NCBI RefSeq assembly: GCF_014201415.1
Contig: NZ_JACHEH010000005.1
Location: 62,001 to 126,000, forward strand
Origin: Chelatococcus composti
GTDB taxonomy: Bacteria > Pseudomonadota > Alphaproteobacteria > Rhizobiales > Beijerinckiaceae
DNA length: 64,000 nucleotides
Direction: 5' to 3'
Each line of letters starts with the position of its first letter. Positions within the stretch are counted from its first letter, which is position 1. This document shows positions 1 to 64,000 of the stretch, piece after piece. The notes under the pieces are model-generated. The model did not search any database. It was not told the DNA's origin and was given only the letters and a program-made list of their open reading frames with translations. The position numbers were made by a program, and so were the translations under genes.

Positions 1-522
1 CCGCACGGGCTCGACACCGACCTCTGGTACATGCCCGTCAGCCGGCCCTACAACCCGGACGGCCGCCGCGTGGCCGAGCTGATCCAGGCCGATCTGGCGC
101 GTGTCGGCATCCGCACCCGCCTCATGACGGCGGACTGGGACCAGTACCGCGCGAAGCTGCAGGCCGGCGAGCCCGCCCTCGCGCTCTACGGCTGGACGGG
201 TGACAACGGCGAGCCGGACAACTTCCTCAACGTGCTCCTGGGCTGCGCCGCAGCCCGCCCCGGCGGCAACAATGTCGCCAAGTGGTGCGATGGCGAATAC
301 GACGCGCTTGTCACGCGCGCCAAGGCCACCAGCGACCGGGCCGAGCGCGAGGCGCTCTACCGGAAAGCGCAGGAGAGCTTCAAGCGCCAGGCGCCGTGGG
401 TGCCCCTCGCACACTCGATCGTCTTCATGGCCACCCGCAAGGAGGTGAAGGGTTTCGGCATCGATCCGCTGGGCCGCCACGTCTTCGATGGTGTCGATCT
501 CGAAGGGGAAGCCACACGTTGA
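1..522 (+). CDS. Dipeptide ABC transporter substrate-binding protein, C-terminal part (5' truncated)
   Basis: This is the C-terminal ~173 residues of a periplasmic peptide-binding protein of the SBP_bac_5 (DppA/OppA) family, which delivers peptides to an inner-membrane ABC permease. The frame is open to the left edge, so the start, signal peptide and N-terminal lobe lie outside the window. Family landmarks of the DppA C-terminal lobe are visible: SRPYNPDGRRVAELIQADL, YGWTGDNGEPDNFLN, the WCDGEYDALV region and a closing RKEVKGFGIDPLGRHVF. No permease or ATPase gene follows on this strand; a cyclase comes next, so any partner genes must lie upstream. I am confident in the family, but peptide specificity cannot be judged from a fragment. 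Confidence 0.9.
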   Translation, partial: PHGLDTDLWYMPVSRPYNPDGRRVAELIQADLARVGIRTRLMTADWDQYRAKLQAGEPALALYGWTGDNGEPDNFLNVLLGCAAARPGGNNVAKWCDGEYDALVTRAKATSDRAEREALYRKAQESFKRQAPWVPLAHSIVFMATRKEVKGFGIDPLGRHVFDGVDLEGEATR

Positions 523-662
523 AAGCGAAGGCCAAACGAAACCGCTGATAGGCTGAATCAAACGATTGTTGCGGGAAAACCGCAAGAGACGAAACCAAAA
601 ACGTTTCGGACGCAATGCGCCTGAAACGCGCCCCGCGCATTCTCCCGCCGTCGGCAGCGCCG

Positions 663-680
663 GCCGGGCCTTCGCCCGGC
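663..680 (+). other. GC-rich hairpin upstream of the cyclase
   Basis: The arms GCCGGGC (663-669) and GCCCGGC (674-680) pair perfectly around a CTTC loop. The hairpin lies 28 bases before the preferred cyclase start and has no following T run. It could end read-through from the binding-protein gene or structure the cyclase leader. Two weaker A-rich hairpins at 569-585 and 590-608 occupy the rest of this 185-base gap. No promoter could be assigned. Confidence 0.4.
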
Positions 681-707
681 GGCGGGCCTCCGACTCGTGG
701 GTCAGCC

Positions 708-2261
708 ATGCGCGTTCCTGTTTCGCTCATACCGCATCAGCAACCGAGACCGGCGACGTTCGCGCTCGCCCTTCTGCTCCTGCCCGTCGTCATCGGACTT
801 CCTATTGCCGTGTGGTTCGACCTGAGAAGCCCGTCTGCGCGCATGATGCAGGGCGAGGCGAGCGAGATCGGCCTGCTCATCGACGAGATGCGCGCCTACT
901 ACGCGAACGAGGTTCTGGGGCGGCTCGAGGGGCACGGCCGGGAAGCGCCCATGCCCACTGCGCTGTCCATCGAGCTGGGCAAGCGCATCAGCGCGCGCGA
1001 CGGCGCCGTCAAGATCCGCATCTTTTCCGACTTTCCCTTCCGCAAGCGGCCGGGCCACCCGATCGACGCGTTCGAGCAGACGGCGCTCGAAAGGCTGCGG
1101 CAGGATGCGACGAAGCCGGTCGTCGATGTCTCGGGCACGCTCGTCGACCGCACGGTGCGCGTCGCCACGCCCATCGTCATGGGCCCGGCCTGCGTGGCCT
1201 GCCACAACAGCCATCCCGACAGCCCCAAGCAGAACTGGCGCGTCGGTGACGTGCGCGGCGTGCAGGAGGTGACGGTGCGCCGGCCCATCGAGGCGAGCAT
1301 TTTCTCCTTCAAGGCCCTGCTCGCGTACATCGCCGTGGTTGCGGCCTGCGGCCTCGCCTTCATCCGCATGCAGAGCCGGCAGGCGGCCCTCGTCCGGCAT
1401 ATGAACGGCGAGCTCGCGCAGGCGAACGCCTTCCTCGGCTCCGTCTCGGCCAAGATCGCCCGTTATCTCTCGCCGCAGGTCTATCGCAGCATCTTCAGCG
1501 GCGCCAAGGACGTGGCCATCACCGCCGAGCGCAAGAAGCTCACCATCGTCTTCTCCGACATCAAGGACTTCACCGCGCTCACCGAGCGGCTGCAGCCAGA
1601 GGATCTCACGGCCCTGCTCAACGAGTATTTCACCGAGATGTCGGTAATCGCCCTGCGCCACGGCGCGACGATCGACAAGTTCGTCGGCGATGCCATGCTA
1701 CTCTTCTTCGGCGATCCGGACACGCGCGGCGTCAGGGAGGATGCGGCGGCTGCCGTGCGCATGGCGCTCGACATGCAGGCGGAACTCGCCCGGCTCAATG
1801 CCGAATGGCGCAAGCGTGGCCTCGCCGAGCCGCTCGAGGTGCGCATGGGCATCAACACCGGCTATTGCCACGTCGGCAATTTCGGCAGCGACAACCGCAT
1901 GGACTACACGATCATCGGGGCGGAGGCGAACCTCGCCGCGCGCCTGCAAGCCGTGGCGCAGCCGGGTTCGATCATCATCAGCTACGAGACCTACGCGCTT
2001 GTGCGGGACATCGTGGAGGCCGACGCGCTGCCGCCGATTACCGTCAAGGGAATCAGCCGGCCGGTCGTGCCCTATGTCGTGCGGCGGCTCGCCGAAGTGC
2101 CCGAAGCCGGGGTCATCCACGGCCAGGCGCAGGGGCTCGACCTCTTCCTCGATGTCACGGCGCTCGATGCCGGCTCGGCGGGCGAAACCCGACGGCTGCT
2201 CGAACAGGCCCTGACGGCGCTCGACACCCGCGCCGGGCAGGAGCGGCCCCGCGCCATGTGA
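708..2261 (+). CDS. Membrane adenylate cyclase with DUF3365/Tll0287-like haem sensor domain
   Basis: This is a class III nucleotidyl cyclase, predicted to make cAMP at the inner membrane (517 aa). A transmembrane helix (about 17-37) is followed by a periplasmic DUF3365-type domain (about 45-195) carrying a CxxCH motif (C162-H166), a second helix (about 201-220) and the catalytic domain (about 275-460). Metal-binding Asp residues are seen in FSDIKDF (D284) and DKFVGD (D328). K324 and D399 (MDYTIIG) are the adenine-selecting pair, and N408/R412 in NLAARL match the transition-state residues. The start at 708 places the first helix normally; an upstream in-frame ATG at 615 would add 31 low-complexity residues. 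The CxxCH suggests redox or gas sensing through a covalent haem, which is an inference. It is a single-gene unit, convergent with the LacI gene. Confidence 0.85.
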   Translation: MRVPVSLIPHQQPRPATFALALLLLPVVIGLPIAVWFDLRSPSARMMQGEASEIGLLIDEMRAYYANEVLGRLEGHGREAPMPTALSIELGKRISARDGAVKIRIFSDFPFRKRPGHPIDAFEQTALERLRQDATKPVVDVSGTLVDRTVRVATPIVMGPACVACHNSHPDSPKQNWRVGDVRGVQEVTVRRPIEASIFSFKALLAYIAVVAACGLAFIRMQSRQAALVRHMNGELAQANAFLGSVSAKIARYLSPQVYRSIFSGAKDVAITAERKKLTIVFSDIKDFTALTERLQPEDLTALLNEYFTEMSVIALRHGATIDKFVGDAMLLFFGDPDTRGVREDAAAAVRMALDMQAELARLNAEWRKRGLAEPLEVRMGINTGYCHVGNFGSDNRMDYTIIGAEANLAARLQAVAQPGSIIISYETYALVRDIVEADALPPITVKGISRPVVPYVVRRLAEVPEAGVIHGQAQGLDLFLDVTALDAGSAGETRRLLEQALTALDTRAGQERPRAM

Positions 2262-2271
2262 CGAGGCCGCC

Positions 2272-3345
2272 TCAGACGCTGCCCCGCCGGTGCAACACCG
2301 GCTCGAGAACGACGACGGACTGGGCGAGCTCCTCGTCGCGCAGCCGCTTGAGGATCATCTGCCCGGCGTGCCTGCCGAGGGCCTCGACGTCGATCGCCAG
2401 CGTCGTCAGGCCGGGGCTCAGCGCATCGGCGAGATCGTTGTCGCCAAAGCCGAGAATGGCGATGTCGCCCGGCACGTCGAGGCCGAGCCGCCGGGCCTCC
2501 ATGAGCGCCCCGACGGCCAGCAGATCGTTGGCGAAGAACACAGCCTCCACATCGGGCGCCCGCTCACGCAAGGCGTGGAAGGCACTGCGCCCGTCGGCGA
2601 CGCTCTGCACCACGTCCACGGTGAACTCGCAGACGACCATCATCCCGCGCTCGCCGGCACGGGCGGCAAAACCCTTGCGCCGCAGGGCGCCGCGGCCGCC
2701 GCTGCGCCCCACGTAGGCGACGCGCCGATAGCCCGCATCGGCGAGGCAATCGGCGGCCATGCGCCCGCCGTCGATGTTGGAGAAGCCGACCAGCATGTCG
2801 ATGGGATCGCGCGGGTAAGCCCAGGTCTCCATCACCGGAATGCCCAGCCCAGCGAGGAAGCGGCGGTTGTCCTCAAGCTCGATGACACCGGTGAACATGA
2901 CGGCCGCCGGCCGGATCTGCCGCAATGAACGGATCATCGCCGTCTCGCGCGCGTAGGAGTAGGAGGTCTGGCCGATCATGAGCTGGAAGCCCTCCGGCTC
3001 CAGGAAGGCGGCGCAGGCCCTGACGGCGAGGCTGAACTGCGGGCTGAGGATGTTGGAGACGAAGGCCGCCACGATGTCCGAGCGGCCGGAACGCAGCGCC
3101 CGCGCGTGGGGGTTGAGCGCATAGCCGGTGCGCTCGACCACTTCGAGGATGCGCTTGCGGCTCTTCTCGGCCACCTTGGAGGGGTCGCGCAGGGCGCGCG
3201 AGACGGTGATGGGCGAGACGCCGGCGAGCGCAGCGACATCCTCGATACGCATCGCCCGCTCGCCCGGGACAGCAGGGCCGGCCGAAGCCGGCAGGCGTAC
3301 GACGTCATCGATGGTGGGCTGCCGTCTCCCGTCTCCAGCCTTCAC
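2272..3345 (-). CDS. LacI-family transcriptional regulator
   Basis: This is a repressor of the LacI/GalR family: an N-terminal helix-turn-helix followed by a periplasmic-binding-protein-like sensor domain. The HTH is clear in MRIEDVAALAGVSPITVSRA, followed by the hinge-region segment ALNPHARALRSGRSDIV. I chose a GTG start at 3345 because a GGGGAG Shine-Dalgarno sequence sits 7 bases before it; an ATG at 3252 begins exactly at the HTH but has no good ribosome site. The extra ~31 residues contain PTIDDVVRL, which resembles the beginning of a second LacI HTH. The gene is last in the minus-strand operon that starts at 9055, and palindromes of LacI type sit on that operon's promoter, so it probably represses its own operon. 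Confidence 0.88.
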   Translation of the reverse strand: MKAGDGRRQPTIDDVVRLPASAGPAVPGERAMRIEDVAALAGVSPITVSRALRDPSKVAEKSRKRILEVVERTGYALNPHARALRSGRSDIVAAFVSNILSPQFSLAVRACAAFLEPEGFQLMIGQTSYSYARETAMIRSLRQIRPAAVMFTGVIELEDNRRFLAGLGIPVMETWAYPRDPIDMLVGFSNIDGGRMAADCLADAGYRRVAYVGRSGGRGALRRKGFAARAGERGMMVVCEFTVDVVQSVADGRSAFHALRERAPDVEAVFFANDLLAVGALMEARRLGLDVPGDIAILGFGDNDLADALSPGLTTLAIDVEALGRHAGQMILKRLRDEELAQSVVVLEPVLHRRGSV

Positions 3346-3367
3346 ACCCCTACTCCCCGTTGCCTCC

Positions 3368-4399
3368 CTACGGCGCGACAAGATCGCCCGCCGCGACGGG
3401 ACGTGCGACCTGGATTAGGCAATCGCCGGCCTCGCTGTCGGTATGCAGCCGCCGAGAGATGACGATGCCGCCCTGCTTGAAATACAGCGGCTCTTCCGGC
3501 AGGTCGAGACGCGTCAGGTCGTGGTAGTAGCCGGCAAGATCGCCCGCTGCCACGCGGTCACCGATATCCGCCACCGGCTCGAACCAGCCGCGACGCGTGG
3601 CATAGATCGCCTGGTCGTGGCTGTCGAGGACAAGCAACTGCATGGGCTCGGCGGCCGGCGCCTCCCCTTCCGAGAGGACCGGGGCGGTGATGGAGCCCGT
3701 GGCGATGAGCAGGTTGTCGATGGCCCGCGCCGTGAGCCTCATGCTCTCGCGCGTCACCGTCGCCCCGCCGCCGAATTCGCCGCTGATGCCGATGGCGCCG
3801 GCCCGTGCCGCGGCACCCATCGAGGTCGGCGCCGCCGGGCCATTCTCGGCCACAAAGCCATAGGGCATGGCAAGCGCCTGCATCAGCTCGACGGCCCGCG
3901 CGAAGCGCTCGGGCGGCCCCTGACGCTCGATCAACGCACACGGCAGATGCGCCATGGAGGTGCCGCCCGCGTGCAGATCGAAGACCACGTCGTGGCGTGG
4001 GAACAGATCGTTCTCGAGGAAATGGGCGATGCGTGCTGTTGGCGTGCCTCCGGCATCGCCCGGAAAGGCCCGGTTGAGATTGCCGTCGTCGTACGGCGAG
4101 CGGCGCCGCGCCGCCATGACCGCCGGCAGGTTGGCCATGGGCAGGATGGTAATCTCGCCGCGCACGGCGGCGGGCGTGAGGCGGCGCATCAGCCGCGCCA
4201 GCAGCAGCTCGCCCTCATATTCGTCGCCATGGTTGCCCGACATCAGCAGCACCCGCGGCCCGGCACCGTTGCGGATGCGGCAGATCGGAATGTGGATGTG
4301 GAAGTAGGGCGAGCGGTCGATGGAATACGGCAGGCGCAGATGACCGAACTGCCTGCCGTCGGCGTCGAAGTCGATCGAGTGGATGAGGCCGGTGTGCAT
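3368..4399 (-). CDS. Succinylglutamate desuccinylase/aspartoacylase-family deacylase (DoeB-like)
   Basis: This is a predicted zinc-dependent amidohydrolase that removes an acyl group from an N-acyl amino acid (343 aa). The aspartoacylase/M14 zinc site is recognisable in GNHGDEYEGE (H57, E60) and FDLHAGG. The family includes DoeB/EutE, which deacetylates N-alpha-acetyl-diaminobutyrate in ectoine breakdown, as well as aspartoacylase. The start at 4399 puts the conserved N-terminus in register; the upstream extension is low complexity. It sits downstream of RidA and upstream of the LacI gene in one operon with an amino acid importer and a PLP enzyme. The imported substrate may therefore be an N-acylated amino acid, which is an inference. 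The exact acyl group is unknown. Confidence 0.82.
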   Translation of the reverse strand: MHTGLIHSIDFDADGRQFGHLRLPYSIDRSPYFHIHIPICRIRNGAGPRVLLMSGNHGDEYEGELLLARLMRRLTPAAVRGEITILPMANLPAVMAARRRSPYDDGNLNRAFPGDAGGTPTARIAHFLENDLFPRHDVVFDLHAGGTSMAHLPCALIERQGPPERFARAVELMQALAMPYGFVAENGPAAPTSMGAAARAGAIGISGEFGGGATVTRESMRLTARAIDNLLIATGSITAPVLSEGEAPAAEPMQLLVLDSHDQAIYATRRGWFEPVADIGDRVAAGDLAGYYHDLTRLDLPEEPLYFKQGGIVISRRLHTDSEAGDCLIQVARPVAAGDLVAP

Positions 4400-4439
4400 G
4401 GAGCAGACCTTGGTGCGAGCGGGCGGACGCCCGTGAGGC

Positions 4440-4461
4440 GGCCGCGGCCAGAGCCGCGGCC
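4440..4461 (-). other. Intercistronic stem-loop between ridA and the deacylase gene
   Basis: GGCCGCGGC and GCCGCGGCC pair perfectly (9 bp) around a CAGA loop in the 72-base gap. There is no T tract. It may tune expression of the two distal genes of the operon. Confidence 0.5.
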
Positions 4462-4471
4462 TCGGCAAGGC

Positions 4472-4816
4472 TCAGAGCGCAGCGATCGCCGTCATCTCCA
4501 CGCGCAGGTCCGGATTGGCAAGGCGAGCCTCGACGCAAGCCCGGGCCGGCGGATTGGCCGGATCGATCCAGGCGTCGTAGACGGCGTTCATGGCGTCGAA
4601 ATCGCTGATGTGCGGCAGGAAGACGTTGACGGCCAGGAGCTTCGACTTGTCGGAGCCGGCTTCAGCCAGAAGCGCCTCGATCTTGGCGAGCACGGAGCGG
4701 GTCTGCTCCTCGAGCGAGCCCTTGGGGTTATCGGCCACCTGGCCCGCGATGTAGACGGTCCCATTGTGCACGACGGCCTGGCTCATGCGCTTGCCGGCCT
4801 GATAACGCTGGATCAT
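4472..4816 (-). CDS. ridA: RidA-family enamine/imine deaminase
   Basis: This is a small cytosolic trimeric hydrolase of the RidA (YjgF/YER057c) family that destroys reactive 2-aminoacrylate-type enamines released by PLP enzymes (114 aa). The active-site arginine is present in PPARACVEARLA (R92), with the C-terminal VEMTAIA strand and its Glu (E107). The ATG at 4816 follows an AGAGAG ribosome site and begins at the normal family N-terminus; the longer frame to 4879 adds an unrelated Pro-rich leader. In this operon it accompanies a PLP-dependent deaminase/aldolase (7763-9055), so removing that enzyme's enamine product is the obvious job. Length and motifs are standard. Confidence 0.9.
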   Translation of the reverse strand: MIQRYQAGKRMSQAVVHNGTVYIAGQVADNPKGSLEEQTRSVLAKIEALLAEAGSDKSKLLAVNVFLPHISDFDAMNAVYDAWIDPANPPARACVEARLANPDLRVEMTAIAAL

Positions 4817-4844
4817 CTTCGGATCTCTCTTTTTTCGGGTGGGT

Positions 4845-4868
4845 GGCGGCGCGGGCTCCCGCGCCGCC
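4845..4868 (-). other. Strong stem-loop after the binding-protein gene
   Basis: GGCGGCGCGGG (4845-4855) and CCCGCGCCGCC (4858-4868) form a perfect 11-bp stem with a two-base loop. The stem begins 8 bases past the binding-protein stop and precedes ridA. It is likely to stabilise the upstream message or attenuate transcription; see the window-wide finding on such stems. Confidence 0.65.
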
Positions 4869-4875
4869 GGAAACG

Positions 4876-5664
4876 TCACATGTGCGGCAGTTCCTGCGCT
4901 TCCTTGAACCAGCGCTTCTGCAGCTCGGCGAGCTTGCCGTTCATGCGGTTGTAGAAAAGCGTCGTGTTGATCCAGTTGAGCAGGTTCTGCTCGCCCTGGC
5001 GCACCGCGATATGGGCCGGCGACTGGCGGATGAGGAACTTGAGCTCCACTTCCTTGCCCGGGTTATCCTCCGACACCTTGATCGCGATGGCGCTGTTCTC
5101 GGCAAAAGCCTGGGCCTGCCCGGCAAGGTAGGCGGCGACAGCAGCCGGCGCATCCTCGAAGCGCACCAGCTTGGCGCCGGGGGCGTTGTCGGTCAGCCAG
5201 ACATCGAGCGTCGTGCCCTTGCCGACGGCGATGGTGACGTCCTTCAGGTCTTCCGGCGTCTTGGCGGAGGGCATGTCCTTCGGTCCGTAGACCCCAAGGT
5301 TCACCGCAGCGTACGGCTGGGAGAACATGACCTGCTGGGCGCGTTCCGGCGTGGCGCCTGCGGCCGCGATCAGGATGTCGACCTTGTCGGCGAGCAAGCT
5401 CGGAATGCGGCTGGCGCCCGTCACCGGCACGAGCTCCAGCTTCACGCCCATGTCGGCGGCAAGCAGCTTGGCAAGATCAATGTCGAGGCCGGTGGGCTCG
5501 CCCTTGTCGTCCTTGAAACCCCAGGGGGCGACATCCATCAGGACGCCGACGCGGAGCTTGCCGGCGCTGATCACGTCCTGCAGCTTGTCCGCGCGCGCCG
5601 CATTCGGCATGGCCAGCGCCGCGCAGGCGATCGCCGCGGCGGCGAGTGTTGCGATAATCCTCAT
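4876..5664 (-). CDS. Polar amino acid ABC transporter substrate-binding protein
   Basis: This is a periplasmic receptor of the SBP_bac_3 family (262 aa). A cleavable signal peptide is visible (MRIIATLAAAAIACAALA, cleaved near ARA), followed by LRVGVLMDVAPWGFKD and the ligand-binding segment GEPTGLDIDLAKLLA, both typical of this fold. It would hand an amino acid or a small polar derivative to the permease pair at 6431-7754. Its position between ATPase and ridA in one minus-strand operon, and the strong stem-loop just after its stop, fit the usual over-expression of binding protein. The substrate cannot be read from sequence. The neighbouring PLP enzyme and deacylase suggest an amino acid, perhaps N-acylated. 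Confidence 0.9.
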   Translation of the reverse strand: MRIIATLAAAAIACAALAMPNAARADKLQDVISAGKLRVGVLMDVAPWGFKDDKGEPTGLDIDLAKLLAADMGVKLELVPVTGASRIPSLLADKVDILIAAAGATPERAQQVMFSQPYAAVNLGVYGPKDMPSAKTPEDLKDVTIAVGKGTTLDVWLTDNAPGAKLVRFEDAPAAVAAYLAGQAQAFAENSAIAIKVSEDNPGKEVELKFLIRQSPAHIAVRQGEQNLLNWINTTLFYNRMNGKLAELQKRWFKEAQELPHM

Positions 5665-5715
5665 CCTTGTTCTCCTCTGACTCCTGACGATTCTCCCCGG
5701 GCGCCAGGCGGGCGC

Positions 5716-6444
5716 CTATTTCACGGAGCTGATGAAGTTCTTGAGCTCAGGGGTCTTCGGGTCCGCAAAGAGCTCTGCGGGGTTGCCCTGCTCCCAGACC
5801 CTGCCCTGGTGCATGAAGACGAGCTTGGTGGCGACGGTGCGGGCAAACCCCATCTCATGCGTGACGAGGATCATGGTCATGCCCTGGCGCGCCATGTCCT
5901 CCATCACCTTCAGCACCTCGCCGACGAGCTCCGGGTCGAGCGCGGACGTGACCTCGTCGAACAGCATGAGATGCGGCGACATGGCGAGGCAGCGGGCGAT
6001 CGCCACACGCTGCTGCTGGCCGCCGGACAGCTGCTCTGGCCATGCGTCGATCTTGTCCGCGAGGCCGACGCGCGCGAGCACGTCAAGCGCCAGATCCCGC
6101 GCCTTTTCCTTCGGCACCTTGCCGGTCAGCACCGGCGCGAGCGTGATGTTGCGCTCCACGGTAAGGTGCGGAAAAAGGTTGAAGGCCTGGAAGACGATGC
6201 CGACCCGCTGGCGCAGCTGGCGGAGGTTGGGCATGTCGGCGGCAATCCGCTCGCCCTCGATGCGAATCTCACCCCGGTCGATGGTCTCCAAGGCGTTGAT
6301 GCAGCGCAGCAACGTGGACTTGCCGGAGCCCGAGCGGCCGATGATGGTGACGATGTCGCCCTTCTCGACGTCGAGCGTGATGCCCTTCAGCACCTCGACG
6401 CTGCCGAAGCTCTTGTGGACGTCGCGGATTTCAACGAGCGCCAT
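5716..6444 (-). CDS. Amino acid ABC transporter ATP-binding protein
   Basis: This is the ATPase subunit of a polar amino acid importer (GlnQ/HisP type, 242 aa). Walker A ([13 protein letters not shown]), the Q-loop ([11 protein letters not shown]), the signature LSGGQQQR, Walker B ([14 protein letters not shown]) and the switch His (LVTHEMGFA) are all intact. The start at 6444 overlaps the end of the upstream permease gene by 14 bases, indicating translational coupling. Upstream in-frame codons belong to the permease reading region and are not credible as coding. Confidence 0.95.
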
Positions 6445-7081
6445 TGAGACGGGCCTCCAGTTTGCGCGACCAGACCGTGAGGGGCAGGCACAGCGCGAAA
6501 TAGATCGCCGCCACGACCGAGTAGACGAGCAGCGGCTGGAAGGTTGCGGCGCTCGCCATCTGTCCGGCGCGGGCAAGCTCAACGAAGCCGACGACAGAGG
6601 CGAGCGAAGTGTTCTTGATGAGCTGCACCAGGAAGCCGACCGTCGGCGGCAGCGCCATGCGGAAGGCCTGTGGGGCGATCACGTAGCGGAACTGCTGCCA
6701 GCGCGTCAGCCCAAGGCAGGCCGCTGCCTCCCATTGGGTCTGCTTCACCGCCTGGATGCCGCCGCGCCAGATCTCGCCCAGGAAGACGGCGGTATAGGCC
6801 GTGAAGGCGACGCCGACGGCGACGAGGGCCGGCACCTCGACGCCGAGGAACACCGGCATGCCGAAGTAGAAGAACATCAGCAGGCCGAGCAGCGGCACGC
6901 CCTGCACGAGCTGCAGAATGCCGGCTGCAAGCCAGCGCAGCGGCGCGATGCGGCTTGAGCGCATCAGCGCCAGCATCAGCGCGAGCGGGCCGCCGCAGGC
7001 GAGCGCCAGGGCAACGAGAACCACCGTCCAGCGCAGGGCCGAGAACAGCGAGAGGAGATCGGCTTCGTTGAACGTGCGCAT
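6431..7081 (-). CDS. Amino acid ABC transporter permease, second subunit
   Basis: This is an integral membrane permease of the HisM/GlnP type (216 aa) with about five hydrophobic helices. The cytoplasmic coupling loop is recognisable in the stretch beginning [18 protein letters not shown] and ending [13 protein letters not shown]. It starts at an ATG 7 bases after the stop of the other permease gene (7089-7754) and overlaps the ATPase gene at its 3' end. The two permeases share the same loop pattern and presumably form a heterodimer channel. Confidence 0.92.
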
Positions 7082-7088
7082 GGGATCC

Positions 7089-7754
7089 TCAGCGCCGCAT
7101 CGGCCAGCGGAAGATGAGCCGTTCGAGCCCTGCAAAGGCGAGCTTGAAGGCCATGACGAGCGCGAAGTAGATGGCGCAGATGACGGCGTAGACTTCGAAG
7201 CTGCGGAACGTGCGGCTCTCGATGAAACCACCGACGTGGAACAGCTCCTCCGCCGAGACCTGCGACGCAAGCGAGGTGCCGAGCAGCAGCAGCACGAACT
7301 GGCTCGTGAAGGCCGGATAGATGGTGCGCAGCGCCGGCAGGAGGACGATGTGGCGGAAAACCTGCCAGCGGGTGAGCCCGAGGCATTGGCCCGCCTCAAG
7401 TTGCGCGCGCGGAATGGCGTCGAGCCCCGCGCGGATGATCTCGATGGCATAGGCGCCGAAATAGATGCTCAGTGCCACCGCCGCCGCCTCGAAGGGCGGC
7501 AGGCGCAGGCCGAGGCTCGGCAGCACGAAGAAGATGATGAAGAGCTGGATGAGCGCCGGCGTATTGCGGATGACCTCGATATAGCCGCGGATGGCCCAGC
7601 GCACCGGCCGCGGCCCGCCGCGCACCAGGACGGCACCGCCGACGCCGATCAGGGTGCCCGCGCCGGCCGCGATCACCGTCAGGAGCAGCGTCATCAGCGT
7701 GCCCTGCGCGAGCAGATCTTCGTAACGCCAGAGCTGGCTGAAGTTCAGCGTCAT
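7089..7754 (-). CDS. Amino acid ABC transporter permease, first subunit
   Basis: This is a permease of the polar amino acid uptake family (221 aa), partner of 6431-7081. It begins MTLNFSQLWRYEDLL, a typical N-terminus for this group, and carries the coupling loop around [20 protein letters not shown] followed by IVLLPALRTIYPAFTSQF. Several hydrophobic segments span the protein. It lies 8 bases downstream of the PLP-enzyme gene, so the enzyme is the promoter-proximal gene of the operon and the importer is co-transcribed with it. Confidence 0.92.
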   Translation of the reverse strand: MTLNFSQLWRYEDLLAQGTLMTLLLTVIAAGAGTLIGVGGAVLVRGGPRPVRWAIRGYIEVIRNTPALIQLFIIFFVLPSLGLRLPPFEAAAVALSIYFGAYAIEIIRAGLDAIPRAQLEAGQCLGLTRWQVFRHIVLLPALRTIYPAFTSQFVLLLLGTSLASQVSAEELFHVGGFIESRTFRSFEVYAVICAIYFALVMAFKLAFAGLERLIFRWPMRR

Positions 7755-7762
7755 GGCCGGTC

Positions 7763-9055
7763 TCAGCCGAAGAATGTCGGATAGACACTCGCCACCCGCC
7801 CGTCGGGGCCGAGGCCGAAGACGAGCCGCCAGCGGTCCAGGCAGGTGCAGGGATGCGAGATGCCGAAGGCGACGATGTCGCCCACCGCGAGGGCAGCATT
7901 GTCCGGCACCTGCAGGAAAGCGTGCTGGTCGTTGAGCTTGACGACGGCAGCACTCTCAAGACGGCCGAGTGGCACCCCGTCGCGAAAGGCCTCCAGCGGC
8001 ACGGGCATGCCCTGGTCGAAGGAAACGTCGCGCATCCCCATGCCGCAGATGGCGAGGCCCGGCTCCGGCCGCGACAGCACCTCCGCCCACAGTCGCAGAG
8101 CCGGGCGGAATGCCTCGGCCGCCTTGACGAACTTGCCGTCGATCGCGAAACCGCCGCGGGCATCCAGCCCTGCGAGCGCGCGGGCATAGACCCCGTGGTC
8201 ATGGAAGAATATGGCGCCGCTGCGCAGGACGAGGGAGGCGTTGCCGTCGTCCCGGACGCACGGACCGAGCATCGCCACCACTTCGTCGAAGTAGGACGAG
8301 CCGCCGGCCGTAGCGATGAGGTGACGGCCAGGTGCGGCCGCGCGCACGCGGGCAAAGGCCTCCCCCGCCAGCGCCAGCAGGGCACCGATCGCCTCCCGCG
8401 TCGCGGCCGCATCGGCGCTCGCCACAGCCCCTTCGTAGGCCGCGACGCCATCGAGAACCAGGCAATCGTCCGCCCCGGCGACGGCGGCGATGGTCGCCTC
8501 TACGGCCCCCAGATGCCGCGCTCCGGCGCGAGCGCCGCCCACCTCGACAAGAACAGGCAGGATGCGCCCGGCAAGGCGCGCCGTCTCCGCGAGCGCCGCG
8601 ACGCAGGCGGGCGAATCCGCGAATGCACGCAGCTCGACGCCCGGCCAGGCCTTGAGGAAGGCGCCGAGATGGCGGGCGCCGGAGCGCCCGCCGATTTCGT
8701 TGGCGAGCAGCAGACGGCTGATGCCCGCACGGGCCATGACGGACGCCTGCTGCACGTTGGCAACCGTCGCACCCCAGGCACCACGATTGACGAGCGCGCG
8801 GGCAAGCGCCGGCGCCATCGGCGTCTTGGCATGGGGAGCGATGAGGACGCCCTGCGAGCGGGCATAGGCGAACATCAGCTCGCAATTGCCGGCGAAAGCC
8901 TCCTCGTCCAGCGTCAACACCGGCAGCGGCATGTCCCCGGCCGCAGGCCGCCAGCCGAACGCCGCCACGGCATCGAGATCCACCGGCCCGCAATCGACGG
9001 GAATGCCGCGGAAGCGGCTGTCGATATCGCCCCACACGGCATCGGCGCGCTGCAT
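7763..9055 (-). CDS. PLP-dependent amino acid deaminase / D-threonine aldolase-like protein
   Basis: This is a fold-type III PLP enzyme of the alanine-racemase-like group that contains D-threonine aldolase, D-serine dehydratase (DSD1) and D-threo-3-hydroxyaspartate dehydratase (430 aa). The PLP lysine is expected in LIAPHAKTPMAPALAR. A C-terminal DSD1-like domain includes the metal-ligand-type segment LNDQHAFLQVPD, with a His and a nearby Cys (HPCTCLD). It is the first gene after the operator-bearing promoter, so it is probably the catabolic core of the operon. Co-transcribed RidA argues for a deaminating or dehydrating reaction that releases an enamine, rather than a simple aldol cleavage; that is inference. 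The D- or L- and beta-hydroxy specificity is unknown. Confidence 0.85.
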   Translation of the reverse strand: MQRADAVWGDIDSRFRGIPVDCGPVDLDAVAAFGWRPAAGDMPLPVLTLDEEAFAGNCELMFAYARSQGVLIAPHAKTPMAPALARALVNRGAWGATVANVQQASVMARAGISRLLLANEIGGRSGARHLGAFLKAWPGVELRAFADSPACVAALAETARLAGRILPVLVEVGGARAGARHLGAVEATIAAVAGADDCLVLDGVAAYEGAVASADAAATREAIGALLALAGEAFARVRAAAPGRHLIATAGGSSYFDEVVAMLGPCVRDDGNASLVLRSGAIFFHDHGVYARALAGLDARGGFAIDGKFVKAAEAFRPALRLWAEVLSRPEPGLAICGMGMRDVSFDQGMPVPLEAFRDGVPLGRLESAAVVKLNDQHAFLQVPDNAALAVGDIVAFGISHPCTCLDRWRLVFGLGPDGRVASVYPTFFG

Positions 9056-9076
9056 GTTACCCCGCTCGATTCGCGA

Positions 9077-9092
9077 ATGACAACGTTATCAT
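9077..9092. promoter_or_regulatory. LacI-type operator O1
   Basis: ATGACAACGTTATCAT is a near-perfect 16-bp palindrome with the central CG step typical of LacI-family sites. It overlaps the -10 element of the operon promoter. Its centre is 32 bp from the centre of O2, about three helical turns, so both sites face the same side of the DNA. Confidence 0.75.
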
Positions 9093-9115
9093 AGCCGATT
9101 TGGCGTGAATGACAA
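9088..9115 (-). promoter_or_regulatory. Sigma70-type promoter of the amino acid deaminase/transport operon
   Basis: On the minus strand, TTGTCA (-35, plus positions 9110-9115) and TATGAT (-10, 9088-9093) are separated by 16 bp. Transcription would begin near 9081, about 26 bases before the ATG at 9055. Both elements are embedded in the two LacI-type palindromes, so bound repressor would block polymerase directly. Confidence 0.7.
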
Positions 9116-9123
9116 CGTTGTCA
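9110..9123. promoter_or_regulatory. LacI-type operator O2
   Basis: TGACAACGTTGTCA is a perfect 14-bp palindrome and matches the general LacI-family operator form. It covers the -35 element. With O1 it brackets the promoter of the amino acid deaminase/transport operon. The most likely ligand is the LacI protein encoded at the far end of the same operon. Confidence 0.8.
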
Positions 9124-9175
9124 CTGCATGTTTGCGCGGCGCGCGCGGACGGCAGGACAGGCAGCGGGCAAAAAG

Positions 9176-9221
9176 GCCCTGAGCAGATCGTCGTCTGGGG
9201 GGTGAGACAGCCGCTCAGGGC
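9176..9221. repeat. Spaced inverted repeat GCCCTGAGC / GCTCAGGGC
   Basis: Perfect 9-bp arms (9176-9184 and 9213-9221) are separated by 28 bases. The feature sits in the 340-base gap between the LacI operators and the small ORF candidate. It could be an operator or the base of an RNA stem. No function can be assigned. Confidence 0.35.
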
Positions 9222-9257
9222 AGGGAAGGATTGGCGTCGGGCTGGAGGAACGCCAGC

Positions 9258-9338
9258 ATGAACACTTATCTGCAAAATCTACCGCGAACAATTATCAATA
9301 ACAAGCGTGGCCAACAGAATTCATTTACCTGCCAATAG
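9258..9338 (+). CDS. Candidate 26-residue small protein or leader ORF
   Basis: An ATG at 9258 opens 26 codons ending in TAG. It is preceded by GGAGG (9244-9248), nine bases before the start, and followed after two bases by a strong hairpin (9341-9369). The peptide is polar and Asn/Gln-rich (MNTYLQNLPRTIINNKRGQQ at the start). Its codons are AT-rich, unlike every neighbour. No promoter was found on the plus strand. It may equally be chance in an AT-rich patch, so I give it low confidence. Confidence 0.25.
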   Translation: MNTYLQNLPRTIINNKRGQQNSFTCQ

Positions 9339-9340
9339 TA

Positions 9341-9369
9341 ATGCGCCCCGGACATTTTCCGGGGCGCAT
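9341..9369 (-). terminator. Hairpin terminator at the end of the sugar transport operon
   Basis: ATGCGCCCCGG (9341-9351) and CCGGGGCGCAT (9359-9369) form a perfect 11-bp stem around an ACATTTT loop. It lies 26 bases beyond the stop of the last sugar permease gene. The T run after it is weak on the minus strand (TACTATT) and modest on the plus strand (GAATGTTTT), so it may act in both directions. Confidence 0.7.
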
Positions 9370-9395
9370 GAATGTTTTCCGGCGCGTCGATCACT

Positions 9396-10280
9396 TCAGG
9401 ACGTCAGTGCGCCGGCCGTCATGCCCTGGACCATGTACTTCTGCAGGAAGATGAAGGCGACGACGAGCGGAAGGCTGGCGAGGACCGAGAAGGCCATCAT
9501 CATGTTCCACTCGGTGACGAATTCGGCCATCAGGCTGTAGATGGCCATGGTCAGCACGCGGTTCTCCCAGGACTCGATCAGCACCACGGCGAAGAGGAAT
9601 TCGTTCCAGGCGAGCAGGAACGTGTAGAGGCCCGCGCCGACGAAGGCGGGATAGGACATCGGCACCAGCGTGCGGAAGATTGCGCCCAGGCGCGAGCAGC
9701 CGTCCACCATCGCCGCTTCCTCGATGTCGCGCGGGATGTTGAGGAAGTAGCTGCGCAGCATGAGGATGCAGAAGGGCAGCGTGAAGGTGAGATAGACGAT
9801 CACCAGCGCCGTGCGCGTATCGTAGAGCCCCAAGGTGATGAAGATGCGGAAATAGGGGATGCACAGGAGCACGAGCGGGAACATCTGCGTCGTGATCAGG
9901 AACATCAGCACCGCGCGCTGGCCGGCGAAGCGGAAGCGCGCCAGTGCATAGGCCGCCATCGCCCCGAGCACCAGCGACAGCGCTGTGACCACGAGCGAGA
10001 TGACCATCGTGTTGGCGAAGACGACGAGATAGCGCGGGGTCGTGAAGATCTTGGCGTAGGGCTCCCACGTGAAGATCTCCGGAATCCAGTCCGGAGGCAT
10101 CCGCGTCACTTCGAGGTTTGGGCGCACCGAAACGGTGGCCATCCAGGCGAGAGGGAAGAACACGATGACGATGGCGAGGACGAGCAGCACATAGGCCGCA
10201 AAGCGCGCCAGCCGCTCGCGGTTGCGCAGGCCGAGGTAGTAGGGAGAGACGACGGCCGGTTCGGTCGCGGGCCTCGGCAT
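9396..10280 (-). CDS. Carbohydrate ABC transporter permease (MalG-type)
   Basis: This is the second permease of a CUT1-family sugar importer (294 aa). It has an N-terminal helix (LARFAAYVLLVLAIVIVFFP) and the family's cytoplasmic coupling loop, here in IPRDIEEAAMVDGCSRLGAI, followed by LVPMSYPAFVGAGLYTF. It ends with the MalG-like C-terminus LQKYMVQGMTAGALTS. Its start lies two bases from the stop of the first permease gene, so translation is coupled. It ends the minus-strand operon and is followed by a hairpin terminator. Confidence 0.94.
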   Translation of the reverse strand: MPRPATEPAVVSPYYLGLRNRERLARFAAYVLLVLAIVIVFFPLAWMATVSVRPNLEVTRMPPDWIPEIFTWEPYAKIFTTPRYLVVFANTMVISLVVTALSLVLGAMAAYALARFRFAGQRAVLMFLITTQMFPLVLLCIPYFRIFITLGLYDTRTALVIVYLTFTLPFCILMLRSYFLNIPRDIEEAAMVDGCSRLGAIFRTLVPMSYPAFVGAGLYTFLLAWNEFLFAVVLIESWENRVLTMAIYSLMAEFVTEWNMMMAFSVLASLPLVVAFIFLQKYMVQGMTAGALTS

Positions 10281-10281
10281 G

Positions 10282-11172
10282 TCACTGCTCCTTGCTCAGG
10301 GTACGGCGCACATAGACGGCGCTGACGACGAAGAGAACGATGAACATCACCATCGCTTCCGCCGAGGCGTAGCCGAAGCGCAGCTTCTGGAACCCGTCGA
10401 AGTAGATCACCGTCGCCAGCACCTCGGAGGCGTGGGCGGGCCCGCCGCCAGTCATGACGAAGACCGGGTCGAAGGCGCGGAAGGTCCAGATGGAATCGAG
10501 CAGCACGATGGTGGTGATGACGCCGCGCAGTTGCGGCAGCGTGATGTGCCAGAACTTCTGCAGCCCCGAGGCCCCATCGATGTCCGCCGCCTCGTAGAGA
10601 TGCTTCGGGATGGCCTGCAGCCCGGCGAGCAGCATGACCATGAAGAATGGGAAGGCGCGCCAAACATTCATGGCCGTGACCGAGCCGAGCGCCGTCGAGG
10701 GATCGCCGAGCCAGGACGGGGCGAAGTTGATGTCGATGAGCCCGAGGCGGGCCAGCACGCCGTTGAGGACGCCGAAGGGTGCGAGCATCAGCACCCAGAT
10801 CATGCCTGCCACGGTGGGCGCCAGCAGCCAGGGCACGATCAACAGGCCCCGCGCCAGCGAGCGGAAGGTCTGGTTGAGCTGCATGTTAAGCAGCAGGGCG
10901 AGCCCGAGGCCGATGACGAGATGCAGCACGACGCTCGCCGCAGTGAACACAACCGTCTGGCCGAAGGCCTTCCAGAACAACGGGTCGTTGAGCAGCGCGA
11001 CATAGTTGCCAAGCCCGACCCACGTCTCCCGCTTAAGGTTACTGTCGTAGAAACTGAGGCGGATGACGTCGCCGAGCGGATAGATGAGCAGGGCGACGAG
11101 GATCAGCAGCGATGGCCACAGGAAGGAATAGGCCAGGATCTCGTCGCGAAAACGGTTTCGGAAGGTGGACAT
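10282..11172 (-). CDS. Carbohydrate ABC transporter permease (MalF/UgpA-type)
   Basis: This is the first permease of the sugar importer (296 aa, about six helices). It begins with a short cytosolic segment and the helix AYSFLWPSLLILVALLIYPL. The EAA coupling loop reads IPKHLYEAADIDGASGLQKF followed by WHITLPQLRG. It pairs with 9396-10280 and with the binding protein at 11285. A GC-rich stem-loop separates it from the binding-protein gene. No ATPase gene is present in this cluster, so a shared MsmK/UgpC-type ATPase encoded elsewhere is likely. Confidence 0.94.
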   Translation of the reverse strand: MSTFRNRFRDEILAYSFLWPSLLILVALLIYPLGDVIRLSFYDSNLKRETWVGLGNYVALLNDPLFWKAFGQTVVFTAASVVLHLVIGLGLALLLNMQLNQTFRSLARGLLIVPWLLAPTVAGMIWVLMLAPFGVLNGVLARLGLIDINFAPSWLGDPSTALGSVTAMNVWRAFPFFMVMLLAGLQAIPKHLYEAADIDGASGLQKFWHITLPQLRGVITTIVLLDSIWTFRAFDPVFVMTGGGPAHASEVLATVIYFDGFQKLRFGYASAEAMVMFIVLFVVSAVYVRRTLSKEQ

Positions 11173-11199
11173 GGCTCACCCGGCCGTTGTCGGGAACCG

Positions 11200-11216
11200 G
11201 CCGCCGTCACGGCGGC
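11200..11216 (-). other. Intercistronic stem-loop after the sugar-binding-protein gene
   Basis: GCCGCC and GGCGGC pair around GTCAC in the 112-base gap between the binding-protein and permease genes. A second GC-rich imperfect hairpin lies near 11262-11275. These fit differential expression within the operon. Confidence 0.5.
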
Positions 11217-11284
11217 GCGGCCCCTGGACATATTAAGAGGTCGGCAGGGACCCGCCGCCGCGGGCCCCGAGAGGAGCCGTCGAT

Positions 11285-12565
11285 TTATTTGACCGCGTCG
11301 AAGATCTTGTTCCACTCGGCCGCGGCATCGTCGAGGGCCTGCTTCGCAGTCTTCTTGCCCTGCACGACGTTCTGCACCTCGGTGGTCATGATCTTGTTCA
11401 TCTGCACCGCGTTCGGCATGACAAGGAACGGCGACTGGGCATTCGCCCGATTGATCTGCGTGACGAAGGCGGCGAACTCCGTCTTCTCCTTGAACCAGTC
11501 CTCGTTCATGACGTCCGTGCGGGCCGGCAGGGCGCCGGTGCCCTTGGACCAGAGGGCCATGCCCTTGGGGCCGGACATCCACTTGACGAAGGTCCAGGCG
11601 GCATCCTTGTCCTTGGCCTGGGTGGTCACAGTGTTGAGCGAGCCGCGCACCATTGTGCCGGTGGTCTTGCCCTCGGGCAGCGGCGCGATCTTGTAGTTGA
11701 GGTTGGGGTTGAGCTGACGCTGGATGGCGATGCCCCACGGCCCCTCGAACATCATGGCGACGTTACCGGAGGCGAAGTTGGCGCGCTTCTCCTTCTCGCC
11801 GTTGCTAAGGACGCCAGGGACGCTGACCTTGTCGTTGTTGATCAGCCCCGCGTACCACTCGATGGCGGCGACACCCTCAGGGCTGTTGAAGGCGGCCTTG
11901 TTGGTCTCGGAATCGATGAGCTTGCCGCCCGCCTGCAGGATCAGCGGATAGATGTCGTAGGTCATGTTTGTCGGCGGCTCCGACTGGAGCGTCGCCGTGA
12001 TCGCGAACTGGCGCTTCTCCGGGTTCGTGAGCTTGCGCGCCATCTCGGCGAACTCGTCCCACGTCTTCGGCGGCTCCGAGAGGCCTGCGGCCTTGAACAG
12101 GTCGGTGTTGTAGAACAGCGCAACGGCGCCGCTCTCGATGGGCAGGTAATACTGCTTGCCGCGCCACTTCTGGTGGAAGGCGGACGCAATGTTATTGAAG
12201 AACTCCGGTGGCTCTTTGGCGATGAGGTCGTCGAGCGGCTCGAGCATGCCGAGATCGGCGAACTCGGCCACCCAGTCCACCTGCACCAACAGCACGTCGG
12301 CGAGGTTGCCGGCCTGGTGCTGCACGATGGCCCGATCGTGGAAGCCCGTGAAGGGCGCATCGACGGGAACGAGCGTGATGTCGGGATGGTCCTTCTCGAA
12401 GGCTGCCTTGAGTTCGGCCATGAACTTCTCGCCGACCTCCGTGCCCTTCCACTGGCTCCAGCGCACCTCGCGCTGCTGGGCTACAGACGATGTCGACATG
12501 GCGAGCGACGCCGCAAGGGCGGTCGCGGCCGCGGTCAACCACACCGATCCGCGTCTCTTGTTCAT
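11285..12565 (-). CDS. Sugar ABC transporter substrate-binding protein
   Basis: This is a periplasmic receptor of the SBP_bac_1 family (426 aa) with a signal peptide (LTAAATALAASLAMSTSSVA, cleaved near AQQ). A MalE-like core follows: VRWSQWKGTEVGEKFMAEL, then AGNLADVLLVQVDWVAEFAD, FYNTDLFKAAGLSEPPKTWD and MFEGPWGIA. A GAGGAGG ribosome site precedes the ATG at 12565. It lies between the aldolase and permease genes in one operon. The ligand is probably a sugar or sugar alcohol that is later phosphorylated and cleaved by the adjacent kinase and aldolase; the sugar itself is not identifiable. Confidence 0.94.
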   Translation of the reverse strand: MNKRRGSVWLTAAATALAASLAMSTSSVAQQREVRWSQWKGTEVGEKFMAELKAAFEKDHPDITLVPVDAPFTGFHDRAIVQHQAGNLADVLLVQVDWVAEFADLGMLEPLDDLIAKEPPEFFNNIASAFHQKWRGKQYYLPIESGAVALFYNTDLFKAAGLSEPPKTWDEFAEMARKLTNPEKRQFAITATLQSEPPTNMTYDIYPLILQAGGKLIDSETNKAAFNSPEGVAAIEWYAGLINNDKVSVPGVLSNGEKEKRANFASGNVAMMFEGPWGIAIQRQLNPNLNYKIAPLPEGKTTGTMVRGSLNTVTTQAKDKDAAWTFVKWMSGPKGMALWSKGTGALPARTDVMNEDWFKEKTEFAAFVTQINRANAQSPFLVMPNAVQMNKIMTTEVQNVVQGKKTAKQALDDAAAEWNKIFDAVK

Positions 12566-12655
12566 GATCGTCCTCCTCAGATGGGCGTTTCCTCTGTCTC
12601 ACCGGGGGGCTCTCGGCCCTTGCCGGACCCCCTTCTCATCGACCCGCCGGTTCAG

Positions 12656-14056
12656 TCAGCGGGCGATTTTCGCGATCACCTCGGGCTTTGCGGCATGCAC
12701 CTTCACCGGGCGGGCATATTCGCGCACCAGCTGGCGGGTGCCGCCGACGTTCATCCAGGTGAACATGTTGCGGAACATCTCCTCGAGCGAGGCCATGATG
12801 TCCGCCTGAATGTCCTGCGGCAGCTCCCAGAAGCGCTTCTTCATGACTTTCCACGCCTTCTTGCGGGTGTTGTAGAGGAACTGCACGTCGTTCTCGTCCG
12901 GCCGCCGCTCGGAGGCGTGGTTGGCGAAGGTGTAGTCCCTGATCTCGTCCTTCACCGCCTGCGGCAGGCGCGGGTGGTCGAAGATGAGGTTGTTGAAGCC
13001 GAGCGCCAGGTGAATCTCGATGGCGCCGGTGCCGGGGAAGCGGGCGAGCTGCTCGCCCGACAGCGTCGAGGCCCCGTGCTGCACCGCGCCGCCCATGCCG
13101 TACTCCGACCGGCACAGGTCCGAAATCGTGCGCACAAGCTCGTAATCCACATTCACCGGGGCGAGCGTACCGTCCGGCAACATCTTGCCGCCGTGGTGCG
13201 TGCCCGTGTTGATGCTGATCTTGCTGACGGGCGCTATGGTGCCGCCGCCGGCGGCGAGGGCCTCCCGGTAAACGGCCATGAACTCCCGCAGCTCCTCGGG
13301 CGTGGTGTTCTCGTGGCCCACCTCGCCGATTTCGGCGCCGAGCGAGATGGTCACGCCCTCGGGCTCGATGGAGCGCACGAAGCGCGTGAAATACGCCGTC
13401 AGCTCCGCATTGAGGCGCTGCTGGTCGCGCACAGTGGGCAGCGAGAGGTCGACCACCGTCGAGGCATCGATGTCGATGCTGTAGAAGCCGGCCGCCACCT
13501 GCTCGCGCATCACGGCCTCGAGCCGCGCGATCTCGGCAGCACTGTCCCTGGCATAGGCGGCGGCGTTGACCTGGTCGTGGTCGGCCTGCAGAAAGACCGG
13601 CCCCTCGTGCCCCTCGCGCAGGGCGGCGGCGAGCACGGCGGCAGTGTATTCCACCGGCGGCTGCGCAGCATAAATCGACTCGGCCACCGCCTGTTCGAAA
13701 ATGAACAGTGCCGCATCCATCGCCCGCGCCGCGCGGAACACCGCCCGGCAGGTCTGGTAGCTCCAGCCGCGCAGGTTCATGGCCGGGACGGTGCGCCCCT
13801 CCCAGCGTCCGGCAGCGCGAGCGAGATAGAGTTCCTGCACCGACGCCGGCACAATGCCGGCAGCAAGCGCCGCCTCGCGGATCGCCCAGATGGCGAGCGC
13901 CCGGGCATCCGGCTCACCGAGCGCCGCGGTTTCAGCCCAGCGGTCGATCATGTCCGGCGGCGGCCGGCGGCTCGCCGAGAAATCCCCGCCCCTGGCGAGA
14001 TCGACGTCGATGCTGCGGAGATCCTCGATGAGCGCGGCAACGGTGGAACAGCCCAT
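12656..14056 (-). CDS. Class II (zinc) aldolase of the fructose/tagatose-bisphosphate aldolase family
   Basis: This is a 466-residue class II aldolase, longer than typical ~350-residue FbaA. Zinc and phosphate-binding landmarks are visible: FLQADHDQVN, FYSIDIDASTVVDLSLP, SLGAEIGEVGHEN, VSKISINTGTHHGG, MGGAVQHGASTLSG and GTGAIEIHLALGFNN. The long C-terminal third (KKAWKVMKKRFWELPQDIQ onward) is a helical extension. It would cleave a phosphorylated ketose or a related aldol to triose-level products. It is the first gene of the operon that continues into the sugar importer. The 162-base leader contains TTTTCG elements and a TGACAG/CTGTCA palindrome, suggesting control by the nearby DeoR protein. 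The true substrate is unknown. Confidence 0.82.
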   Translation of the reverse strand: MGCSTVAALIEDLRSIDVDLARGGDFSASRRPPPDMIDRWAETAALGEPDARALAIWAIREAALAAGIVPASVQELYLARAAGRWEGRTVPAMNLRGWSYQTCRAVFRAARAMDAALFIFEQAVAESIYAAQPPVEYTAAVLAAALREGHEGPVFLQADHDQVNAAAYARDSAAEIARLEAVMREQVAAGFYSIDIDASTVVDLSLPTVRDQQRLNAELTAYFTRFVRSIEPEGVTISLGAEIGEVGHENTTPEELREFMAVYREALAAGGGTIAPVSKISINTGTHHGGKMLPDGTLAPVNVDYELVRTISDLCRSEYGMGGAVQHGASTLSGEQLARFPGTGAIEIHLALGFNNLIFDHPRLPQAVKDEIRDYTFANHASERRPDENDVQFLYNTRKKAWKVMKKRFWELPQDIQADIMASLEEMFRNMFTWMNVGGTRQLVREYARPVKVHAAKPEVIAKIAR

Positions 14057-14128
14057 GGTCGATACCTTCCCGGATGATGATCGAACGGCGTCACGAAGCA
14101 GAAGGAGCCTTTCGGGAGAGCCCGGCTC

Positions 14129-14143
14129 TGACAGCCTCTGTCA
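14129..14143. promoter_or_regulatory. Palindrome TGACAG-CCT-CTGTCA upstream of the aldolase operon
   Basis: A perfect 6-bp inverted repeat with a 3-bp centre lies 73 bases upstream of the aldolase ATG. It may be an operator for a regulator of the sugar operon. Confidence 0.4.
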
Positions 14144-14156
14144 TGCGTCGTGATTG

Positions 14157-14209
14157 TTTTCGACCATCAGTTAGGCACCATTTTTTCAGATTCGCAACAT
14201 ACGTTTTCG
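14157..14209. promoter_or_regulatory. Cluster of TTTTCG elements, putative DeoR-family binding region
   Basis: TTTTCG occurs at 14157-14162 and 14204-14209, with a looser TTTTTTCAGATTCG between them. The same element is tandemly repeated in front of the DeoR gene (15293-15304). DeoR/GlpR-type regulators commonly bind direct TTTTCG-like repeats, so the local DeoR protein probably controls both sites. Confidence 0.5.
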
Positions 14210-14218
14210 CTTTATGAC

Positions 14219-15148
14219 TCATGCCCGAACGACCTCGGCGGCCGGCGTCTGCTCGCCTTCGGCCAGCAGCCCGAGGACCGCGGCCCGGTCTGGCATGCCG
14301 TCCCAGCCACGTCCGCGGGCGCCCTTGATCGCCGCCGCAGCCGCGGCAAAGCGGGCCGCCGCGATTGGCGCCATGCCCTCGCTCAAGGCCAGGGCATACG
14401 CCCCGTGGAAGACGTCACCGCAGCCCGTGGTGTCAGCCATGGGGATGCGGAAGGCAGGCACGTGCACGAGGTCGCCGTCGACCAGCCACAAGCTGCCCTC
14501 GGCTCCCAGCGTGACGGCGAAAATATGGTCCGGAGCGGCGCGGGCGCAGCGGCGCAGCAGATGCTCCGCCGGCCCGTCACCCGCGTAGTCCCTGAGGCCC
14601 TCGCTGGAGAAGACGACGTGCCCGGCCTTGGCGAGCAGCCGCTCGCCGTCGGCCGCGAGGCCGCCGTCGGCGTCGAAGACGGTGGGAATGTGCCGCCGCC
14701 CTGCCCTGTCCAGCACCACCTCCGCCGCTGCCGGCCAGCGGCTGTCGACGAGGACGGCCGCCGTGTCGTCCAGCGGGTCGTCCGGCAGAACCGAGGGATC
14801 CGTCGCGAGGCTGCGCCGGTCGGAGACGATACTGCGCTCCCCGCGCGCATCGACAAGGACGATGGCGCGCAGCGTGCGGCCAGCCGGCAGCTGCGCGACG
14901 CCGCTGCAGTCGACGCCGCACTCTCGCATCTGCCGCAAGGCATCGCGTCCCGCATCGTCCTGGCCGACACGACCCCAGTAGGCGGCGTGGCCGCCGAGCC
15001 GGGCGATGGCCACGGCCGCCGTCGCGGCAGGACCGCCGAAGCGCGTTTCGTAGTCGATCACGCCGGTCTTGATGCCGGACGCCGGCAGCTCGCCGACCCG
15101 AAAAACTTCGTCATGAACGAGATTGCCGACACAGACGATCCGCCCCAT
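14219..15148 (-). CDS. PfkB-family carbohydrate kinase
   Basis: This is a ribokinase-fold sugar kinase (309 aa) that would phosphorylate the imported sugar or its derivative with ATP. PfkB signature 1 is seen in RFGGPAATAAVAIARLGGHA with WGRVGQDDAGRDALRQM. Signature 2, containing the catalytic Asp, is DTTGCGDVFHGAYALALSEG. The ATG at 15148 begins exactly at the first beta strand (GRIVCVGNLVHDEV); a GTG at 15208 would add a basic 20-residue leader. It is divergent from the DeoR gene and directed toward the aldolase/importer operon, 162 bases away. It may be a separate unit from that operon because of the regulatory elements in the gap. Confidence 0.88.
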   Translation of the reverse strand: MGRIVCVGNLVHDEVFRVGELPASGIKTGVIDYETRFGGPAATAAVAIARLGGHAAYWGRVGQDDAGRDALRQMRECGVDCSGVAQLPAGRTLRAIVLVDARGERSIVSDRRSLATDPSVLPDDPLDDTAAVLVDSRWPAAAEVVLDRAGRRHIPTVFDADGGLAADGERLLAKAGHVVFSSEGLRDYAGDGPAEHLLRRCARAAPDHIFAVTLGAEGSLWLVDGDLVHVPAFRIPMADTTGCGDVFHGAYALALSEGMAPIAAARFAAAAAAIKGARGRGWDGMPDRAAVLGLLAEGEQTPAAEVVRA

Positions 15149-15292
15149 GGCGCGTTTCAGCTCCCCACGACTGCCGCCGCGGCCGGCGGCTTTTTCGGTT
15201 CCGCTCACGCGGCCCGCATGTTCTTGTTTGCTCCCTCCGGCGCGGAGGCGTTATGATCCTGCAGCCGGATGCCACTCATGATGAGCATTCCG

Positions 15293-15325
15293 TTTTCGTT
15301 TTCGCAAGTCCATTTTCTTTTTCGA
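15293..15325. promoter_or_regulatory. Tandem TTTTCG repeats between the kinase and DeoR genes
   Basis: TTTTCGTTTTCG (15293-15304) is followed by TTTTC and TTTTTCGAGCA at 15313-15325, all in the same orientation. The spacing resembles DeoR/GlpR-type operators. The site lies in the divergent gap, so it could control both the kinase and the regulator. A GCGCCC-TTA-GGGCGC hairpin (15335-15349) sits just before the DeoR ribosome site. Confidence 0.55.
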
Positions 15326-15363
15326 GCATTGCGGGCGCCCTTAGGGCGCGCTATGGCAAGAAC

Positions 15364-16164
15364 ATGGCTGCACTGATCACCCGACACGACCGAATTCTCG
15401 AGACGCTCGAGGTTCAGGGCTACCTGACGATCGAGGAAATGGCGGAGATGTTCGCGGTATCGCCCCAGACCATCCGCCGCGATATCCGCGACCTCGCCGA
15501 GCGGGGGCTCCTGCGCCGCCACCACGGCGGCGCGAGCATCAACCGCAGCACCGCCAACGCCGCCTACAACCTGCGCTACGAGGAAACAGCAGCCGAGAAG
15601 GCGGCTATCGCCGAGGCTGCGGCCCGCCTCGTCAAGCCGGGCAACTCGCTGTTCCTGACGCCGGGCACTACCGTCGACGCCTTCGCGCGCGCACTGGCCC
15701 GCTGCCAGCCGGCCGGGCTGCGCATCGTCACCAACAGCATCTCGGCGGCGACGATCCTCGCCGACTGTCCGGACGTGTCCATCCAGGTCACGGGCGGGCG
15801 GTGGTCAAAGTTCAACGGCGCCGTCTGCGGCATGTACGCAGCCGAGTTCGTCGAGCAGTATCGGTGCGACCTGCTGGTGACGAGCATCGGCGGCATCGAT
15901 TCGGAAGGGAATCTGCTGGAATACCGGGACGAGGAGGTCGTCGTCGGTCGCAGCATGCTGCGCAACGCCCGCCGCCGGGTGCTGCTCGCCGACCATACGA
16001 AATTCGGGCGGGTCGCCATGGCGCGCCTCGCCCACCTGCGTGACTTTAACGTACTCGTCACCGACAGGCAGCCCGTGGGCGTCATCAAGGCGATGATCGA
16101 GGAGGCGCGCTGCGAGCTGTTGATCGCCCAGATGGAGCCGGAGCTCGAAAGGAAGCGGGCGTAG
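15364..16164 (+). CDS. DeoR-family transcriptional regulator
   Basis: This is a DeoR/GlpR-type repressor (266 aa). The N-terminal winged HTH is clear in GYLTIEEMAEMFAVSPQTIR and the sequence after it (RDIRDLAERGLLRRHHGGAS). It is followed by a phosphosugar-sensing domain of the ribose-5-phosphate-isomerase-like type (GNSLFLTPGTTVDAFARAL, RIVTNSISAATILADCPDV, ADHTKFGRVAM). The ATG at 15364 fits the family N-terminus; the upstream frame is a Phe/Ser-rich leader. It is divergent from the PfkB kinase and probably responds to the kinase product or a triose phosphate from the aldolase. Confidence 0.92.
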   Translation: MAALITRHDRILETLEVQGYLTIEEMAEMFAVSPQTIRRDIRDLAERGLLRRHHGGASINRSTANAAYNLRYEETAAEKAAIAEAAARLVKPGNSLFLTPGTTVDAFARALARCQPAGLRIVTNSISAATILADCPDVSIQVTGGRWSKFNGAVCGMYAAEFVEQYRCDLLVTSIGGIDSEGNLLEYRDEEVVVGRSMLRNARRRVLLADHTKFGRVAMARLAHLRDFNVLVTDRQPVGVIKAMIEEARCELLIAQMEPELERKRA

Positions 16165-16174
16165 GCGCGGCCGG

Positions 16175-16840
16175 TCAGCCGATGCGCCTCAGCGCTGCGA
16201 TGACATCCGCCACGGCGAAGGGCGGGCTCGCCAGTACCTTGCTGCGCTCGCCTTCCGCCAGGGCCGGCACCACCCGCGCCATCGAAGCCTGCGCCAGCAC
16301 CACGACGTCACTGCGCGCGACGAGCGCCCCAAGGGCGTCGGCCACGCGCTGGTCGTGTTCCTCGCGGTCACCCGCCATCAGGGCGTCGTAGGCGCCATCC
16401 ACCAGCACGGCTTCGACCTCGACGGCACCGCCTTCCGCCTGCGCCGTCTCCTCGACGAGAGCGGTTGTAGGATGCAGCGTCGTCGGCAAGGTCGCGATGA
16501 CGCCGACCCGCCGGCCGCGGCGCACCGCCTCCCGCGCCATCGCGGCATCGACGCGGACGATGGGGATGCCGATCTGCGGTGCGACGACGGCGCCGAGCGC
16601 GCCGATGGACGAACAGGCGTTGAAGAGGAGCCGGGCCCCCTGATCCTTCGCCGCGCGGCAATAGCCGGCCCAGCGCGGCAGCACTGCCTCGAGGCGCCCG
16701 CCGTTGTCGCGAAGCTCCGGCAGGATCGAATCGTCGAGGATGTTGACGATGCGCACGTCCGGCACCTGGGCGCGGATGAGGCCGGGAAAGAGGTCGAGCG
16801 TGGCCGGGGACGTATGGATGATGCCGAGGGTCACTGTCAT
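16175..16840 (-). CDS. Asp/Glu/hydantoin racemase-fold protein with only one catalytic Cys
   Basis: This is a member of the aspartate/glutamate racemase superfamily (221 aa). The N-terminal strand TVTLGIIHTSPATLDLFPG and the first catalytic segment LLFNACSSIGALG are present. Most racemases of this fold have a second catalytic Cys in a GCT/GCA motif, but the equivalent position here reads VVVLAQASMARV, with Ala in place of Cys. It may therefore be a one-base enzyme such as a decarboxylase or isomerase rather than a racemase, or have another role. It is convergent with DeoR and divergent from the GNAT gene, so it appears to be a single-gene unit. The function is unassigned. Confidence 0.78.
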   Translation of the reverse strand: MTVTLGIIHTSPATLDLFPGLIRAQVPDVRIVNILDDSILPELRDNGGRLEAVLPRWAGYCRAAKDQGARLLFNACSSIGALGAVVAPQIGIPIVRVDAAMAREAVRRGRRVGVIATLPTTLHPTTALVEETAQAEGGAVEVEAVLVDGAYDALMAGDREEHDQRVADALGALVARSDVVVLAQASMARVVPALAEGERSKVLASPPFAVADVIAALRRIG

Positions 16841-17037
16841 GCGGACCTCGCAGGAGAAGGAGTGCGGTGCCGTGCATGGCGCGGCCGCGCGGCTGGACGG
16901 GAGTGCCACTATTCATCTCCCGCGCCGCACGTTCAAGCGCCGGCGCCGCTTCCGCGAAGGGGCCGCTTCCTGCCCGCTTGCCTTTCGCCACGAGCCCGGC
17001 AAAGTCGCGTCGATCGTCCCAACGCCGGTTTGCCCGC

Positions 17038-17550
17038 ATGTCCGTTCCCGATTCGGCATCAGCCATTTCCATCGCCTTCGCTACGCTCGCGGACACTGCC
17101 GATGTCGCGCAGCTCATCGCGGCCATGGACGCCCATTACCGCCCGGGCGAGACACTGCCGCCGGTGGACGATTATCGCGCGATGGTGGCGGCGACGCTGC
17201 GCGAGCGGGAGGGCACGCGCTTCGTCATCGCCCGCGGGGCGGACGGCACGCCTTTCGGGCTCGCCTGCATCGCCGTGATTCGGCCGGGCCGTGACCTCAA
17301 GGGGCTCGTCTATCTCAAGGATCTCTTCGTCGTGGAGCAGGCGCGCGGCCGGGGGCTCGGCCGCAGCCTCATGGCCTTCCTGGCCCGCTTTGCGACGGAG
17401 AACGGCATCGGCCGCATCGACTTCACCACCGACAGGGACAACGAGGGCGCCCAGCGGCTCTATGCGGCGCTCGGTGCCCGCGTGATGGAGAAGATCTATT
17501 ACACACTGCCCGGCGAGCAGCTCGCCGCGCTCGCCACCGAGATGCCCTAA
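17038..17550 (+). CDS. GNAT-family N-acetyltransferase
   Basis: This is a GCN5-related acyl-CoA-dependent acetyltransferase (170 aa). The acetyl-CoA binding motif A is visible in LFVVEQARGRGLGRSLMAFL, and the fold closes with GAQRLYAALGARVMEKIYY, characteristic of GNAT motif B. The start at 17038 is the first ATG that gives a standard domain length; the frame continues upstream only as Arg/Ser-rich sequence. It precedes the deacetylase gene by 90 bases but is separated from it by a likely promoter (17578-17619). The substrate is unknown. Confidence 0.85.
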   Translation: MSVPDSASAISIAFATLADTADVAQLIAAMDAHYRPGETLPPVDDYRAMVAATLREREGTRFVIARGADGTPFGLACIAVIRPGRDLKGLVYLKDLFVVEQARGRGLGRSLMAFLARFATENGIGRIDFTTDRDNEGAQRLYAALGARVMEKIYYTLPGEQLAALATEMP

Positions 17551-17577
17551 GGCTATTCCGTCGCCGACTGGCAGGCA

Positions 17578-17619
17578 GGAAATCATTCAATTGGCATTTT
17601 GGCCGCCGGCTGGCAGCAT
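17578..17619 (+). promoter_or_regulatory. LysR-box/promoter module upstream of the deacetylase gene
   Basis: GGAAATCATTCAATTGGC (17578-17595) is followed by TTGGCA (17591-17596), a 17-base spacer and CAGCAT (17614-17619), ending 21 bases before the ATG. Nearly the same arrangement occurs before the lyase gene at 19463-19505. This suggests a shared promoter and a shared binding site for the LysR protein encoded between them. Confidence 0.55.
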
Positions 17620-17640
17620 CGGCCGGCAGGAGGAGAGACC

Positions 17641-18510
17641 ATGCCAGCCGACACGCCCCGCCCGGCCAATCCCGCGCCACCCGCACCAGACTTTCCCTGG
17701 CCCGAGGGGAAGCGCTCCGCATTCTTCCTGGGCTTCGACGTCGATGCCGAATCGGTCTGGCTCGGCATGGACCGGCGCAATGCCGAACGCCTCGTCACCA
17801 TGTCCTACGGCGGCTACGAGGCGCGTGTCGGCATTGCGAAGCTCCTCGAACTGCTCGCCCGCCACGATGCGAAGGGGACCTTCTTCATCACCGGCTGGAC
17901 GGTGGAGGCCCATCCCGCCGCCTGCGAGGCTATCCTGAAGGCTGGGCACGAGATCGCCCACCACGGCTACTGGCACTTGCGCCCGGAACCCGGCGACGAC
18001 GAGACCATGCGCGAGGAGGTGGAACGCGGCTTCGAGGCGCTGAAGCGCGTCCTCGGCCTGATACCCGTGGGCTATCGCGCGCCGTCGGGCGAGAGCTGTG
18101 TGGCCCTGCTGAAGATGCTGCGCGACCGGGGCATCCGCTATTCGAGCTCCTGGCGCGACGACATCAGGCCCTATCGCCATCTCCTGCCGGACGGGCCCGG
18201 ACCCATCGAGATCCCGGTCAACTACAGCCTCGACGACTGGAACTTCGGCATCACGCACCGCATGAGCCCGCGCGCACTCTTCAGCCGCGAGGCCGTGCTC
18301 TCGATCTGGCGTGACGAGTTCGAGCAGACACACGCTTGGGGCGGCGTCACCACCATGATGCTGCACCCGCAGGTGTCGGGACGGCCGATGCGCTACCGCC
18401 TGCTCGACGAGTTCCTCACCTATGTGGCGGGCTTCGACGATGTCTGGTGGGCGACGGGCCGCGACATCGCCGACCACTACGAGCGCTGCGAGGCGGCGCG
18501 CGGCGTCTGA
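17641..18510 (+). CDS. Polysaccharide deacetylase / PuuE-like amidohydrolase family protein
   Basis: This is a NodB-fold hydrolase (289 aa) related to HpPgdA and to PuuE-type allantoinases and cyclic imidases. Motif 1 is FDVDAES (D33, E37). Motif 2 is AGHEIAHHGYWH, supplying the metal histidines. GYRAPSGES is the family motif 3, and MMLHPQVSGRPMR contains the catalytic His (H242). The ATG at 17641 follows a strong AGGAGG site. Without a signal peptide it should be cytosolic, which favours a small amide or imide substrate over cell-wall polymer. Its promoter matches that of the lyase gene at 19529, so it probably belongs to the same pathway. Confidence 0.85.
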   Translation: MPADTPRPANPAPPAPDFPWPEGKRSAFFLGFDVDAESVWLGMDRRNAERLVTMSYGGYEARVGIAKLLELLARHDAKGTFFITGWTVEAHPAACEAILKAGHEIAHHGYWHLRPEPGDDETMREEVERGFEALKRVLGLIPVGYRAPSGESCVALLKMLRDRGIRYSSSWRDDIRPYRHLLPDGPGPIEIPVNYSLDDWNFGITHRMSPRALFSREAVLSIWRDEFEQTHAWGGVTTMMLHPQVSGRPMRYRLLDEFLTYVAGFDDVWWATGRDIADHYERCEAARGV

Positions 18511-19427
18511 GCCGGCGGCGCCGGCCGGGATGCGCTCTCCGTCTCGCGCGCCTCCGCCAGCGCCCACTCGCAGAAGGTGGCAAGATCGGCGCTGCGCGGA
18601 CGGTCGAGCGGCGTCGTCAGCCAGTAGCAGTTTCTGCTCATGTAACCGAGCCCCGCCGGGTTGACGAGCTGCCCGCTGGCGAGCTCGTCGAGGATGAGGC
18701 TGCGCGGAACAAGCGCCAGCCCCTGCCCGGCGATGGCGGCGCGGATGACGAGAGAATAATAGCCGAGCCGCACCAAGCGCTCGGCACGCACCTCGCCGAT
18801 GCCGTGGCTCGTGGCGAAGTCGCTCCAGTGCAGCGGCGTCTGCCGGTGCTCCAGGATCGGGAAGCGCCAGGCATCCTCCGGCGCGGCAATGCCCCCGCCG
18901 CGGGCGATGAACTGTGGCGAGCCGACGAGGAGGACCTCGCGGCCGAGGAAATAGTCCGCCTGCCAACCCGGCCACTGCCCGTCGCCGAAGCGGAAGACAA
19001 CGTCCGCCTCTGCTATCGTGTCGCTGGCGGCGAAGGTGCTGAACTGCACCTCGATGTCCGGATGGGCCTCCACGAAGCGCGAGAAGCGCGGCATGAACCA
19101 CCGGTCGCCGAGAATTGGCAGCACGTGCAGCCTGAGCGCCGGCCGCGACGAACGCAGGCCCGCCACGCGCGCCGCCGCCGTCTCCAGCGCGCCGAGCGCA
19201 ACCCGCGCCTGGGCAATGTAGATCACGCCCGCCTCGGTCGGCGCCAGCCCGCGGCTCGTGCGCGTGAAGAGCGCCAGGCCGACGAGATCTTCCAGGGCCT
19301 TGAGCTGCTTGCTCACGGCGCTCTGCGTGAGGTTGAGGGCCTGGGCTGCGGCAGAAACGGTGCCGTGCTGGGCGAGCGCCACCACGACGCGCAGTCCGGT
19401 CGTCGTCGGCAGATGCGGGCGCGTCAT
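18477..19427 (-). CDS. LysR-family transcriptional regulator
   Basis: This is a LysR-type regulator (316 aa) with an N-terminal HTH (GTVSAAAQALNLTQSAVSKQ followed by LKALEDLVGLALFTRTSRGL) and a substrate-binding effector domain. Its 3' end overlaps the deacetylase gene by 34 bases on the opposite strand. Its 5' end is divergent from the argininosuccinate-lyase-like gene across a 101-base gap containing CAATTCAATTG, a likely LysR box. The effector is probably the substrate of the lyase pathway. Confidence 0.93.
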   Translation of the reverse strand: MTRPHLPTTTGLRVVVALAQHGTVSAAAQALNLTQSAVSKQLKALEDLVGLALFTRTSRGLAPTEAGVIYIAQARVALGALETAAARVAGLRSSRPALRLHVLPILGDRWFMPRFSRFVEAHPDIEVQFSTFAASDTIAEADVVFRFGDGQWPGWQADYFLGREVLLVGSPQFIARGGGIAAPEDAWRFPILEHRQTPLHWSDFATSHGIGEVRAERLVRLGYYSLVIRAAIAGQGLALVPRSLILDELASGQLVNPAGLGYMSRNCYWLTTPLDRPRSADLATFCEWALAEARETESASRPAPPAQTPRAASQRS

Positions 19428-19462
19428 GGCCCTACTCCTATTCCATTTTGGACTAATGTTTC

Positions 19463-19505
19463 GGAAATCAATTCAATTGTCCAGTTTTCGGGCCGATGCC
19501 AGCAT
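19463..19505 (+). promoter_or_regulatory. LysR-box/promoter module upstream of the lyase operon
   Basis: GGAAATCAATTCAATTGTC (19463-19481) overlaps TTGTCC (19477-19482). After 17 bases comes CAGCAT (19500-19505), then AGGAGG (19516-19521) and the ATG at 19529. The arrangement repeats the one upstream of the deacetylase with one inserted base in the palindrome. Confidence 0.6.
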
Positions 19506-19528
19506 TGATTGCGACAGGAGGATTACGC

Positions 19529-20938
19529 ATGACCGAACCCGTGAGACTGTGGGGTGCGCGCTTCCGTTCGCCGCCGTCCGAGGCCCTGATGAATCTGTCG
19601 CGGTCCCCGGCGAACTACTTCCGCCTGGTGCCCGAGGACCTAATGTCGTCCGTGGCCCATGCCCGCGAGCTGATGCGCGCCGGCATCCTCACCGAGGCGG
19701 AGGCGGAGGAGATCATCGCCGCCCTCAAGGCGATCGGGAAGGACTGGCGCGCCGGGCGCATCGCCCCCTCGCCGGCCGATGAGGACGTGCACACCTTCCT
19801 CGAGCGCATGCTAAAAGACCGGCTCGGCCCCCTCGGTGGCAAGCTCCGCGCCGGCCGCTCGCGCAACGACCAGGCGGCTAACGACCTCAAGCTGCACCTG
19901 CGCAGCGCCGCGCGCCGGCTCGCCAGCCACGTGCTCGCCCTGCAGGACGCGCTGATCACGCAGGCGGAACAGCACCGCGACACGCTCTGCCCCGGTTTCA
20001 CCCACCTGCAGCCCGCCCAGCCCGTCACCTTCGCCCAGCAGCTTCTCGCCCACGCGCAGGGCTTCTCGCGCGACATCGACCGCTTCCGCGACTTCGACCG
20101 GCGCGCCGCCCGCTCGCCCCTCGGCGCCGCCGCGCTGGCCGGCTCCGCCATCGCGCTGCATCCGGAGCTGTCGGCCAGGGAGCTCGGCTACGACGCGCCC
20201 TGCGAGAATTCCATCGACGCCGTCGGCAGCCGCGACCATGTGGCGGAATTCCTGTTCGTCACGGCGATGCTCGGCGTCAACCTCTCGCGCCTGGCCGAGG
20301 AAGTCTTCCTCTGGTCGTCGAAGCAGTTCCGCTGGGTCGATCTCGACGATGGCTATGCGACGGGTTCTTCGATCATGCCGCAGAAGAAGAATCCGGACAT
20401 CGCCGAGCTGACGCGCGGGCGGGCCGCGCGCCTCATCGCTGTGCTCAATGGCGTCCTCGTGGCGCTCAAGGGCCTGCCCTTCGCCTACAACCGCGACCTT
20501 GCGGAGGACAAGTGGGCGAGCTTCGAGGCCATCGACACGCTCGAGCTCGTGCTGCCCGCCATGGCCGGCATGATCGCCACCATGAAGGTCGACCGCGAAC
20601 GTCTGGCCGAGCAGGCGACCGAAGGCTTCACGCTGGCGACGGAAGTGGCCGACTGGCTGTCGCAGAACGGCGTCCCCTTCAGCGAGGCGCACGAGATCAC
20701 CGGCGCCCTCGTGCGCTATTGTGAGGAGAAGGCCATCGACCTGTCCGAGCTGACGCCGGCGGACCTCGCCGCGGTCGATGCCCGGCTCGGCCCCGGCGTG
20801 CTGCCGCGGCTGACGCCCGAAGCAGCCGTCGCAGCCCGCACCGGCTACGGCGGTACCTCGCCGGTCCGCGTCGGCGAGCAGATCGAACGGCTGAAAAGAA
20901 CCGTCGAGGCGCAGCGGCACTGGGCCGAGAGCGCCTGA
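19529..20938 (+). CDS. Argininosuccinate-lyase-family C-N lyase, candidate iminodisuccinate/EDDS lyase
   Basis: This is a fumarase/aspartase-superfamily lyase closest to argininosuccinate lyase (469 aa). It would eliminate fumarate from a secondary amine. Conserved regions are LRAGRSRNDQAAND (about 107-119), CPGFTHLQPAQPVTFAQ with T158-H159, and the signature TGSSIMPQKKNPDIAE with S280/S281. Canonical ArgH normally sits alone or with arginine biosynthesis genes. Here it leads an operon with an amino acid importer and an MmgE/PrpD protein under a divergent LysR regulator. Characterised homologues in that setting are the iminodisuccinate and EDDS lyases, so I favour a catabolic role. True ArgH activity cannot be excluded from sequence. 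Confidence 0.85.
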   Translation: MTEPVRLWGARFRSPPSEALMNLSRSPANYFRLVPEDLMSSVAHARELMRAGILTEAEAEEIIAALKAIGKDWRAGRIAPSPADEDVHTFLERMLKDRLGPLGGKLRAGRSRNDQAANDLKLHLRSAARRLASHVLALQDALITQAEQHRDTLCPGFTHLQPAQPVTFAQQLLAHAQGFSRDIDRFRDFDRRAARSPLGAAALAGSAIALHPELSARELGYDAPCENSIDAVGSRDHVAEFLFVTAMLGVNLSRLAEEVFLWSSKQFRWVDLDDGYATGSSIMPQKKNPDIAELTRGRAARLIAVLNGVLVALKGLPFAYNRDLAEDKWASFEAIDTLELVLPAMAGMIATMKVDRERLAEQATEGFTLATEVADWLSQNGVPFSEAHEITGALVRYCEEKAIDLSELTPADLAAVDARLGPGVLPRLTPEAAVAARTGYGGTSPVRVGEQIERLKRTVEAQRHWAESA

Positions 20939-20958
20939 GACACCAAACTTCCGGGGGA

Positions 20959-20999
20959 TAGCATCGTCATCGGCACCGACGGCTCCGATGACGATGCTA
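20959..20999 (+). other. Perfect 15-bp stem-loop between lyase and permease genes
   Basis: TAGCATCGTCATCGG (20959-20973) and CCGATGACGATGCTA (20985-20999) pair completely around an 11-base loop. The stem lies 20 bases after the lyase stop and 63 bases before the permease ATG. It has no T tract, so it is more likely an mRNA-stabilising or processing element, or a partial attenuator, than a full terminator. Confidence 0.7.
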
Positions 21000-21062
21000 G
21001 GAACGATCCCTGACCGAAGGCCCTTGCGGCCACGGCGGGATCCAAGAGAACGAGAAGAGCCG

Positions 21063-21908
21063 ATGACAGACACCGTCTACCAGATCAGCCATCTCGTGCA
21101 CGTGCCACGCCGGCACTATGGCCGGATGGTCGCGGCCGCCCTGGTCGTGGCGGCGCTGGCCGCCATCGCCCACGCCTTCGCCGTCGGACAGATCGAGTGG
21201 AACTACGTCGGCGAGTTCCTGACCGTGCCGGCGATCATGACCGGCCTCGTCAATACCATCGTCATGGCGATCCTCGCCATGGTTGTCGGTATTGCCCTGG
21301 GCGTCATCTTCGCCATCATGCGGTTGTCAGAAAATCCGGTGCTGTCCTACACGGCACTCGGCTACATCTGGCTGTTCCGCGCAGTACCGGCGCTGCTGCA
21401 GCTGCTGTTGTGGTTCAACCTTGCCCTCGTCTTCCCGACCATGGGCATCCCGGGCGTCTTCTCGGTGCCGACGGTGGACGTGATGACGCCGTTCGTCGCC
21501 GCCCTTCTCGGCCTCGGCATCCAGCAGGGCGCCTTCACGGCCGAGGTGGTGCGCGCCGGCCTCCTCTCCGTCGACCGCGGCCAGTACGAGGCTGCCCAGA
21601 CGCTCGGCATGACGCGGCTCAAGATGCTGCGCCGGATCATCATGCCCCAGGCGATGCGCGTCATCATCCCGCCGGTGGGCAACGAATTCATCGGCATGGT
21701 CAAGCTGACGTCGCTCGCCAGCGTCATCCAGTATGCCGAGATCCTGCACAGCGCGCAGAACATCTACTACGCCAACTCGCGCGTCATCGAGCTGCTGATC
21801 GTCGCCGCCTTCTGGTACCTCATCGTGGTGACGATACTCAGCCTCATCCAGGGCCGCATCGAGAAGTACTTCTCCAAGGGTGCGGCTCCCGCCGCCAGCA
21901 CGAAGTGA
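21063..21908 (+). CDS. Amino acid ABC transporter permease (single-subunit type)
   Basis: This is a permease of the HisM/GltK group (281 aa) with an N-terminal cytosolic tail and helix (MVAAALVVAALAAIAHAFAV). The coupling loop is DRGQYEAAQTLGMTRLKMLR followed by IIMPQAMRVIIPPVGNEFIG. It starts at an ATG after an AGAAGAG site. Only one permease gene is present, so the channel is probably a homodimer. It follows the lyase gene across a strong stem-loop and precedes the ATPase gene by 14 bases. Confidence 0.92.
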   Translation: MTDTVYQISHLVHVPRRHYGRMVAAALVVAALAAIAHAFAVGQIEWNYVGEFLTVPAIMTGLVNTIVMAILAMVVGIALGVIFAIMRLSENPVLSYTALGYIWLFRAVPALLQLLLWFNLALVFPTMGIPGVFSVPTVDVMTPFVAALLGLGIQQGAFTAEVVRAGLLSVDRGQYEAAQTLGMTRLKMLRRIIMPQAMRVIIPPVGNEFIGMVKLTSLASVIQYAEILHSAQNIYYANSRVIELLIVAAFWYLIVVTILSLIQGRIEKYFSKGAAPAASTK

Positions 21909-21922
21909 CGGGAGGGTCTCGC

Positions 21923-22735
21923 ATGGCCATTCGCACCACCCCCGCCGCTGCCGACCAGAACATGCTGCCCGCCGACCCGATCGTGGTCGCAGCGGACGTG
22001 CGCAAGCGCTTCGGCAGCAACGAGGTGCTCAAGGGCATCGACCTCCGGGTGCCGAAGGGCGAGGTGCTCTGCATCATCGGCCCCTCCGGCTCTGGCAAGA
22101 GCACCTTCCTGCGCTGCATCAACCAGCTCGAGCGCATCGACGGCGGCGCCATCTGGGTGGCGGGCGAGCTCGTCGGCTACCGGCGCGAGGGCAACTTCCT
22201 CTACGAGCTGACGGATGCCGAAATCGCGCGCCAGCGGCGCCGCATCGGCATGGTCTTCCAGCGCTTCAACCTCTTCCCCCACCTCACCGCCCTCGAGAAC
22301 ATCATCGAGGGCCCGGTGCAGGTTCTGGGCGAGAAGCCGGCCGAGGCGCGGGAACGGGCCGAGGCGCTCCTGGCGCGCGTCGGCCTCGCCGACAAGCGCG
22401 ACGCCTACCCGGCCCACCTCTCCGGCGGTCAGCAGCAGCGCGTCGCCATCGCCCGCGCCCTCGCCATGCGGCCGGAGCTGCTCCTCTTCGACGAGCCCAC
22501 CTCGGCGCTCGATCCGGAGCTCGTCGGCGAGGTGCTGGGCGTGATGCGCGACCTCGCCGGCACAGGCATGACGATGATCGTGGTCACCCACGAGCTCGGC
22601 TTCGCCCGCGAGGTCAGCAACCGGGTCGCCTTCATGGACCAGGGGCAGCTCGTCGAGATCGGCGATGCGCGCCAGGTGCTGTCCGATCCCCAACAGGCGC
22701 GCACGCGCGCTTTCATTTCCGCCGTCCACAAGTAA
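21923..22735 (+). CDS. Amino acid ABC transporter ATP-binding protein
   Basis: This is the ATPase subunit of the importer (270 aa). It shows Walker A ([13 protein letters not shown]), Q-loop (MVFQRFNLFPH), signature LSGGQQQR, Walker B ([14 protein letters not shown]) and switch His (VVTHELGFA). Between Walker A and the Q-loop there is an insertion (GYRREGNFLYELTDAEIARQ) typical of the HisP-like subgroup. A GGAGGG site precedes the ATG. It acts with the permease at 21063 and the binding protein at 22768. Confidence 0.95.
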   Translation: MAIRTTPAAADQNMLPADPIVVAADVRKRFGSNEVLKGIDLRVPKGEVLCIIGPSGSGKSTFLRCINQLERIDGGAIWVAGELVGYRREGNFLYELTDAEIARQRRRIGMVFQRFNLFPHLTALENIIEGPVQVLGEKPAEARERAEALLARVGLADKRDAYPAHLSGGQQQRVAIARALAMRPELLLFDEPTSALDPELVGEVLGVMRDLAGTGMTMIVVTHELGFAREVSNRVAFMDQGQLVEIGDARQVLSDPQQARTRAFISAVHK

Positions 22736-22767
22736 GACAAGCACTTCTAGAGAAACGGAGATCTCTT

Positions 22768-23604
22768 ATGAAGACACGTACCCTCGTCCTGTCCGCGCTC
22801 GCGCTCGCCCTCGCCGGCGGCGCGGCCATGGCCCAGGCCCTGCCCGAGCGCATCGCGGCGAAGAAGCAGATCGTCGTCGCCAACGTGCCGAACTATCCCC
22901 CGCTCGAGTTCAAGGATCCGAAGACCGGCACGCTGACCGGCCTTGACATCGACCTCGGCAACGCCATCGGCAAGAAGCTCGGCGTCGAGATCAAGTGGGA
23001 GGAAATCGGCTTCGAGCAGATGGTGAGCTCGCTCACCACCGGCCGCGCCGACATGATCCTCAGCGGCATGAGCGACCTGCCGAGCCGCCACGAGACGCTC
23101 GACTTCGTCGACTATCTCAACTCCGGCGCCCAGTTCTACACGACGGCCGATCGCGCCTCCGAATTCAAGGAACCCGAGGACCTCTGCGGCAAGACCGTCG
23201 GCGCCAGCCGCCGCACCTCCTTCCCCAACGAGATGGCGAAGTGGAGCAAGGAGAACTGCGAGGACAAGGGCAAGCCCGGCCTCAAGATCGTCGGCACGGA
23301 AGGCTCGGCGGATGCCCGCACGCAGCTGCGGCAGAAGCGCCTCGACGCCGCGGTGCAGGGCAGCGAGACCCTTCCCTATCTGCTCAACCTCGAGCCGAAC
23401 ACCTACGCCGTCGTCGGCAAGCCCTTCACCTCCGTCTACCAGGGCATGGGCTTCGCCAAGAAGGACACCGAGCTGCGTGACGCCGTCGCCGCCGCCCTCA
23501 AGGAGCTGATGGCCGACGGCACCTATGACGAGATCCTCAAGAAGTGGGACCTCCTCGACGCCAAGCTCGACAAGGTGATGATCAACGGCGGGGCCAACAA
23601 GTAA
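22768..23604 (+). CDS. Amino acid ABC transporter substrate-binding protein
   Basis: This is a periplasmic SBP_bac_3 receptor (278 aa) with a signal peptide (TLVLSALALALAGGAAMA, cleaved near AQA). The ligand-pocket segments KDPKTGTLTGLDIDLGNAIG and MILSGMSDLPSRHETLDFVD are standard for the family. It closes the transport part of the operon and is followed by a strong stem-loop, then the MmgE/PrpD gene. Given the lyase and epimerase on either side, the ligand may be an aminopolycarboxylate such as iminodisuccinate or EDDS; this is an inference from context alone. Confidence 0.92.
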   Translation: MKTRTLVLSALALALAGGAAMAQALPERIAAKKQIVVANVPNYPPLEFKDPKTGTLTGLDIDLGNAIGKKLGVEIKWEEIGFEQMVSSLTTGRADMILSGMSDLPSRHETLDFVDYLNSGAQFYTTADRASEFKEPEDLCGKTVGASRRTSFPNEMAKWSKENCEDKGKPGLKIVGTEGSADARTQLRQKRLDAAVQGSETLPYLLNLEPNTYAVVGKPFTSVYQGMGFAKKDTELRDAVAAALKELMADGTYDEILKKWDLLDAKLDKVMINGGANK

Positions 23605-23620
23605 GCCCCATCCCCCCTCG

Positions 23621-23644
23621 CGCCGGGCGGGTTTCCGCCCGGCG
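23621..23644 (+). other. Stem-loop after the binding-protein gene
   Basis: CGCCGGGCGG (23621-23630) and CCGCCCGGCG (23635-23644) pair perfectly around GTTT and are followed by TCCTCTTT. It could act as a weak terminator or 3' stabiliser, reducing expression of the distal MmgE/PrpD gene. Confidence 0.6.
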
Positions 23645-23663
23645 TCCTCTTTGCCGAGTGTCC

Positions 23664-25067
23664 ATGACCACGTCCGCCAGTGCAGACAACCTGCGCGCCG
23701 CTGTGCTTGCGCGCTTCGTCGTCCACGCCACGCCCGCCGATCTGCCGGCCGCGATCCGCGACAAGGCTGTCCGGCACATCCTCGACACGCTCGCCTGTGG
23801 CATCGCCGGCGCCGCCTCGCGCGAGGCCCAGGCGTGCCTTGCCCTCGTCGAGGCGAGCGAGGAGCCGGGGCCTGCCGCTGCCTGGGGCACCAACCGGCGG
23901 CTTTCCGCGCGCTCGGCCGCGCTCGTCAACGGCATTGCCTGCCATGCCTTCGAGCTCGACGACACGGGGGGTTGCGACCATTCCGGCGCGGTCGTCGTGC
24001 CCGCGGCCATGGCCACGGTCGCGATGTCGGAACGGCCGATCTCCGGCGACGAATTCATCCTCGCCGTGACGCTCGGCTATGATGTCGCCCGGCGCGTGCT
24101 GGAAGCCTGCGGCGGCTACGAGCCGCACAACAATGCCGGCTGGCACTCGACCGCCACCTGCGGCACCTTCGGCGCCGCCGTCGCCGCCGGACGGCTGATG
24201 CAGCTCGACACGACGCGCATGGGCTACGCCCTCGGCCACGCCGCGAGCTTCAGCGGCGGCCTGTGGGCCTTCATCCACGACGGCAGCCAGACGAAGCGCG
24301 TGCATGCCGGCCGCGCCGCCGAAGCCGGGCTGCTCGCCGCGATGCTGGCCCGCGCCGGCGTCACCGGCCCCTCCGCCATTTTCGAGGACCGCTGGGGCGG
24401 CTTCCTCGCCACCTTCGCATCCGCCTCGGCGCAGCCGGAGGCGCTCACCATCGGCCTTGGCGAGCGTTGGCGCATGGAGCGCGTGTCACTGAAGCCCTAT
24501 GCGTCCTGCCGCGGCACGCATTCCTCCATCGATGCCCTGGGCCTTCTCCTCGACGAGAACGGCCTCGGCCGCGACGACGTGGAGCGCATCGAGGTGCGCC
24601 TCAGCCGCTTTCTCCTCGACATGTGCGGCGGCCGGACTGTCGACACCCTGCCAGAGGCGCAGATGAGCCTGCCCTACGCGCTGGCGGCGCGCCTCGTGCT
24701 GGGGCACGCCGGCCTCGATGCCTACCGCGCCGCGCACCGGGCCGACCCGGCACTGCGGGCGGCCATGGAGCGCGTCGCGCTCATCGTCGACGAGGCCCTG
24801 CCCGCCGCCGACGAGCCCCTCGTGCGCATCTCGACGCGTGACGGGCGCTTCTTCGAGACACGCGTGACAAGCCCGCTCGGCTCGCCGGCCAATCCGGTGG
24901 GCGAGGCCGCCTATTTCGACAAGGTGCACGGCCTTTGCGGCATGGCGCTGGCGGCCCCCGCGGTGGAGCGCCTCGTCGCCGGGGTGCTCGACCTGTGGGG
25001 CGACCCCGACATGCGCTGGCTCGGCGAAGCTCTTGGCGCCCCGCGCCAGCCGCCCGTCTTCGAGTGA
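23664..25067 (+). CDS. MmgE/PrpD-family protein, candidate iminodisuccinate epimerase
   Basis: This is a 467-residue member of the MmgE/PrpD family (2-methylcitrate dehydratase, cis-aconitate decarboxylase, iminodisuccinate epimerase). Family landmarks are AVRHILDTLACGIAGAASRE, the region LVNGIACHAFELDDTGG, AFIHDGSQTKRVHAGRAAEAG and KPYASCRGTHSSIDAL. The ATG at 23664 gives the standard N-terminus. No methylcitrate synthase or other propionate gene is nearby. The first structure of this family was of iminodisuccinate epimerase, an enzyme that works together with an iminodisuccinate lyase. A lyase of the right family is encoded in the same operon, so epimerase is my preferred call. Confidence 0.85.
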   Translation: MTTSASADNLRAAVLARFVVHATPADLPAAIRDKAVRHILDTLACGIAGAASREAQACLALVEASEEPGPAAAWGTNRRLSARSAALVNGIACHAFELDDTGGCDHSGAVVVPAAMATVAMSERPISGDEFILAVTLGYDVARRVLEACGGYEPHNNAGWHSTATCGTFGAAVAAGRLMQLDTTRMGYALGHAASFSGGLWAFIHDGSQTKRVHAGRAAEAGLLAAMLARAGVTGPSAIFEDRWGGFLATFASASAQPEALTIGLGERWRMERVSLKPYASCRGTHSSIDALGLLLDENGLGRDDVERIEVRLSRFLLDMCGGRTVDTLPEAQMSLPYALAARLVLGHAGLDAYRAAHRADPALRAAMERVALIVDEALPAADEPLVRISTRDGRFFETRVTSPLGSPANPVGEAAYFDKVHGLCGMALAAPAVERLVAGVLDLWGDPDMRWLGEALGAPRQPPVFE

Positions 25068-25101
25068 GACCACGCTGCGCCGGTTATACCGGCGCGTGGT
25101 C
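25068..25101. terminator. Bidirectional terminator between convergent genes
   Basis: GACCACG (25068-25074) pairs with CGTGGTC (25095-25101), and inside it GCGCCGG pairs with CCGGCGC around TTATA. The loop contains the stop codon of the minus-strand phosphatase gene (25084-25086). It separates the lyase operon from the phosphatase operon. Confidence 0.65.
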
Positions 25102-25713
25102 AAGGCCGCGGCTCTTCAGGTCCGCGGGCGAGGAGACGTAGTTGAAGGTCAGAAGGCGTGCCGTGGCCGGCGACACCGTGCGGTTGACCGCAAAGACGGT
25201 GATGGCGCACGGTGAGAGCGGCGCGAGGCTCGCGGGCGCAAGCCCGACGAGAAGATCGCAGGCAGCGCGCACCACGCCCTCGTGCGTCACGATCACGGCA
25301 TCGTCCTGCGCGCGGGCGATGACATCCGAAATTGCCGCCCCGACACGGGCGCGAAAGGCTTCCCAGGTCTCGCCACCGGGCGGCGTGAGTCTGCCGAGGC
25401 GCCAATCGCGATAGGCGTAGCGGTCCTCGGCCTCGATGTCGCTGATGTAGCGACCCGTCCATTCGCCGAGATCCATCTCGCGCAGGCGCGGATCCGTCTC
25501 GGCTCCCGTGAAGCCGAGGATCTCGGCCGTGCGGCGCGCGCGGCCGAGGTCGGAGGTAACGACGAGGCCGGGCGGCGGCTCGGCCGCGAAGAAGGCGGCG
25601 GCCCGCCGCGCCTGCTCCTGGCCGCGTTCCGAAAGCGGGGCGTCCGCATGGCCCTGCAGGCGGCGCTCGGCGTTCCACACCGTCTCGCCGTGACGCACAA
25701 GGATCAGTCGCAT
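25084..25713 (-). CDS. Histidine phosphatase (phosphoglycerate-mutase-like)
   Basis: This is a branch-1 histidine phosphatase (209 aa). The catalytic RHG motif appears at once in LILVRHGETVWNAERRLQGH, and the second catalytic His is in AVIVTHEGVVRAACDLLV. Members are phosphoglycerate mutases or broad phosphomonoesterases; at this length and without the mutase extensions a phosphatase is more likely. It is the last gene of a minus-strand set that begins with a phosphate-ester-type ABC importer, so dephosphorylating the imported compound is a reasonable role. The substrate is not determinable from sequence. Confidence 0.88.
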   Translation of the reverse strand: MRLILVRHGETVWNAERRLQGHADAPLSERGQEQARRAAAFFAAEPPPGLVVTSDLGRARRTAEILGFTGAETDPRLREMDLGEWTGRYISDIEAEDRYAYRDWRLGRLTPPGGETWEAFRARVGAAISDVIARAQDDAVIVTHEGVVRAACDLLVGLAPASLAPLSPCAITVFAVNRTVSPATARLLTFNYVSSPADLKSRGLDHAPV

Positions 25714-25727
25714 GGATGATGTCCGGC

Positions 25728-26393
25728 TCAGGCGGAGACCGCCACGTCGATGAGGGCGGGCAGCTCGGCCATGTTGTCGAGGAGACGTTCGGCGCCGAGC
25801 TCGTGATGCGGCCGGTGGCTGTAGCCATAGGTCACGGCGAAGGCACGCACGCCGGCGGCGTGCGCAGCCTCCACGTCGTGATAATTGTCACCGACCATGA
25901 TCGCCGCCTCGGGCGGAACCGCGAGCTGCGAGAGGGCAGCAAGGAGCGGTGCCGGGTGCGGCTTGCGCTCCGGCAGGCTGTCGCCGCCAACGACCGCGCC
26001 GAAGAAACCGGTGAGGTCGAGCGCCGCAAGGATGTCCATGGTCGCCGCGTAGGGCTTGTTGGTGACGACCGCGAGCTTCAGCCCGCGCCGGCTGAGCTCC
26101 TCCAGCGCCTCGCGCACGCCGGGGTAGGGCACCGTGTGGCGGGAGGCGCCGGCCTCGTAGATGGCGAGGAAACGGCCGACATGGGCGGAGCGGCGCCCGA
26201 GATCTCCCCCCGTCGCGACGAGGGCCCGCTCGACGAGCTTCGCCGCCCCGTCACCAATCATCGACTTGACTTTTTCGAGGCTGACCTGCGGCAGCCCCTC
26301 CTCCGCAAGGAAGATGTTGAGGACATCCGTCAGGTCACGGACACTGTCGACGAGCGTGCCGTCGAGGTCGAAGAGGATGGCCTTGGGCGTCAT
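25728..26393 (-). CDS. gph: HAD-family phosphatase, phosphoglycolate-phosphatase-like
   Basis: This is a subfamily-IA HAD hydrolase (221 aa). Motif I is [12 protein letters not shown], with the nucleophile Asp. Motif II Thr and motif III Lys are in KLAVVTNKPYAATM and the later ERKPHPAPLL segment, and motif IV is MVGDNYHDVEAAHAAG. The overall pattern follows Gph (phosphoglycolate phosphatase). It lies 14 bases upstream of the histidine phosphatase gene and 132 bases downstream of the importer ATPase gene, with a strong hairpin in that gap. With the phosphoglycerate-type sensor upstream, a role in using imported phosphoglycolate or another small phosphate ester is plausible. Confidence 0.85.
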   Translation of the reverse strand: MTPKAILFDLDGTLVDSVRDLTDVLNIFLAEEGLPQVSLEKVKSMIGDGAAKLVERALVATGGDLGRRSAHVGRFLAIYEAGASRHTVPYPGVREALEELSRRGLKLAVVTNKPYAATMDILAALDLTGFFGAVVGGDSLPERKPHPAPLLAALSQLAVPPEAAIMVGDNYHDVEAAHAAGVRAFAVTYGYSHRPHHELGAERLLDNMAELPALIDVAVSA

Positions 26394-26448
26394 GAAAGGT
26401 TCTCGATGGGACAGGATCGGGATCGGGAAGGCTCCGGCCGGGGAGACT

Positions 26449-26474
26449 GCGCGGCGGCGGACTGGCCGCCGCGC
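26449..26474 (-). other. Intercistronic stem-loop between importer ATPase and phosphatase genes
   Basis: GCGCGGCGGC (26449-26458) and GCCGCCGCGC (26465-26474) form a perfect 10-bp stem with a six-base loop in the 132-base gap. There is no T run. It may separate transport from phosphatase expression without full termination. Confidence 0.55.
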
Positions 26475-26525
26475 TTCTGGTCCGTCGCGAGCCGCTTGCG
26501 AAGGCGCGGACCGCTCCGCATCGCT

Positions 26526-27623
26526 TCAGGATGCGAGCCAGACGGCCGCATCGAGGGAGAGGCCGACCTCCACGGCAGCACCCGGCTTGTGGATGGCCTC
26601 GCCCGACTGGAATGGCACATCGATGGAGACCTCCGTGGAGCCGAGCCTGACACCGTAGCGGACCGTCGAGCCCAGGAACTCGCTGTGCAGGACAGTGCCC
26701 GGCAGGGAAACGTCGCGCGCTCCCGTCGCCCCAAGCGAGGCGTGCTGCGGGCGGAAGACGAGCTTCGCGCCCTGCGGCACCTTTGCATCGGCCGGAATCG
26801 GCAGGCGCAGGCCACCGTCAATCTCGAACACGCGCTGGCCGCCCTCCTCGATGACGCGGCCGGGGACGATGTTGGCCGTGCCGAGGAAGCTCGCGACGAA
26901 CAGGTTGGCCGGCTTCTCATAGAGCTCCATGGGCGAACCGACCTGCTGCACGGCACCGTCGTTCATCACGGCGATGCGGTCGCAGATCGTGTTCGCCTCC
27001 TCCTGGTCGTGCGTGACGAAAATCGTCGTCAGGCCGAGCCGCTGCTGCAGGTCGCGCAGCTCGCGCCGCACCTGCACGCGCATCTTGGCATCGAGGTTGG
27101 AGAGCGGCTCGTCAAGCAGCAGCACCTTGGGCTCGATGGCGATGGTCCGCGCCACCGCGACGCGCTGCTGCTGGCCGCCCGAGAGCTGCGAGGGCCGCCG
27201 GTCGGCGAGGTGGGCGAGGCCGACGAGCTCGAGCGCGGAGGTCACGCGCCGTTCGATCTCGGCCTTCGGCACCTTGCGCTCCTCGAGGCCGAAGGCGACG
27301 TTGCGCCTCACGGTCATGTGCGGCCACAGGGCATAGGACTGGAAGACCATGCCGACGTCGCGCTTCCACGGCGGCAGATGGGACACGTCCTGCCCGCCGA
27401 CCAGCACCTCGCCGCTGTCGGCGCGGTTGAAACCGGCGATCAGGCGCAGCAGCGTGGTCTTGCCGCAGCCCGAGGGGCCGAGGAAGGCGAAGAACTCGCC
27501 GGGCTTGATGTGAAGGTTGATGCCCTTGAGCACGTGGTTGGTGCCGTAGGACAGATCGACGTTGCGGATTTCCACGTCGACGGCCTTGGTGTCGAGCGCG
27601 GAAGCGGAAACGGGCTGGTTCAT
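26526..27623 (-). CDS. ABC transporter ATP-binding protein (FbpC/AfuC/PotA type)
   Basis: This is an importer ATPase with a C-terminal TOBE regulatory domain (365 aa). Walker A is LGPSGCGKTTLLRL, the Q-loop is MVFQSYALWPH, the signature is [16 protein letters not shown], Walker B is VLLLDEPLSNLDAK and the switch His is FVTHDQEEA. The C-terminal ~120 residues form the TOBE part (LVFRPQHASLG, SEFLGSTVRYGVRL). The ATG at 27623 starts a normal N-terminus. It serves the fused permease at 27667 and the binding protein at 29475. The FbpABC-like family includes iron importers but also AfuABC, which carries hexose phosphates. Confidence 0.92.
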   Translation of the reverse strand: MNQPVSASALDTKAVDVEIRNVDLSYGTNHVLKGINLHIKPGEFFAFLGPSGCGKTTLLRLIAGFNRADSGEVLVGGQDVSHLPPWKRDVGMVFQSYALWPHMTVRRNVAFGLEERKVPKAEIERRVTSALELVGLAHLADRRPSQLSGGQQQRVAVARTIAIEPKVLLLDEPLSNLDAKMRVQVRRELRDLQQRLGLTTIFVTHDQEEANTICDRIAVMNDGAVQQVGSPMELYEKPANLFVASFLGTANIVPGRVIEEGGQRVFEIDGGLRLPIPADAKVPQGAKLVFRPQHASLGATGARDVSLPGTVLHSEFLGSTVRYGVRLGSTEVSIDVPFQSGEAIHKPGAAVEVGLSLDAAVWLAS

Positions 27624-27666
27624 TGACGTTGTCCCTTGGGGCCGGCTCGGTCGGGGCGGGGGCGCA

Positions 27667-29406
27667 TCAGCGCCCCGCCCCCTTGGCCTTCTGGCTCTTC
27701 TCGATGATGAGGTGGGAGGCGAAGGTGCACAGGGCGACAAGCAGCACGGCGATGACGCCGAGAGCCGCGCCCGGGCCACGCCCGGCTGCCGACTGCATGA
27801 AGACGTAGAGCCCGTAGGCGAGCGGCGCGTCCGCGTTCGACTGCACGAGCATCAGCGTCGCCGACAGTTCCACCGCCGCCGTGGCGAAGCTCGTCACGAA
27901 GCCGGCCAGGATGCCGCCGGCCATGAGCGGCAGCACGATGCGGCGCACGGTGCGCATCTTGGTGGCGCCGAGGTTTTCTGCCGCCTCCTCGAGGGAAACG
28001 GAGATCTGCTGCAGGGCGGCATAGCAGGCGCGCAGCGCATAGGGCAGCCGCCGGATGGCGAGCGCCAGCACGATGACGATCCACAGCGTCGCCAGCGGCG
28101 TGCCGTCCGGCAGCTGCACGCCGTAGAAGGTGCGCAGGTAGCCGATGCCGAGCACGACGCCCGGGATGGCGAGCGCCGCCGTCGCCGCCCAGTCGAGCCA
28201 CTGCCGGCCGACGAGCCTGGTGCGCAGCACGAGATAGGCGATGGCCGTGCCGAGCACCACGTCGACGAGGCCGGCGAGCGTGGCATAGATCAGCGTGTTC
28301 TTCACGTAGAGGAAGCTCTCGCCGAACACGCGCCCGTAATGCGCCAGCGTGAAGCCGTCCGGCAGCGGGCTGAAGGACCACACCGTGGCGAACGACAGGA
28401 GCAGCAGGCCGATGTGCGGCGCAAGCACGAGCAGGAGGATGAGAAGCACGGCCGCATAGGCCAGCACGCTCTCCCACGGCCGCATCCGCCGCTTGGCGAG
28501 GCCGCCGCCGCCGCGCTGCACGGTGGCGTAATCCTTGCCGCGCATGGCGCGCGACGACACCCACATCGCCAGGATCGACATCGCGATGAGCACGACCGCG
28601 ATGACATACCCCATGGGATCGGCAATGCCGATGGAGGTGACGCGCAGATAGGCCTGCGGCGCCAGCATGTCCTTGACGTTGAGGAGCAGCGGCGTCGCCA
28701 GGTCATCGAAGACCTTGACGAAGACAAGCGACGCGCCGGCGACATAGCCCGGCATGGCAAGCGGGAAGACGATGCGGCGGAACAGGCGGAAGCCCGAGCA
28801 GCCGAGGTTCTGTGCCGCCTCCTCCATCGCCCGGTCGATGTTGCGCAGCGCCGCCGACAGGTTGATGAGGATGAAGGGGAAATAGTGCACCGCCTGCACG
28901 AAGATGACCCCGTTCAGCCCCTCCATGAAGGGGATACGGAAGCCGAACCAGTCGTTGAGCAGCAGGTTGACGGTGCCGTTGCGGCCGAAGAGCAGGAGCA
29001 TCGCCACGGCGCCGACGAAGGGCGGCATGATGAGCGGCAGGAAGCCCAGCGTCTGGATGATCATCGCGCCGCGGAACTCGAAGCGCGTCGTGATGTAGGC
29101 GAGCGGCAGGGCGAAGACAGACGCCACGACCACCGACATCGCCGAGACATAGACCGAGTTCCAGAAGGAACGGATGAAGAGGTCCGTCCGCGCGAAATCG
29201 AGAAAATTGACGAGCGTGAAGGTGTTCGTGCCCTTTTCGGTAAAGGCGACGTAGATCACCGTCGCCACTGGAATGATGAGGAAAAGGGCGAGAAAGACGG
29301 CAATACCGAGGGCAAGGGCAAGCTGCCCCGGCGTCGCGGACGTCATGAAATGCCGGAAAGGCCTGGACGGCGCATGCGCTCGCCCGGCGGTCGTGGCGTC
29401 AGCCAT
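27667..29406 (-). CDS. Fused two-domain ABC permease (FbpB/AfuB type)
   Basis: This single polypeptide (579 aa) contains two permease modules in tandem, each with about six helices, as is usual for FbpB-like importers. Coupling loops are visible in both halves: IDRAMEEAAQNLGCSGFRLF in the first and ISVSLEEAAENLGATKMRTV in the second. Both are followed by similar segments (VFPLAMPGYVAGASLV; VLPLMAGGILAGFVTSF). It lies between the ATPase gene (43-base gap) and the binding-protein gene (68-base gap containing a palindrome). Similar fused permeases import ferric ion, 2-aminoethylphosphonate or sugar phosphates. Confidence 0.93.
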   Translation of the reverse strand: MADATTAGRAHAPSRPFRHFMTSATPGQLALALGIAVFLALFLIIPVATVIYVAFTEKGTNTFTLVNFLDFARTDLFIRSFWNSVYVSAMSVVVASVFALPLAYITTRFEFRGAMIIQTLGFLPLIMPPFVGAVAMLLLFGRNGTVNLLLNDWFGFRIPFMEGLNGVIFVQAVHYFPFILINLSAALRNIDRAMEEAAQNLGCSGFRLFRRIVFPLAMPGYVAGASLVFVKVFDDLATPLLLNVKDMLAPQAYLRVTSIGIADPMGYVIAVVLIAMSILAMWVSSRAMRGKDYATVQRGGGGLAKRRMRPWESVLAYAAVLLILLLVLAPHIGLLLLSFATVWSFSPLPDGFTLAHYGRVFGESFLYVKNTLIYATLAGLVDVVLGTAIAYLVLRTRLVGRQWLDWAATAALAIPGVVLGIGYLRTFYGVQLPDGTPLATLWIVIVLALAIRRLPYALRACYAALQQISVSLEEAAENLGATKMRTVRRIVLPLMAGGILAGFVTSFATAAVELSATLMLVQSNADAPLAYGLYVFMQSAAGRGPGAALGVIAVLLVALCTFASHLIIEKSQKAKGAGR

Positions 29407-29437
29407 GGACGCTCCCTCGAATCAACATGGAAAGGTG

Positions 29438-29461
29438 CGGACGGCCCCGCGGGGCCGTCCG
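29438..29461 (-). other. 24-bp perfect palindrome after the binding-protein gene
   Basis: CGGACGGCCCCG (29438-29449) is the exact reverse complement of CGGGGCCGTCCG (29450-29461). In RNA this folds as a stem of about 10-11 bp. It starts 13 bases past the stop of the binding-protein gene, in the same relative position as stems after other binding-protein genes here. Confidence 0.65.
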
Positions 29462-29474
29462 GTCGAGAAGGGGA

Positions 29475-30797
29475 TCAGCGCAGGCGCTTCAGCGCCTCCT
29501 CGGCCTTCGCCTGGGCCTTGGCGTAGTTTTCCTTGGCGAAGGCGGCCCACTGCTGCTCGAGCTCGGCCTGGCGGGCGCCCTTCTGCTTGCCGCCGGTGAA
29601 GGCGCCGGTGATCTCGGGCGAGGAGGCCTGCTCCTCCGTGACCGGCATGGCGGCGATGAGATCCCTCGCTTCCTTGATGAGGGCGCGGGCCTCGGCGTCA
29701 TCCTTCTTGGCGAGCGCCGCCTCGGCGTCGTGGATGGCCTTCGTGGCCGCCTTCAGGGCGTCGAGCTGGAAGGTGATGGTCTGGTCGTAGAGCACGTCGA
29801 CGACGTTGGAGCGCTTCTCCGACACGTTCACGTCGAACTTCACCCGTGCGCCGAGCGACGGATCCTTGAAGGGGTTCGGGTAGTCCGCCGGCGCCTTCTC
29901 GTACACCGCCGGGTTGATCGGCAGACGGCGGATGCTCGGCTCGAGCAGAACCTCCTGGCCCGCAGGCGAGACGAGGAAGTCGACGAAGGCCTGGGCGCCT
30001 TCCTTGTTCGGCGCATTCGCGACCACGGCAACGTTCGCCGGCACGATGGTCGTCACCGTCGGATAGACGAACTTCACCGGGAAGCCTGAAGCCTGCGAGG
30101 AAAAGGCGAAGAAGTCGATGACGATGCCGAAGCCGACCTGACCGGAGTTGACGGCCTCCGGCACGCCGAAGGAGCGCTCGGTGATCTCGCGGAAGTTGCC
30201 GGATATCTCCTTGATCGTGCGCCAGCCCTGGTCCCAGCCTTCACCCTGCAGGATGGTCTCGATGGTCAGGTGCGTCGTGCCGGAGCGCGACGGCGCCGCC
30301 ATGGAGACATGGTCGAAGTAGACCGGCTTGGCGAGGTCCTGCCATTCCTTCGGCTCGGGCAGATCATTGGCCTTGGCATAGCGCTCGTTCCACATGATGC
30401 CGTAGCCCGAGGCAGCGAACCCGGAGTAGAAGCCGTCCGGATCGTTGATCGGATAGGAGCCGATCTTGTCAGGAATGCCCTCGGCCTTCGGCTTGTAGGG
30501 CTCGAGCAGGCCCTTGCCCTTCAGCACCTCGAACGCGTCGGGAGCGGAAGCCCAGAACAGGTCCACCTGGTTGTTGGCCTTCGTCTCCTCGAGATATTTC
30601 ACGCCGGCATTGGTGTTGCGGTTCTGCACGTCGAGCGTGAGACCCGGATGAGCCTTCTCGAAGGCCTGTTTGATCGGGTCCGTCACATCCTTGGAGAAGG
30701 AGGTCACGACCGTGACCTTGCCGGTCTGAGCGAAGGCAACACCCGTGAACAGGGCAGCACCGACGAGCGCCGCGGCGGCGGCGTAATGGCGTGGCAT
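29475..30797 (-). CDS. Iron/phosphate-ester-type ABC substrate-binding protein (PgtC paralogue)
   Basis: This is a periplasmic receptor of the Fe3+/AfuA/PgtC group (440 aa) with a signal peptide (AAAAALVGAALFTGVAFA). It shares with the sensor protein at 34249 a string of motifs: LFWASAPDAFEVLKGKGLL, YPINDPDGFYSGFAASGYG, APSRSGTTHLTIETILQGEG, RSFGV, and RRLPINPAVY. The two are clearly paralogues within one cluster. The C-terminal ~80 residues are Lys/Ala/Glu-rich and helical. A GGGAGGAA ribosome site precedes the ATG. A sigma54-type promoter lies 60-74 bases upstream. The ligand is predicted to be a small phosphorylated compound by analogy with PgtC and AfuA; iron is the main alternative. Confidence 0.9.
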   Translation of the reverse strand: MPRHYAAAAALVGAALFTGVAFAQTGKVTVVTSFSKDVTDPIKQAFEKAHPGLTLDVQNRNTNAGVKYLEETKANNQVDLFWASAPDAFEVLKGKGLLEPYKPKAEGIPDKIGSYPINDPDGFYSGFAASGYGIMWNERYAKANDLPEPKEWQDLAKPVYFDHVSMAAPSRSGTTHLTIETILQGEGWDQGWRTIKEISGNFREITERSFGVPEAVNSGQVGFGIVIDFFAFSSQASGFPVKFVYPTVTTIVPANVAVVANAPNKEGAQAFVDFLVSPAGQEVLLEPSIRRLPINPAVYEKAPADYPNPFKDPSLGARVKFDVNVSEKRSNVVDVLYDQTITFQLDALKAATKAIHDAEAALAKKDDAEARALIKEARDLIAAMPVTEEQASSPEITGAFTGGKQKGARQAELEQQWAAFAKENYAKAQAKAEEALKRLR

Positions 30798-30856
30798 CTT
30801 GTTCCTCCCATAAAGGGCTGTTCTGCTGGCCGCCAGTGGCGGCTCGCTGCCGCTGA

Positions 30857-30871
30857 GCAACAAGCGGGCCA
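30857..30871 (-). promoter_or_regulatory. Sigma54 (-24/-12) promoter of the ABC importer operon
   Basis: On the minus strand the sequence reads TGGCCC-GCTTG-TTGC, one mismatch from the TGGCAC-N5-TTGC consensus and with the exact GG-N10-GC spacing. Transcription should start near 30845, about 48 bases before the binding-protein ATG at 30797. The gene immediately upstream (30987-32348) encodes a GAFTGA-containing sigma54 activator, so regulator and promoter fit each other. Confidence 0.75.
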
Positions 30872-30894
30872 GAATGCGCAAGGACCGGCCTGCC

Positions 30895-30985
30895 AAAGGT
30901 TACGCTTGAAACGGTCACCCTTCCGGCCGGCGATCTCGAGTAATCGATGTAACGGCGGCGCCAGCCGATGGGTCAGAAGGGTAAC
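30895..30985. promoter_or_regulatory. Candidate upstream activator sites (AARGGTKAC elements)
   Basis: AAAGGTTAC (30895-30903) faces GTCACCCTT (30914-30922) as an imperfect inverted repeat. A further direct copy, AAGGGTAAC, lies at 30977-30985. They sit about 50-140 bases upstream of the predicted sigma54 start site, a normal position for enhancer-like sites bound by an NtrC-family activator. Confidence 0.45.
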
Positions 30986-30986
30986 A

Positions 30987-32344
<1,358 letters not shown>

Positions 32345-32348
<4 letters not shown>

Positions 32349-34252
32349 GCCCGCCCTGCTGCGGCAAGATCGACCACGAATGTCGTGCCGTCCGGTCCTG
32401 TTTCGGCCAGCGAGAGGGCGCCGCCGAAGTCCTTGACGATGTTGTAGGACATCGACAGCCCGAGGCCGAGCCCCAGCCCGACCGGCTTGGTCGTGAAGAA
32501 CGGATCGAAGATCGCCTCGCGGGCCGCCGCGTCTATTCCTGCGCCGGTGTCACTGACCCTGAGCAGGACACGCCCGTCCTTTGCCTGCACGCTGATCTCG
32601 ATGCGCCGCTCCTCGCGCCCGCGCAGCGCATCGAGTGCATTGGAAACGAGGTTGACGATGACCTGCTCGAGGCGGATCTCCTCCGCCTCGACCACAACCG
32701 ACCCCTCGGGAAACGCGAGCCGCACCTCCACCTGTTCCTCGTCGATGCGCTGCGCGAAGAGGCTCAGCGCGCCCTCGACAACGGCCTTCAGGTCCACCGG
32801 CTCGAGGGTTGACGCCGGGCGGCGGGCGAAGCGCTTGAGATGGCCGATGAGCTCCGCCATGCGGGCCGTGAGCCCCTGGATGCGCTCGAGGCTCGCCCGC
32901 GCCTCCTCTGAACGACCGCGCTCCATCAGGATGGCGCTGTTGTGCGCGTGCGAGCGGATGGCGGCAAGCGGCTGGTTCAGCTCGTGGCTGATGCCCGCCG
33001 CCATCTGGCCGAGGGCAGCGAGCTTGGCGGCCTGGACGAGATCGTCACGCGTCTGCCGGAACACGGCGAGCGCCCTGGCGAGGTCGCCAAGCTCGTCGTC
33101 GGTCGGTGGCGGCAGCACGGGCATGGTGGGTCCGCTGGCGATCGTCGTCGCGGCAAGCGTCAGGCCTTCCAGCCGCGCAACAAGGCTGCGGCGCACATAG
33201 AACCAGCCGACCACGATCGCAATGGCGAGAGAGGTGATGGCTATGGCGAGCAGGAGATTGCGCCCGACGACAATGGCCTCGGCCGAGCGCTCCGCCGCGC
33301 GCCGCGCGATCGCCTCCGTGCGGCTCACCTCTTGCGAGATGAGCGCGCCGAGCCGCGTGACGAGGCGCCGGTTCTCGGCCAGCAGCGCCTGCGCCTCGGC
33401 AATGGCCGCAAGCTCCTGCCGCTTGAGAGCCGCGAGCCCGGTTTTCGCGTCTGAGAGAGCGAGGAGGCGCGCCACGATCTGGCTCACCGTGACAGTATCG
33501 GTCCAGTTAGCCAGCGCCTTCGTCTCGATGTCGAGCTGGTCGGCGATCTCGCCGATGAAGTGGCTCGTCGCGTCGAGATCCTCCACCGTCGGTACGGTCG
33601 CGAGCCGCCCGAGGAGGCCGACCACGAGATTGGCGTGGGCGTTGATGGTGAGCAGGGCCTCGCTCTTGCGGCTCTCCTCGCGCAGGGTGCGGCGCCCCGC
33701 CTGCGCGGCGTCACCAGGCCCCACCCTGTCGATGGCCGATTCCATGTTGAAACGGGCGTCCTCGATCAGGGGCTCGACCTCCTCGATGAGGTCCGCCTGC
33801 AGCCAGCGCAACTCCTCGCTCATCGCCCGCGCCCGTTCGCCAAGCGGGAAGCGCCGCTCCGCCACGCGGTCGATGGCCTCCAGATTTGCCTCGATGCCCT
33901 CGCTCACGAGGATGAGCTCCGGCGACAGCGAATCCTCGCTGCTGCGCGTGTCGAGGACGGCGCGCAGCACGCCGAGCCGCTCGACGAGCGTCTTGCGGAT
34001 GGCGTCGTAGGTTTCGCGCCGCTCGGCCACGGCGAGGTCCGGGGTGCTGGCGATGACGTTCGCCCCCGCCTCGGCGAGGCGGGCCGAGAAGGCGAGCGCC
34101 GGCAGATGGTCGGTGGCGACCGCTTCCAGCTCCTCGCTCAGCCGGGCATAGGACAGCCACCCGACGATGCAGGCGCCGACGGCAAGCCCGCCGACCCCGA
34201 GGAAGGCGAGCAGAAGGCGCCCGCCGATTCCCAGTCGTCTCCTTCGGATCAT
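32345..34252 (-). CDS. Membrane sensor histidine kinase (PgtB-like)
   Basis: This is a 635-residue HisKA-type kinase. Transmembrane helices lie at about 12-34 and 331-353 and enclose an unusually long, almost wholly helical periplasmic domain (about 35-330). A HAMP-like linker follows (about 354-406), then the H-box AAGISHELNQPLAAIR with phospho-acceptor H423. The ATPase domain has N-box NLVSNALDAL, G1 VSDTGAGID and G2 GLGLGLSMSYNIVKDFGG. Its start overlaps the periplasmic protein gene (34249) by 4 bases and its stop overlaps the regulator gene by 4 bases. The large periplasmic domain probably docks that binding protein. Confidence 0.92.
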
Positions 34253-35607
34253 CGCGGCAAGGCCCCCGCAGTCGTGGCGCGTGCCTCGAGCCGGGCGGTG
34301 ACGGCGGCAAGCGCACGGGCTGCCTGCTGCATGTTGTCGTCGACGGCTGCCTTGATGCGCGCCTCGAGCTGCGCCTGCGGCTCCGGGACGGGGACGCCGC
34401 GGCGCACGCGTTCCAGCTTCCGCCAGCGCTCCAGGTCCATGGCCTCGCCCGCGTCCACGGGCGGGCGCGTCAGGGCGGCCCGCGCCTCGCCGACGAGGCG
34501 CGCCAGCTCCGCATCGCCGCCGCGCACGAGCGCCGTCTCCGCCGCCCTCACCATCCGCCACAGCCGCACAAGCTCGGCACGGCGGAAGGTGATCATCTCG
34601 TCGAAGATGATGTTGACGAGTTCGTAGCGGGCGGCGGAAAGGCGCGGATCGTACAGGCCGTGCGCAAAGAGCCCCTCGCGCTGGAAGGGGCTGTTCCCTT
34701 CGGCCGAGCCAGGCGCGTAGGCCGACGGGGAGATGGGCAGCCGGGCGATGGCCGGATCAAGCAGGATCGCCTGGCCCTCGGGCGACAGCACCAGATCGAC
34801 GAAACGCTCGGCGCCCTCACGGTTGTCCGCACCCGCCATCACCGCGATGCTCGCCGGCACGAACAGCGTCTCCTCCGGCAGGGCGAAGGCCGTCGAGCCC
34901 CTGGGCAGGCCATCCTGGTTCACGAGGAAGTCGATGGACGGCCCGATGCCGAAGCGCCCGCGCGCGACCCCGGCCGAGACGCCGAAGCTGCGGGCCGTGA
35001 CGGTGGCAAGGTTGCCGCCGATCTCGGACCACAGGGCCCAGCCCCGCTCCCAGCCGTAGACCTGCAGGATGGCCTCGACCATGAGGTGCATCGTGCCGGA
35101 GCGCGACGGCGCGCTGATGCCGATGTGCCCGGCATAGATCGGCGCCGCAAGGTCCGACCAGCCGCGCGGCACCGGCAGCCCCCTCTCGGCGAGGTAGTCG
35201 GGATTGTAGACGAAACCGTAGCCCGACAGTGCAAAGCCGAGATAGGCGCCGTCCGGATCGTTGACCGGATAGCCGGCGATGCGCTCCGGCGCGCCGGTGG
35301 GGCGGGGATCGAGGTGCGCCAGAAGGCCGGCGGCCTTCAGGATCTCGAAGGCGTCGGGTGCCGACGCCCACAGTACGTCGGCCTTCTGGTGGCCGCCCAT
35401 GATGCCGGCCACCGCCGCGGTTGTCTTGCGATGCACGAACTCGATCGTGCTGCCGGGATGGCGTGCCTCGAAGGCACGCCTGTAGGGCTCGACGAACTGC
35501 GGGGGAAAGGAGGTAAGGACCCGCACGGGCCGCGCGTCCGGCCCGGCCGCTGCCGGGAGGATGAGGTGAAAGACGACGGCAAGGCTGGCGGCGAGGACGC
35601 GGAACAT
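34249..35607 (-). CDS. Periplasmic sensor binding protein (PgtC-like)
   Basis: This is a signal-peptide-bearing binding protein (452 aa; leader RVLAASLAVVFHLILPAAAG) of the PgtC/AfuA group. It is a paralogue of the transport receptor at 29475, sharing VLWASAPDAFEILKAAGLL, YPVNDPDGAYLGFALSGYG, APSRSGTMHLMVEAILQVYG, RSFGV and ARLPISPSAY. Unlike other binding-protein genes here it has no stem-loop after it; its last bases overlap the kinase start (ATGA), so it is made in step with the kinase. That coupling argues for a sensory, not transport, role, as in the PgtC-PgtB-PgtA phosphoglycerate system. Ligand identity is inferred by analogy. Confidence 0.88.
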   Translation of the reverse strand: MFRVLAASLAVVFHLILPAAAGPDARPVRVLTSFPPQFVEPYRRAFEARHPGSTIEFVHRKTTAAVAGIMGGHQKADVLWASAPDAFEILKAAGLLAHLDPRPTGAPERIAGYPVNDPDGAYLGFALSGYGFVYNPDYLAERGLPVPRGWSDLAAPIYAGHIGISAPSRSGTMHLMVEAILQVYGWERGWALWSEIGGNLATVTARSFGVSAGVARGRFGIGPSIDFLVNQDGLPRGSTAFALPEETLFVPASIAVMAGADNREGAERFVDLVLSPEGQAILLDPAIARLPISPSAYAPGSAEGNSPFQREGLFAHGLYDPRLSAARYELVNIIFDEMITFRRAELVRLWRMVRAAETALVRGGDAELARLVGEARAALTRPPVDAGEAMDLERWRKLERVRRGVPVPEPQAQLEARIKAAVDDNMQQAARALAAVTARLEARATTAGALPR

Positions 35608-35689
35608 GGCCCCCTTGCTATATTGCAGGTCGCGACGGAAAGCTCCTCTTCTCACGAAGACGGGGTGTTGTCACGGCCTGCCCGGCGCC

Positions 35690-36637
35690 TCACCGGCCGA
35701 GGCGCAGGCCTGCACCGGCCTCCAGTGCCCGCCTGTACACGAGGGCCGCGACGGCGAGATCAGCGAGGGCAAAGCCGCGGAAGAGGAACATCGACCGCCC
35801 GCCCGACCGGGGGCGCCCGCCCTCCCCTGCGCACAGCATGGCGAGATCCGCGTCATAGCCGGGTTCCGGCCGCGCCGAGAGGATCGGGGCATAGTCGCCG
35901 GCCTGGCTGCGGTCGTCGATGGCGAGCGTGTCGAACGCGGCAAGGCTCTCGCCGATCCAGCTGCGGCCGACATCGACGGCAGCGACGAAGGCGCCCGGCT
36001 TCAGGCGGCGGGCGTCGAGAAACGGCCGGAAGCCCGGCCGCATCGGCACGCTGGTGACGACGATGTCGCAGGCGGCGAGAAGGCCCTCGCAATCCTCGGT
36101 GGCGACGGCGTCGAGGCCCATGGCCCGCGCCTTCGCGACGAGGCGCTCGGCCGAGGTGCGCGTGCGGCTGAAGGCCTGCACCGCGACGAGCGACGGCAGG
36201 GCGGCGCGGAACGCGGCAAGATGATTCCCGGCCTGCAAGCCGCAGCCGACGAAGCCGATGGTACGGCTGCCGGGCGAGACGAGATGCATGGCGGCCGCGG
36301 CCGACATGGCCGCGGTGCGCACGCCGGTGAAGGCGTTTCCGTCCATCACGGCGAGCAAACGGCCCGTGGCGAAGTCGTTCAGCGACAGGCAGGCATCGAT
36401 GCCGTGCTCGGTGAGGCCGTACCACTTGTTGACGGCGAAGCCGAGCGCCGGCGAGGCGGCGCACATCGACTGGAAGGCATGGCCCGGGCGCACGTCGAGC
36501 GACAGCTTGGGCCGCGACAGGGCCGGCTCGGCCCGGTGGGCGGCAAAGGCCGCGGCAACCGCCTCGCGCACCGCCGCAACGTCGCCCGTCAGGGCCGTGA
36601 CCGTCACCTCGTCGAGATAAAGAACCGTGCGTTCCAT
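35690..36637 (-). CDS. Ornithine cyclodeaminase / mu-crystallin family protein
   Basis: This is an NAD(P)-dependent enzyme of the ornithine cyclodeaminase/mu-crystallin family (315 aa), which contains cyclodeaminases, ketimine (delta1-pyrroline-2-carboxylate) reductases and EutC. The substrate Lys is in GFAVNKWYG, the Rossmann glycine motif is FVGCGLQAGNHL, and the catalytic Asp region is ALADLAVAALVYRRALE. It follows the flavoprotein subunit gene by 4 bases in an operon with an opine-oxidase-type complex. A reductase or deaminase acting on the imine or amino acid product of that complex is likely. Whether it is a true cyclodeaminase cannot be told from sequence. Confidence 0.87.
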   Translation of the reverse strand: MERTVLYLDEVTVTALTGDVAAVREAVAAAFAAHRAEPALSRPKLSLDVRPGHAFQSMCAASPALGFAVNKWYGLTEHGIDACLSLNDFATGRLLAVMDGNAFTGVRTAAMSAAAAMHLVSPGSRTIGFVGCGLQAGNHLAAFRAALPSLVAVQAFSRTRTSAERLVAKARAMGLDAVATEDCEGLLAACDIVVTSVPMRPGFRPFLDARRLKPGAFVAAVDVGRSWIGESLAAFDTLAIDDRSQAGDYAPILSARPEPGYDADLAMLCAGEGGRPRSGGRSMFLFRGFALADLAVAALVYRRALEAGAGLRLGR

Positions 36638-36641
36638 CGCT

Positions 36642-37913
36642 TCACCTCGTCGGGCACCGCGGCCATCGAGGCGCCGCAGCGCACGGGATGCTGCGGGCCG
36701 CCGCCGGCGATGGCGACGCCCTTCGGGCCCAAGGCCCCCCTTTCTCGGCGGCGGCTGGGCGATCGAACTCCCGCCGGAACTTCTCGTCCTCCGCGACAGT
36801 GCCGCGGAAGCGCGCGATGGAGAAGGGCTCGAGCGGCGTCTCGGTGCGACCGTCGCAGATCATCTCGCTGAGACACAGCCCGACACCCGGACCGATCTGG
36901 AAGCCGTGGCCGCAGAAGCCGAAGGCATGGAAGAGCCCTTCCGTCGTCGCACTCGGCCCGATGACGGGGATCATGTCCGGCAGGTAACCCTCGATGCCGG
37001 ACCAGACCCGGATGACGTGGCAGTGGCGCAGCGCCGGCACCACGGCCGCAAGGTGCCGCATGGCCGCGAGCGTCTTCGACGGCGGCACGGGCGCGCGGTT
37101 GCGGATCGGGTCCGCCGCCGTGCGTGGATAGCCGGCGAGAATGATGTTGCCGCGCGGGATCTGCCGGAAGATGACCGTGCCGTCCACCGCCTGCACGGAG
37201 GGGAAGAGGAAATAGGGGAAAGGCTCGGTGACGAACTGGGGCGGCCCGGCGGGAAAGAGCGGCGCGCTCTCGCCGAACATTTCGGCGATCTCTCCGGCCC
37301 ATGCGCCGGCGGAGTTGACGAGATGGTCGCTGCCGAAGCTGCGGCCGTCGGCCGTCTCGACGATGAAGCCGGCCCCGTCGCGGCGTGCATGCGTCACCGT
37401 GCAGTGTTCCAGGATCTCGACGCCGAGCGCCTTGGCGGCGCGGGCCACAGCAGGGGTGACAAGGCGCGGGTTGGCGGTGGCATCGCGCGGCGAGAAGGTG
37501 GCCGCCACCGCCCTGGTGCTCAGCCAAGGATAGCGCCGGGTGAGATCGGCGGGGCCGAGATGCTCGATGGTCAGGCCGTAGCTCTCGCTGACCGCCGCAT
37601 AGGCCTCGAGCTTCTCGCGCTCGGCGGCGTTGAAGGCGATGTAGAGGTGGCCGCTCTGGTGAAATTCGCAGCGGTCACCGATGAGGTTCTCGATGTCCTC
37701 CCACAGCGCCTGCGACCGCAGGGACAGGGGATACTGGCCGGGGAAGCGGCCCTGCAGGCGCAGGTTGCCGAAATTGGTGCCGCTCGACTGTGCCCCGACC
37801 ACGCCCTTCTCGATCAGCACCACCTTGCGGCCGCGGCGCGCGAGGAAGAAGGCGGTCCACGCACCGATGAGTCCGCCGCCGACGACGACGACATCCGCCT
37901 GGCGCTTCGTCAT
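36642..37913 (-). CDS. FAD-dependent amine/imino acid oxidase subunit (OoxB/HcnC-like)
   Basis: This is a DAO-family flavoprotein (423 aa) with the dinucleotide-binding motif VVVVGGGLIGAWTAFFLARR at the N-terminus and a C-terminal FAD-contacting stretch GYLPDMIPVIGPSATTEGLF, FGFCGHGFQIGPGVG. It is the substrate-oxidising subunit of complexes such as opine oxidase, HcnABC and D-hydroxyproline dehydrogenase. Its start overlaps the stop of the second flavoprotein gene (37910) by 4 bases, and its stop lies 4 bases before the Ocd-like gene. It would oxidise a secondary or cyclic amine to an imine and pass electrons through the partner subunits. Confidence 0.88.
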   Translation of the reverse strand: MTKRQADVVVVGGGLIGAWTAFFLARRGRKVVLIEKGVVGAQSSGTNFGNLRLQGRFPGQYPLSLRSQALWEDIENLIGDRCEFHQSGHLYIAFNAAEREKLEAYAAVSESYGLTIEHLGPADLTRRYPWLSTRAVAATFSPRDATANPRLVTPAVARAAKALGVEILEHCTVTHARRDGAGFIVETADGRSFGSDHLVNSAGAWAGEIAEMFGESAPLFPAGPPQFVTEPFPYFLFPSVQAVDGTVIFRQIPRGNIILAGYPRTAADPIRNRAPVPPSKTLAAMRHLAAVVPALRHCHVIRVWSGIEGYLPDMIPVIGPSATTEGLFHAFGFCGHGFQIGPGVGLCLSEMICDGRTETPLEPFSIARFRGTVAEDEKFRREFDRPAAAEKGGPWARRASPSPAAARSIPCAAAPRWPRCPTR

Positions 37914-39277
37914 GCGTGCTCCTCCGCAAGAAGGCCGATGGGAATCGGCTTGACCGGCGCCTGCCCGCGCAGCCTGCCCACCGCCTCGGCCTCCAGCCCG
38001 GCATGGGCAGCCGCGATCTCCTGCAGCGCCGGGCCGCACACGCGGCCCTGGCAGCGGCCCATGCCGCAGCGTGTGATGGCCTTGACGCGGTTGACGTCCA
38101 CGGGGCCGAGGTCGGCATCCATCGCGCGGCGGATGTCCCCTGCCGTCACATGCTCGCAGCGGCAGACGGTAACCTCGTCCGGCACGCGCGAGAGCGCCGG
38201 ACCCGGCCAGCGAAAGGCCCGCGCGAGGCCGTGCTGGAAGCGGCGCAGACGGGCGAGCCGCCGGCGCAGGGCCGGGCGCTCGTCGACGGATGGCCGCAGG
38301 CCGAGGTCGTGCAGCACGGCGAGCGCAGCGAGGGTGCCGCTCGCCTCTGCGGCATCGGCACCGCCGATCGTCGCGCCGTCGCCAGCCAGATAGAGCCCCT
38401 CACCCGCCCGGCCGTCCTCATCCGTCACCGGCAGCCACAGCCGGAAGTGGGCATCGAAGGCGAAACGGGCACCCGCCAGCTCGGCGAGCTGCGTCTCCGG
38501 CTTGAGGCCGTAGCCGAGCGCCACCGCATCGCAGGTGATGCGGCGCTCACGACCCCGCCCGTCAAGGAAGCGCAGCGCCGTTACCTCCCTGTCGCCCTCG
38601 ATGGCCAGCGGCGTCACGCCGTGGAACAGAGGCACGCGGGCGGATTTCAGGGCGGCGAGATAGGCGATGCCGCGCGCCAGGGTGCGCGGCACCGCGGCGA
38701 GCCGGGGCAGGGCTGCGATCTTGTCACGGAAGGGCGAGGTGTCGCAGACGGCGACGACCTGCGCGCTGAGCTTGCGGTATTGCAGCGCCGCAAGCGAGAG
38801 GAGCGGCGAAGCGCCGAGAAAGGCCACCCGGCGGCCGATGAGGCAGCCCTGGTCCTTCAGCACCGCCTGTGCGCCACCGAGAGTGAAGACACCCGGCAGG
38901 GTCCATCCCGGCAGCGGCGCGACGCGGTCCATGGCGCCGGTGGCGATGACGAGCACATCAAAGGGAATCGTCATCTGGCGGCCGTCGCGCATGCAGTGGA
39001 GCCTGCGCTCCTCGATGCCCCACACGAGCGTGCGGGGACGGTAGTCGATGAGCGGCAGCAGCTCCGCGAAATCCGCGTGCAGGGCCCTGTACTTCCCGGC
39101 CTCGGTGCCCATGAGGGCATCCATATCGAGCGCAAGGCCCGGCGAGGGATGGCGATAGCCCTGCCCGCCGGCCTGGCGGCCCTCGTCGACGAGAATGGGC
39201 CTGAGCCCCTGTGCCGCCAGAACGCCCGCCGCGCGGATGCCGGCGGGGCCGGCGCCGACGATGACGACCTCAGCCAT
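37910..39277 (-). CDS. NAD/FAD oxidoreductase subunit with BFD-type [2Fe-2S] domain (OoxA/HcnB-like)
   Basis: This is a pyridine-nucleotide-disulphide-oxidoreductase-like flavoprotein (455 aa). The FAD site is VVIVGAGPAGIRAAGVLAAQ; the middle GxGxxG-like strand is RRVAFLGASPLLSLAALQYR; and the later FAD motif is GLYLAGDGATIGGADAAE. A C-terminal BFD-like domain has four cysteines in CRCEHVT and CGMGRCQGRVCGP. This is the alpha-type subunit of opine oxidase/HcnB complexes, which relays electrons. It overlaps the ferredoxin-like gene by 8 bases and the DAO subunit by 4 bases, so all three are translated together. Confidence 0.9.
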   Translation of the reverse strand: MAEVVIVGAGPAGIRAAGVLAAQGLRPILVDEGRQAGGQGYRHPSPGLALDMDALMGTEAGKYRALHADFAELLPLIDYRPRTLVWGIEERRLHCMRDGRQMTIPFDVLVIATGAMDRVAPLPGWTLPGVFTLGGAQAVLKDQGCLIGRRVAFLGASPLLSLAALQYRKLSAQVVAVCDTSPFRDKIAALPRLAAVPRTLARGIAYLAALKSARVPLFHGVTPLAIEGDREVTALRFLDGRGRERRITCDAVALGYGLKPETQLAELAGARFAFDAHFRLWLPVTDEDGRAGEGLYLAGDGATIGGADAAEASGTLAALAVLHDLGLRPSVDERPALRRRLARLRRFQHGLARAFRWPGPALSRVPDEVTVCRCEHVTAGDIRRAMDADLGPVDVNRVKAITRCGMGRCQGRVCGPALQEIAAAHAGLEAEAVGRLRGQAPVKPIPIGLLAEEHA

Positions 39278-39605
39278 GGGGGAAGCGCTCCATCGGCGGA
39301 GCCGTCAAGATGGCCATGCCCGGCGCGACAGGCGTGGTGCAGGCGCGCAGGCGCTCGCCCTTCTCACTCCACACCCAACAGTCCTGACAGGCGCCCATCA
39401 GGCAGAAGCCGGCCCGCGCGCCACCGTCGAACTCGTGCTGCCGCAGGGACGGCTGCGTCACGAGGATCGCGGCGAGGAGACTGTCACCGGACCAAGCCTC
39501 GGCTGGCCGACCGTCGATGGTAAAGCGCACCCGCTCCGCGTCGCGTGGCACGGCACGTATGAAGCGCCCTTCGGCCGTCGGGTCGCGCCCGCCGCCACCG
39601 CCCAT
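39270..39605 (-). CDS. Small (2Fe-2S) subunit (HcnA/OoxC-like)
   Basis: This is a 111-residue ferredoxin-type subunit. The Fer2-like fold shows RFTIDGRPAEAWSGDSLLAA and the cysteines of FCLMGACQDCWV with a fourth in RLRACTTPV. It completes the three-component flavoenzyme by mediating electron exit. The ATG at 39605 is the promoter-proximal start of the operon, and an AT-rich leader with a TATTG palindrome lies directly upstream (39622-39636). The N-terminal 15 residues are Gly/Arg-rich and may not be structured. Confidence 0.87.
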   Translation of the reverse strand: MGGGGGRDPTAEGRFIRAVPRDAERVRFTIDGRPAEAWSGDSLLAAILVTQPSLRQHEFDGGARAGFCLMGACQDCWVWSEKGERLRACTTPVAPGMAILTAPPMERFPHG

Positions 39606-39621
39606 GGCTGCCCCTTTCTTT

Positions 39622-39636
39622 TATTGTATTGTAATA
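39622..39636. promoter_or_regulatory. Candidate IclR operator upstream of the oxidase operon
   Basis: TATTGTATTGTAATA resembles TATTGCATGTCAATA at 40589-40603 (11 of 15 positions). The two sites sit before the two operons that flank the IclR gene. The local DNA is strikingly AT-rich for this window. Confidence 0.5.
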
Positions 39637-39691
39637 ATTCTTATTAGATATACGAAAGAGCGAACGCGGTGACCTGTCAAGGCCCTCGCGA

Positions 39692-40504
39692 TCAGTTGCG
39701 CGAGATGGCCCGGGCGGCAGCGACGACAAGGGGGCTGAACCGCCCGACGGCCTCCTCCTCCGTGTATCGGGCATAGGACACGGCGATGTTGACGGCACCC
39801 TCCGGGCGGCCATGCTCGTCGAGAATGGCCGCCGCGATCGAGGCGTCGCCGTTGTAGACCTCGCTGAAGGCGGTGGCGAAGCCGCGTTCGGCCGAGAGGC
39901 GGAGCTTGGCCGCGAGATCCTCGCGCCGACAGGTGGTGTGCGCCGTGTAGGCCTTGAGCTCGGAGCGGTCGATGATGTCGAGCGCCTCCTCCTCCGGCAG
40001 GCGCGAGAGCATGGCGATCCCCGGCGCAGTGCAATAGGCCGGCATCCGCGTGCCGATGATCACGTCGGTGTTGAGCATGTGCCGGCTCATGAAGCGCGCG
40101 ACGAAGATGATGTGCGTATCGTCGAGCACCGTGAGGTTGACCGTTTCCTCCGTCTCCTTGCTGAGGTGCATGAGATAGGGCATCGCCCGCTCGATCAGCC
40201 GGTTGCCGCGCAGAAAGTGATAGCCGAGGTCCAGGCTTTTCGGCGTCAGCTCGAATCGCTTCGTCTCCGGGTCCTTGCGCAGGTAGCCGAGGCGCGTGAG
40301 CGTGTGCGTAAAGCGCTGGGCGGCACTGACATCCATCTGCGTTGCGGCCGCGACCTGCGAGAGGCTCATCGTCTGGCGCTGGCCGCCGAAGGCCTCGAGC
40401 ACACGGAAGGCTTTTTCGACCGACATCACCATCAGGGCGTCGCCGCTGGCCCGGCTGCCCGCGGTCCCGCCCCGCCTGGCTGGCTTCGTGTTCGTGTCAG
40501 CCAT
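39692..40504 (-). CDS. IclR-family transcriptional regulator
   Basis: This is an IclR-type regulator (270 aa). The winged HTH is visible in SVEKAFRVLEAFGGQRQTMS, then LSQVAAATQMDVSAAQRFTH. The effector domain follows with LTVLDDTHIIFVARFMSRHM and the closing AAVNIAVSYARYTEEEAVGR. The ATG at 40504 has a GAGAGAGGGGAAG leader; a TTG at 40555 would extend it by 17 residues. It is divergent from the enoyl-CoA hydratase gene and upstream of the oxidase operon, with similar palindromes in both flanking promoter regions. It probably controls both. Confidence 0.92.
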   Translation of the reverse strand: MADTNTKPARRGGTAGSRASGDALMVMSVEKAFRVLEAFGGQRQTMSLSQVAAATQMDVSAAQRFTHTLTRLGYLRKDPETKRFELTPKSLDLGYHFLRGNRLIERAMPYLMHLSKETEETVNLTVLDDTHIIFVARFMSRHMLNTDVIIGTRMPAYCTAPGIAMLSRLPEEEALDIIDRSELKAYTAHTTCRREDLAAKLRLSAERGFATAFSEVYNGDASIAAAILDEHGRPEGAVNIAVSYARYTEEEAVGRFSPLVVAAARAISRN

Positions 40505-40588
40505 CTTCCCCTCTCTCACCGAACTGCGCCCCAGTTTCACAAATGCCGTTGACAACGCCAGCCCGTTCGATGAACATTCAATAGACTT

Positions 40589-40603
40589 TATTGCATGTCA
40601 ATA
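40589..40603. promoter_or_regulatory. Candidate IclR operator upstream of the enoyl-CoA hydratase operon
   Basis: TATTGCATGTCAATA has perfect 5-bp arms (TATTG/CAATA) and lies 27 bases before the hydratase ATG. A second perfect palindrome, CGTTGACAACG, is at 40547-40557 in the same divergent gap and contains a TTGACA that could serve as a -35 element on the plus strand. Confidence 0.55.
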
Positions 40604-40629
40604 TTTCCTATCAAAGGAGAGAGACGCCG

Positions 40630-41400
40630 ATGCCGGAGTTCGTGCTCACGGAGAAGCGGGGAAATGTCGGCATCGTCACGCTGAACCGTCCCCAGGTGCT
40701 CAACGCCTGGAACACGGCCATGCGCGTCGAGCTCATCGAGGCCTTCGACGCCATGGAGGCGGATGCCGCCGTGCGTGCGATCATCCTGACCGGCGCAGGC
40801 GATCGCGCCTTCGGAGCGGGGCAAGACCTCAACGAGACGAAGACCTTCGATGCCGACCGTGCGGAGGAGTGGGTTGGCGAGTGGGAGCGGCTCTACGACC
40901 GCATCCGCTCGCTGTCGAAGCCCATCATCGCCGCCGTCAACGGCGTGGCTGCCGGCTCGGCCTTCCAGGTGGCGCTGCTGTGCGACCTGCGCATCGGCCA
41001 CCCCGGGGTCAAGATGGGCCAGCCGGAGATCAACTCCGGCATCGCCAGCACGACGGGCCCGTGGATCATGCGCGAGATCATCGGCCTTGCGCACACCATC
41101 GACCTCACGCTCACCGGCCGCATGATGGACGCCGAGGAATGCTATCGCATCGGCGTCCTCAACCGCATCGTTCCGCAGGACAAGGTCATGGAGGAGGCGC
41201 TCGCGCTAGCCGAGCATCTCGCAGAGAAGCCGCCGACGGCCATGCGTCTCAATCGCCAGCGCTTCCGCGAGATGACGGAGGCGGGCTTCCGCGATGCGCT
41301 CGCGGCCGGCGTGCGCATCCAGCGCGAGGCCTACGCGTCCGGCGAGCCCGCCAGAATGATGGAAAAGTTTCTCGCCAGTCGGGCGGCAAGAAAGGGCTGA
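40630..41400 (+). CDS. Enoyl-CoA hydratase/isomerase family protein
   Basis: This is a crotonase-fold enzyme (256 aa). The oxyanion-hole segments are DRAFGAGQDLNET and NGVAAGSAFQVALLCDLRIG, and one catalytic Glu is in GQPEINSGIAS. The second canonical Glu region reads TTGPWIMREIIG, leaving its exact chemistry open (hydratase, isomerase or carnitinyl-CoA dehydratase-like). An AAAGGAGAGAG site precedes the ATG. It leads an operon with a polyamine-type importer and a CoA ligase, so it should act on the CoA thioester formed from the imported compound. Confidence 0.9.
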   Translation: MPEFVLTEKRGNVGIVTLNRPQVLNAWNTAMRVELIEAFDAMEADAAVRAIILTGAGDRAFGAGQDLNETKTFDADRAEEWVGEWERLYDRIRSLSKPIIAAVNGVAAGSAFQVALLCDLRIGHPGVKMGQPEINSGIASTTGPWIMREIIGLAHTIDLTLTGRMMDAEECYRIGVLNRIVPQDKVMEEALALAEHLAEKPPTAMRLNRQRFREMTEAGFRDALAAGVRIQREAYASGEPARMMEKFLASRAARKG

Positions 41401-41464
41401 TCCTTCTCTGCCCGTTCAACCAGTGGGGATCAAGACAGGCCAACATGCCTGCAGGAGGGCTTCC

Positions 41465-42532
41465 ATGAACAAGGACAAAAAGTATCTCGACCGTCGCAGC
41501 CTTCTGAAGGCGGGCGCCGGCGCCGGTCTCGCGGTACTTGCGACGCCGGCCATCATCGGTCGCGCCAGGGCGGCGACGCAGCTCACTGTCGCGGACCCGG
41601 GTGGCCCCTTCGGGCCGGCCTACCGCAAGGCCTTCTACGACCCGTTCGAGCAGAAGACCGGCATCCGCATCGTCAACGTGGCACGTGAGGCCGAGCCGAC
41701 GGCCCAGTTCAAGGCCATCGTGGAGACGGGCTCCTACACCTGGGACGTCTGCACGCTGACCCTTTCGGCGCGCGACATCCTGACGAAGGAGGGGCTGCTG
41801 GAGCCGATCGGTTTCTCGCATTCCGACGTTCCGAGCCTGATGCCCCTCGCCATCTCGCCCTTCTGGCTCGGCGTCGACGTCTACGCGGCGGTCCTCGCCT
41901 ATCGCACCGACCGCATAAAGAAGGCGCCGGAAAGCTGGGCCGATTTCTGGGATCTCGAGCAGTTCCCCGGTCGCCGCTCCCTGCGCAAGAATCCCATCGA
42001 CACGCTCGAGGAGGCGCTGCTGGCCGACGGCGTACCGCTCGAGAAGCTCTACCCGCTTGACGCCGACCGTGCCTTCAAGAAGCTCGACCAGATCAAGTCG
42101 CACATCGACGTGTGGTGGACCGGCGGCGCCCAGTCCACGCAGCTCCTGCAGAGCGGCGAGGTGGACATGATCGCCGGCTGGAGCGCCCGCTTCCAGGCGG
42201 CCATCGATGGCGGCGCGCCGGCCAAGATCGTCTGGAACCAGGGCCTCTACTCCATCGAGGGCTGGGGTATCCCCAAGGGCTGCCCGCGCGCCGAGGCCGC
42301 CCGCCAGTTCGTGCGCTTCTGCGCCGAGGCGGCCCAGCAGGCGATCTTCACCGAGACGCTCGCCTACGGGCCGACGAACCTGAGCGCCTATGACTTCATC
42401 CCCGACGAACGCGCAGCGCATCTGCCGACGTCGCCGTGGAACCTCGGCCAGATGACGATCGCCAACGAGGACTGGTGGAGTGCCAATCGTTCGGCCATGA
42501 CCGAGCGCTTCAACAGCTGGCTGCTGAGCTGA
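41465..42532 (+). CDS. PotD-like ABC substrate-binding protein with Tat signal
   Basis: This is a periplasmic binding protein of the spermidine/putrescine (PotD/PotF) group (355 aa). The N-terminus carries a twin-arginine signal (LDRRSLLKAGAGAGLAVLAT) with an ARA-A cleavage site, so it is probably exported folded. Mature landmarks are LTVADPGGPFGPAYRKAFYD, PESWADFWDLEQFPGRRSL and IVWNQGLYSIEGWGIPKGCP. It lies 64 bases after the hydratase gene and is followed by a strong stem-loop before the ATPase gene. The ligand is likely a cationic or amine compound, given the family and the neighbouring amine-oxidising complex. Confidence 0.92.
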   Translation: MNKDKKYLDRRSLLKAGAGAGLAVLATPAIIGRARAATQLTVADPGGPFGPAYRKAFYDPFEQKTGIRIVNVAREAEPTAQFKAIVETGSYTWDVCTLTLSARDILTKEGLLEPIGFSHSDVPSLMPLAISPFWLGVDVYAAVLAYRTDRIKKAPESWADFWDLEQFPGRRSLRKNPIDTLEEALLADGVPLEKLYPLDADRAFKKLDQIKSHIDVWWTGGAQSTQLLQSGEVDMIAGWSARFQAAIDGGAPAKIVWNQGLYSIEGWGIPKGCPRAEAARQFVRFCAEAAQQAIFTETLAYGPTNLSAYDFIPDERAAHLPTSPWNLGQMTIANEDWWSANRSAMTERFNSWLLS

Positions 42533-42574
42533 ACCGCGTCGTCCTTGTGCGACACGTAGTATCCTGATTGTACT

Positions 42575-42606
42575 GCATGTTCCGGCCCTTCCCGGCCGGG
42601 ACATGC
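42575..42606 (+). other. Stem-loop between binding-protein and ATPase genes
   Basis: GCATGTTCCGGCC (42575-42587) pairs with GGCCGGGACATGC (42594-42606) with one wobble, around CTTCCC. It ends three bases before the GGAGG ribosome site of the ATPase gene and could both stabilise the upstream message and influence initiation of the next gene. Confidence 0.65.
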
Positions 42607-42619
42607 ATCGGAGGTTGCC

Positions 42620-43717
42620 GTGACGGCGACGGAAATGATCCATTCCACGCCCCGGTCCGCCGGCGGCGCGATGCCCAAGCTCCTCATCGACGGCTTGTCC
42701 AAGCGGTACGGGAACGTGACGGCTCTTGAGCCGACGCAGCTAGCCGTGGAGAAGGGCGAGTTCCTGACCCTTCTCGGTCCCTCCGGATCGGGCAAGACCA
42801 CGCTGCTCCAGCTCATTTGTGGCCTTGTGGAGCGCTCGAGCGGCCGGCTCTTCATCGACGGTGTGGATCAGTCGGACACGCCGGTCCACCAGCGCGATAT
42901 CGGCCTCGTCTTCCAGCACTATGCGCTCTTTCCGCACCTGACGGTGGCGGAGAACGTGGCCTTTCCGCTCAAGATGCGCGGCTGCGCCCCCGGCGAGATC
43001 AGCCGGCGCGTCAAGGATGCCCTCGAGATGGTCCATCTCGGCCATCTCGGCGACCGCTTTCCGCGCATGCTCTCGGGCGGCCAGCAGCAGCGCGTGGCGC
43101 TCGCACGCTGCTTCGTCTACCAGCCCTCGATCATCCTCATGGACGAGCCGCTGGGCGCCCTCGACAAGAAGCTGCGCGACCACATGCAGATCGAGATCAA
43201 GCGCCTGCACCGCGAGACGGGCACGACGATCATCTACGTCACGCACGATCAGGAAGAGGCGCTCGCCATGTCGGACCGCATCTGCCTGATGAACCACGCG
43301 CGCATTGAGCAGATCGGCGCCCCGCACGAGATCTACACCCGCCCGCGCACCGCCTTCGCAGCCGATTTCATCGGCATTTCCAACATCTTCCGCGGCGAGT
43401 TCGTCCATGACGCCGGCCGGCCGCGGCTTGCCACGCCGCACGGCATCTTCAACCTGCCGGAGGACGTCAGTGCCACCGGCAAGGGCGGTGCGCTCGTGGT
43501 GCGCCCGGAGCACCTGCGCATCGGCGCTGCGTCCCCCAACCGCATCACCGGCGCCGTATCCGAGATCGTCTACGCCGGATCCGAGACGCGCGTCATTGCC
43601 GATCTCGGCGGCGGCACCCAGGCCATTCTGCGGCTGTGGCCGGGCGATCCCGTGCCGCAGATCGGCGAGACGATCACCGCGGGCTGGGACGCCAACAGCG
43701 CGGCCTTCGTACCATGA
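42620..43717 (+). CDS. PotA-like ABC transporter ATP-binding protein
   Basis: This is an importer ATPase with a TOBE domain (365 aa). Walker A is LGPSGSGKTTLLQL, the Q-loop LVFQHYALFPH, the signature [15 protein letters not shown], Walker B IILMDEPLGALDKK and the switch His YVTHDQEEAL. I use the GTG at 42620 because GGAGG sits 6 bases before it; an ATG at 42671 lacks a ribosome site. The final bases overlap the permease start (ATGA). The TOBE region starts around residue 275 (VVRPEHLRIG). Confidence 0.93.
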   Translation: MTATEMIHSTPRSAGGAMPKLLIDGLSKRYGNVTALEPTQLAVEKGEFLTLLGPSGSGKTTLLQLICGLVERSSGRLFIDGVDQSDTPVHQRDIGLVFQHYALFPHLTVAENVAFPLKMRGCAPGEISRRVKDALEMVHLGHLGDRFPRMLSGGQQQRVALARCFVYQPSIILMDEPLGALDKKLRDHMQIEIKRLHRETGTTIIYVTHDQEEALAMSDRICLMNHARIEQIGAPHEIYTRPRTAFAADFIGISNIFRGEFVHDAGRPRLATPHGIFNLPEDVSATGKGGALVVRPEHLRIGAASPNRITGAVSEIVYAGSETRVIADLGGGTQAILRLWPGDPVPQIGETITAGWDANSAAFVP

Positions 43718-45471
43718 CGATGGCGCTCTCCATGACGGACACGAGCCCGCGCCCCTGGCGTCCGAGCCCGCTGTGGCTCGCCGTGCCGGGCTTTGTGCTG
43801 CTCGTCGTCTTCTTCGCCTTCCCCGTCGCGCGGCTTCTCGTCCTCAGCGTGCAGGACGCGCAGACGGGCGGCTTCAGCCTCGCCTCCTTCGCGCGCATCA
43901 CGACGACGGATGTCTACATCCGCGTCCTCGGCATCACCTTCAAGATCGCGGGCTACACGGCCATCTTCTCGCTTCTGCTCGGCTACCCGCTCGCCTACTG
44001 GCTGGCGCGCATGCCGGATGCCGTGCGCGGGCGCCTGCTGCTCTTCGTGATGGTGCCGTTCTGGACGAGCTATCTCGTCAAGACGTTCGCCTTCATGCTG
44101 CTGCTCGGCCGCACCGGCGTCATCAACGATCTGCTCCTTGGCACAGGCATCGTTTCGCAGCCGCTGCCGCTCATTAACAATGAGTTCGGCGTGATGGTCG
44201 GCATGGTGCATGCCATGGTGCCGCTCGCTGTCATGACCATGCTGCCGGTGATGACCGGCATCGACCGGCGCCTGGTGCAGGCGGCGCAGACCCTTGGCGC
44301 CTCGCCCGTCCACGCCTTCTGGCTCGTCTATTTCAAGCTGTCGCTGCCCGGCGTCGCCGCGGCGGGCCTGCTCGTCTTCATCTCCTCGCTCGGCTTCTTC
44401 ATCGTGCCCGCCTTCCTCGGCGGCCGGCGCGAGACGATGCTGGCCCAGCTCATCATCGCCCAGGTGCAGGAGCTGCTGAACTGGTCCTTCGCCGGTGCGC
44501 TCGCCGCCATGATGCTGCTGGCGGCGCTGGTCTCCTGCTGGGTCTACGACCGCGTCTTCGGCCTTTCAACGGTGACCGGCCAGGGCTCCGATGGCAAGGA
44601 AGCCAGCGGCCGCCTGCGCCTTGCGGGCCTGGCCTTGCTGCACGGCCTCGCCAGCGTGTGCGCGCTGATCGCCATGCCGGTGAACCGCCTGTTCGGCCCG
44701 CGGGCCGGGCGGGCCATGCTGCCGGCCGTCTCCTGGGCAGTCATCGCCTTCCTGGTCGCGCCGACGCTCATCGTCATCCCGATCGCCTTCACCTCGTCGC
44801 AGTTCCTCGAGTTCCCGCCGCCAGGCTTCAGCCTGCGCTGGTTCGAGACCTATTTCTCCTCGCCGCTGTGGGTGCAGGCCACGGTTCGTTCGTTCCTCGT
44901 CGCCGGCGCGACGGCAGCGGCGGCGACGGTCATCGGCGGGCTCGCGGCGCTGGCGCTCGCGCGCGGCAACAGCCGGTGGAACGGCGCCATCTTCGCCTTC
45001 TTCCTCGCGCCGATGATCGTGCCGCGCATCGTCATCGCGGTCGGGCTGTTCTACCTTTTCGCGCAGATCGGTCTCGTGGCGACCGACCTCGGCCTCGTCA
45101 TCGGCCACACGGTGCTGGCCATTCCCTTCACGCTCGTCACCATCGCGGCGGTGCTGAAGAGCTACGACACCCGCCTCGATCAGGCGGCGGCGACGCTCGG
45201 CGCCAACCGGCTGCGCACGCTATTCCTCATCACCGTGCCGCTGGTGAAGGGTGGCCTCATCGCCGCCTTCCTCTTTGCCTTCATCACCTCCTTCGACGAA
45301 CTGACCATCGCCATCTTCGTCAGCGGCGGGGTGAAGACGACGCTGCCCAAGCAGATGTGGGACGACATGATCCTGCAGCTCAACCCGACGCTGGCGGCGG
45401 TTTCCGTCGTGGTCTTCGCGATCGTGACGGTGCTGCTCCTCGTCGCCGAGCGGGTTCGCCGCTCGCCCTGA
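43714..45471 (+). CDS. Fused PotB-PotC-type ABC permease
   Basis: This is a two-module permease in one chain (585 aa). The first half resembles PotB (VPGFVLLVVFFAFPVARLLV, coupling loop IDRRLVQAAQTLGASPVHAF). The second half resembles PotC (WFETYFSSPLWVQATVRSF, loop YDTRLDQAAATLGANRLRTL, then FITSFDELTIAIFVSGGVKT). Polyamine-type importers normally encode these as two genes, so this is a fusion. The start overlaps the ATPase stop by 4 bases. Twelve hydrophobic segments can be discerned. Confidence 0.92.
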   Translation: MTMALSMTDTSPRPWRPSPLWLAVPGFVLLVVFFAFPVARLLVLSVQDAQTGGFSLASFARITTTDVYIRVLGITFKIAGYTAIFSLLLGYPLAYWLARMPDAVRGRLLLFVMVPFWTSYLVKTFAFMLLLGRTGVINDLLLGTGIVSQPLPLINNEFGVMVGMVHAMVPLAVMTMLPVMTGIDRRLVQAAQTLGASPVHAFWLVYFKLSLPGVAAAGLLVFISSLGFFIVPAFLGGRRETMLAQLIIAQVQELLNWSFAGALAAMMLLAALVSCWVYDRVFGLSTVTGQGSDGKEASGRLRLAGLALLHGLASVCALIAMPVNRLFGPRAGRAMLPAVSWAVIAFLVAPTLIVIPIAFTSSQFLEFPPPGFSLRWFETYFSSPLWVQATVRSFLVAGATAAAATVIGGLAALALARGNSRWNGAIFAFFLAPMIVPRIVIAVGLFYLFAQIGLVATDLGLVIGHTVLAIPFTLVTIAAVLKSYDTRLDQAAATLGANRLRTLFLITVPLVKGGLIAAFLFAFITSFDELTIAIFVSGGVKTTLPKQMWDDMILQLNPTLAAVSVVVFAIVTVLLLVAERVRRSP

Positions 45472-45592
45472 ACCGCCGGCCGCGCGAAGCGGCTGGCAAC
45501 CCGTGCAACACGCGCCGCGGCGCGCGGCCTTCGCACCGAAGGGCTCCGCGCCTTGCTGGACTGCGGCTTCGATCGAGCAAGAGACGCTGACG

Positions 45593-47158
45593 ATGGCTTT
45601 GACCGACGATGGACTGGCCGGACTTTCCCCCGAAGGGCTCCGCTTTGCCGGCCTCCTGGAGGAACGCGCGGCGCGCGATCCGGACGGCATCTACGCCCGC
45701 TTCAACGGCGTGCCGCTGACCTTCGGCCGCTTGGCCGCAGAAGCAGCGGCCTTCGCGGCCGAACTCGCCGCGCGCGGCATCGGGCCGGGAGACCGCGTGG
45801 CCGTGATGCTGCGCAACAGCCCGGCAACGCTCGCCGTCGTGTTCGGCCTGCTGCGTGCCGGCATTGCCTGGGTACCTGTCAACGTGCAGCAGCGTGGCGA
45901 CGGCCTCGCCTATCTTCTCTCCCACGCCGCCCCGAAGCTCCTCATCGTCGAGCGCAACCTCGTCGAGACGGTCATGGATGCGACGGGTGACAAATGCCCG
46001 CCGCTGATGCTCAACGGCACGCCGGAGGAGCCGGCCGCCCTCCAGGCGGTGCTCAGCACGGGCCAGCCGTTCGACGGGCCGCTGCCGGAGCCCGAGACCA
46101 CCGGCGCCATCATGTACACGTCCGGCACGACAGGCAGGCCCAAGGGGGTCATCGTCTCGCACCGGATGCTGCGGCTCGCCTCCGAGGCCGTTTCGCGCGT
46201 GTCGGTGGCACGGCCGGGCGACGTCTTCTTCGTCTGGGAGCCGCTCTACCACATCGGCGGCGCGCAGCTGCTGCTGCTGCCGATGACCCACGGCATCACG
46301 CTTGCCATGGTGGACCGCTTCAGCGCCAGCCGCTTCTGGAGCCAGGTCATCGCCGAGGGCGCCACCCACATCCACTATCTCGGCGGTATCCTGCAGATCC
46401 TGCTCAAGCAGCCGGAAGGGCCGCAGGACCGGGCGCACAAGGTGCGCATCGCCTGGGGCGGCGGCTGTCCCACCGAAATCTGGCAGCGTTTCCAGGAACG
46501 CTTCGGGGTCGAGATCCGCGAGTGCTACGGCATGACCGAGGCCTCGAGCATCACCACCTTCAACGACAGCGGCACCGTCGGCTCCGTCGGCACGCCCCTG
46601 CCCTGGTTCAAGGTGCTGCTCCTCGACGAGAACGGCAAACCCGTCGCCCCCGGCGAGCGCGGGGAGATCGTGGTCGAGACGAGCCTGCCTGGCGCCCTCT
46701 TCGAGGGCTATCTCGACAATCCGGAAGCAACTGCCAAGGCGCTGCGGAATGGCCGCCTGCACACCGGCGATGTCGGCTCTTACGACGCGCACGGCAACCT
46801 GCGCTTCCACGGGCGCATGACCGACAGCGTGCGCTGCCGCGGCGAGAATGTCTCCGCCTGGGAGGTGGAGCACGTGGCGGCCGAGCACCCGGACGTGGAG
46901 GACTGTGCCATGATCGGCGTCCAGGCCGATGTCGGCGAGCAGGACATCAAGCTCTTCGTCAAGCCACGTCCCGGTTGCCGCATCGACGAGGCAGAGCTGT
47001 CGCGCTGGCTGGGCGCCCGCCTCGCGCCCTATCAGAACCCGCGCTACATCGCCATCGTCGACGATTTCGAGCGCACGGCGAGCCAGCGCATCATGAAGCA
47101 CAAGCTGTCCACGAGCCGCGACGACTGCTGGGACCGGCTTGCTGCACAGGAGGCCTGA
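45593..47158 (+). CDS. Acyl-CoA synthetase / AMP-dependent ligase (CaiC-like)
   Basis: This is an ANL-superfamily adenylating enzyme (521 aa) that would activate a carboxylic acid to its CoA thioester. The P-loop motif is IMYTSGTTGRPKGVIVSH; the A5 motif is ECYGMTEASSIT; the A7 motif is LHTGDVGSYDAHGNLRFHGR; the hinge is TDSVRCRGENVSAWEVE; and the catalytic A10 Lys is in RTASQRIMKHKLS. It follows the permease gene by 121 bases. With the adjacent enoyl-CoA hydratase, it implies CoA-dependent breakdown of the imported compound, as in carnitine or gamma-butyrobetaine metabolism. The acid itself is unknown. Confidence 0.9.
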   Translation: MALTDDGLAGLSPEGLRFAGLLEERAARDPDGIYARFNGVPLTFGRLAAEAAAFAAELAARGIGPGDRVAVMLRNSPATLAVVFGLLRAGIAWVPVNVQQRGDGLAYLLSHAAPKLLIVERNLVETVMDATGDKCPPLMLNGTPEEPAALQAVLSTGQPFDGPLPEPETTGAIMYTSGTTGRPKGVIVSHRMLRLASEAVSRVSVARPGDVFFVWEPLYHIGGAQLLLLPMTHGITLAMVDRFSASRFWSQVIAEGATHIHYLGGILQILLKQPEGPQDRAHKVRIAWGGGCPTEIWQRFQERFGVEIRECYGMTEASSITTFNDSGTVGSVGTPLPWFKVLLLDENGKPVAPGERGEIVVETSLPGALFEGYLDNPEATAKALRNGRLHTGDVGSYDAHGNLRFHGRMTDSVRCRGENVSAWEVEHVAAEHPDVEDCAMIGVQADVGEQDIKLFVKPRPGCRIDEAELSRWLGARLAPYQNPRYIAIVDDFERTASQRIMKHKLSTSRDDCWDRLAAQEA

Positions 47159-47159
47159 C

Positions 47160-48242
47160 ATGGACGAACGTTGCGACATCCTGCTGTGCGGCACCGGCGG
47201 TTTCGCCGCCCGCATCGCCTTCGACATCGCCGCGACGGCCCGCCGCCCGGTCTCGGTCGTCATCGCCGGCCGCAACGCCGCGCGGCTCGACTGGCTGGTG
47301 CTGGCCGCCAATGCCCGCGCGGCCATCTTCGGCGCGCCGGCCAGCTTCCGCGGCCACCGGACCGACCTTCTCGCTCGCGACGCCGCCCCGGCCCTTATCG
47401 GCGCGACCCGGCCGAAGGTCGTCGTGCAGGCCGCCTCGGTGCAGACCTCGCAGGTGATCGCAACGACGGGTGACGCCTGGTCCCGGCTCGTCGCCGAGGG
47501 CGGCCTCAGCGCCACGGCCGTCTTCCAGACGGTCATCTCTGCCCGCGTCGCGGCGGCCATCACCGCCTCGGGCGGCGGCACGATGCTGGTCAACTGCTGC
47601 TTCCCGGATGTCGTCAACGGGCTCATCGCCGCGCTCGGCCACAAGGTCGCCTGCGGCATGGGCAACGTCGCCATCCTCTCCAACGCCTTCTCCGGCGCCC
47701 GCGGTATCACCGATCCGGCCCGCATCCAGGTGCTGGCCCACTACCAGAATCTCGCGCCCTTCCGCCGCGCCCCCGAGACGCGCTCCGGCCCGGCGCCGCG
47801 GGTGTGGATCGACGGACAGGAGGTGGCGGATGTCTACGGCTCGTTCGCCGACATCCGCCTGACACCGGAACCGGTCATCGACATCTCGGGCGCGAGCGGC
47901 GTGCCGCTGGTGCTGGCGATGGCCGCCGGTGAGGACTGGATCGGCCACGTGCCCGGCCCGGACGGACGGCCGGGCGGCTATCCCGTCGCGCTGCGCGCGG
48001 GCCGGCTCTCGCTGCGCCTGCCGCAGGGAATGACGGAGGACGAGGCAGTGGCGTGGAACCGCGCCTACGAGGAGCGCGGCGGCCTCGTCATCGAGGGCGG
48101 GCGTGCTGTCTACACGGGCGCGCTGCGCGATGCCCTGGCGCGGCACTCGCCGGCGCTGGCGGAAGGTTTCGCCATCCGCGACATCGAGAGCGTCCACGCC
48201 GAGATGCGTGCCCTGCGCGACCGCCTCGAGCAGACGCGCTGA
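47160..48242 (+). CDS. Rossmann-fold protein of unknown function (saccharopine-dehydrogenase-like N-terminus)
   Basis: This is a 360-residue protein whose N-terminus reads ILLCGTGGFAARIAFDIAAT, a dinucleotide-binding motif. It is followed by VVIAGRNAARLDWLVLAANA, an arrangement like saccharopine dehydrogenase-type or NAD-binding catabolic proteins. Residues around GGTMLVNCCFPDVVNGLIAA form a distinctive middle motif. I do not recognise the family with certainty. It begins one base after the CoA-ligase stop codon, so it is co-translated with the ligase and should take part in the same pathway. No signal peptide is present. Confidence 0.72.
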   Translation: MDERCDILLCGTGGFAARIAFDIAATARRPVSVVIAGRNAARLDWLVLAANARAAIFGAPASFRGHRTDLLARDAAPALIGATRPKVVVQAASVQTSQVIATTGDAWSRLVAEGGLSATAVFQTVISARVAAAITASGGGTMLVNCCFPDVVNGLIAALGHKVACGMGNVAILSNAFSGARGITDPARIQVLAHYQNLAPFRRAPETRSGPAPRVWIDGQEVADVYGSFADIRLTPEPVIDISGASGVPLVLAMAAGEDWIGHVPGPDGRPGGYPVALRAGRLSLRLPQGMTEDEAVAWNRAYEERGGLVIEGGRAVYTGALRDALARHSPALAEGFAIRDIESVHAEMRALRDRLEQTR

Positions 48243-48260
48243 GGGCCGGCTCGCCGGCCC
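48243..48260. terminator. Bidirectional hairpin between convergent genes
   Basis: GGGCCGGC (48243-48250) and GCCGGCCC (48253-48260) form a perfect 8-bp stem in the 19-base gap between two convergent genes. There is no T tract. Confidence 0.55.
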
Positions 48261-48261
48261 G

Positions 48262-49416
48262 TCAGGCGGCGAGCTGGAAGCGCTCGAAGCGGTGCAACTC
48301 CTCGTCGATCGCCACCTTCAGGCCGGCGCGCGTCGCCTCGGCGAACCAGGTCCACTGCTGGATCAGCAGCCGGCCGTTCTCACGGTCGGCCTTGAGGTTG
48401 ATGGCGGCGACGATCTCGTCGCCGAAGAGCACGGGCAGCGCGAAATAGCCGAGACGGCGCCTGTCCCTGGGCACATAGACCTCGAAGCGGTGCTGGTAGC
48501 CGAAGAAGAGCTGCGTGCGCCTGCGCTGGATCATCAGCGGGTCGAAGGGTGAGAGGATGTGGACCTGGCCGGACGGTAGGGCCGCCATGTCGAGCACCTC
48601 CGGCCGCGCCCAGTGGACAAGCTTCTCCTCTCCCGCGAGAACGACGGGCACGAGTTCCCTGCGGCGCACCCGGGCCTCGATGACGCGCCGCACCGCCGGT
48701 TTGCTGGGCGCATCGAGATAACAGATGGAATCGAGGCTCACGATGCCCTGCGCACGGAGCGCACGGTCAAGCAGATAGGCCGCCCGCTCCCGCTCCGAGG
48801 CCGCTTTCGGCAGCGTGTCCCAGCCGAAGTGCCGCTCCATCAGCTCGTAGGTCTTGACCATGCCACTGCGGGCACTGACCGTCAGGACACCCGTGAAGAA
48901 GGCGAGCTGCAATGCCCGCTTGGACGGCTTGCGGCTGGCCCAGGGGTGATCCTTCTCGACGAGGACATCGTCCTCAATGTCGCGGATGGTCAGCGGGCCC
49001 TCGTCCTCGATGAGCCGCAGCACCCGCGCGAGATCCGCCTTCTTCACCGAGGCAAACCATGGCCGCGGCTTGCGGCGGTAGCGCTTCATGGCGCCGAGAT
49101 AGAAGCGCAGATCCCGCGTCGGCACGTATGAGAGGGCGTGCGTCCAGTATTCGAAGACGCTCTTGTCGATGCTCTGCGCCCGGGCGAGATCCTCCCGCCG
49201 GTAGGCGGGGATGCGCGTCCACAGGATGTGGTGATGGCAGCGCTCGATGACGTTGATGGTGTCGATCTGCACGTAGCCAAGGTGCTCGACCGCGGCCTTC
49301 GTCGCCTCCGGCCCCGCACCGAAGGGCTCGGGCGTGTCGAGCCGCTGCGCGGCGATCCAGATGTGCCTGGCCGCCGCCTTCGGCAGGACGTGCGGTGTCG
49401 TCTTCGCGGGCGCCAT
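48262..49416 (-). CDS. AlkX/YcaQ-like winged-helix DNA glycosylase
   Basis: This is a 384-residue protein of the HTH_42 family (YcaQ/AlkZ group), which comprises tandem winged-helix DNA glycosylases that unhook bulky alkyl lesions or interstrand crosslinks. The catalytic motif reads VQIDTINVIERCHHHILWTR; its Q50-x-D52 form is that of AlkX/YcaQ rather than the QxQ of AlkZ. Other landmarks are EYWTHALSYVPTRDLRFYLG and ILSPFDPLMIQRRRTQLFFG. It stands alone between two convergent or unrelated genes. It is probably a stress-tolerance or repair gene unrelated to the transport modules. Confidence 0.88.
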   Translation of the reverse strand: MAPAKTTPHVLPKAAARHIWIAAQRLDTPEPFGAGPEATKAAVEHLGYVQIDTINVIERCHHHILWTRIPAYRREDLARAQSIDKSVFEYWTHALSYVPTRDLRFYLGAMKRYRRKPRPWFASVKKADLARVLRLIEDEGPLTIRDIEDDVLVEKDHPWASRKPSKRALQLAFFTGVLTVSARSGMVKTYELMERHFGWDTLPKAASERERAAYLLDRALRAQGIVSLDSICYLDAPSKPAVRRVIEARVRRRELVPVVLAGEEKLVHWARPEVLDMAALPSGQVHILSPFDPLMIQRRRTQLFFGYQHRFEVYVPRDRRRLGYFALPVLFGDEIVAAINLKADRENGRLLIQQWTWFAEATRAGLKVAIDEELHRFERFQLAA

Positions 49417-49453
49417 GACGCCGACGATAGCCGATTCGGCCCGGTGCGGAGCT

Positions 49454-50128
49454 CTAGCGGCGGCCGCCCACCTCGTCGATGTGCTTCAGCAGGTCGGCCG
49501 GATCCTCATAGACGCGGAAGGCACCGGCCTGGCGCAGCTCGTCCGGACCGTAGCCGCCGCTGAGCAGGCCGACGCCGAGCGCGCGGCAGCGCGTTGCCGC
49601 CAGCATGTCCCAGATGGCATCACCGACGACGACAGCCGTCTCGATGGGCGCGGCGAGCCGGGCCGCGGCGGCGACGAAGAGGTCGGGATCAGGCTTGGCA
49701 TATTTCACCTGGTCGCGCGTCACGACCGGCACCTTGGCGGGGTCGACGCCGAGCGCCTCGATGTTGAGCGATGCCGTCTCCATCCGGCCGCTGGTGGCGA
49801 TCGCCCAGGGAATGCCGTTGTCGGTGAGCCAGGCGAGCAGTTCGCGCGCGCCGGGCAGCGGCCGCACCTGGCCGGCGAGGCGCTTGTAGGCCGCCGCATG
49901 GCCCTTGCGCAGGCGGTCGACGCGCTCGGCCGAAATATCCATTCCCGTCTCGCGCAGGAGCTGGTTGGTGAAGAGACCACCGCTCATGCCGATCTTGCGG
50001 TGGATGCGCCAGACGGACAGGTCGATGCCCTCGGCATCGAGCGCCTCCTTCCAGGCGAGGACATGCTGATAGACGCTGTCGACGAGCGTTCCGTCGAGAT
50101 CGAACAGGAAGACGGGTTCGATACGCAT
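49454..50128 (-). CDS. HAD-family phosphatase (beta-phosphoglucomutase/phosphoglycolate phosphatase-like)
   Basis: This is a subfamily-IA HAD hydrolase (224 aa). Motif I is [14 protein letters not shown], motif II is [14 protein letters not shown], motif III is [12 protein letters not shown] and motif IV is [14 protein letters not shown]. The helical cap between motifs I and II is of the C1 type. An ATG at 50128 is preferred over a GTG three codons earlier. It is separate from the phosphatase pair at 25084-26393, and no pathway neighbour suggests a substrate. Confidence 0.87.
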
Positions 50129-50168
50129 GGGTCGCACCTCGCGGCTGGTCGGAGCTTATACCGTCTTC

Positions 50169-51116
50169 TCACGACGCGTCGGGCTTGTCACCGCTCAATG
50201 GCGCGGGACCGACGCCGGCGTGCCGTTCGAGCGCGGCACCGAAGGCGCGCGCCGCCGGGCCGAGCGGCGCGTCCGTCCGGTGCACCAGATAGGCGGTGAC
50301 GATGGCCTCTCCGCCCGGCCCGAAGGCCGTCGCGTTGAGCCGCACCAGCCGGCCTTCGGCGAGATCGCGCGCCACGAGCCACAGCGGCAAGCGCCCCCAG
50401 CCCAGGCCGCCGAGGATGAGGGCGTGCTTCACCTCCTGGCTGTCGACGCGCCATGTGCCCGGCGAAAGGACGCCGAAGTCGCGCCCCTGCGACAGGGGCG
50501 AGGGGTCCTCGAGGATGATCTGCAGTTGATCGGCGAGATCCTCCATGCCGAGCGGCTCCCGCGGGTCGCGCCGGGCGAGCGGATGGGAGGCGGCGGCGAC
50601 AGCGACGAAGGCGAGCCGCGTCAGGATGCGGCGCGCGATGCGCGGGTCGGGAAAGTCGCCGCCCACGTTGATGCCGAGTGTCGAGCGGCCTTCGCGCACG
50701 GCGACCAACGGCCCGCCGAGCGGCTGGAAGGACACGCGCACGCCGACGGAAGGGTGGCTCGCCCTGAGGTCGCGCAAAGCAGCGGCCACGACGGGCAGGG
50801 AAAAGAGCGTGTCGACCACGATCGGCAGCTCGATCTCGAGATCCTGCGAGAGGCCGCGTGCCCGGGCGCGCAGGAAATCGACCTTGAGCAGCGCCGCCCG
50901 CGCATCCTCGAGCAACGCCCTGCCCTCCCGTGTCAGCACCGGGCGCCGGCCCGAGCGGTCGAACAGGGCGAGGCCGAGCTCCGCCTCGAGATTGGCCATC
51001 GCGTGGCTGACGGCCGACTGCACGCGGCCGAGGCGCGCGGCGGCCGCGCGGAAGCTGCCGGCCTCGGCGACGGCGACGAAAACCCGGAGCTGGTCGAGGG
51101 TCAATGCATCCAGCAT
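50169..51116 (-). CDS. LysR-family transcriptional regulator
   Basis: This is a LysR-type regulator (315 aa) with [43 protein letters not shown] and an effector domain. It is divergent from wrbA across a 96-base AT-rich gap containing a perfect CTTCGAT/ATCGAAG inverted repeat (51126-51141). This is the usual arrangement for a LysR protein that controls its divergent neighbour, here the quinone reductase and MFS carrier pair. Confidence 0.93.
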
Positions 51117-51125
51117 GATCTATAT

Positions 51126-51141
51126 CTTCGATCAATCGAAG
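51126..51141. promoter_or_regulatory. LysR-type operator between lysR and wrbA
   Basis: CTTCGAT-CA-ATCGAAG is a perfect 7-bp inverted repeat, 10 bases before the LysR start and 72 bases before the wrbA ATG. A second shorter palindrome, ATCGATCGAT, lies about 20 bases away at 51160-51169. Confidence 0.6.
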
Positions 51142-51212
51142 CGAAATTTTCTCACTTATATCGATCGATGCAAGGGTCCATCTCTTCTACGACACGTCGA
51201 GAGGTGGACGAC

Positions 51213-51911
51213 ATGCGAACACGCGAAGATGCTTCCGTGACGGCGGGCGGGCACGGCAACGAGGTACGACCGCGGGTGCTCGTTCTCTACTATTCGTCCT
51301 ACGGCCATGTCGCGACCCTCGCCGCGGCGGTCGCCGAGGGGGCCGGCGGGGCCGGGGCCGAGGTCGTGGTCAAGCGCGTGCCCGAGCTGGTGCCCGACGA
51401 GGTGGCGCGCCGGGCCGGTTACGACCTGACGCAGGAGGCCCCCGTCGCCACGGTGGCCGAGCTCGCCGACTACGATGCCATCGTCATCGGCACGCCCACC
51501 CGCTTCGGCAACATGGCGGCGCAGATGAAGAACTTCCTCGACCAGGCCGGTGGCCTCTGGGCGCGGGACGCGCTGGTCGGCAAGGTCGGCGCCGTCTTCA
51601 CCTCCACCGGCAGCCAGCACGGCGGGCAGGAGACGACGATCCTGACGGCGCATGTGGTCATGCTGCACCTCGGCATGGTCGTCGTCGGCCTGCCCTACAC
51701 GTTCAAGGGCCAATTGCGCATGGACGAGATCACAGGCGGCTCGCCCTACGGCGCCTCCACGCTCGCCGACGACGGCAGCGGAGGCGACCGGCGCCCGAGC
51801 GAGAACGAGCTCGCCGGCGCACGCTTCCAGGGCCGCCACGTCGCGGAGATCGCCGGCCTTCTCGCCCTCGGTCGCGTCCGTCACGAGATCCGCGCGCGGG
51901 AGGACGCATGA
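51213..51911 (+). CDS. wrbA: WrbA-family NAD(P)H:quinone oxidoreductase
   Basis: This is a flavodoxin-like FMN-dependent quinone reductase (232 aa). FMN-binding landmarks are [40 protein letters not shown], the region [15 protein letters not shown] and the tail [15 protein letters not shown]. It reduces quinones by two electrons, avoiding semiquinone radicals. An ATG at 51213 follows GAGAGGTGG; an earlier ATG at 51168 would add 15 residues across the regulatory region. Its last bases overlap the MFS gene (ATGA). The pair looks like a detoxification unit for a quinone or redox-active compound under LysR control. Confidence 0.92.
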
Positions 51912-53107
51912 CCGGCGGGCGCGGCACGACCGGCCTCATCGTCGGCGCGGGCATCGTGTCCGCCTTCCAGGTGGGCAAGGCGCCGCTGGCGCTGGACGCC
52001 GTGCGGGCGGATCTCGAACTGTCCCTCGCCGTCGCCGGCTGGCTGCTCTCGGCCTTCGCCATCGTGGGCGCCGTGGCGGGCATGGCCATCGGGCTCGCGG
52101 CAGGGCGCGCCGGCATGCGCCGGCTCGCCGTCGGCGGGCTCCTCCTGCAGGCGCTCGGCAGCGCCATCGGGGGCGGCGTCGGCGGCGCGCCCCTCCTTCT
52201 CGCGAGCCGCGCCGTCGAAGGCCTCGGCTTCCTCGCGGTCATCGTCGCGGCCCCGGCGCTTCTCGCGGCGATCACGCCTGCGCCCCGCGCCGGCCCGGTC
52301 TTCGCACTGTGGAGCACGTTCATGCCGGTGGGCATGACCATCATCCTCGTCGCGGCGCCGCTGCTGCCCGTCCTCGGCTGGCGCGGGTTGTGGCTCGCCA
52401 ATGCCGCGCTGCTCGCGGGCTATGCCCTCGTCGTCGCCCTGCGCACGAAGGGCCTTTCCCTGCCTCCACCGGCGGAGCACATCGGCGAAGATGCACGCGA
52501 CACGCTAAGCAGACGTGGACCGTGGCTGCTCGCCGGATTGTTCGCTGTCTTCTGCACGGCCTTTTTCGCCGCCTTCGGCTTCCTGCCGACGATCCTCGGC
52601 GAGCGCCTGGCCGTCTCCCCGCCGGCGGCGAGCCTGCTGACCGCGCTGGCCATCCTCGCCAGTGCCGGCGGCAATCTTTTCTGCGGCCGCCTCATCGCCC
52701 GGGGCTGGAGCGGCCGGGGCCTTCTCGTCATCGGCTTCGCGGCCATGGCTGTCTGCGGCATCGGCATCTTCACCCCGTCGATGCCGGCCGCCGGCGCCTA
52801 TGTGTCATGCCTCATGTTCTCGGCCATCTCCGGCCTCATCCCCGTCGTCCTCTTCGATGCCGCGCCGCATCACGCGCCGCGGCCGGACCGTGCGGCCGCC
52901 AGCATGGGGCTGCTGATGCAGGGCAACAACCTCGGGCTGCTCGTGGGCCCGGCCGCGGCGGGGCTCCTCGCCGGAAGCCTCGGCTGGCCGAGCCTTGCCG
53001 CCCTCGTGGCCGTCGTCGCGCTCGCCGGCATCGCGCTTGCGGCGATGCTGCCGCCGCGGCGGGCGGACGTCAGCGCCGCGGCGAAGCCGTCGGCCGCTCC
53101 CAGTTGA
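51908..53107 (+). CDS. Major facilitator superfamily transporter
   Basis: This is a 12-helix-type MFS permease (399 aa). The protein is hydrophobic throughout, with a cytoplasmic loop after helix 2 reading [20 protein letters not shown], the degenerate MFS motif A, and a central loop around [20 protein letters not shown]. Its start overlaps wrbA by 4 bases, so the two are co-translated. Its 3' end overlaps the RES toxin gene on the other strand by 38 bases. The direction of transport is unknown; export of a toxic compound is suggested by wrbA. Confidence 0.9.
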
Positions 53108-53858
53108 AGGCGGCGAGGCGCGGATCGTCGGCGAAGGCCTCGCGGCCGAATTCGAGGCCGCTCGCAGGAAAGTCGCAGACCGCCTGCACGCCGCTCGGCC
53201 CGAGCCGCATGCGCCAGGTCTGCCGCTCGAGCGGGCGCGGCTCGGAGAAGGCGGCGCAGGTCAGCACCGCGACATTGGCACCCCGCTCGGGATCGCGCAC
53301 CGATTCATAGCGGATGACGGCGATATCCGCCTCCCGCGCCGCATCGGCGAGCTCCTGGCAGGCGTCATAGGCGAGAAGGTTGGTCCACAGCGCCCTGTCG
53401 CGCACGAGCGGCGGCGCCGTGAGGTCGAGCGCCCGCGCCGCGGCAACGGCGGCCGAGAAGGCCGTGTAGTCGGTCGTGTTCGCCGGCCAGGGCGTCATCG
53501 GCGATTCGGCAAAGAAGAGGAGGCGGTAGAAGGCCATCTCGGCCACGGCGGTGCGTGGCGCCTCGGCGGCGTAGTAGACGCCGGCGGTGCGGCCGGCGCG
53601 GCGAAAGCGCGAGCCTTTGGGATATTCCGCGCCGTAGCGGAACGGCGTTGCCAGCAGATAGTCGAGGTGCCGGCACTCGGGCGGCAGTGCCGGCTTCGTC
53701 TCCTCGATGAGGTCCTCGAGAAGCTTCTGCTCATCGAGGTTGTCGACGAGCTTGAGCGTCGAGACGCGGTGCTGCGCCTCGATGAGCCGCCAGCAACGCC
53801 CCGCGTGCGGACGCGCTTCAGACGAGAGCGCGGCGGGCGTCCAGATAGGCGATGACAT
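53070..53858 (-). CDS. RES-domain toxin
   Basis: This is a RES-family protein (262 aa), the toxin half of a RES-Xre module. Characterised members degrade NAD+ and so stop growth. The domain is recognised from the conserved RFRRAGRTAGVYYAAEAPRT, then AVAEMAFYRLLFFAE, and a C-terminal ALDLTAPPLV with IAVIRYESVRDPERGANVAV; the Arg, Tyr and Glu pattern fits the family. The nearest in-frame start is an ATG at 53858, which overlaps the antitoxin gene by 41 bases. Its other end overlaps the MFS gene on the opposite strand. The length is at the long end for RES proteins because of N-terminal helices. Confidence 0.85.
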   Translation of the reverse strand: MSSPIWTPAALSSEARPHAGRCWRLIEAQHRVSTLKLVDNLDEQKLLEDLIEETKPALPPECRHLDYLLATPFRYGAEYPKGSRFRRAGRTAGVYYAAEAPRTAVAEMAFYRLLFFAESPMTPWPANTTDYTAFSAAVAAARALDLTAPPLVRDRALWTNLLAYDACQELADAAREADIAVIRYESVRDPERGANVAVLTCAAFSEPRPLERQTWRMRLGPSGVQAVCDFPASGLEFGREAFADDPRLAAFNWERPTASPRR

Positions 53859-54201
53859 CGACGAGACCGGCGACGGTGCCGATCCGGTCGAGCGGCCGGG
53901 CACCGAGAAGTGTGTTGGGATTGCGCAGCCAGGCGCGGGCGACGGTCTCGTCCCCGCCGACGATCGCATCGAGCGAGCGGAAGAGGCGCACGAACAAAAC
54001 CGACAGCTCGAAGGTCTTGGTGCCGGCCTCCAGCACGTAGTCCCCGCGCTTCATGCGCGAGACGGTGGCTTCGCTCAGGCCCACGATGCCGGCGAGCGCC
54101 CGGGCCGTAATGTCGAGCCGGTCGGCCGCCCGCAAGAGCGCCTTCGTCAGCACCGTGCCCGGGTCGGGCACATCGGCTCGCCGCTCGAGGATCTGCGCCA
54201 T
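53818..54201 (-). CDS. Xre/MbcA/ParS-type antitoxin
   Basis: This is a 127-residue antitoxin. The N-terminal HTH covers LTKALLRAADRLDITARALA and GIVGLSEATVSRMKRGDYVL. The C-terminal part (ETVARAWLRNPNTLLGARPL, then DRIGTVAGLVDVIAYLDARR) is the MbcA/ParS/Xre_C domain that neutralises a RES toxin. An AAGGA site precedes the ATG at 54201. It is translated first and overlaps the toxin gene, as expected for a TA operon. A palindrome upstream suggests autorepression. Confidence 0.9.
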   Translation of the reverse strand: MAQILERRADVPDPGTVLTKALLRAADRLDITARALAGIVGLSEATVSRMKRGDYVLEAGTKTFELSVLFVRLFRSLDAIVGGDETVARAWLRNPNTLLGARPLDRIGTVAGLVDVIAYLDARRALV

Positions 54202-54250
54202 GGGTCCTTCTTTCAACTGCTTCTTTCCACGGAAAACATGAATAGCATAA

Positions 54251-54269
54251 ATTTCTATGGAATGGAAAT
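54251..54269. promoter_or_regulatory. Putative autoregulatory operator of the RES-Xre module
   Basis: ATTTCTAT-GGA-ATGGAAAT has 8-bp arms with one mismatch and lies 50 bases upstream of the antitoxin ATG. TATGCT, a possible -10 element, is nearby on the minus strand. HTH-bearing antitoxins usually bind such a site to repress their own operon. Confidence 0.5.
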
Positions 54270-54271
54270 GG

Positions 54272-55267
54272 TCACCGGCTCTGCGCCCTAAGCCGCGCCA
54301 CCTCGGCACGGATGGGTGCAAACGGCCCGTAGCGGTGCTGGCTTTCCGAAAAGCCGTCGGCATAGGGGCCGTAGGGCGTGTCCACCGGCTTGTCGAGCTT
54401 GTCCGGGAAGTCGGCGGCGAGGTCCGCCTTGCGCGGCCGCGGCTGCGAGACGACGAAGGCGGCGACATCCCAGGCGTCCTCGGGGGCGAGCCGCGGCATC
54501 ACCCAGCTCGTGCCGTTCGGCATGTTGTCGTGCACGAAATTGGCGATGGTGACGAGGCGGTTCATGCCGGCCCCGTCGTTGAAGCTGTCCTCGCCCCAAA
54601 GCGGCGGCGTCGCATAGCCGAGCGCATCACCCCTGACGCCGCGCCGCACGCCTTCGCCGCCGGGGCCATGGCACAGGGCGCAGTTGGCGCGGTAGACCTC
54701 GGCGCCGCGCGCCGGATCGGCCGGCCGGTCGAGCTCCGCCATCGCCTGAAGGCCCTGCCCCGCGACAGCGGCATCCTTCGGCAGGCCGTTGGAGAGCACG
54801 CGGATATAGGCGACGAGCGCCTGCATCTCGCGACCTTCCGCCGGCAGGGGCCGGCCGTTCATGGACCGCGTCATGCAACTGTTGACGCGGTCCTCGATCG
54901 ACACCTCCTCGCCACGCCGGGTGCTGTAGCGCGGGTAGTCGACGAAGGCGCCCACGAGGAGCAGGCCGAACTTCTTGCGCCCTTCGTCGAGGTGACAGTT
55001 GCGGCAGGCGAGATTGTTGCCCGCATAGCGCCGGGAAGCATCCGCTACCTCCGGCCCGATATGGGCATAGGTCGCCGCTACCAGCGAGCGGCCGTAGCGG
55101 ACGAGCCGGCCGTTCTCGTCATCCGGCAGATGGTCGATGTCCGGCACGCTCCAGACGGTGACGGGCGCCACCGGCGGGCTCTGGGCTTGCGCTCGCTCCG
55201 CGCCGGCGAGCCCGACGACGAGGACGAGGCCAGCGGCAAGCCTGCCCAGAACCTTGTCGACAACCAT
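54272..55267 (-). CDS. tsdA: TsdA-like dihaem c-type cytochrome (putative thiosulfate dehydrogenase)
   Basis: This is a periplasmic dihaem cytochrome c (331 aa) with a signal peptide (LAAGLVLVVGLAGAERAQA). Haem sites are CRNCH (88-92) and CALCH (196-200). The segment EDRVNSCMTRSMNGRPLP is very like thiosulfate dehydrogenase TsdA, and C131 corresponds to the unusual Cys axial ligand of the active-site haem. It would join two thiosulfate to tetrathionate and pass electrons to a small cytochrome, but no tsdB partner is adjacent. It starts with an ATG at 55267 after GGGGG and is divergent from the dioxygenase gene. Confidence 0.85.
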   Translation of the reverse strand: MVVDKVLGRLAAGLVLVVGLAGAERAQAQSPPVAPVTVWSVPDIDHLPDDENGRLVRYGRSLVAATYAHIGPEVADASRRYAGNNLACRNCHLDEGRKKFGLLLVGAFVDYPRYSTRRGEEVSIEDRVNSCMTRSMNGRPLPAEGREMQALVAYIRVLSNGLPKDAAVAGQGLQAMAELDRPADPARGAEVYRANCALCHGPGGEGVRRGVRGDALGYATPPLWGEDSFNDGAGMNRLVTIANFVHDNMPNGTSWVMPRLAPEDAWDVAAFVVSQPRPRKADLAADFPDKLDKPVDTPYGPYADGFSESQHRYGPFAPIRAEVARLRAQSR

Positions 55268-55461
55268 GATGACCCCCGTCCACCCCGGGCGAATGCCCGG
55301 CCCCCGCCGTCCATGCAAGCCGAAGCGGCCGGCAAGAGCAAGGCCGCAGGCAGCCGAACCTGCACCGCTGGAACAATGGGCCGCCGTTCCCATTTCTTGA
55401 GGGAGCCCGCCGCGAACCCGGGCTCACGATCCGTGGCTCCCGACCGAGGGGAGAAGAAGCG

Positions 55462-56049
55462 ATGCTGCCGTCCCGCCGCTCCGTCCTTCACGCCTTCCTT
55501 TCGGCGCCCGCGGCCTCCCTGCTCGCCTCGGCTTCCGCCGGTGCGCAACCGGCACCCGCCCCCCTCACGCGCACGCCTTCCTGCGACGGGCTTGAGCCGA
55601 CGCCACCGGTTACCGAGGGTCCTTTCTACAAGCCCGACACGCCACAGCGCCGCAACTTCGCCGATGACGTGCCCGACGGCGAGCGGATCACGCTCGCCGG
55701 CTTCGTGCTCGACGAACAATGCCGGCCGCAGGCGCAGGCCCTCGTCGAGCTCTGGCATGCGGACGACGAAGGGCGATACGACAATGCCGGTTACAGGCTG
55801 CGCGGCCACCAGTTCACCGACGATAACGGGCGCTGGTGGTTCACCACCATCATGCCCGCCGTCTACACCGGCCGCACGCGCCACTATCACGTCAAGGTGC
55901 AGCGCCGCGGCAGCGACGTGCTGACCACCCAGCTCTACTTTCCCGGCGAGCCGCGCAACACGCGTGACCGCCTGTTCGACGAGCGCCTCCTGATGCGTGT
56001 CGAGGAGACGGCCGACGGAAAGTTCGCCCGTTACGACTTCGTCGTCTGA
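55462..56049 (+). CDS. Exported intradiol ring-cleavage dioxygenase family protein
   Basis: This is a protocatechuate 3,4-dioxygenase-like protein (195 aa) preceded by a possible Tat-type leader (MLPSRRSVLHAFLSAPAAS, then LLASASAGAQP). Non-haem iron ligands are all present: Y106 (DEGRYDNAG), Y135 (MPAVYTGRTR), H141 and H143 (RHYHVKV), after the entry motif TEGPFYKP. The family normally acts in the cytoplasm on catechols; small exported homologues occur but their substrates are poorly defined. An AGAAGAAG site precedes the ATG. It is a single gene, divergent from the cytochrome. Confidence 0.87.
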   Translation: MLPSRRSVLHAFLSAPAASLLASASAGAQPAPAPLTRTPSCDGLEPTPPVTEGPFYKPDTPQRRNFADDVPDGERITLAGFVLDEQCRPQAQALVELWHADDEGRYDNAGYRLRGHQFTDDNGRWWFTTIMPAVYTGRTRHYHVKVQRRGSDVLTTQLYFPGEPRNTRDRLFDERLLMRVEETADGKFARYDFVV

Positions 56050-56234
56050 CGCCGGCAAGGCGGCATCGTCGATCCACGAGATTTGCGCAGATCATCATAT
56101 GTATTGATCGCGCCATCGGCATCCGTCAGGCTTTCTCCGATCATATCCGCGATCCATTGCGGCCCTGAAGGGTTGCAATGCGAGGCTATATCGCCTAACG
56201 TGCGCCGCATCATACATATGCAGCAATCATCAAC

Positions 56235-56256
56235 TGCGCAGACGCATGTCTGCGCA
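56235..56256. promoter_or_regulatory. Inverted repeat TGCGCAGAC-GCAT-GTCTGCGCA upstream of proX
   Basis: Perfect 9-bp arms lie 86 bases before the proX ATG in a 292-base, unusually AT-rich region. It could be an operator or a stem. A smaller palindrome TTCTTG-CA-CAAGAA (56282-56295) and a pair of CATATGTAT-like elements in inverted order (about 56097-56109 and 56211-56222) share the region. No clean -35/-10 pair could be assigned. Confidence 0.55.
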
Positions 56257-56341
56257 ATGCTTGTTGTATTTGGCATCGATTTTCTTGCACAAGAACAAGA
56301 AATATAAAGAATCAAATTCACGGAACCAAGAGGAAGAGCTA

Positions 56342-57370
56342 ATGACAATCACGAAGACGATCGGCCTTGCCGCCGCAATGTCCCTGGCTGCCATCATCGG
56401 CGCCGCGGCGCCCGCTGCCGCCCAGAGCTGCGAGGTCGACAGGCCTGTTGTTTTCGGCGATCTCGACTGGGATTCGAACTTCTTTCACAATGCTGTCGCC
56501 CGCTTCATTCTGGAGAAGGGATACGGCTGCAAGACCGATTCGATCCCCGGCTCCACCATCCCGCTCTACACGGGTGCGGTGCGCGGCGACGTCGACGTCG
56601 TGATGGAGATCTGGTCGAACACGGCGCCGGAGGTGTGGCGCGAGGGCGTCAAGGACGGCAAGGCGGTCGAGGTCAGCGTCAACTATCCCGACGCCATCCA
56701 GGCCTGGTTCGTGCCGCGCTACCTCGTCGAAGGCGAGGATGCCCCCGCCAAGGACCTGAAGTCGGTGTCGGACCTGCCGAAGTTCAAGGAGCTGTTCAAG
56801 GATCCGGAGGAGCCGGAGAAGGGTCGCTTCTACAACTGCATCTCCGGCTGGGCCTGCGAGGTCATCAACACGAAGAAGCTCGCCGCCTACGACCTCAACG
56901 ATTCCTACGTCAATTTCCGTCCCGGCACCGGCGCGGCGCTGATCGCGGCCATCGAGAGCAACATCAAGCGCAAGCGGCCCATCGTCTTCTACTACTGGGG
57001 CCCCACCTGGGTGCTCGGCAAGATCGGCGACCAGGTCGTCCAGCTCGAGGAGCCGGCCTATGACGACGCCGTCTGGAACACGCTGATGGAGACGAAGAAC
57101 GCCGAGGACGTGGAGAAGGCGACCGCCTATCCGCTCACCAAGGTGCTCATCGGTGCCAATGCCGAGTTCGCCAAGCAGGCGCCGAACCTGATCGCCTTCC
57201 TCGAAAAGTACGAGACGACGAGCGCGCTCGTCTCCGAAGCCCTCGCCTACATGCAGGACAATGACGGCTCGGCCGAGAAGGCCGCCGAGAACTTCCTGAA
57301 GACCCGCGAGGATCTGTGGACGCAGTGGGTGCCGGCGGACGTCGCCGAGCGCGTCAAGCAGGCGCTCTGA
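56342..57370 (+). CDS. proX: Glycine betaine/proline-type ABC substrate-binding protein
   Basis: This is a periplasmic receptor of the OpuAC/ProX family (342 aa) with a signal peptide (TIGLAAAMSLAAIIGAAAPAA, cleaved near AAA-Q, written here in part). Ligand-domain landmarks are FGDLDWDSNFFHNAVARFIL, PGSTIPLYTGAVRGDVDVVM and EIWSNTAPEVW, with Trp residues suited to quaternary ammonium binding. IVFYYWGPTWVLGKIGDQVV is the second-lobe signature. An AGAGGAAGAG site precedes the ATG. It leads a proXWV operon and is followed by a strong stem-loop. The ligand is likely betaine, choline or a related osmolyte. Confidence 0.9.
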   Translation: MTITKTIGLAAAMSLAAIIGAAAPAAAQSCEVDRPVVFGDLDWDSNFFHNAVARFILEKGYGCKTDSIPGSTIPLYTGAVRGDVDVVMEIWSNTAPEVWREGVKDGKAVEVSVNYPDAIQAWFVPRYLVEGEDAPAKDLKSVSDLPKFKELFKDPEEPEKGRFYNCISGWACEVINTKKLAAYDLNDSYVNFRPGTGAALIAAIESNIKRKRPIVFYYWGPTWVLGKIGDQVVQLEEPAYDDAVWNTLMETKNAEDVEKATAYPLTKVLIGANAEFAKQAPNLIAFLEKYETTSALVSEALAYMQDNDGSAEKAAENFLKTREDLWTQWVPADVAERVKQAL

Positions 57371-57378
57371 CTGCCCAA

Positions 57379-57410
57379 GCGCCTCGCCGCCGCCACCGGC
57401 GGTGAGGCGC
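57379..57410 (+). other. Stem-loop between proX and proW
   Basis: GCGCCTCGCCGCC (57379-57391) pairs with GGCGGTGAGGCGC (57398-57410) with one wobble, around GCCACC. It starts 9 bases after the proX stop and matches the pattern after other binding-protein genes here. Confidence 0.65.
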
Positions 57411-57429
57411 CCCACCGGACACCTTTGGC

Positions 57430-58293
57430 ATGAACATCTTTCCCGACATCCGCGGGCCGATCGCCTCCGCGACGAACGACCTCGTCGATTTCCTCGTCGT
57501 CGATTACGGCGACGCCTTCGAAGCCTTCTCAAACGTCCTCCTCCAGGGGCTGCTCTTCATCGAGCGCGGGCTGCGCGCCGTGCCGCCCTGGGCGATGATC
57601 CTGATCATCGCGGCCGTGGCGCTGGCGGCGAGCCGCAAGCCGCTCATGGCCGTCGGCGCCGCCGCCGGGCTGTGGTTCATAGGCGCGCTCGGGATGTGGG
57701 ACCAGGCGATGCAGACGCTCGCCATCATCCTCGTGTCGGTCTGCTTCTGCATTCTCGTCGGCCTGCCGCTCGGCGTCCTCGCCGCCTCCTCGCGGATGTT
57801 CCGCCGCGGGCTCATCCCCGTGCTCGACCTGATGCAGACCATCCCGAGCTTCGTCTATCTCATCCCGGCGGCGATGCTCTTCGGCCTCGGCAAGGTGCCG
57901 GCGATCCTCGCCACCGTCATCTATGCCCTGCCGCCGCTCATCCGCCTCACCGACCTCGGCATCCGCGAGGTCGACGGCGAGGTCGTGGAGGCGAGCCGCG
58001 CCTTCGGCGCGACGCGTGCCCAGATCCTCACGGGGGTGCAGATTCCCCTGTCCATGCCGACCATCATGCAGGGCATCAACCAGACCACGATGCTGGCGCT
58101 GTCCATGGTCGTCATCGCCTCGATGATCGGCGCGCGAGGCGTCGGCGAGACGGTGCTGCTCGGCCTGCAGCGCAACGATTCCGGCACCGGCCTCGTCGGC
58201 GGCATCACCATCGTCATCCTCGCCGTCGTGATCGACCGCATCACCCAGGCCTACGGCCGGCGCCTGCAGCGCCACCGCAGCGCCGAGGCCTGA
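57430..58293 (+). CDS. proW: Glycine betaine/proline-type ABC permease
   Basis: This is a permease of the ProW/OpuAB family (287 aa). Helices include WAMILIIAAVALAASRKPLM and TLAIILVSVCFCILVGLPLG, and the family motif LDLMQTIPSFVYLIPAAMLF is intact. The coupling loop reads VDGEVVEASRAFGATRAQIL followed by VQIPLSMPTIMQGINQTTML. It lacks the long periplasmic N-terminal tail of enterobacterial ProW. It lies 11 bases before the proV start codon and works as a homodimer with that ATPase. Confidence 0.93.
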   Translation: MNIFPDIRGPIASATNDLVDFLVVDYGDAFEAFSNVLLQGLLFIERGLRAVPPWAMILIIAAVALAASRKPLMAVGAAAGLWFIGALGMWDQAMQTLAIILVSVCFCILVGLPLGVLAASSRMFRRGLIPVLDLMQTIPSFVYLIPAAMLFGLGKVPAILATVIYALPPLIRLTDLGIREVDGEVVEASRAFGATRAQILTGVQIPLSMPTIMQGINQTTMLALSMVVIASMIGARGVGETVLLGLQRNDSGTGLVGGITIVILAVVIDRITQAYGRRLQRHRSAEA

Positions 58294-58304
58294 GAAGAGC
58301 CGCC

Positions 58305-59561
58305 ATGCCGCTCATCGAACTCGACCATGTCGTCACCATCTTCGGCAACGATCCGGAGGGAGCCCTCGCGCGGGTGCGCGCCGGGGCCGACAAGAAGACG
58401 CTGCTCGCCGAGACGAACCACGTCCTCGGCCTCGACGACATCACGCTCTCCATCGAGGCGGGCGAGATCTTCGTCGTCATGGGCCTGTCCGGCTCGGGCA
58501 AGTCGACGCTGGTGCGCCACATCAACCGGCTGATCGATTCGACCGCCGGCGCGGTGCGCATCGACGGCACGGACATCATGGCCTTGTCGAAGAAGGAGCT
58601 CATCGCCCTGCGCCGCCGGCGCATCGCCATGGTCTTCCAGCGCTTCGGCCTGCTGCCGCACCGGCGGGTACTCGAAAACGCCGCCTACGGCCTCGAGATC
58701 CGCGGCCTCCCCAAGGCCGAGCGCGAGGCACGCTCCCGCGACTGGCTGGAGCGCGTCGGCCTCAAGGGCTACGAGGACCGGTATCCCGGGGAGCTGTCGG
58801 GCGGCATGCAGCAGCGTGTCGGCCTCGCCCGCGCGCTCGCCGCCGATACCGACATCATCCTCATGGACGAGGCCTTCTCGGCGCTCGATCCCCTCATCCG
58901 CAGCGAATTGCAGGACGAGCTCGTCGCCCTGCAGCGCGCGACGGGCAAGACCATCGTCTTCATCACCCACGATCTCGACGAGGCGCTGCGCCTCGCCGAC
59001 CGCATCGCCATCCTCAAGGACGGGCGGCTCGTGCAGGTGGGTACGCCCACCGACATCCTGCTCTCGCCGGCCGACCCTTACGTCGAGGCCTTCGTGCGCG
59101 ACGTGAACCGCGCCCGGGCGCTGACCGTCGACAGCCTGATGCAGCCGCCGGCCCTGCGCCTCAGCGAGGAGAGCATCGGCGAGGCGCTCGCCGCCATGCG
59201 CCGCACCAAGTCCGACGTCGCCTATGTGGTCGACGACGGGCGTTTTGCCGGCGTGGTGACGAAGGAAGGGCTGGAGCGTGCGGCGGTGACCCAGGGCGCC
59301 GGAGAGGCCGTCGCCGCCGTGGCGGAGGCCCATCCCGCCGTCACCGCCGACACGGCGATCGAGAGCGCCATCCCGACGCTGCTCGAGAGCCCCCATCCGC
59401 TGCCGGTCGTCACCGAGGACGGGGACCTCGCCGGCATCGTCCGTCCCGAAAGCGTGAGCGAGGTGCTCGTCAGCGAGCGCACCCAGGCGGATCTCGTCGA
59501 GAGTGCGGGCGCCGGCGAGGCGGCCGCGAGCCGCCGCGCCGATATCGACAGCGCGGCGTGA
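58305..59561 (+). CDS. proV: Glycine betaine/proline-type ABC ATPase with tandem CBS domains
   Basis: This is the importer ATPase of the ProV/OpuAA family (418 aa). Walker A is [17 protein letters not shown], the Q-loop MVFQRFGLLPHRRV, the signature LSGGMQQRVGLARALA, Walker B IILMDEAFSALDP and the switch His FITHDLDEAL. The N-terminal part FGNDPEGALARVRAGADKKT is typical of this family. The C-terminal ~140 residues are two CBS modules (DSLMQPPALRLSEESIGEAL; AVTADTAIESAIPTLLESPH) that in OpuA homologues sense ionic strength. It ends the operon at a bidirectional hairpin. Confidence 0.94.
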   Translation: MPLIELDHVVTIFGNDPEGALARVRAGADKKTLLAETNHVLGLDDITLSIEAGEIFVVMGLSGSGKSTLVRHINRLIDSTAGAVRIDGTDIMALSKKELIALRRRRIAMVFQRFGLLPHRRVLENAAYGLEIRGLPKAEREARSRDWLERVGLKGYEDRYPGELSGGMQQRVGLARALAADTDIILMDEAFSALDPLIRSELQDELVALQRATGKTIVFITHDLDEALRLADRIAILKDGRLVQVGTPTDILLSPADPYVEAFVRDVNRARALTVDSLMQPPALRLSEESIGEALAAMRRTKSDVAYVVDDGRFAGVVTKEGLERAAVTQGAGEAVAAVAEAHPAVTADTAIESAIPTLLESPHPLPVVTEDGDLAGIVRPESVSEVLVSERTQADLVESAGAGEAAASRRADIDSAA

Positions 59562-59564
59562 GCG

Positions 59565-59587
59565 GAGGCGGGCCCACGGCCCGCCTC
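59565..59587. terminator. Bidirectional terminator hairpin
   Basis: GAGGCGGGCC (59565-59574) and GGCCCGCCTC (59578-59587) pair perfectly around CAC, in the 32-base gap between convergent proV and the aminotransferase gene. No T tract follows on either side. Confidence 0.65.
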
Positions 59588-59593
59588 ACCGTT

Positions 59594-60982
59594 TCACCGC
59601 GGCAGCACGGCCTCGACCGCCGCCTTCGCCGCGGCGACGACCACATCCGCCTCCTCGCGCGTCAGGCACAGCGGCGGCGCGAAGCCGAGGATGTCGCCGT
59701 GCGGCATGGCGCGGCCGATGACGCCGCGCTCGAGAAGCGCCGCTGCGACGCGCGGGCCGACCTTCTCGGCAGCGTCGAAGAAGGCGCGATCGTCCTTGTC
59801 CTTCACGAACTCGACGGCCGCGAGCAGCCCCTCGCCGCGCACCTCGCCGACATGGGGATGGTCGGCGAGCGCCTCCTTGAGGCCCTTCAGGAAATAGGCG
59901 CCGACCTCCCCCGCATTGGCGACGAGTCCGAGCTCATCGACGAGCTCGAGATTGGCGACGCCCGCCGCGGCACAGAGCGGATGGGCCGAATAGGTCCAGC
60001 CATGGCCGATGGGGCCGAATTTGTCCGAGCCCTCCTCGAGCACGCGCCACACCTTCTCCGACACGATGACGCCCGAGAGCGGCGCATAGGCCGAGGTCAG
60101 CCCCTTCGCGATGGTGATGAGGTCCGGCCGGATGCCGTAGTGGTCGGAGCCGAACATCGAGCCGAGGCGTCCGAAGCCGGTCACCACCTCGTCGGCGATG
60201 AGCAGGACGTCGTATTTGGCGAGCACGGCCTGGATCTTCTCCCAGTAGCCCCTGGGCGGCGGCACGATGCCGCCGGTGCCGAGCACCGGCTCGCCGATGA
60301 AGGCCGCCACCGTCTCCGGCCCCTCGGCGAGGATCAGCTCCTCGAGCTTCTCGGCGCACCAGGCGGAGAACTGGTCCTCGTCCATGCTCCGGTCGGGACG
60401 GCGGAAGTAGTACGGCGCCTCGGTGTGAAGCACGGGCGGCAGCGGCAGGTCGAACTGGTTGTGGAAGGCGGCAAGGCCCGTGAGGCTTCCGGTCATCAGG
60501 CCGGAGCCGTGATAGCCGCGCCAGCGCGAGATGATCTTCTTCTTCTTAGGCCGGCCGAGCACGTTGTTGTAGTACCAGACGAGCTTGACGTTGGTCTCGT
60601 TGGCATCCGAGCCCGAGAGGCCGAAGAAGACGCGGCTCATGCCCTGCGGCGCGCGGTCGATGATCATCTTGGCGAGGCGGATCGACGGCTCGGAGCCGTG
60701 GCCGACATAGGCGTGATAGTAGGGCAGCTTCGCCGCCTGCTCGGCGATGGCCTCGGCGATCTTCTCCCGGCCGTAGCCGACATTGACACAATAGAGCCCG
60801 GCGAAGGCGTCGAGGCTGCGCCGGCCCTGCCGGTCGACGATATGGACGCCCTCGCCGCCGGCGATGATGCGGTTGGGGCTCTCGCCACGGGCGTGCTGCC
60901 CCATGTGGGTCGACGGGTGGAAGAAATGGTCCCGGTCCCAGGCGGTGAGTTCGTTGTCGGGCAGGATGGTCTTGTCGAGCAT
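59594..60982 (-). CDS. Class III PLP aminotransferase (ectoine-pathway 'atf' candidate)
   Basis: This is a 462-residue omega-amino-acid aminotransferase. The cofactor site is visible in LIADEVVTGFGRLGSMFG (D264) and LITIAKGLTSAYAPLSG with the PLP lysine K293; SGSDANETNVKLVWYYN and RWRGYHGSGLMTGSLTG are family motifs. The ATG at 60982 follows GGAGA; the longer frame runs into the dehydrogenase gene. It lies 14 bases after the dehydrogenase gene. In marine alphaproteobacteria an ssd-atf gene pair ends the ectoine uptake and degradation operon. The same order next to ehu genes suggests it transaminates diaminobutyrate or a related product. Beta-alanine or GABA transaminase is the alternative. 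Confidence 0.88.
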   Translation of the reverse strand: MLDKTILPDNELTAWDRDHFFHPSTHMGQHARGESPNRIIAGGEGVHIVDRQGRRSLDAFAGLYCVNVGYGREKIAEAIAEQAAKLPYYHAYVGHGSEPSIRLAKMIIDRAPQGMSRVFFGLSGSDANETNVKLVWYYNNVLGRPKKKKIISRWRGYHGSGLMTGSLTGLAAFHNQFDLPLPPVLHTEAPYYFRRPDRSMDEDQFSAWCAEKLEELILAEGPETVAAFIGEPVLGTGGIVPPPRGYWEKIQAVLAKYDVLLIADEVVTGFGRLGSMFGSDHYGIRPDLITIAKGLTSAYAPLSGVIVSEKVWRVLEEGSDKFGPIGHGWTYSAHPLCAAAGVANLELVDELGLVANAGEVGAYFLKGLKEALADHPHVGEVRGEGLLAAVEFVKDKDDRAFFDAAEKVGPRVAAALLERGVIGRAMPHGDILGFAPPLCLTREEADVVVAAAKAAVEAVLPR

Positions 60983-60996
60983 GGTCGTCTCCGGGA

Positions 60997-62496
60997 TCAG
61001 GAAAGGTCGAGGCAGAGATATTTGAGGTCGGTGAAGGCTTCGAGGCCGTGGCGCGAGCCCTCGCGGCCGAGGCCCGAGAGCTTGACGCCGCCGAAGGGCA
61101 CGGGCGGGCCGGTGAGCTTGACGCGGTTGACGGCCACCATGCCGTAGTCGAGCGCCCGGCCGAGGCGCAGGGCCCGCGCCCCATCCCGCGTCACCACGTA
61201 GGCGGCAAGGCCGTAGTCGCTGGCATTCGCCCGGGCGATCACCTCCGCTTCGTCTTCGAAGGGCGTGACGGGTGCGACCGGGGAGAAGGTCTCCTCGCGC
61301 ATGATGACCGCTTCGTCCGGCACATCCACGAGCACGGTCGGCTGGAACAACAGGGTGCCCTCCTCCGCCTCCCCGCCGACGAGGCAGCGCGCCCCGCGCC
61401 GCACGGCATCGTCCACATGTGCCCTGGCCTTGGCGACCGCGCGCGCATGCATCAAGGGGCCGATATCGGTCCCCGACGCGAGGCCGGGGCCGACCTTGAG
61501 CGTCCTCACCCGCGCGGCGAAACGCTCGCAGAAGGCCGCGTAGAGGCCGCGCTGGACATAGATGCGGTTGGCGGCGAGGCAGTCCTGCCCCGAGGTGGCG
61601 AATTTGGCGTCGATCGCGATGGAAACGGCGCGGTCGAGGTCGGCATCGTCGAAGATGATGAGCGGGGCATGCCCGCCGAGCTCCAGCACCAGCCGTTTCA
61701 TGCCGGCGGCGGCCTTGGCCGCCACCTGCCGGCCGATCTCGGTTGAGCCGGTGAAGCTCACCGCGCGCACCCGCTCGTCCTCGCAGAAGCGCCCGGCGAT
61801 GGTGGCCGCATCGCCCGTCACGATGTTGAAGACGCCTCCGGGCAGGCCGGCCCGCTCGCCGAGCTCGGCGAGCGCCAGCGCCGACAAAGGCGTGTAGGAG
61901 GAGGGATGGGCGACCACGGTGCAGCCGGCGGCGAGCGCCGCGGCGGCCTTGCGCGTCAGCATGGCGGAGGGGAAGTTCCACGGCGTCAGCAGGGCGGCGA
62001 CGCCGACCGGCTCGCGCCGCACCATCATCTCCGCGTCCGGAAGATGGCTGGTGACGCCCTCGGCATTCACCCGCACCGCCTCTTCGGCATACCAGGCGAC
62101 GAAGGAGGCGGCATAGTCGATCTCGCCGCGGGCCTCGGCGAGCGGCTTGCCCTGCTCCATCACCATGATGACGGCGAGGTCCTCGCGCGCCGCCATGATG
62201 AAGTCGTACCAGGCCCTGAGCCGCGCCGCCCGCTCCTGCGGCAGCAGCGCCCGCCAGGCGGGGAAGGCGCGATGCGCCGCCGCAACGGCCGCGTCGGCGG
62301 CATCGGCCCCGAGCGCGGCCACACGGGCGACGAGCGTGCCGTCGGCAGGATCGTTCACATCGAAGACGGCCCCGTCGGGCGCTGCCGTCCAGCGTCCGTC
62401 GACATAGCCGAGCGTGCGTACGAGCCGCTGGTCCTTCAGGCGGCCGTAGCCCGGGTGATACTCGACGGCACGCGCCGTCGCGGCAAGAGCGTTCAT
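60997..62496 (-). CDS. gabD: NAD(P)-dependent succinate/aspartate-semialdehyde dehydrogenase ('ssd' candidate)
   Basis: This is an aldehyde dehydrogenase of the succinate-semialdehyde group (499 aa). Catalytic C306 is in FATSGQDCLAANRIY and the general base E272 in LVLELGGHAPLIIFDDAD; the cofactor strand FTGSTEIGRQVAAKAAAGM is normal. One feature is odd: the usual VxKPSE/A lysine that contacts the cofactor ribose reads GCTVVAHPSSYTPLS, with His in its place. It sits between ehuA and the aminotransferase gene. In the ectoine route such an enzyme oxidises aspartate semialdehyde to aspartate (DoeC). GABA catabolism is the alternative. Confidence 0.88.
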   Translation of the reverse strand: MNALAATARAVEYHPGYGRLKDQRLVRTLGYVDGRWTAAPDGAVFDVNDPADGTLVARVAALGADAADAAVAAAHRAFPAWRALLPQERAARLRAWYDFIMAAREDLAVIMVMEQGKPLAEARGEIDYAASFVAWYAEEAVRVNAEGVTSHLPDAEMMVRREPVGVAALLTPWNFPSAMLTRKAAAALAAGCTVVAHPSSYTPLSALALAELGERAGLPGGVFNIVTGDAATIAGRFCEDERVRAVSFTGSTEIGRQVAAKAAAGMKRLVLELGGHAPLIIFDDADLDRAVSIAIDAKFATSGQDCLAANRIYVQRGLYAAFCERFAARVRTLKVGPGLASGTDIGPLMHARAVAKARAHVDDAVRRGARCLVGGEAEEGTLLFQPTVLVDVPDEAVIMREETFSPVAPVTPFEDEAEVIARANASDYGLAAYVVTRDGARALRLGRALDYGMVAVNRVKLTGPPVPFGGVKLSGLGREGSRHGLEAFTDLKYLCLDLS

Positions 62497-62601
62497 GGTT
62501 CTCCTCCGGCGAAGTCCTTCACCGCAAGGCTAGCCGCGGCGGCGCCGAGACTTGGTCCGTTCTCGCCTGCCGCCGCCGAGGAAGTTTCGGTATTTCGGCC
62601 G

Positions 62602-62624
62602 GGCGGCGAAAGACTCTCGCCGCC
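62602..62624 (-). terminator. Stem-loop immediately after ehuA
   Basis: GGCGGCGA (62602-62609) and TCGCCGCC (62617-62624) pair perfectly around a seven-base loop directly at the end of ehuA. It may end or reduce transcription into the dehydrogenase gene, which begins 128 bases beyond ehuA. Confidence 0.5.
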
Positions 62625-63434
62625 TCAGCCGAGCACCGACTGCAGGAACTCGCGCGTGCGCGGCTCGGCCGGGGCCGTGAAGATGCGCTCGGGCTCACCC
62701 TCCTCGACGATGCGGCCCTTGTCGAAGAAGCAGACCCGGTCCGACACCTCGCGCGCGAAGCGCATCTCGTGCGTGACGAGCAGCATGGTGAGGTCGTGCT
62801 CGCTGGCGAGATTACGGATGACGCCGAGCACCTCGCCCACGAGCTGCGGGTCGAGCGCCGAGGTCGGCTCGTCGAAGAGCAGCACGCGCGGGCGCATGGC
62901 GAGCGCGCGGGCGATCGCGACGCGCTGCTGCTGACCGCCGGAGAGCTGGGCGGGATATTGGTCCTTCTTGTCGGCGAGGCCGACCATGCGCAGCAGGTCG
63001 ATGGCACGGCACTCGGCCTCGGCACGCGACAGGCCGAGCACGGCGACCGGCGCCTCGGTGACGTTGCGCAGCACGCTCATGTGCGGGAAGAGGTTGAAGC
63101 TCTGGAACACCATGCCGACGTGGCTGCGGATCTGGTGCAGGTGCCGGTCGCTGGCGCGGAAGGGGCCCTTGCCGTTCGGCTCGTGATAGGGAATGCCGGC
63201 GAGCGTCAGCTGTCCTTCCTGGAAAGGCTCCAGCGTCATGAGGATGCGCAGCACCGTCGACTTGCCCGAGCCCGAGGGACCGATGAGCGTCACCTTCTCG
63301 CCCGGCGCGACGGAGAAGTTGAAGTCGTCGAGCACGGTGAGCGCGCCGAAGCGCTTGGTCACACCCCGGAACTCGATGACGGGCGCGGCGGCGGCGCTCG
63401 CCGCATCCGGCTGTTGTGCAAGGACCTTGTTCAT
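62625..63434 (-). CDS. ehuA: Ectoine/hydroxyectoine-type ABC ATPase
   Basis: This is an amino-acid-type importer ATPase (269 aa). Walker A is [15 protein letters not shown], the Q-loop [14 protein letters not shown], the signature [16 protein letters not shown], Walker [15 protein letters not shown] and the switch His LVTHEMRFA. The insertion [20 protein letters not shown] is characteristic of the EhuA subgroup. The start overlaps the upstream permease stop by 4 bases. The ectoine assignment rests on family resemblance plus the neighbouring dehydrogenase/aminotransferase pair. Confidence 0.85.
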
Positions 63435-64000
63435 CGCAGCGGTATCCCGGCTTTCGGCAGCACCTTCTCAAGTCGATGGATGCCGGCCGAGCAGATGAGG
63501 GTGAGCAGAAGGAAGATGATGCCGACCATCGACAGCGGCACGAGATATTCGAAGGTGCGCTCGCCGATCATGTTGGCGAGGCCGAGCATCTCGAGCACGG
63601 TGACGACGGAGAGCACAGGCGTCTCCTTGAGCATGGCGACGAGGTAGTTTCCCATGGTCGGGACGATGCGCGGCACCATCTGCGGGATGACGATGTCGCG
63701 ATAGGTCTGCCAGCGCGTCATGTTGAGCGCCGTCGCGGCCTCCCACTGCCCGCGCGGGATGGCCTCGATGCCACCGCGGTAGACCTCCGACGTATAGGCG
63801 GAATATTGCAGGCCGAGCGCGATGACGCCGGTGAGGAAGGCCGGCAAAGTGATCCCGTAGTCGGGCAGCACGTAGTAGAGGAAGAAGAGCTGCACGAGGA
63901 GCGGCGTGTCGCGCAGGAACTCGACGACGAAGGCCGTCGTCAGGGCCACCGCCTTGATGCGGCTGCGGCGCAGGAGCGCGAAGGCGAGGCCGAGCACGAG
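63431..64000 (-). CDS. ehuD: Ectoine-type ABC permease, C-terminal part (truncated at window end)
   Basis: This is the last ~189 residues of a polar amino acid permease; the start lies beyond the window. The coupling loop reads [20 protein letters not shown] followed by [19 protein letters not shown], and the C-terminal helix [20 protein letters not shown] is intact. Similarity is to EhuD, one of the two permeases of the ectoine/hydroxyectoine importer. The frame is open at the right edge. The binding protein and other permease (ehuB, ehuC) would be expected just outside on the same strand. Confidence 0.87.

What the first reader, a model, noticed from the sequence alone, without database searches (positions are those of the whole stretch)
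25084..35607. Self-contained phosphorylated-compound uptake system: PgtCBA-like sensor driving an AfuABC-type importer plus two phosphatases
The genes for a periplasmic binding protein, long-periplasmic-domain kinase and sigma54 activator overlap by 4 bases each, exactly the PgtC-PgtB-PgtA layout known for phosphoglycerate uptake in enterobacteria. The known system induces the PgtP carrier. Here the target appears to be an ABC importer of the FbpABC/AfuABC type, whose receptor is a paralogue of the sensor protein, followed by a Gph-like HAD phosphatase and a histidine phosphatase. Together they would sense, import and dephosphorylate a small phosphate ester such as phosphoglycerate or phosphoglycolate. 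I know of no described system joining a Pgt-type sensor to an ABC importer and dedicated phosphatases.
Basis: partly seen in the sequence, partly recalled or inferred. Interest (0 to 1): 0.85.

Follow-up and report, generated by a model that had tools for sequence, protein, structure and literature searches.

The report
Sensor-controlled organophosphate importer in Chelatococcus
A bacterium of the Chelatococcus kind carries a self-contained gene set that appears to detect a small phosphorylated compound outside the cell, switch on its own dedicated importer for it and then remove the phosphate; the sensor is a cousin of the Salmonella phosphoglycerate sensor but works a different kind of pump.

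Summary
Eight minus-strand genes lie at 35607-25084: receptor SBP1, kinase, sigma54-type regulator (4-base overlaps), receptor SBP2, fused permease, ATPase, Gph-type HAD phosphatase, histidine phosphatase. SBP1, SBP2 and enterobacterial PgtC form one clade (99/100) apart from AfuA/P5PA, so the importer's receptor is a PgtC-family protein, not an AfuA. The kinase's sensor region matches PgtB's. Phosphatases follow the importer in 16 of 31 regulator-linked loci against 1 of 53 others. Thirteen of 13 PgtA of true or near Pgt loci lack GAFTGA, and their pump promoters lack sigma54 sites, so this is not 'exactly' the Pgt system. The ligand is inferred, not shown: a small organophosphate very likely; phosphoglycerate/PEP or phosphoglycolate most likely. 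A new variant of a known kind, found in many Alphaproteobacteria; I found no description in the open-licence library searched.

The parts
34249..35607 (-). SBP1, periplasmic receptor of the sensor (PgtC family, 452 aa, with a C-terminal helical extension)
32345..34252 (-). sensor histidine kinase, PgtB-like periplasmic sensor region, HAMP, predicted phospho-acceptor His423
30987..32348 (-). response regulator, receiver + sigma54-activating AAA+ (GAFTGA intact) + Fis-type HTH
30967..30988 (-). enhancer-like motif GATGTTACC-N4-TGACCCATC, predicted binding site of the regulator
30856..30871 (-). sigma54 -24/-12 promoter TGGCCCG-N4-TTGCT, 74 bases before the SBP2 start
29475..30797 (-). SBP2, periplasmic receptor of the importer (PgtC family, 440 aa)
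27667..29406 (-). ABC importer permease, two BPD_transp_1 stretches in one chain (579 aa)
26526..27623 (-). ABC importer ATPase with TOBE domain (365 aa)
25728..26393 (-). HAD phosphatase, phosphoglycolate-phosphatase family; a second member over the cut-off lies elsewhere in the genome
25084..25713 (-). histidine phosphatase, branch 1 (nearest models CobC and GpmB, below every named cut-off)

Best explanation
It is a ligand-induced import module for a small organophosphate. SBP1 binds the compound in the periplasm and signals through the PgtB-like kinase to the adjacent regulator (inferred from homology with PgtC-PgtB-PgtA). The phosphorylated regulator binds the GTTACC/TGACCC sites just behind its own gene and opens the sigma54 promoter at 30856-30871 (sites shown in the sequence, action inferred), which drives SBP2-permease-ATPase and, across short gaps, the two phosphatases. 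SBP2, a paralogue of SBP1, delivers the same or a very similar ligand to the ABC pump; the Gph-type and histidine phosphatases free the phosphate inside. Most likely ligands are 2-/3-phosphoglycerate and phosphoenolpyruvate, next phosphoglycolate.
For: SBP1, SBP2 and PgtC form one clade, 99/100 support, against AfuA, P5PA and 15 other receptors. A profile of the N-terminal (sensor plus HAMP) region of enteric PgtB finds this kinase at 1.8e-21 among 8158 ORFs of the fetched loci, and below 1e-3 finds only kinases of these loci. In one Pgt locus used as yardstick, L170, PgtP, PgtB and PgtA pass their NCBIfam cut-offs. sigma54 promoter in 31 of 33 loci with the regulator, 0 of 65 without; 7 independent pairs on the SBP2 tree agree (6.9 of 7 on average over 200 pairings, none opposed, median p 0.0156). 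Enhancer motif at 15 or more of 18 positions in 27 of 33 against 0 of 65; one site in this genome at up to 1 mismatch, none for the reversed pattern. rpoN is present. Phosphatase downstream in 16 of 31 regulator-linked loci against 1 of 53 (one search gave 16 of 32 and 1 of 52). Pocket: T62 and G173 start helices and S209 lies two residues before one in the SBP2 model, at positions aligned with the phosphate-holding helix starts of AfuA/P5PA (passages of PMC4546632 and PMC8427247). R208, S209, D228, S172 and T174 are invariant in 41 of 41 SBP1/SBP2/PgtC rows and R171, H176 in 39 of 41; AfuA and P5PA have Ser at both Arg positions. The best six Foldseek PDB hits of the SBP2 model are sugar-phosphate- and PLP-binding proteins. 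Pyruvate kinase, a PEP enzyme, stands beside the system in Pseudochrobactrum and beside PgtCBA with a PgtP-like gene in 2 of 13 Pgt-type loci.
Against: No ligand was tested. The pocket differs between SBP1, SBP2 and PgtC at several positions (229, 230, 254, 255), so ligands may differ. About half of the regulated loci lack phosphatases (15 of 31), and pyruvate kinase is rare (1 of 84 alphaproteobacterial loci). The sigma54 threshold (33) was set after seeing the scores, and the enhancer motif was read from the same loci it is counted in. Two genomes that have the regulator, G003 and G005, hold no site at up to 1 mismatch, and G001 holds a third site elsewhere. Fe3+-binding proteins share the fold. 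The order of SBP1, SBP2 and PgtC inside their clade is unresolved (27/0). Four of the 12 PgtC rows come from loci whose PgtB is below the PgtB cut-off.
Confidence: 0.68

Rival explanations
1. Same regulatory machine, but the ligand is a hexose phosphate or glycerol phosphate, as in AfuABC or Ugp.
For: Best structural matches of SBP2 are G6P-binding proteins; importer architecture resembles AfuABC.
Against: AfuA's H205 and E229 are kept in none of the 41 SBP1/SBP2/PgtC rows; D206 is not kept in the multiple alignment, though the pairwise alignment sets it against the invariant D228. Two extra arginines suit a more acidic ligand; the receptors lie outside the AfuA/P5PA clade.
Confidence: 0.14
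2. The ligand is a phosphonate, such as 2-aminoethylphosphonate or phosphonopyruvate; the phosphatases are unrelated salvage enzymes.
For: The nearest NCBIfam models of SBP2, permease and ATPase are PhnS2, PhnU2 and PhnT2; PhnD-like genes lie near 8 of 84 importer loci, 4 of them titled Bosea (one more, L122, which was not among the 84, passes TIGR01098); kinases of the same kin stand beside PhnE (L183, over its cut-off).
Against: Scores are far below those families' cut-offs (127 of 393, 168 of 593, 392 of 458 bits); none of the gene names of phosphonate breakdown appears beside the genes in the annotated loci (their gene table is incomplete), and the class V aminotransferase near the Aminobacter locus resembles SufS, not PhnW; the HAD scores 52 bits with phosphonatase (cut-off 220) but 209.5 with phosphoglycolate phosphatase (cut-off 180).
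Confidence: 0.1
3. An Fe3+ importer of the FbpABC type, as the public annotation of the permease ('iron ABC transporter permease') suggests.
For: Same fold; FutA and FbpA proteins follow the organophosphate binders in the Foldseek list.
Against: At the likely place of the paired iron tyrosines (recalled for FbpA, placed by eye) SBP2 has F229-F230 in 16 of 16 rows and SBP1 F-L in 13 of 13; a PgtC-family sensor and phosphatases have no evident role in iron uptake. Fur sites were not looked for.
Confidence: 0.04
4. The sensor and the importer are merely neighbours; the regulator acts elsewhere.
For: Most importer loci in the survey lack the regulator (65 of 98), and in Aminobacter niigataensis 11 kb separate the two.
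Against: Promoter and enhancer follow the presence of the regulator; the promoter is there also in A. niigataensis (score 41.0), and the enhancer motif has no second site in the genome at up to 1 mismatch.
Confidence: 0.04

Closest known systems
PgtC-PgtB-PgtA / PgtP of Salmonella and other Enterobacterales
   Same: Receptor-kinase-regulator order; receptor in the same clade with most of the pocket signature and a C-terminal extension; sensor region homologous.
   Different: Target is an ABC importer with a paralogous receptor instead of the PgtP antiporter; regulator keeps GAFTGA and the promoter is sigma54-type; phosphatases may be attached. No PgtP match in 108 loci L039-L146 at 1e-5.
AfuABC hexose-phosphate importer and P5PAB
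   Same: ABC importer; receptor fold; helix-start phosphate site.
   Different: Receptor belongs to another clade; sugar-ring residues H205 and E229 absent; regulated by its own sensor.
HptA-HptS-HptR / UhpT of Staphylococcus (recalled; search listing only)
   Same: Extracytoplasmic binding protein as sensor of an organophosphate.
   Different: Drives a UhpT antiporter; no ABC importer or phosphatase is part of it (recalled).
TorT-TorS
   Same: Kinase N-terminal region matches TorS models below their cut-offs; a periplasmic binding protein presents the ligand (recalled).
   Different: Different receptor family and ligand (recalled).

Membership tests
Pgt sensor (PgtC-PgtB-PgtA) | Receptor of the PgtC clade | tested here: met
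   41 SBP1/SBP2/PgtC rows form one side of a branch, 99/100
Pgt sensor (PgtC-PgtB-PgtA) | PgtB-type sensor region | tested here: met
   PgtB N-terminal profile, E 1.8e-21 for this kinase; the reverse search also hits PgtB, 9.7e-13 at best
Pgt sensor (PgtC-PgtB-PgtA) | NCBIfam equivalog cut-offs for PgtB (1000) and PgtA (650) | tested here: not met
   238 and 320.6 bits; a true pair scores 1156 and 740
Pgt sensor (PgtC-PgtB-PgtA) | PgtP carrier as target | tested here: not met
   No PgtP match in loci L039-L146 and none over the TIGR00881 cut-off in the genome
Pgt sensor (PgtC-PgtB-PgtA) | Response to phosphoglycerate or PEP | not testable with these tools
   Needs binding and reporter assays
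AfuABC | Receptor with sugar-phosphate residues H205, D206, E229 | tested here: not met
   H205 and E229 absent in 41 of 41 rows; D206 absent in the multiple alignment, ambiguous in the pairwise one
AfuABC | Two-domain permease in one chain and TOBE ATPase (recalled for AfuB and AfuC) | tested here: met
FbpABC (Fe3+) | Paired tyrosine iron ligands | tested here: not met
   F229-F230 in 16 of 16 SBP2 rows; the tyrosine pair and its place are recalled
Gph phosphoglycolate phosphatase | TIGR01449 cut-off | tested here: met
   209.5 of 180 bits
PhnSTUV2 (2-AEP) | NCBIfam cut-offs of PhnS2, PhnU2, PhnT2 | tested here: not met
sigma54-dependent two-component system | GAFTGA, -24/-12 promoter, upstream sites, rpoN in the genome | tested here: met
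   action on the promoter itself not tested

The most novel reading that the evidence does not exclude
A second branch of the PgtC family serves as ABC-import receptors, and the sensor arose from (or with) that importer receptor by duplication: a sigma54-driven, substrate-induced ABC uptake route for phosphorylated C2-C3 acids in Alphaproteobacteria, of which the enteric PgtP system is a derived form that swapped the pump and lost GAFTGA.
Probability: 0.4. Interest if true: 0.75.

Novelty: new variant of a known kind. Interest (0 to 1): 0.62.

Why it matters
It would give these Alphaproteobacteria a dedicated, inducible, ATP-driven uptake route for small phosphate esters, where the sensor-controlled routes I know of (UhpT, PgtP) use antiporters. 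It would correct the standing annotation 'iron ABC transporter permease' for a large family (at least 539 stretches encoding a relative of SBP2 in one genome scan). The paired paralogous receptors, one for sensing and one for import, make a clean system for asking how a binding protein becomes a sensor.

Tried and rejected
AfuA-type hexose phosphate and Fe3+ readings were tested on residues and on a tree and rejected as leading readings. A first receptor tree held five rows read on the wrong strand; it was redone and only the second is used. Search for pgt genes by position in two E. coli chromosomes found none in the stretches read; PgtB loci came from a family search instead. Conserved-neighbour clustering was cluttered by antisense frames and is not used for counts. 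A sigma54 look-alike at about 30878-30895, seen by eye, has the wrong spacing; the match used is 30856-30871. Rows dropped before counts: L062, L068 and L071 (duplicates or same genus) and three upstream stretches under 250 bases; L045, counted there among the 33, has its regulator about 4 kb downstream on the other strand, so by the stricter rule the count would be 31 of 32 and 0 of 66. One search also left out L045, L051, L054, L055 and SBP2 under 380 aa. Searches left out L045, L054, L055, L062, L068, L071 and loci with under 6.5 kb downstream; wrongly counted L051 (an unrelated-looking pair downstream) as regulated, corrected. The other regulated locus without the promoter, Paracoccus L064, also lacks GAFTGA. 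In one search one direction of the sensor comparison gave an empty table; it was rerun. Papers: passages of PMC4546632, PMC8427247, PMC11077982, PMC10715179, PMC5996543 and PMC10197778 were seen; all others only as search listings. Searches for a described Pgt-sensor/ABC-importer system; none seen in the listings of that open-licence library.

Full report
What is there. Eight open minus-strand genes run from 35607 to 25084: SBP1 (34249-35607), histidine kinase (32345-34252), response regulator (30987-32348), SBP2 (29475-30797), fused permease (27667-29406), ATPase (26526-27623), HAD phosphatase (25728-26393) and histidine phosphatase (25084-25713). Gaps inside SBP2-to-phosphatase are 68, 43, 132 and 14 bases, fit for one operon. 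The genome is Chelatococcus-like by inference: a genome of the same genus (G002) has a contig of the same length as one of C. sambhunathii DSM 18167, and plasmid pTAD1 of C. daeguensis carries the same eight genes.

Distribution. The eight-gene order recurs in other Chelatococcus, Microvirga and Azospirillum ramasamyi. A. brasilense has two unrelated genes between the regulator and SBP2. Aminobacter, Ensifer and Pseudochrobactrum have a histidine phosphatase but no Gph match. Bosea, Ancylobacter, a Paracoccus plasmid, G003 (same genus) and G024 (same family) have the six-gene core without phosphatase. Of the 80 genome loci, 19 have the regulator upstream of SBP2; the rest (Reyranella, Rhodoplanes, many Bosea and others, some on short contigs) show the importer alone. 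The scan kept the best 80 of 539 or more relatives, so these counts lean towards sequences like the window's.

The receptors are of the PgtC family. Four further PgtC rows (L179, L180, L182, L187) come from loci with PgtB below the cut-off. A tree of 58 receptors puts SBP1, SBP2 and PgtC on one side of a branch (99/100) against AfuA, P5PA and 15 others; the order inside is unresolved. Shared residues absent from AfuA and P5PA: R208 and D228 in 41 of 41, R171 and H176 in 39 of 41 (by the pairwise alignment, D228 falls on AfuA D206). All 41 carry 129-168 residues after R291, mostly helical in the two models. In the SBP2 model (mean pLDDT 90.3) helices begin at T62, G173 and G211, close to where AfuA and P5PA hold the phosphate at helix starts (passages of PMC4546632 and PMC8427247). 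Foldseek ranks G6P-, F6P- and PLP-binding structures 1-6, then iron-binding ones. The phosphate site thus seems kept and AfuA's sugar site not, and two extra arginines suit a second acidic group on the ligand; this last step is inference.

The kinase and regulator. A profile of the enteric PgtB N-terminal region matches this kinase at 1.8e-21 in a set of 8158 ORFs; below 1e-3 only kinases of these loci were found, and an ordinary kinase in the set (L170, 2447-3772) was not. The regulator differs from PgtA in a telling way: the sigma54-contact motif GAFTGA (GAFPGA in L045 allowed) is present in 33 of 36 regulators of the alphaproteobacterial loci, duplicates included (missing in L064, L046 and the partial L051), and missing in 13 of 13 PgtA-type regulators. 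Correspondingly no good sigma54 site lies within 400 bases upstream of the pump gene in those 13 loci, best score 27.5 against the threshold of 33; one of them, L180, has a 15-of-18 match to the enhancer motif described next.

The regulatory link. Upstream of SBP2, 31 of 33 loci with the regulator have a -24/-12 promoter scoring 33 or more, 53-86 bases before the start; 0 of 65 loci without it do; 61 of 5050 mononucleotide shuffles do. The threshold was chosen. On a tree of 96 SBP2, seven independent pairs that differ in the regulator differ in the promoter the same way (6.9 of 7 on average over 200 pairings, none the other way, median p 0.0156, range 0.0156-0.0312). A motif GATGTTACC-N4-TGACCCATC, often twice, lies about 40-130 bases above the promoter; 15 or more of 18 positions match in 27 of 33 regulated loci and in 0 of 65 others. 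In the window's genome its core occurs once at up to one mismatch, at 30967-30988, overlapping the regulator's stop codon; the reversed pattern occurs in none of six genomes. G001, G002 and G024 have sites at the same promoter, G001 one more elsewhere; G003 and G005 have none at that stringency. The regulator therefore seems to serve this operon alone. rpoN is present.

Metabolic context. Gph-type or histidine phosphatases follow the importer in 16 of 31 regulator-linked loci and 1 of 53 others with enough sequence; related strains make these counts less independent than they look, four or so lineages by my reading (Chelatococcus/Microvirga, Azospirillum, Telmatospirillum, Rhizobiaceae and kin). 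The genome has a second PGP-family protein over the cut-off (182 bits), so the local one is extra. Pyruvate kinase stands 52 bases behind the histidine phosphatase in Pseudochrobactrum and beside PgtCBA with a PgtP-like gene in L180 and L182, 2 of 13 Pgt-type loci. In Bosea and kin an unrelated HAD-IIA hydrolase or a PhnD-like gene lies near some importers. PgtP is known to carry 2-/3-phosphoglycerate and PEP, and PgtC-PgtB-PgtA to induce it with 3-phosphoglycerate (PMC10715179, PMC11077982, passages).

Judgement. That this is a sensor-controlled importer for a small organophosphate I hold likely; that the ligand is phosphoglycerate/PEP is the best single guess (about even), phosphoglycolate second. 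It is of the Pgt sensor kind by receptor and sensor region, but fails the PgtB/PgtA cut-offs and the PgtP criterion, so it should be filed as a Pgt-like variant. I saw no paper that describes it in the listings.

Noticed in passing
L179 (G486), 310-10334: PgtC-PgtB-PgtA (PgtB 703 bits, below the cut-off) stands divergent from an ABC importer (343-aa receptor, ATPase, fused permease, second ATPase) instead of PgtP; the receptor there is not of the PgtC clade. A second pairing of a Pgt sensor with an ABC importer.
   Followed up: partly
L181, L183, L184, L185, L186, L188, L189: Kinase and regulator related to the window's (regulator 46-49%) stand beside a phosphonate-type ABC transporter (in L183 PhnE over its cut-off) and, in several, a protein of about 400 residues without NCBIfam match in L183; 5 of 7 loci are of one genus (g166). 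Five of the six regulators examined read GSFTSA in place of GAFTGA (L186 not examined).
   Followed up: partly
L104, L111, L120, L125 (two of them titled Bosea): A HAD-IIA hydrolase (TIGR01459 in L111) lies upstream of the importer, and PhnD-like genes lie near several such importers.
   Followed up: partly
L060, 17677-21018: In Azospirillum brasilense an aspartate-alanine antiporter and an aspartate transaminase/decarboxylase sit between the regulator and SBP2, on the other strand.
   Followed up: no
L134, 16359-17621: Three Ancylobacter importer loci and Telmatospirillum share a 3-oxo-tetronate kinase (over its cut-off in L134) and genes that cluster with annotated TRAP permeases.
   Followed up: partly
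window about 29475-29927 and 34249-34743: The 41 PgtC-family receptors aligned carry a C-terminal extension of about 130-170 residues of unknown role, in sensors and importers alike.
   Followed up: partly
L170-L180, L182, L187: All 13 PgtA-type regulators examined lack GAFTGA; the Pgt system of these genomes seems to have left sigma54 control.
   Followed up: partly
window 35690-36637: An ornithine-cyclodeaminase-like gene lies 82 bases upstream of SBP1 on the same strand; it is kept in G001 but not in G002 or plasmid pTAD1, so it is not part of the module.
   Followed up: partly
L132: A Solirubrobacteraceae-labelled MAG contig carries a typical alphaproteobacterial SBP2; probably contamination of the bin.
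   Followed up: no
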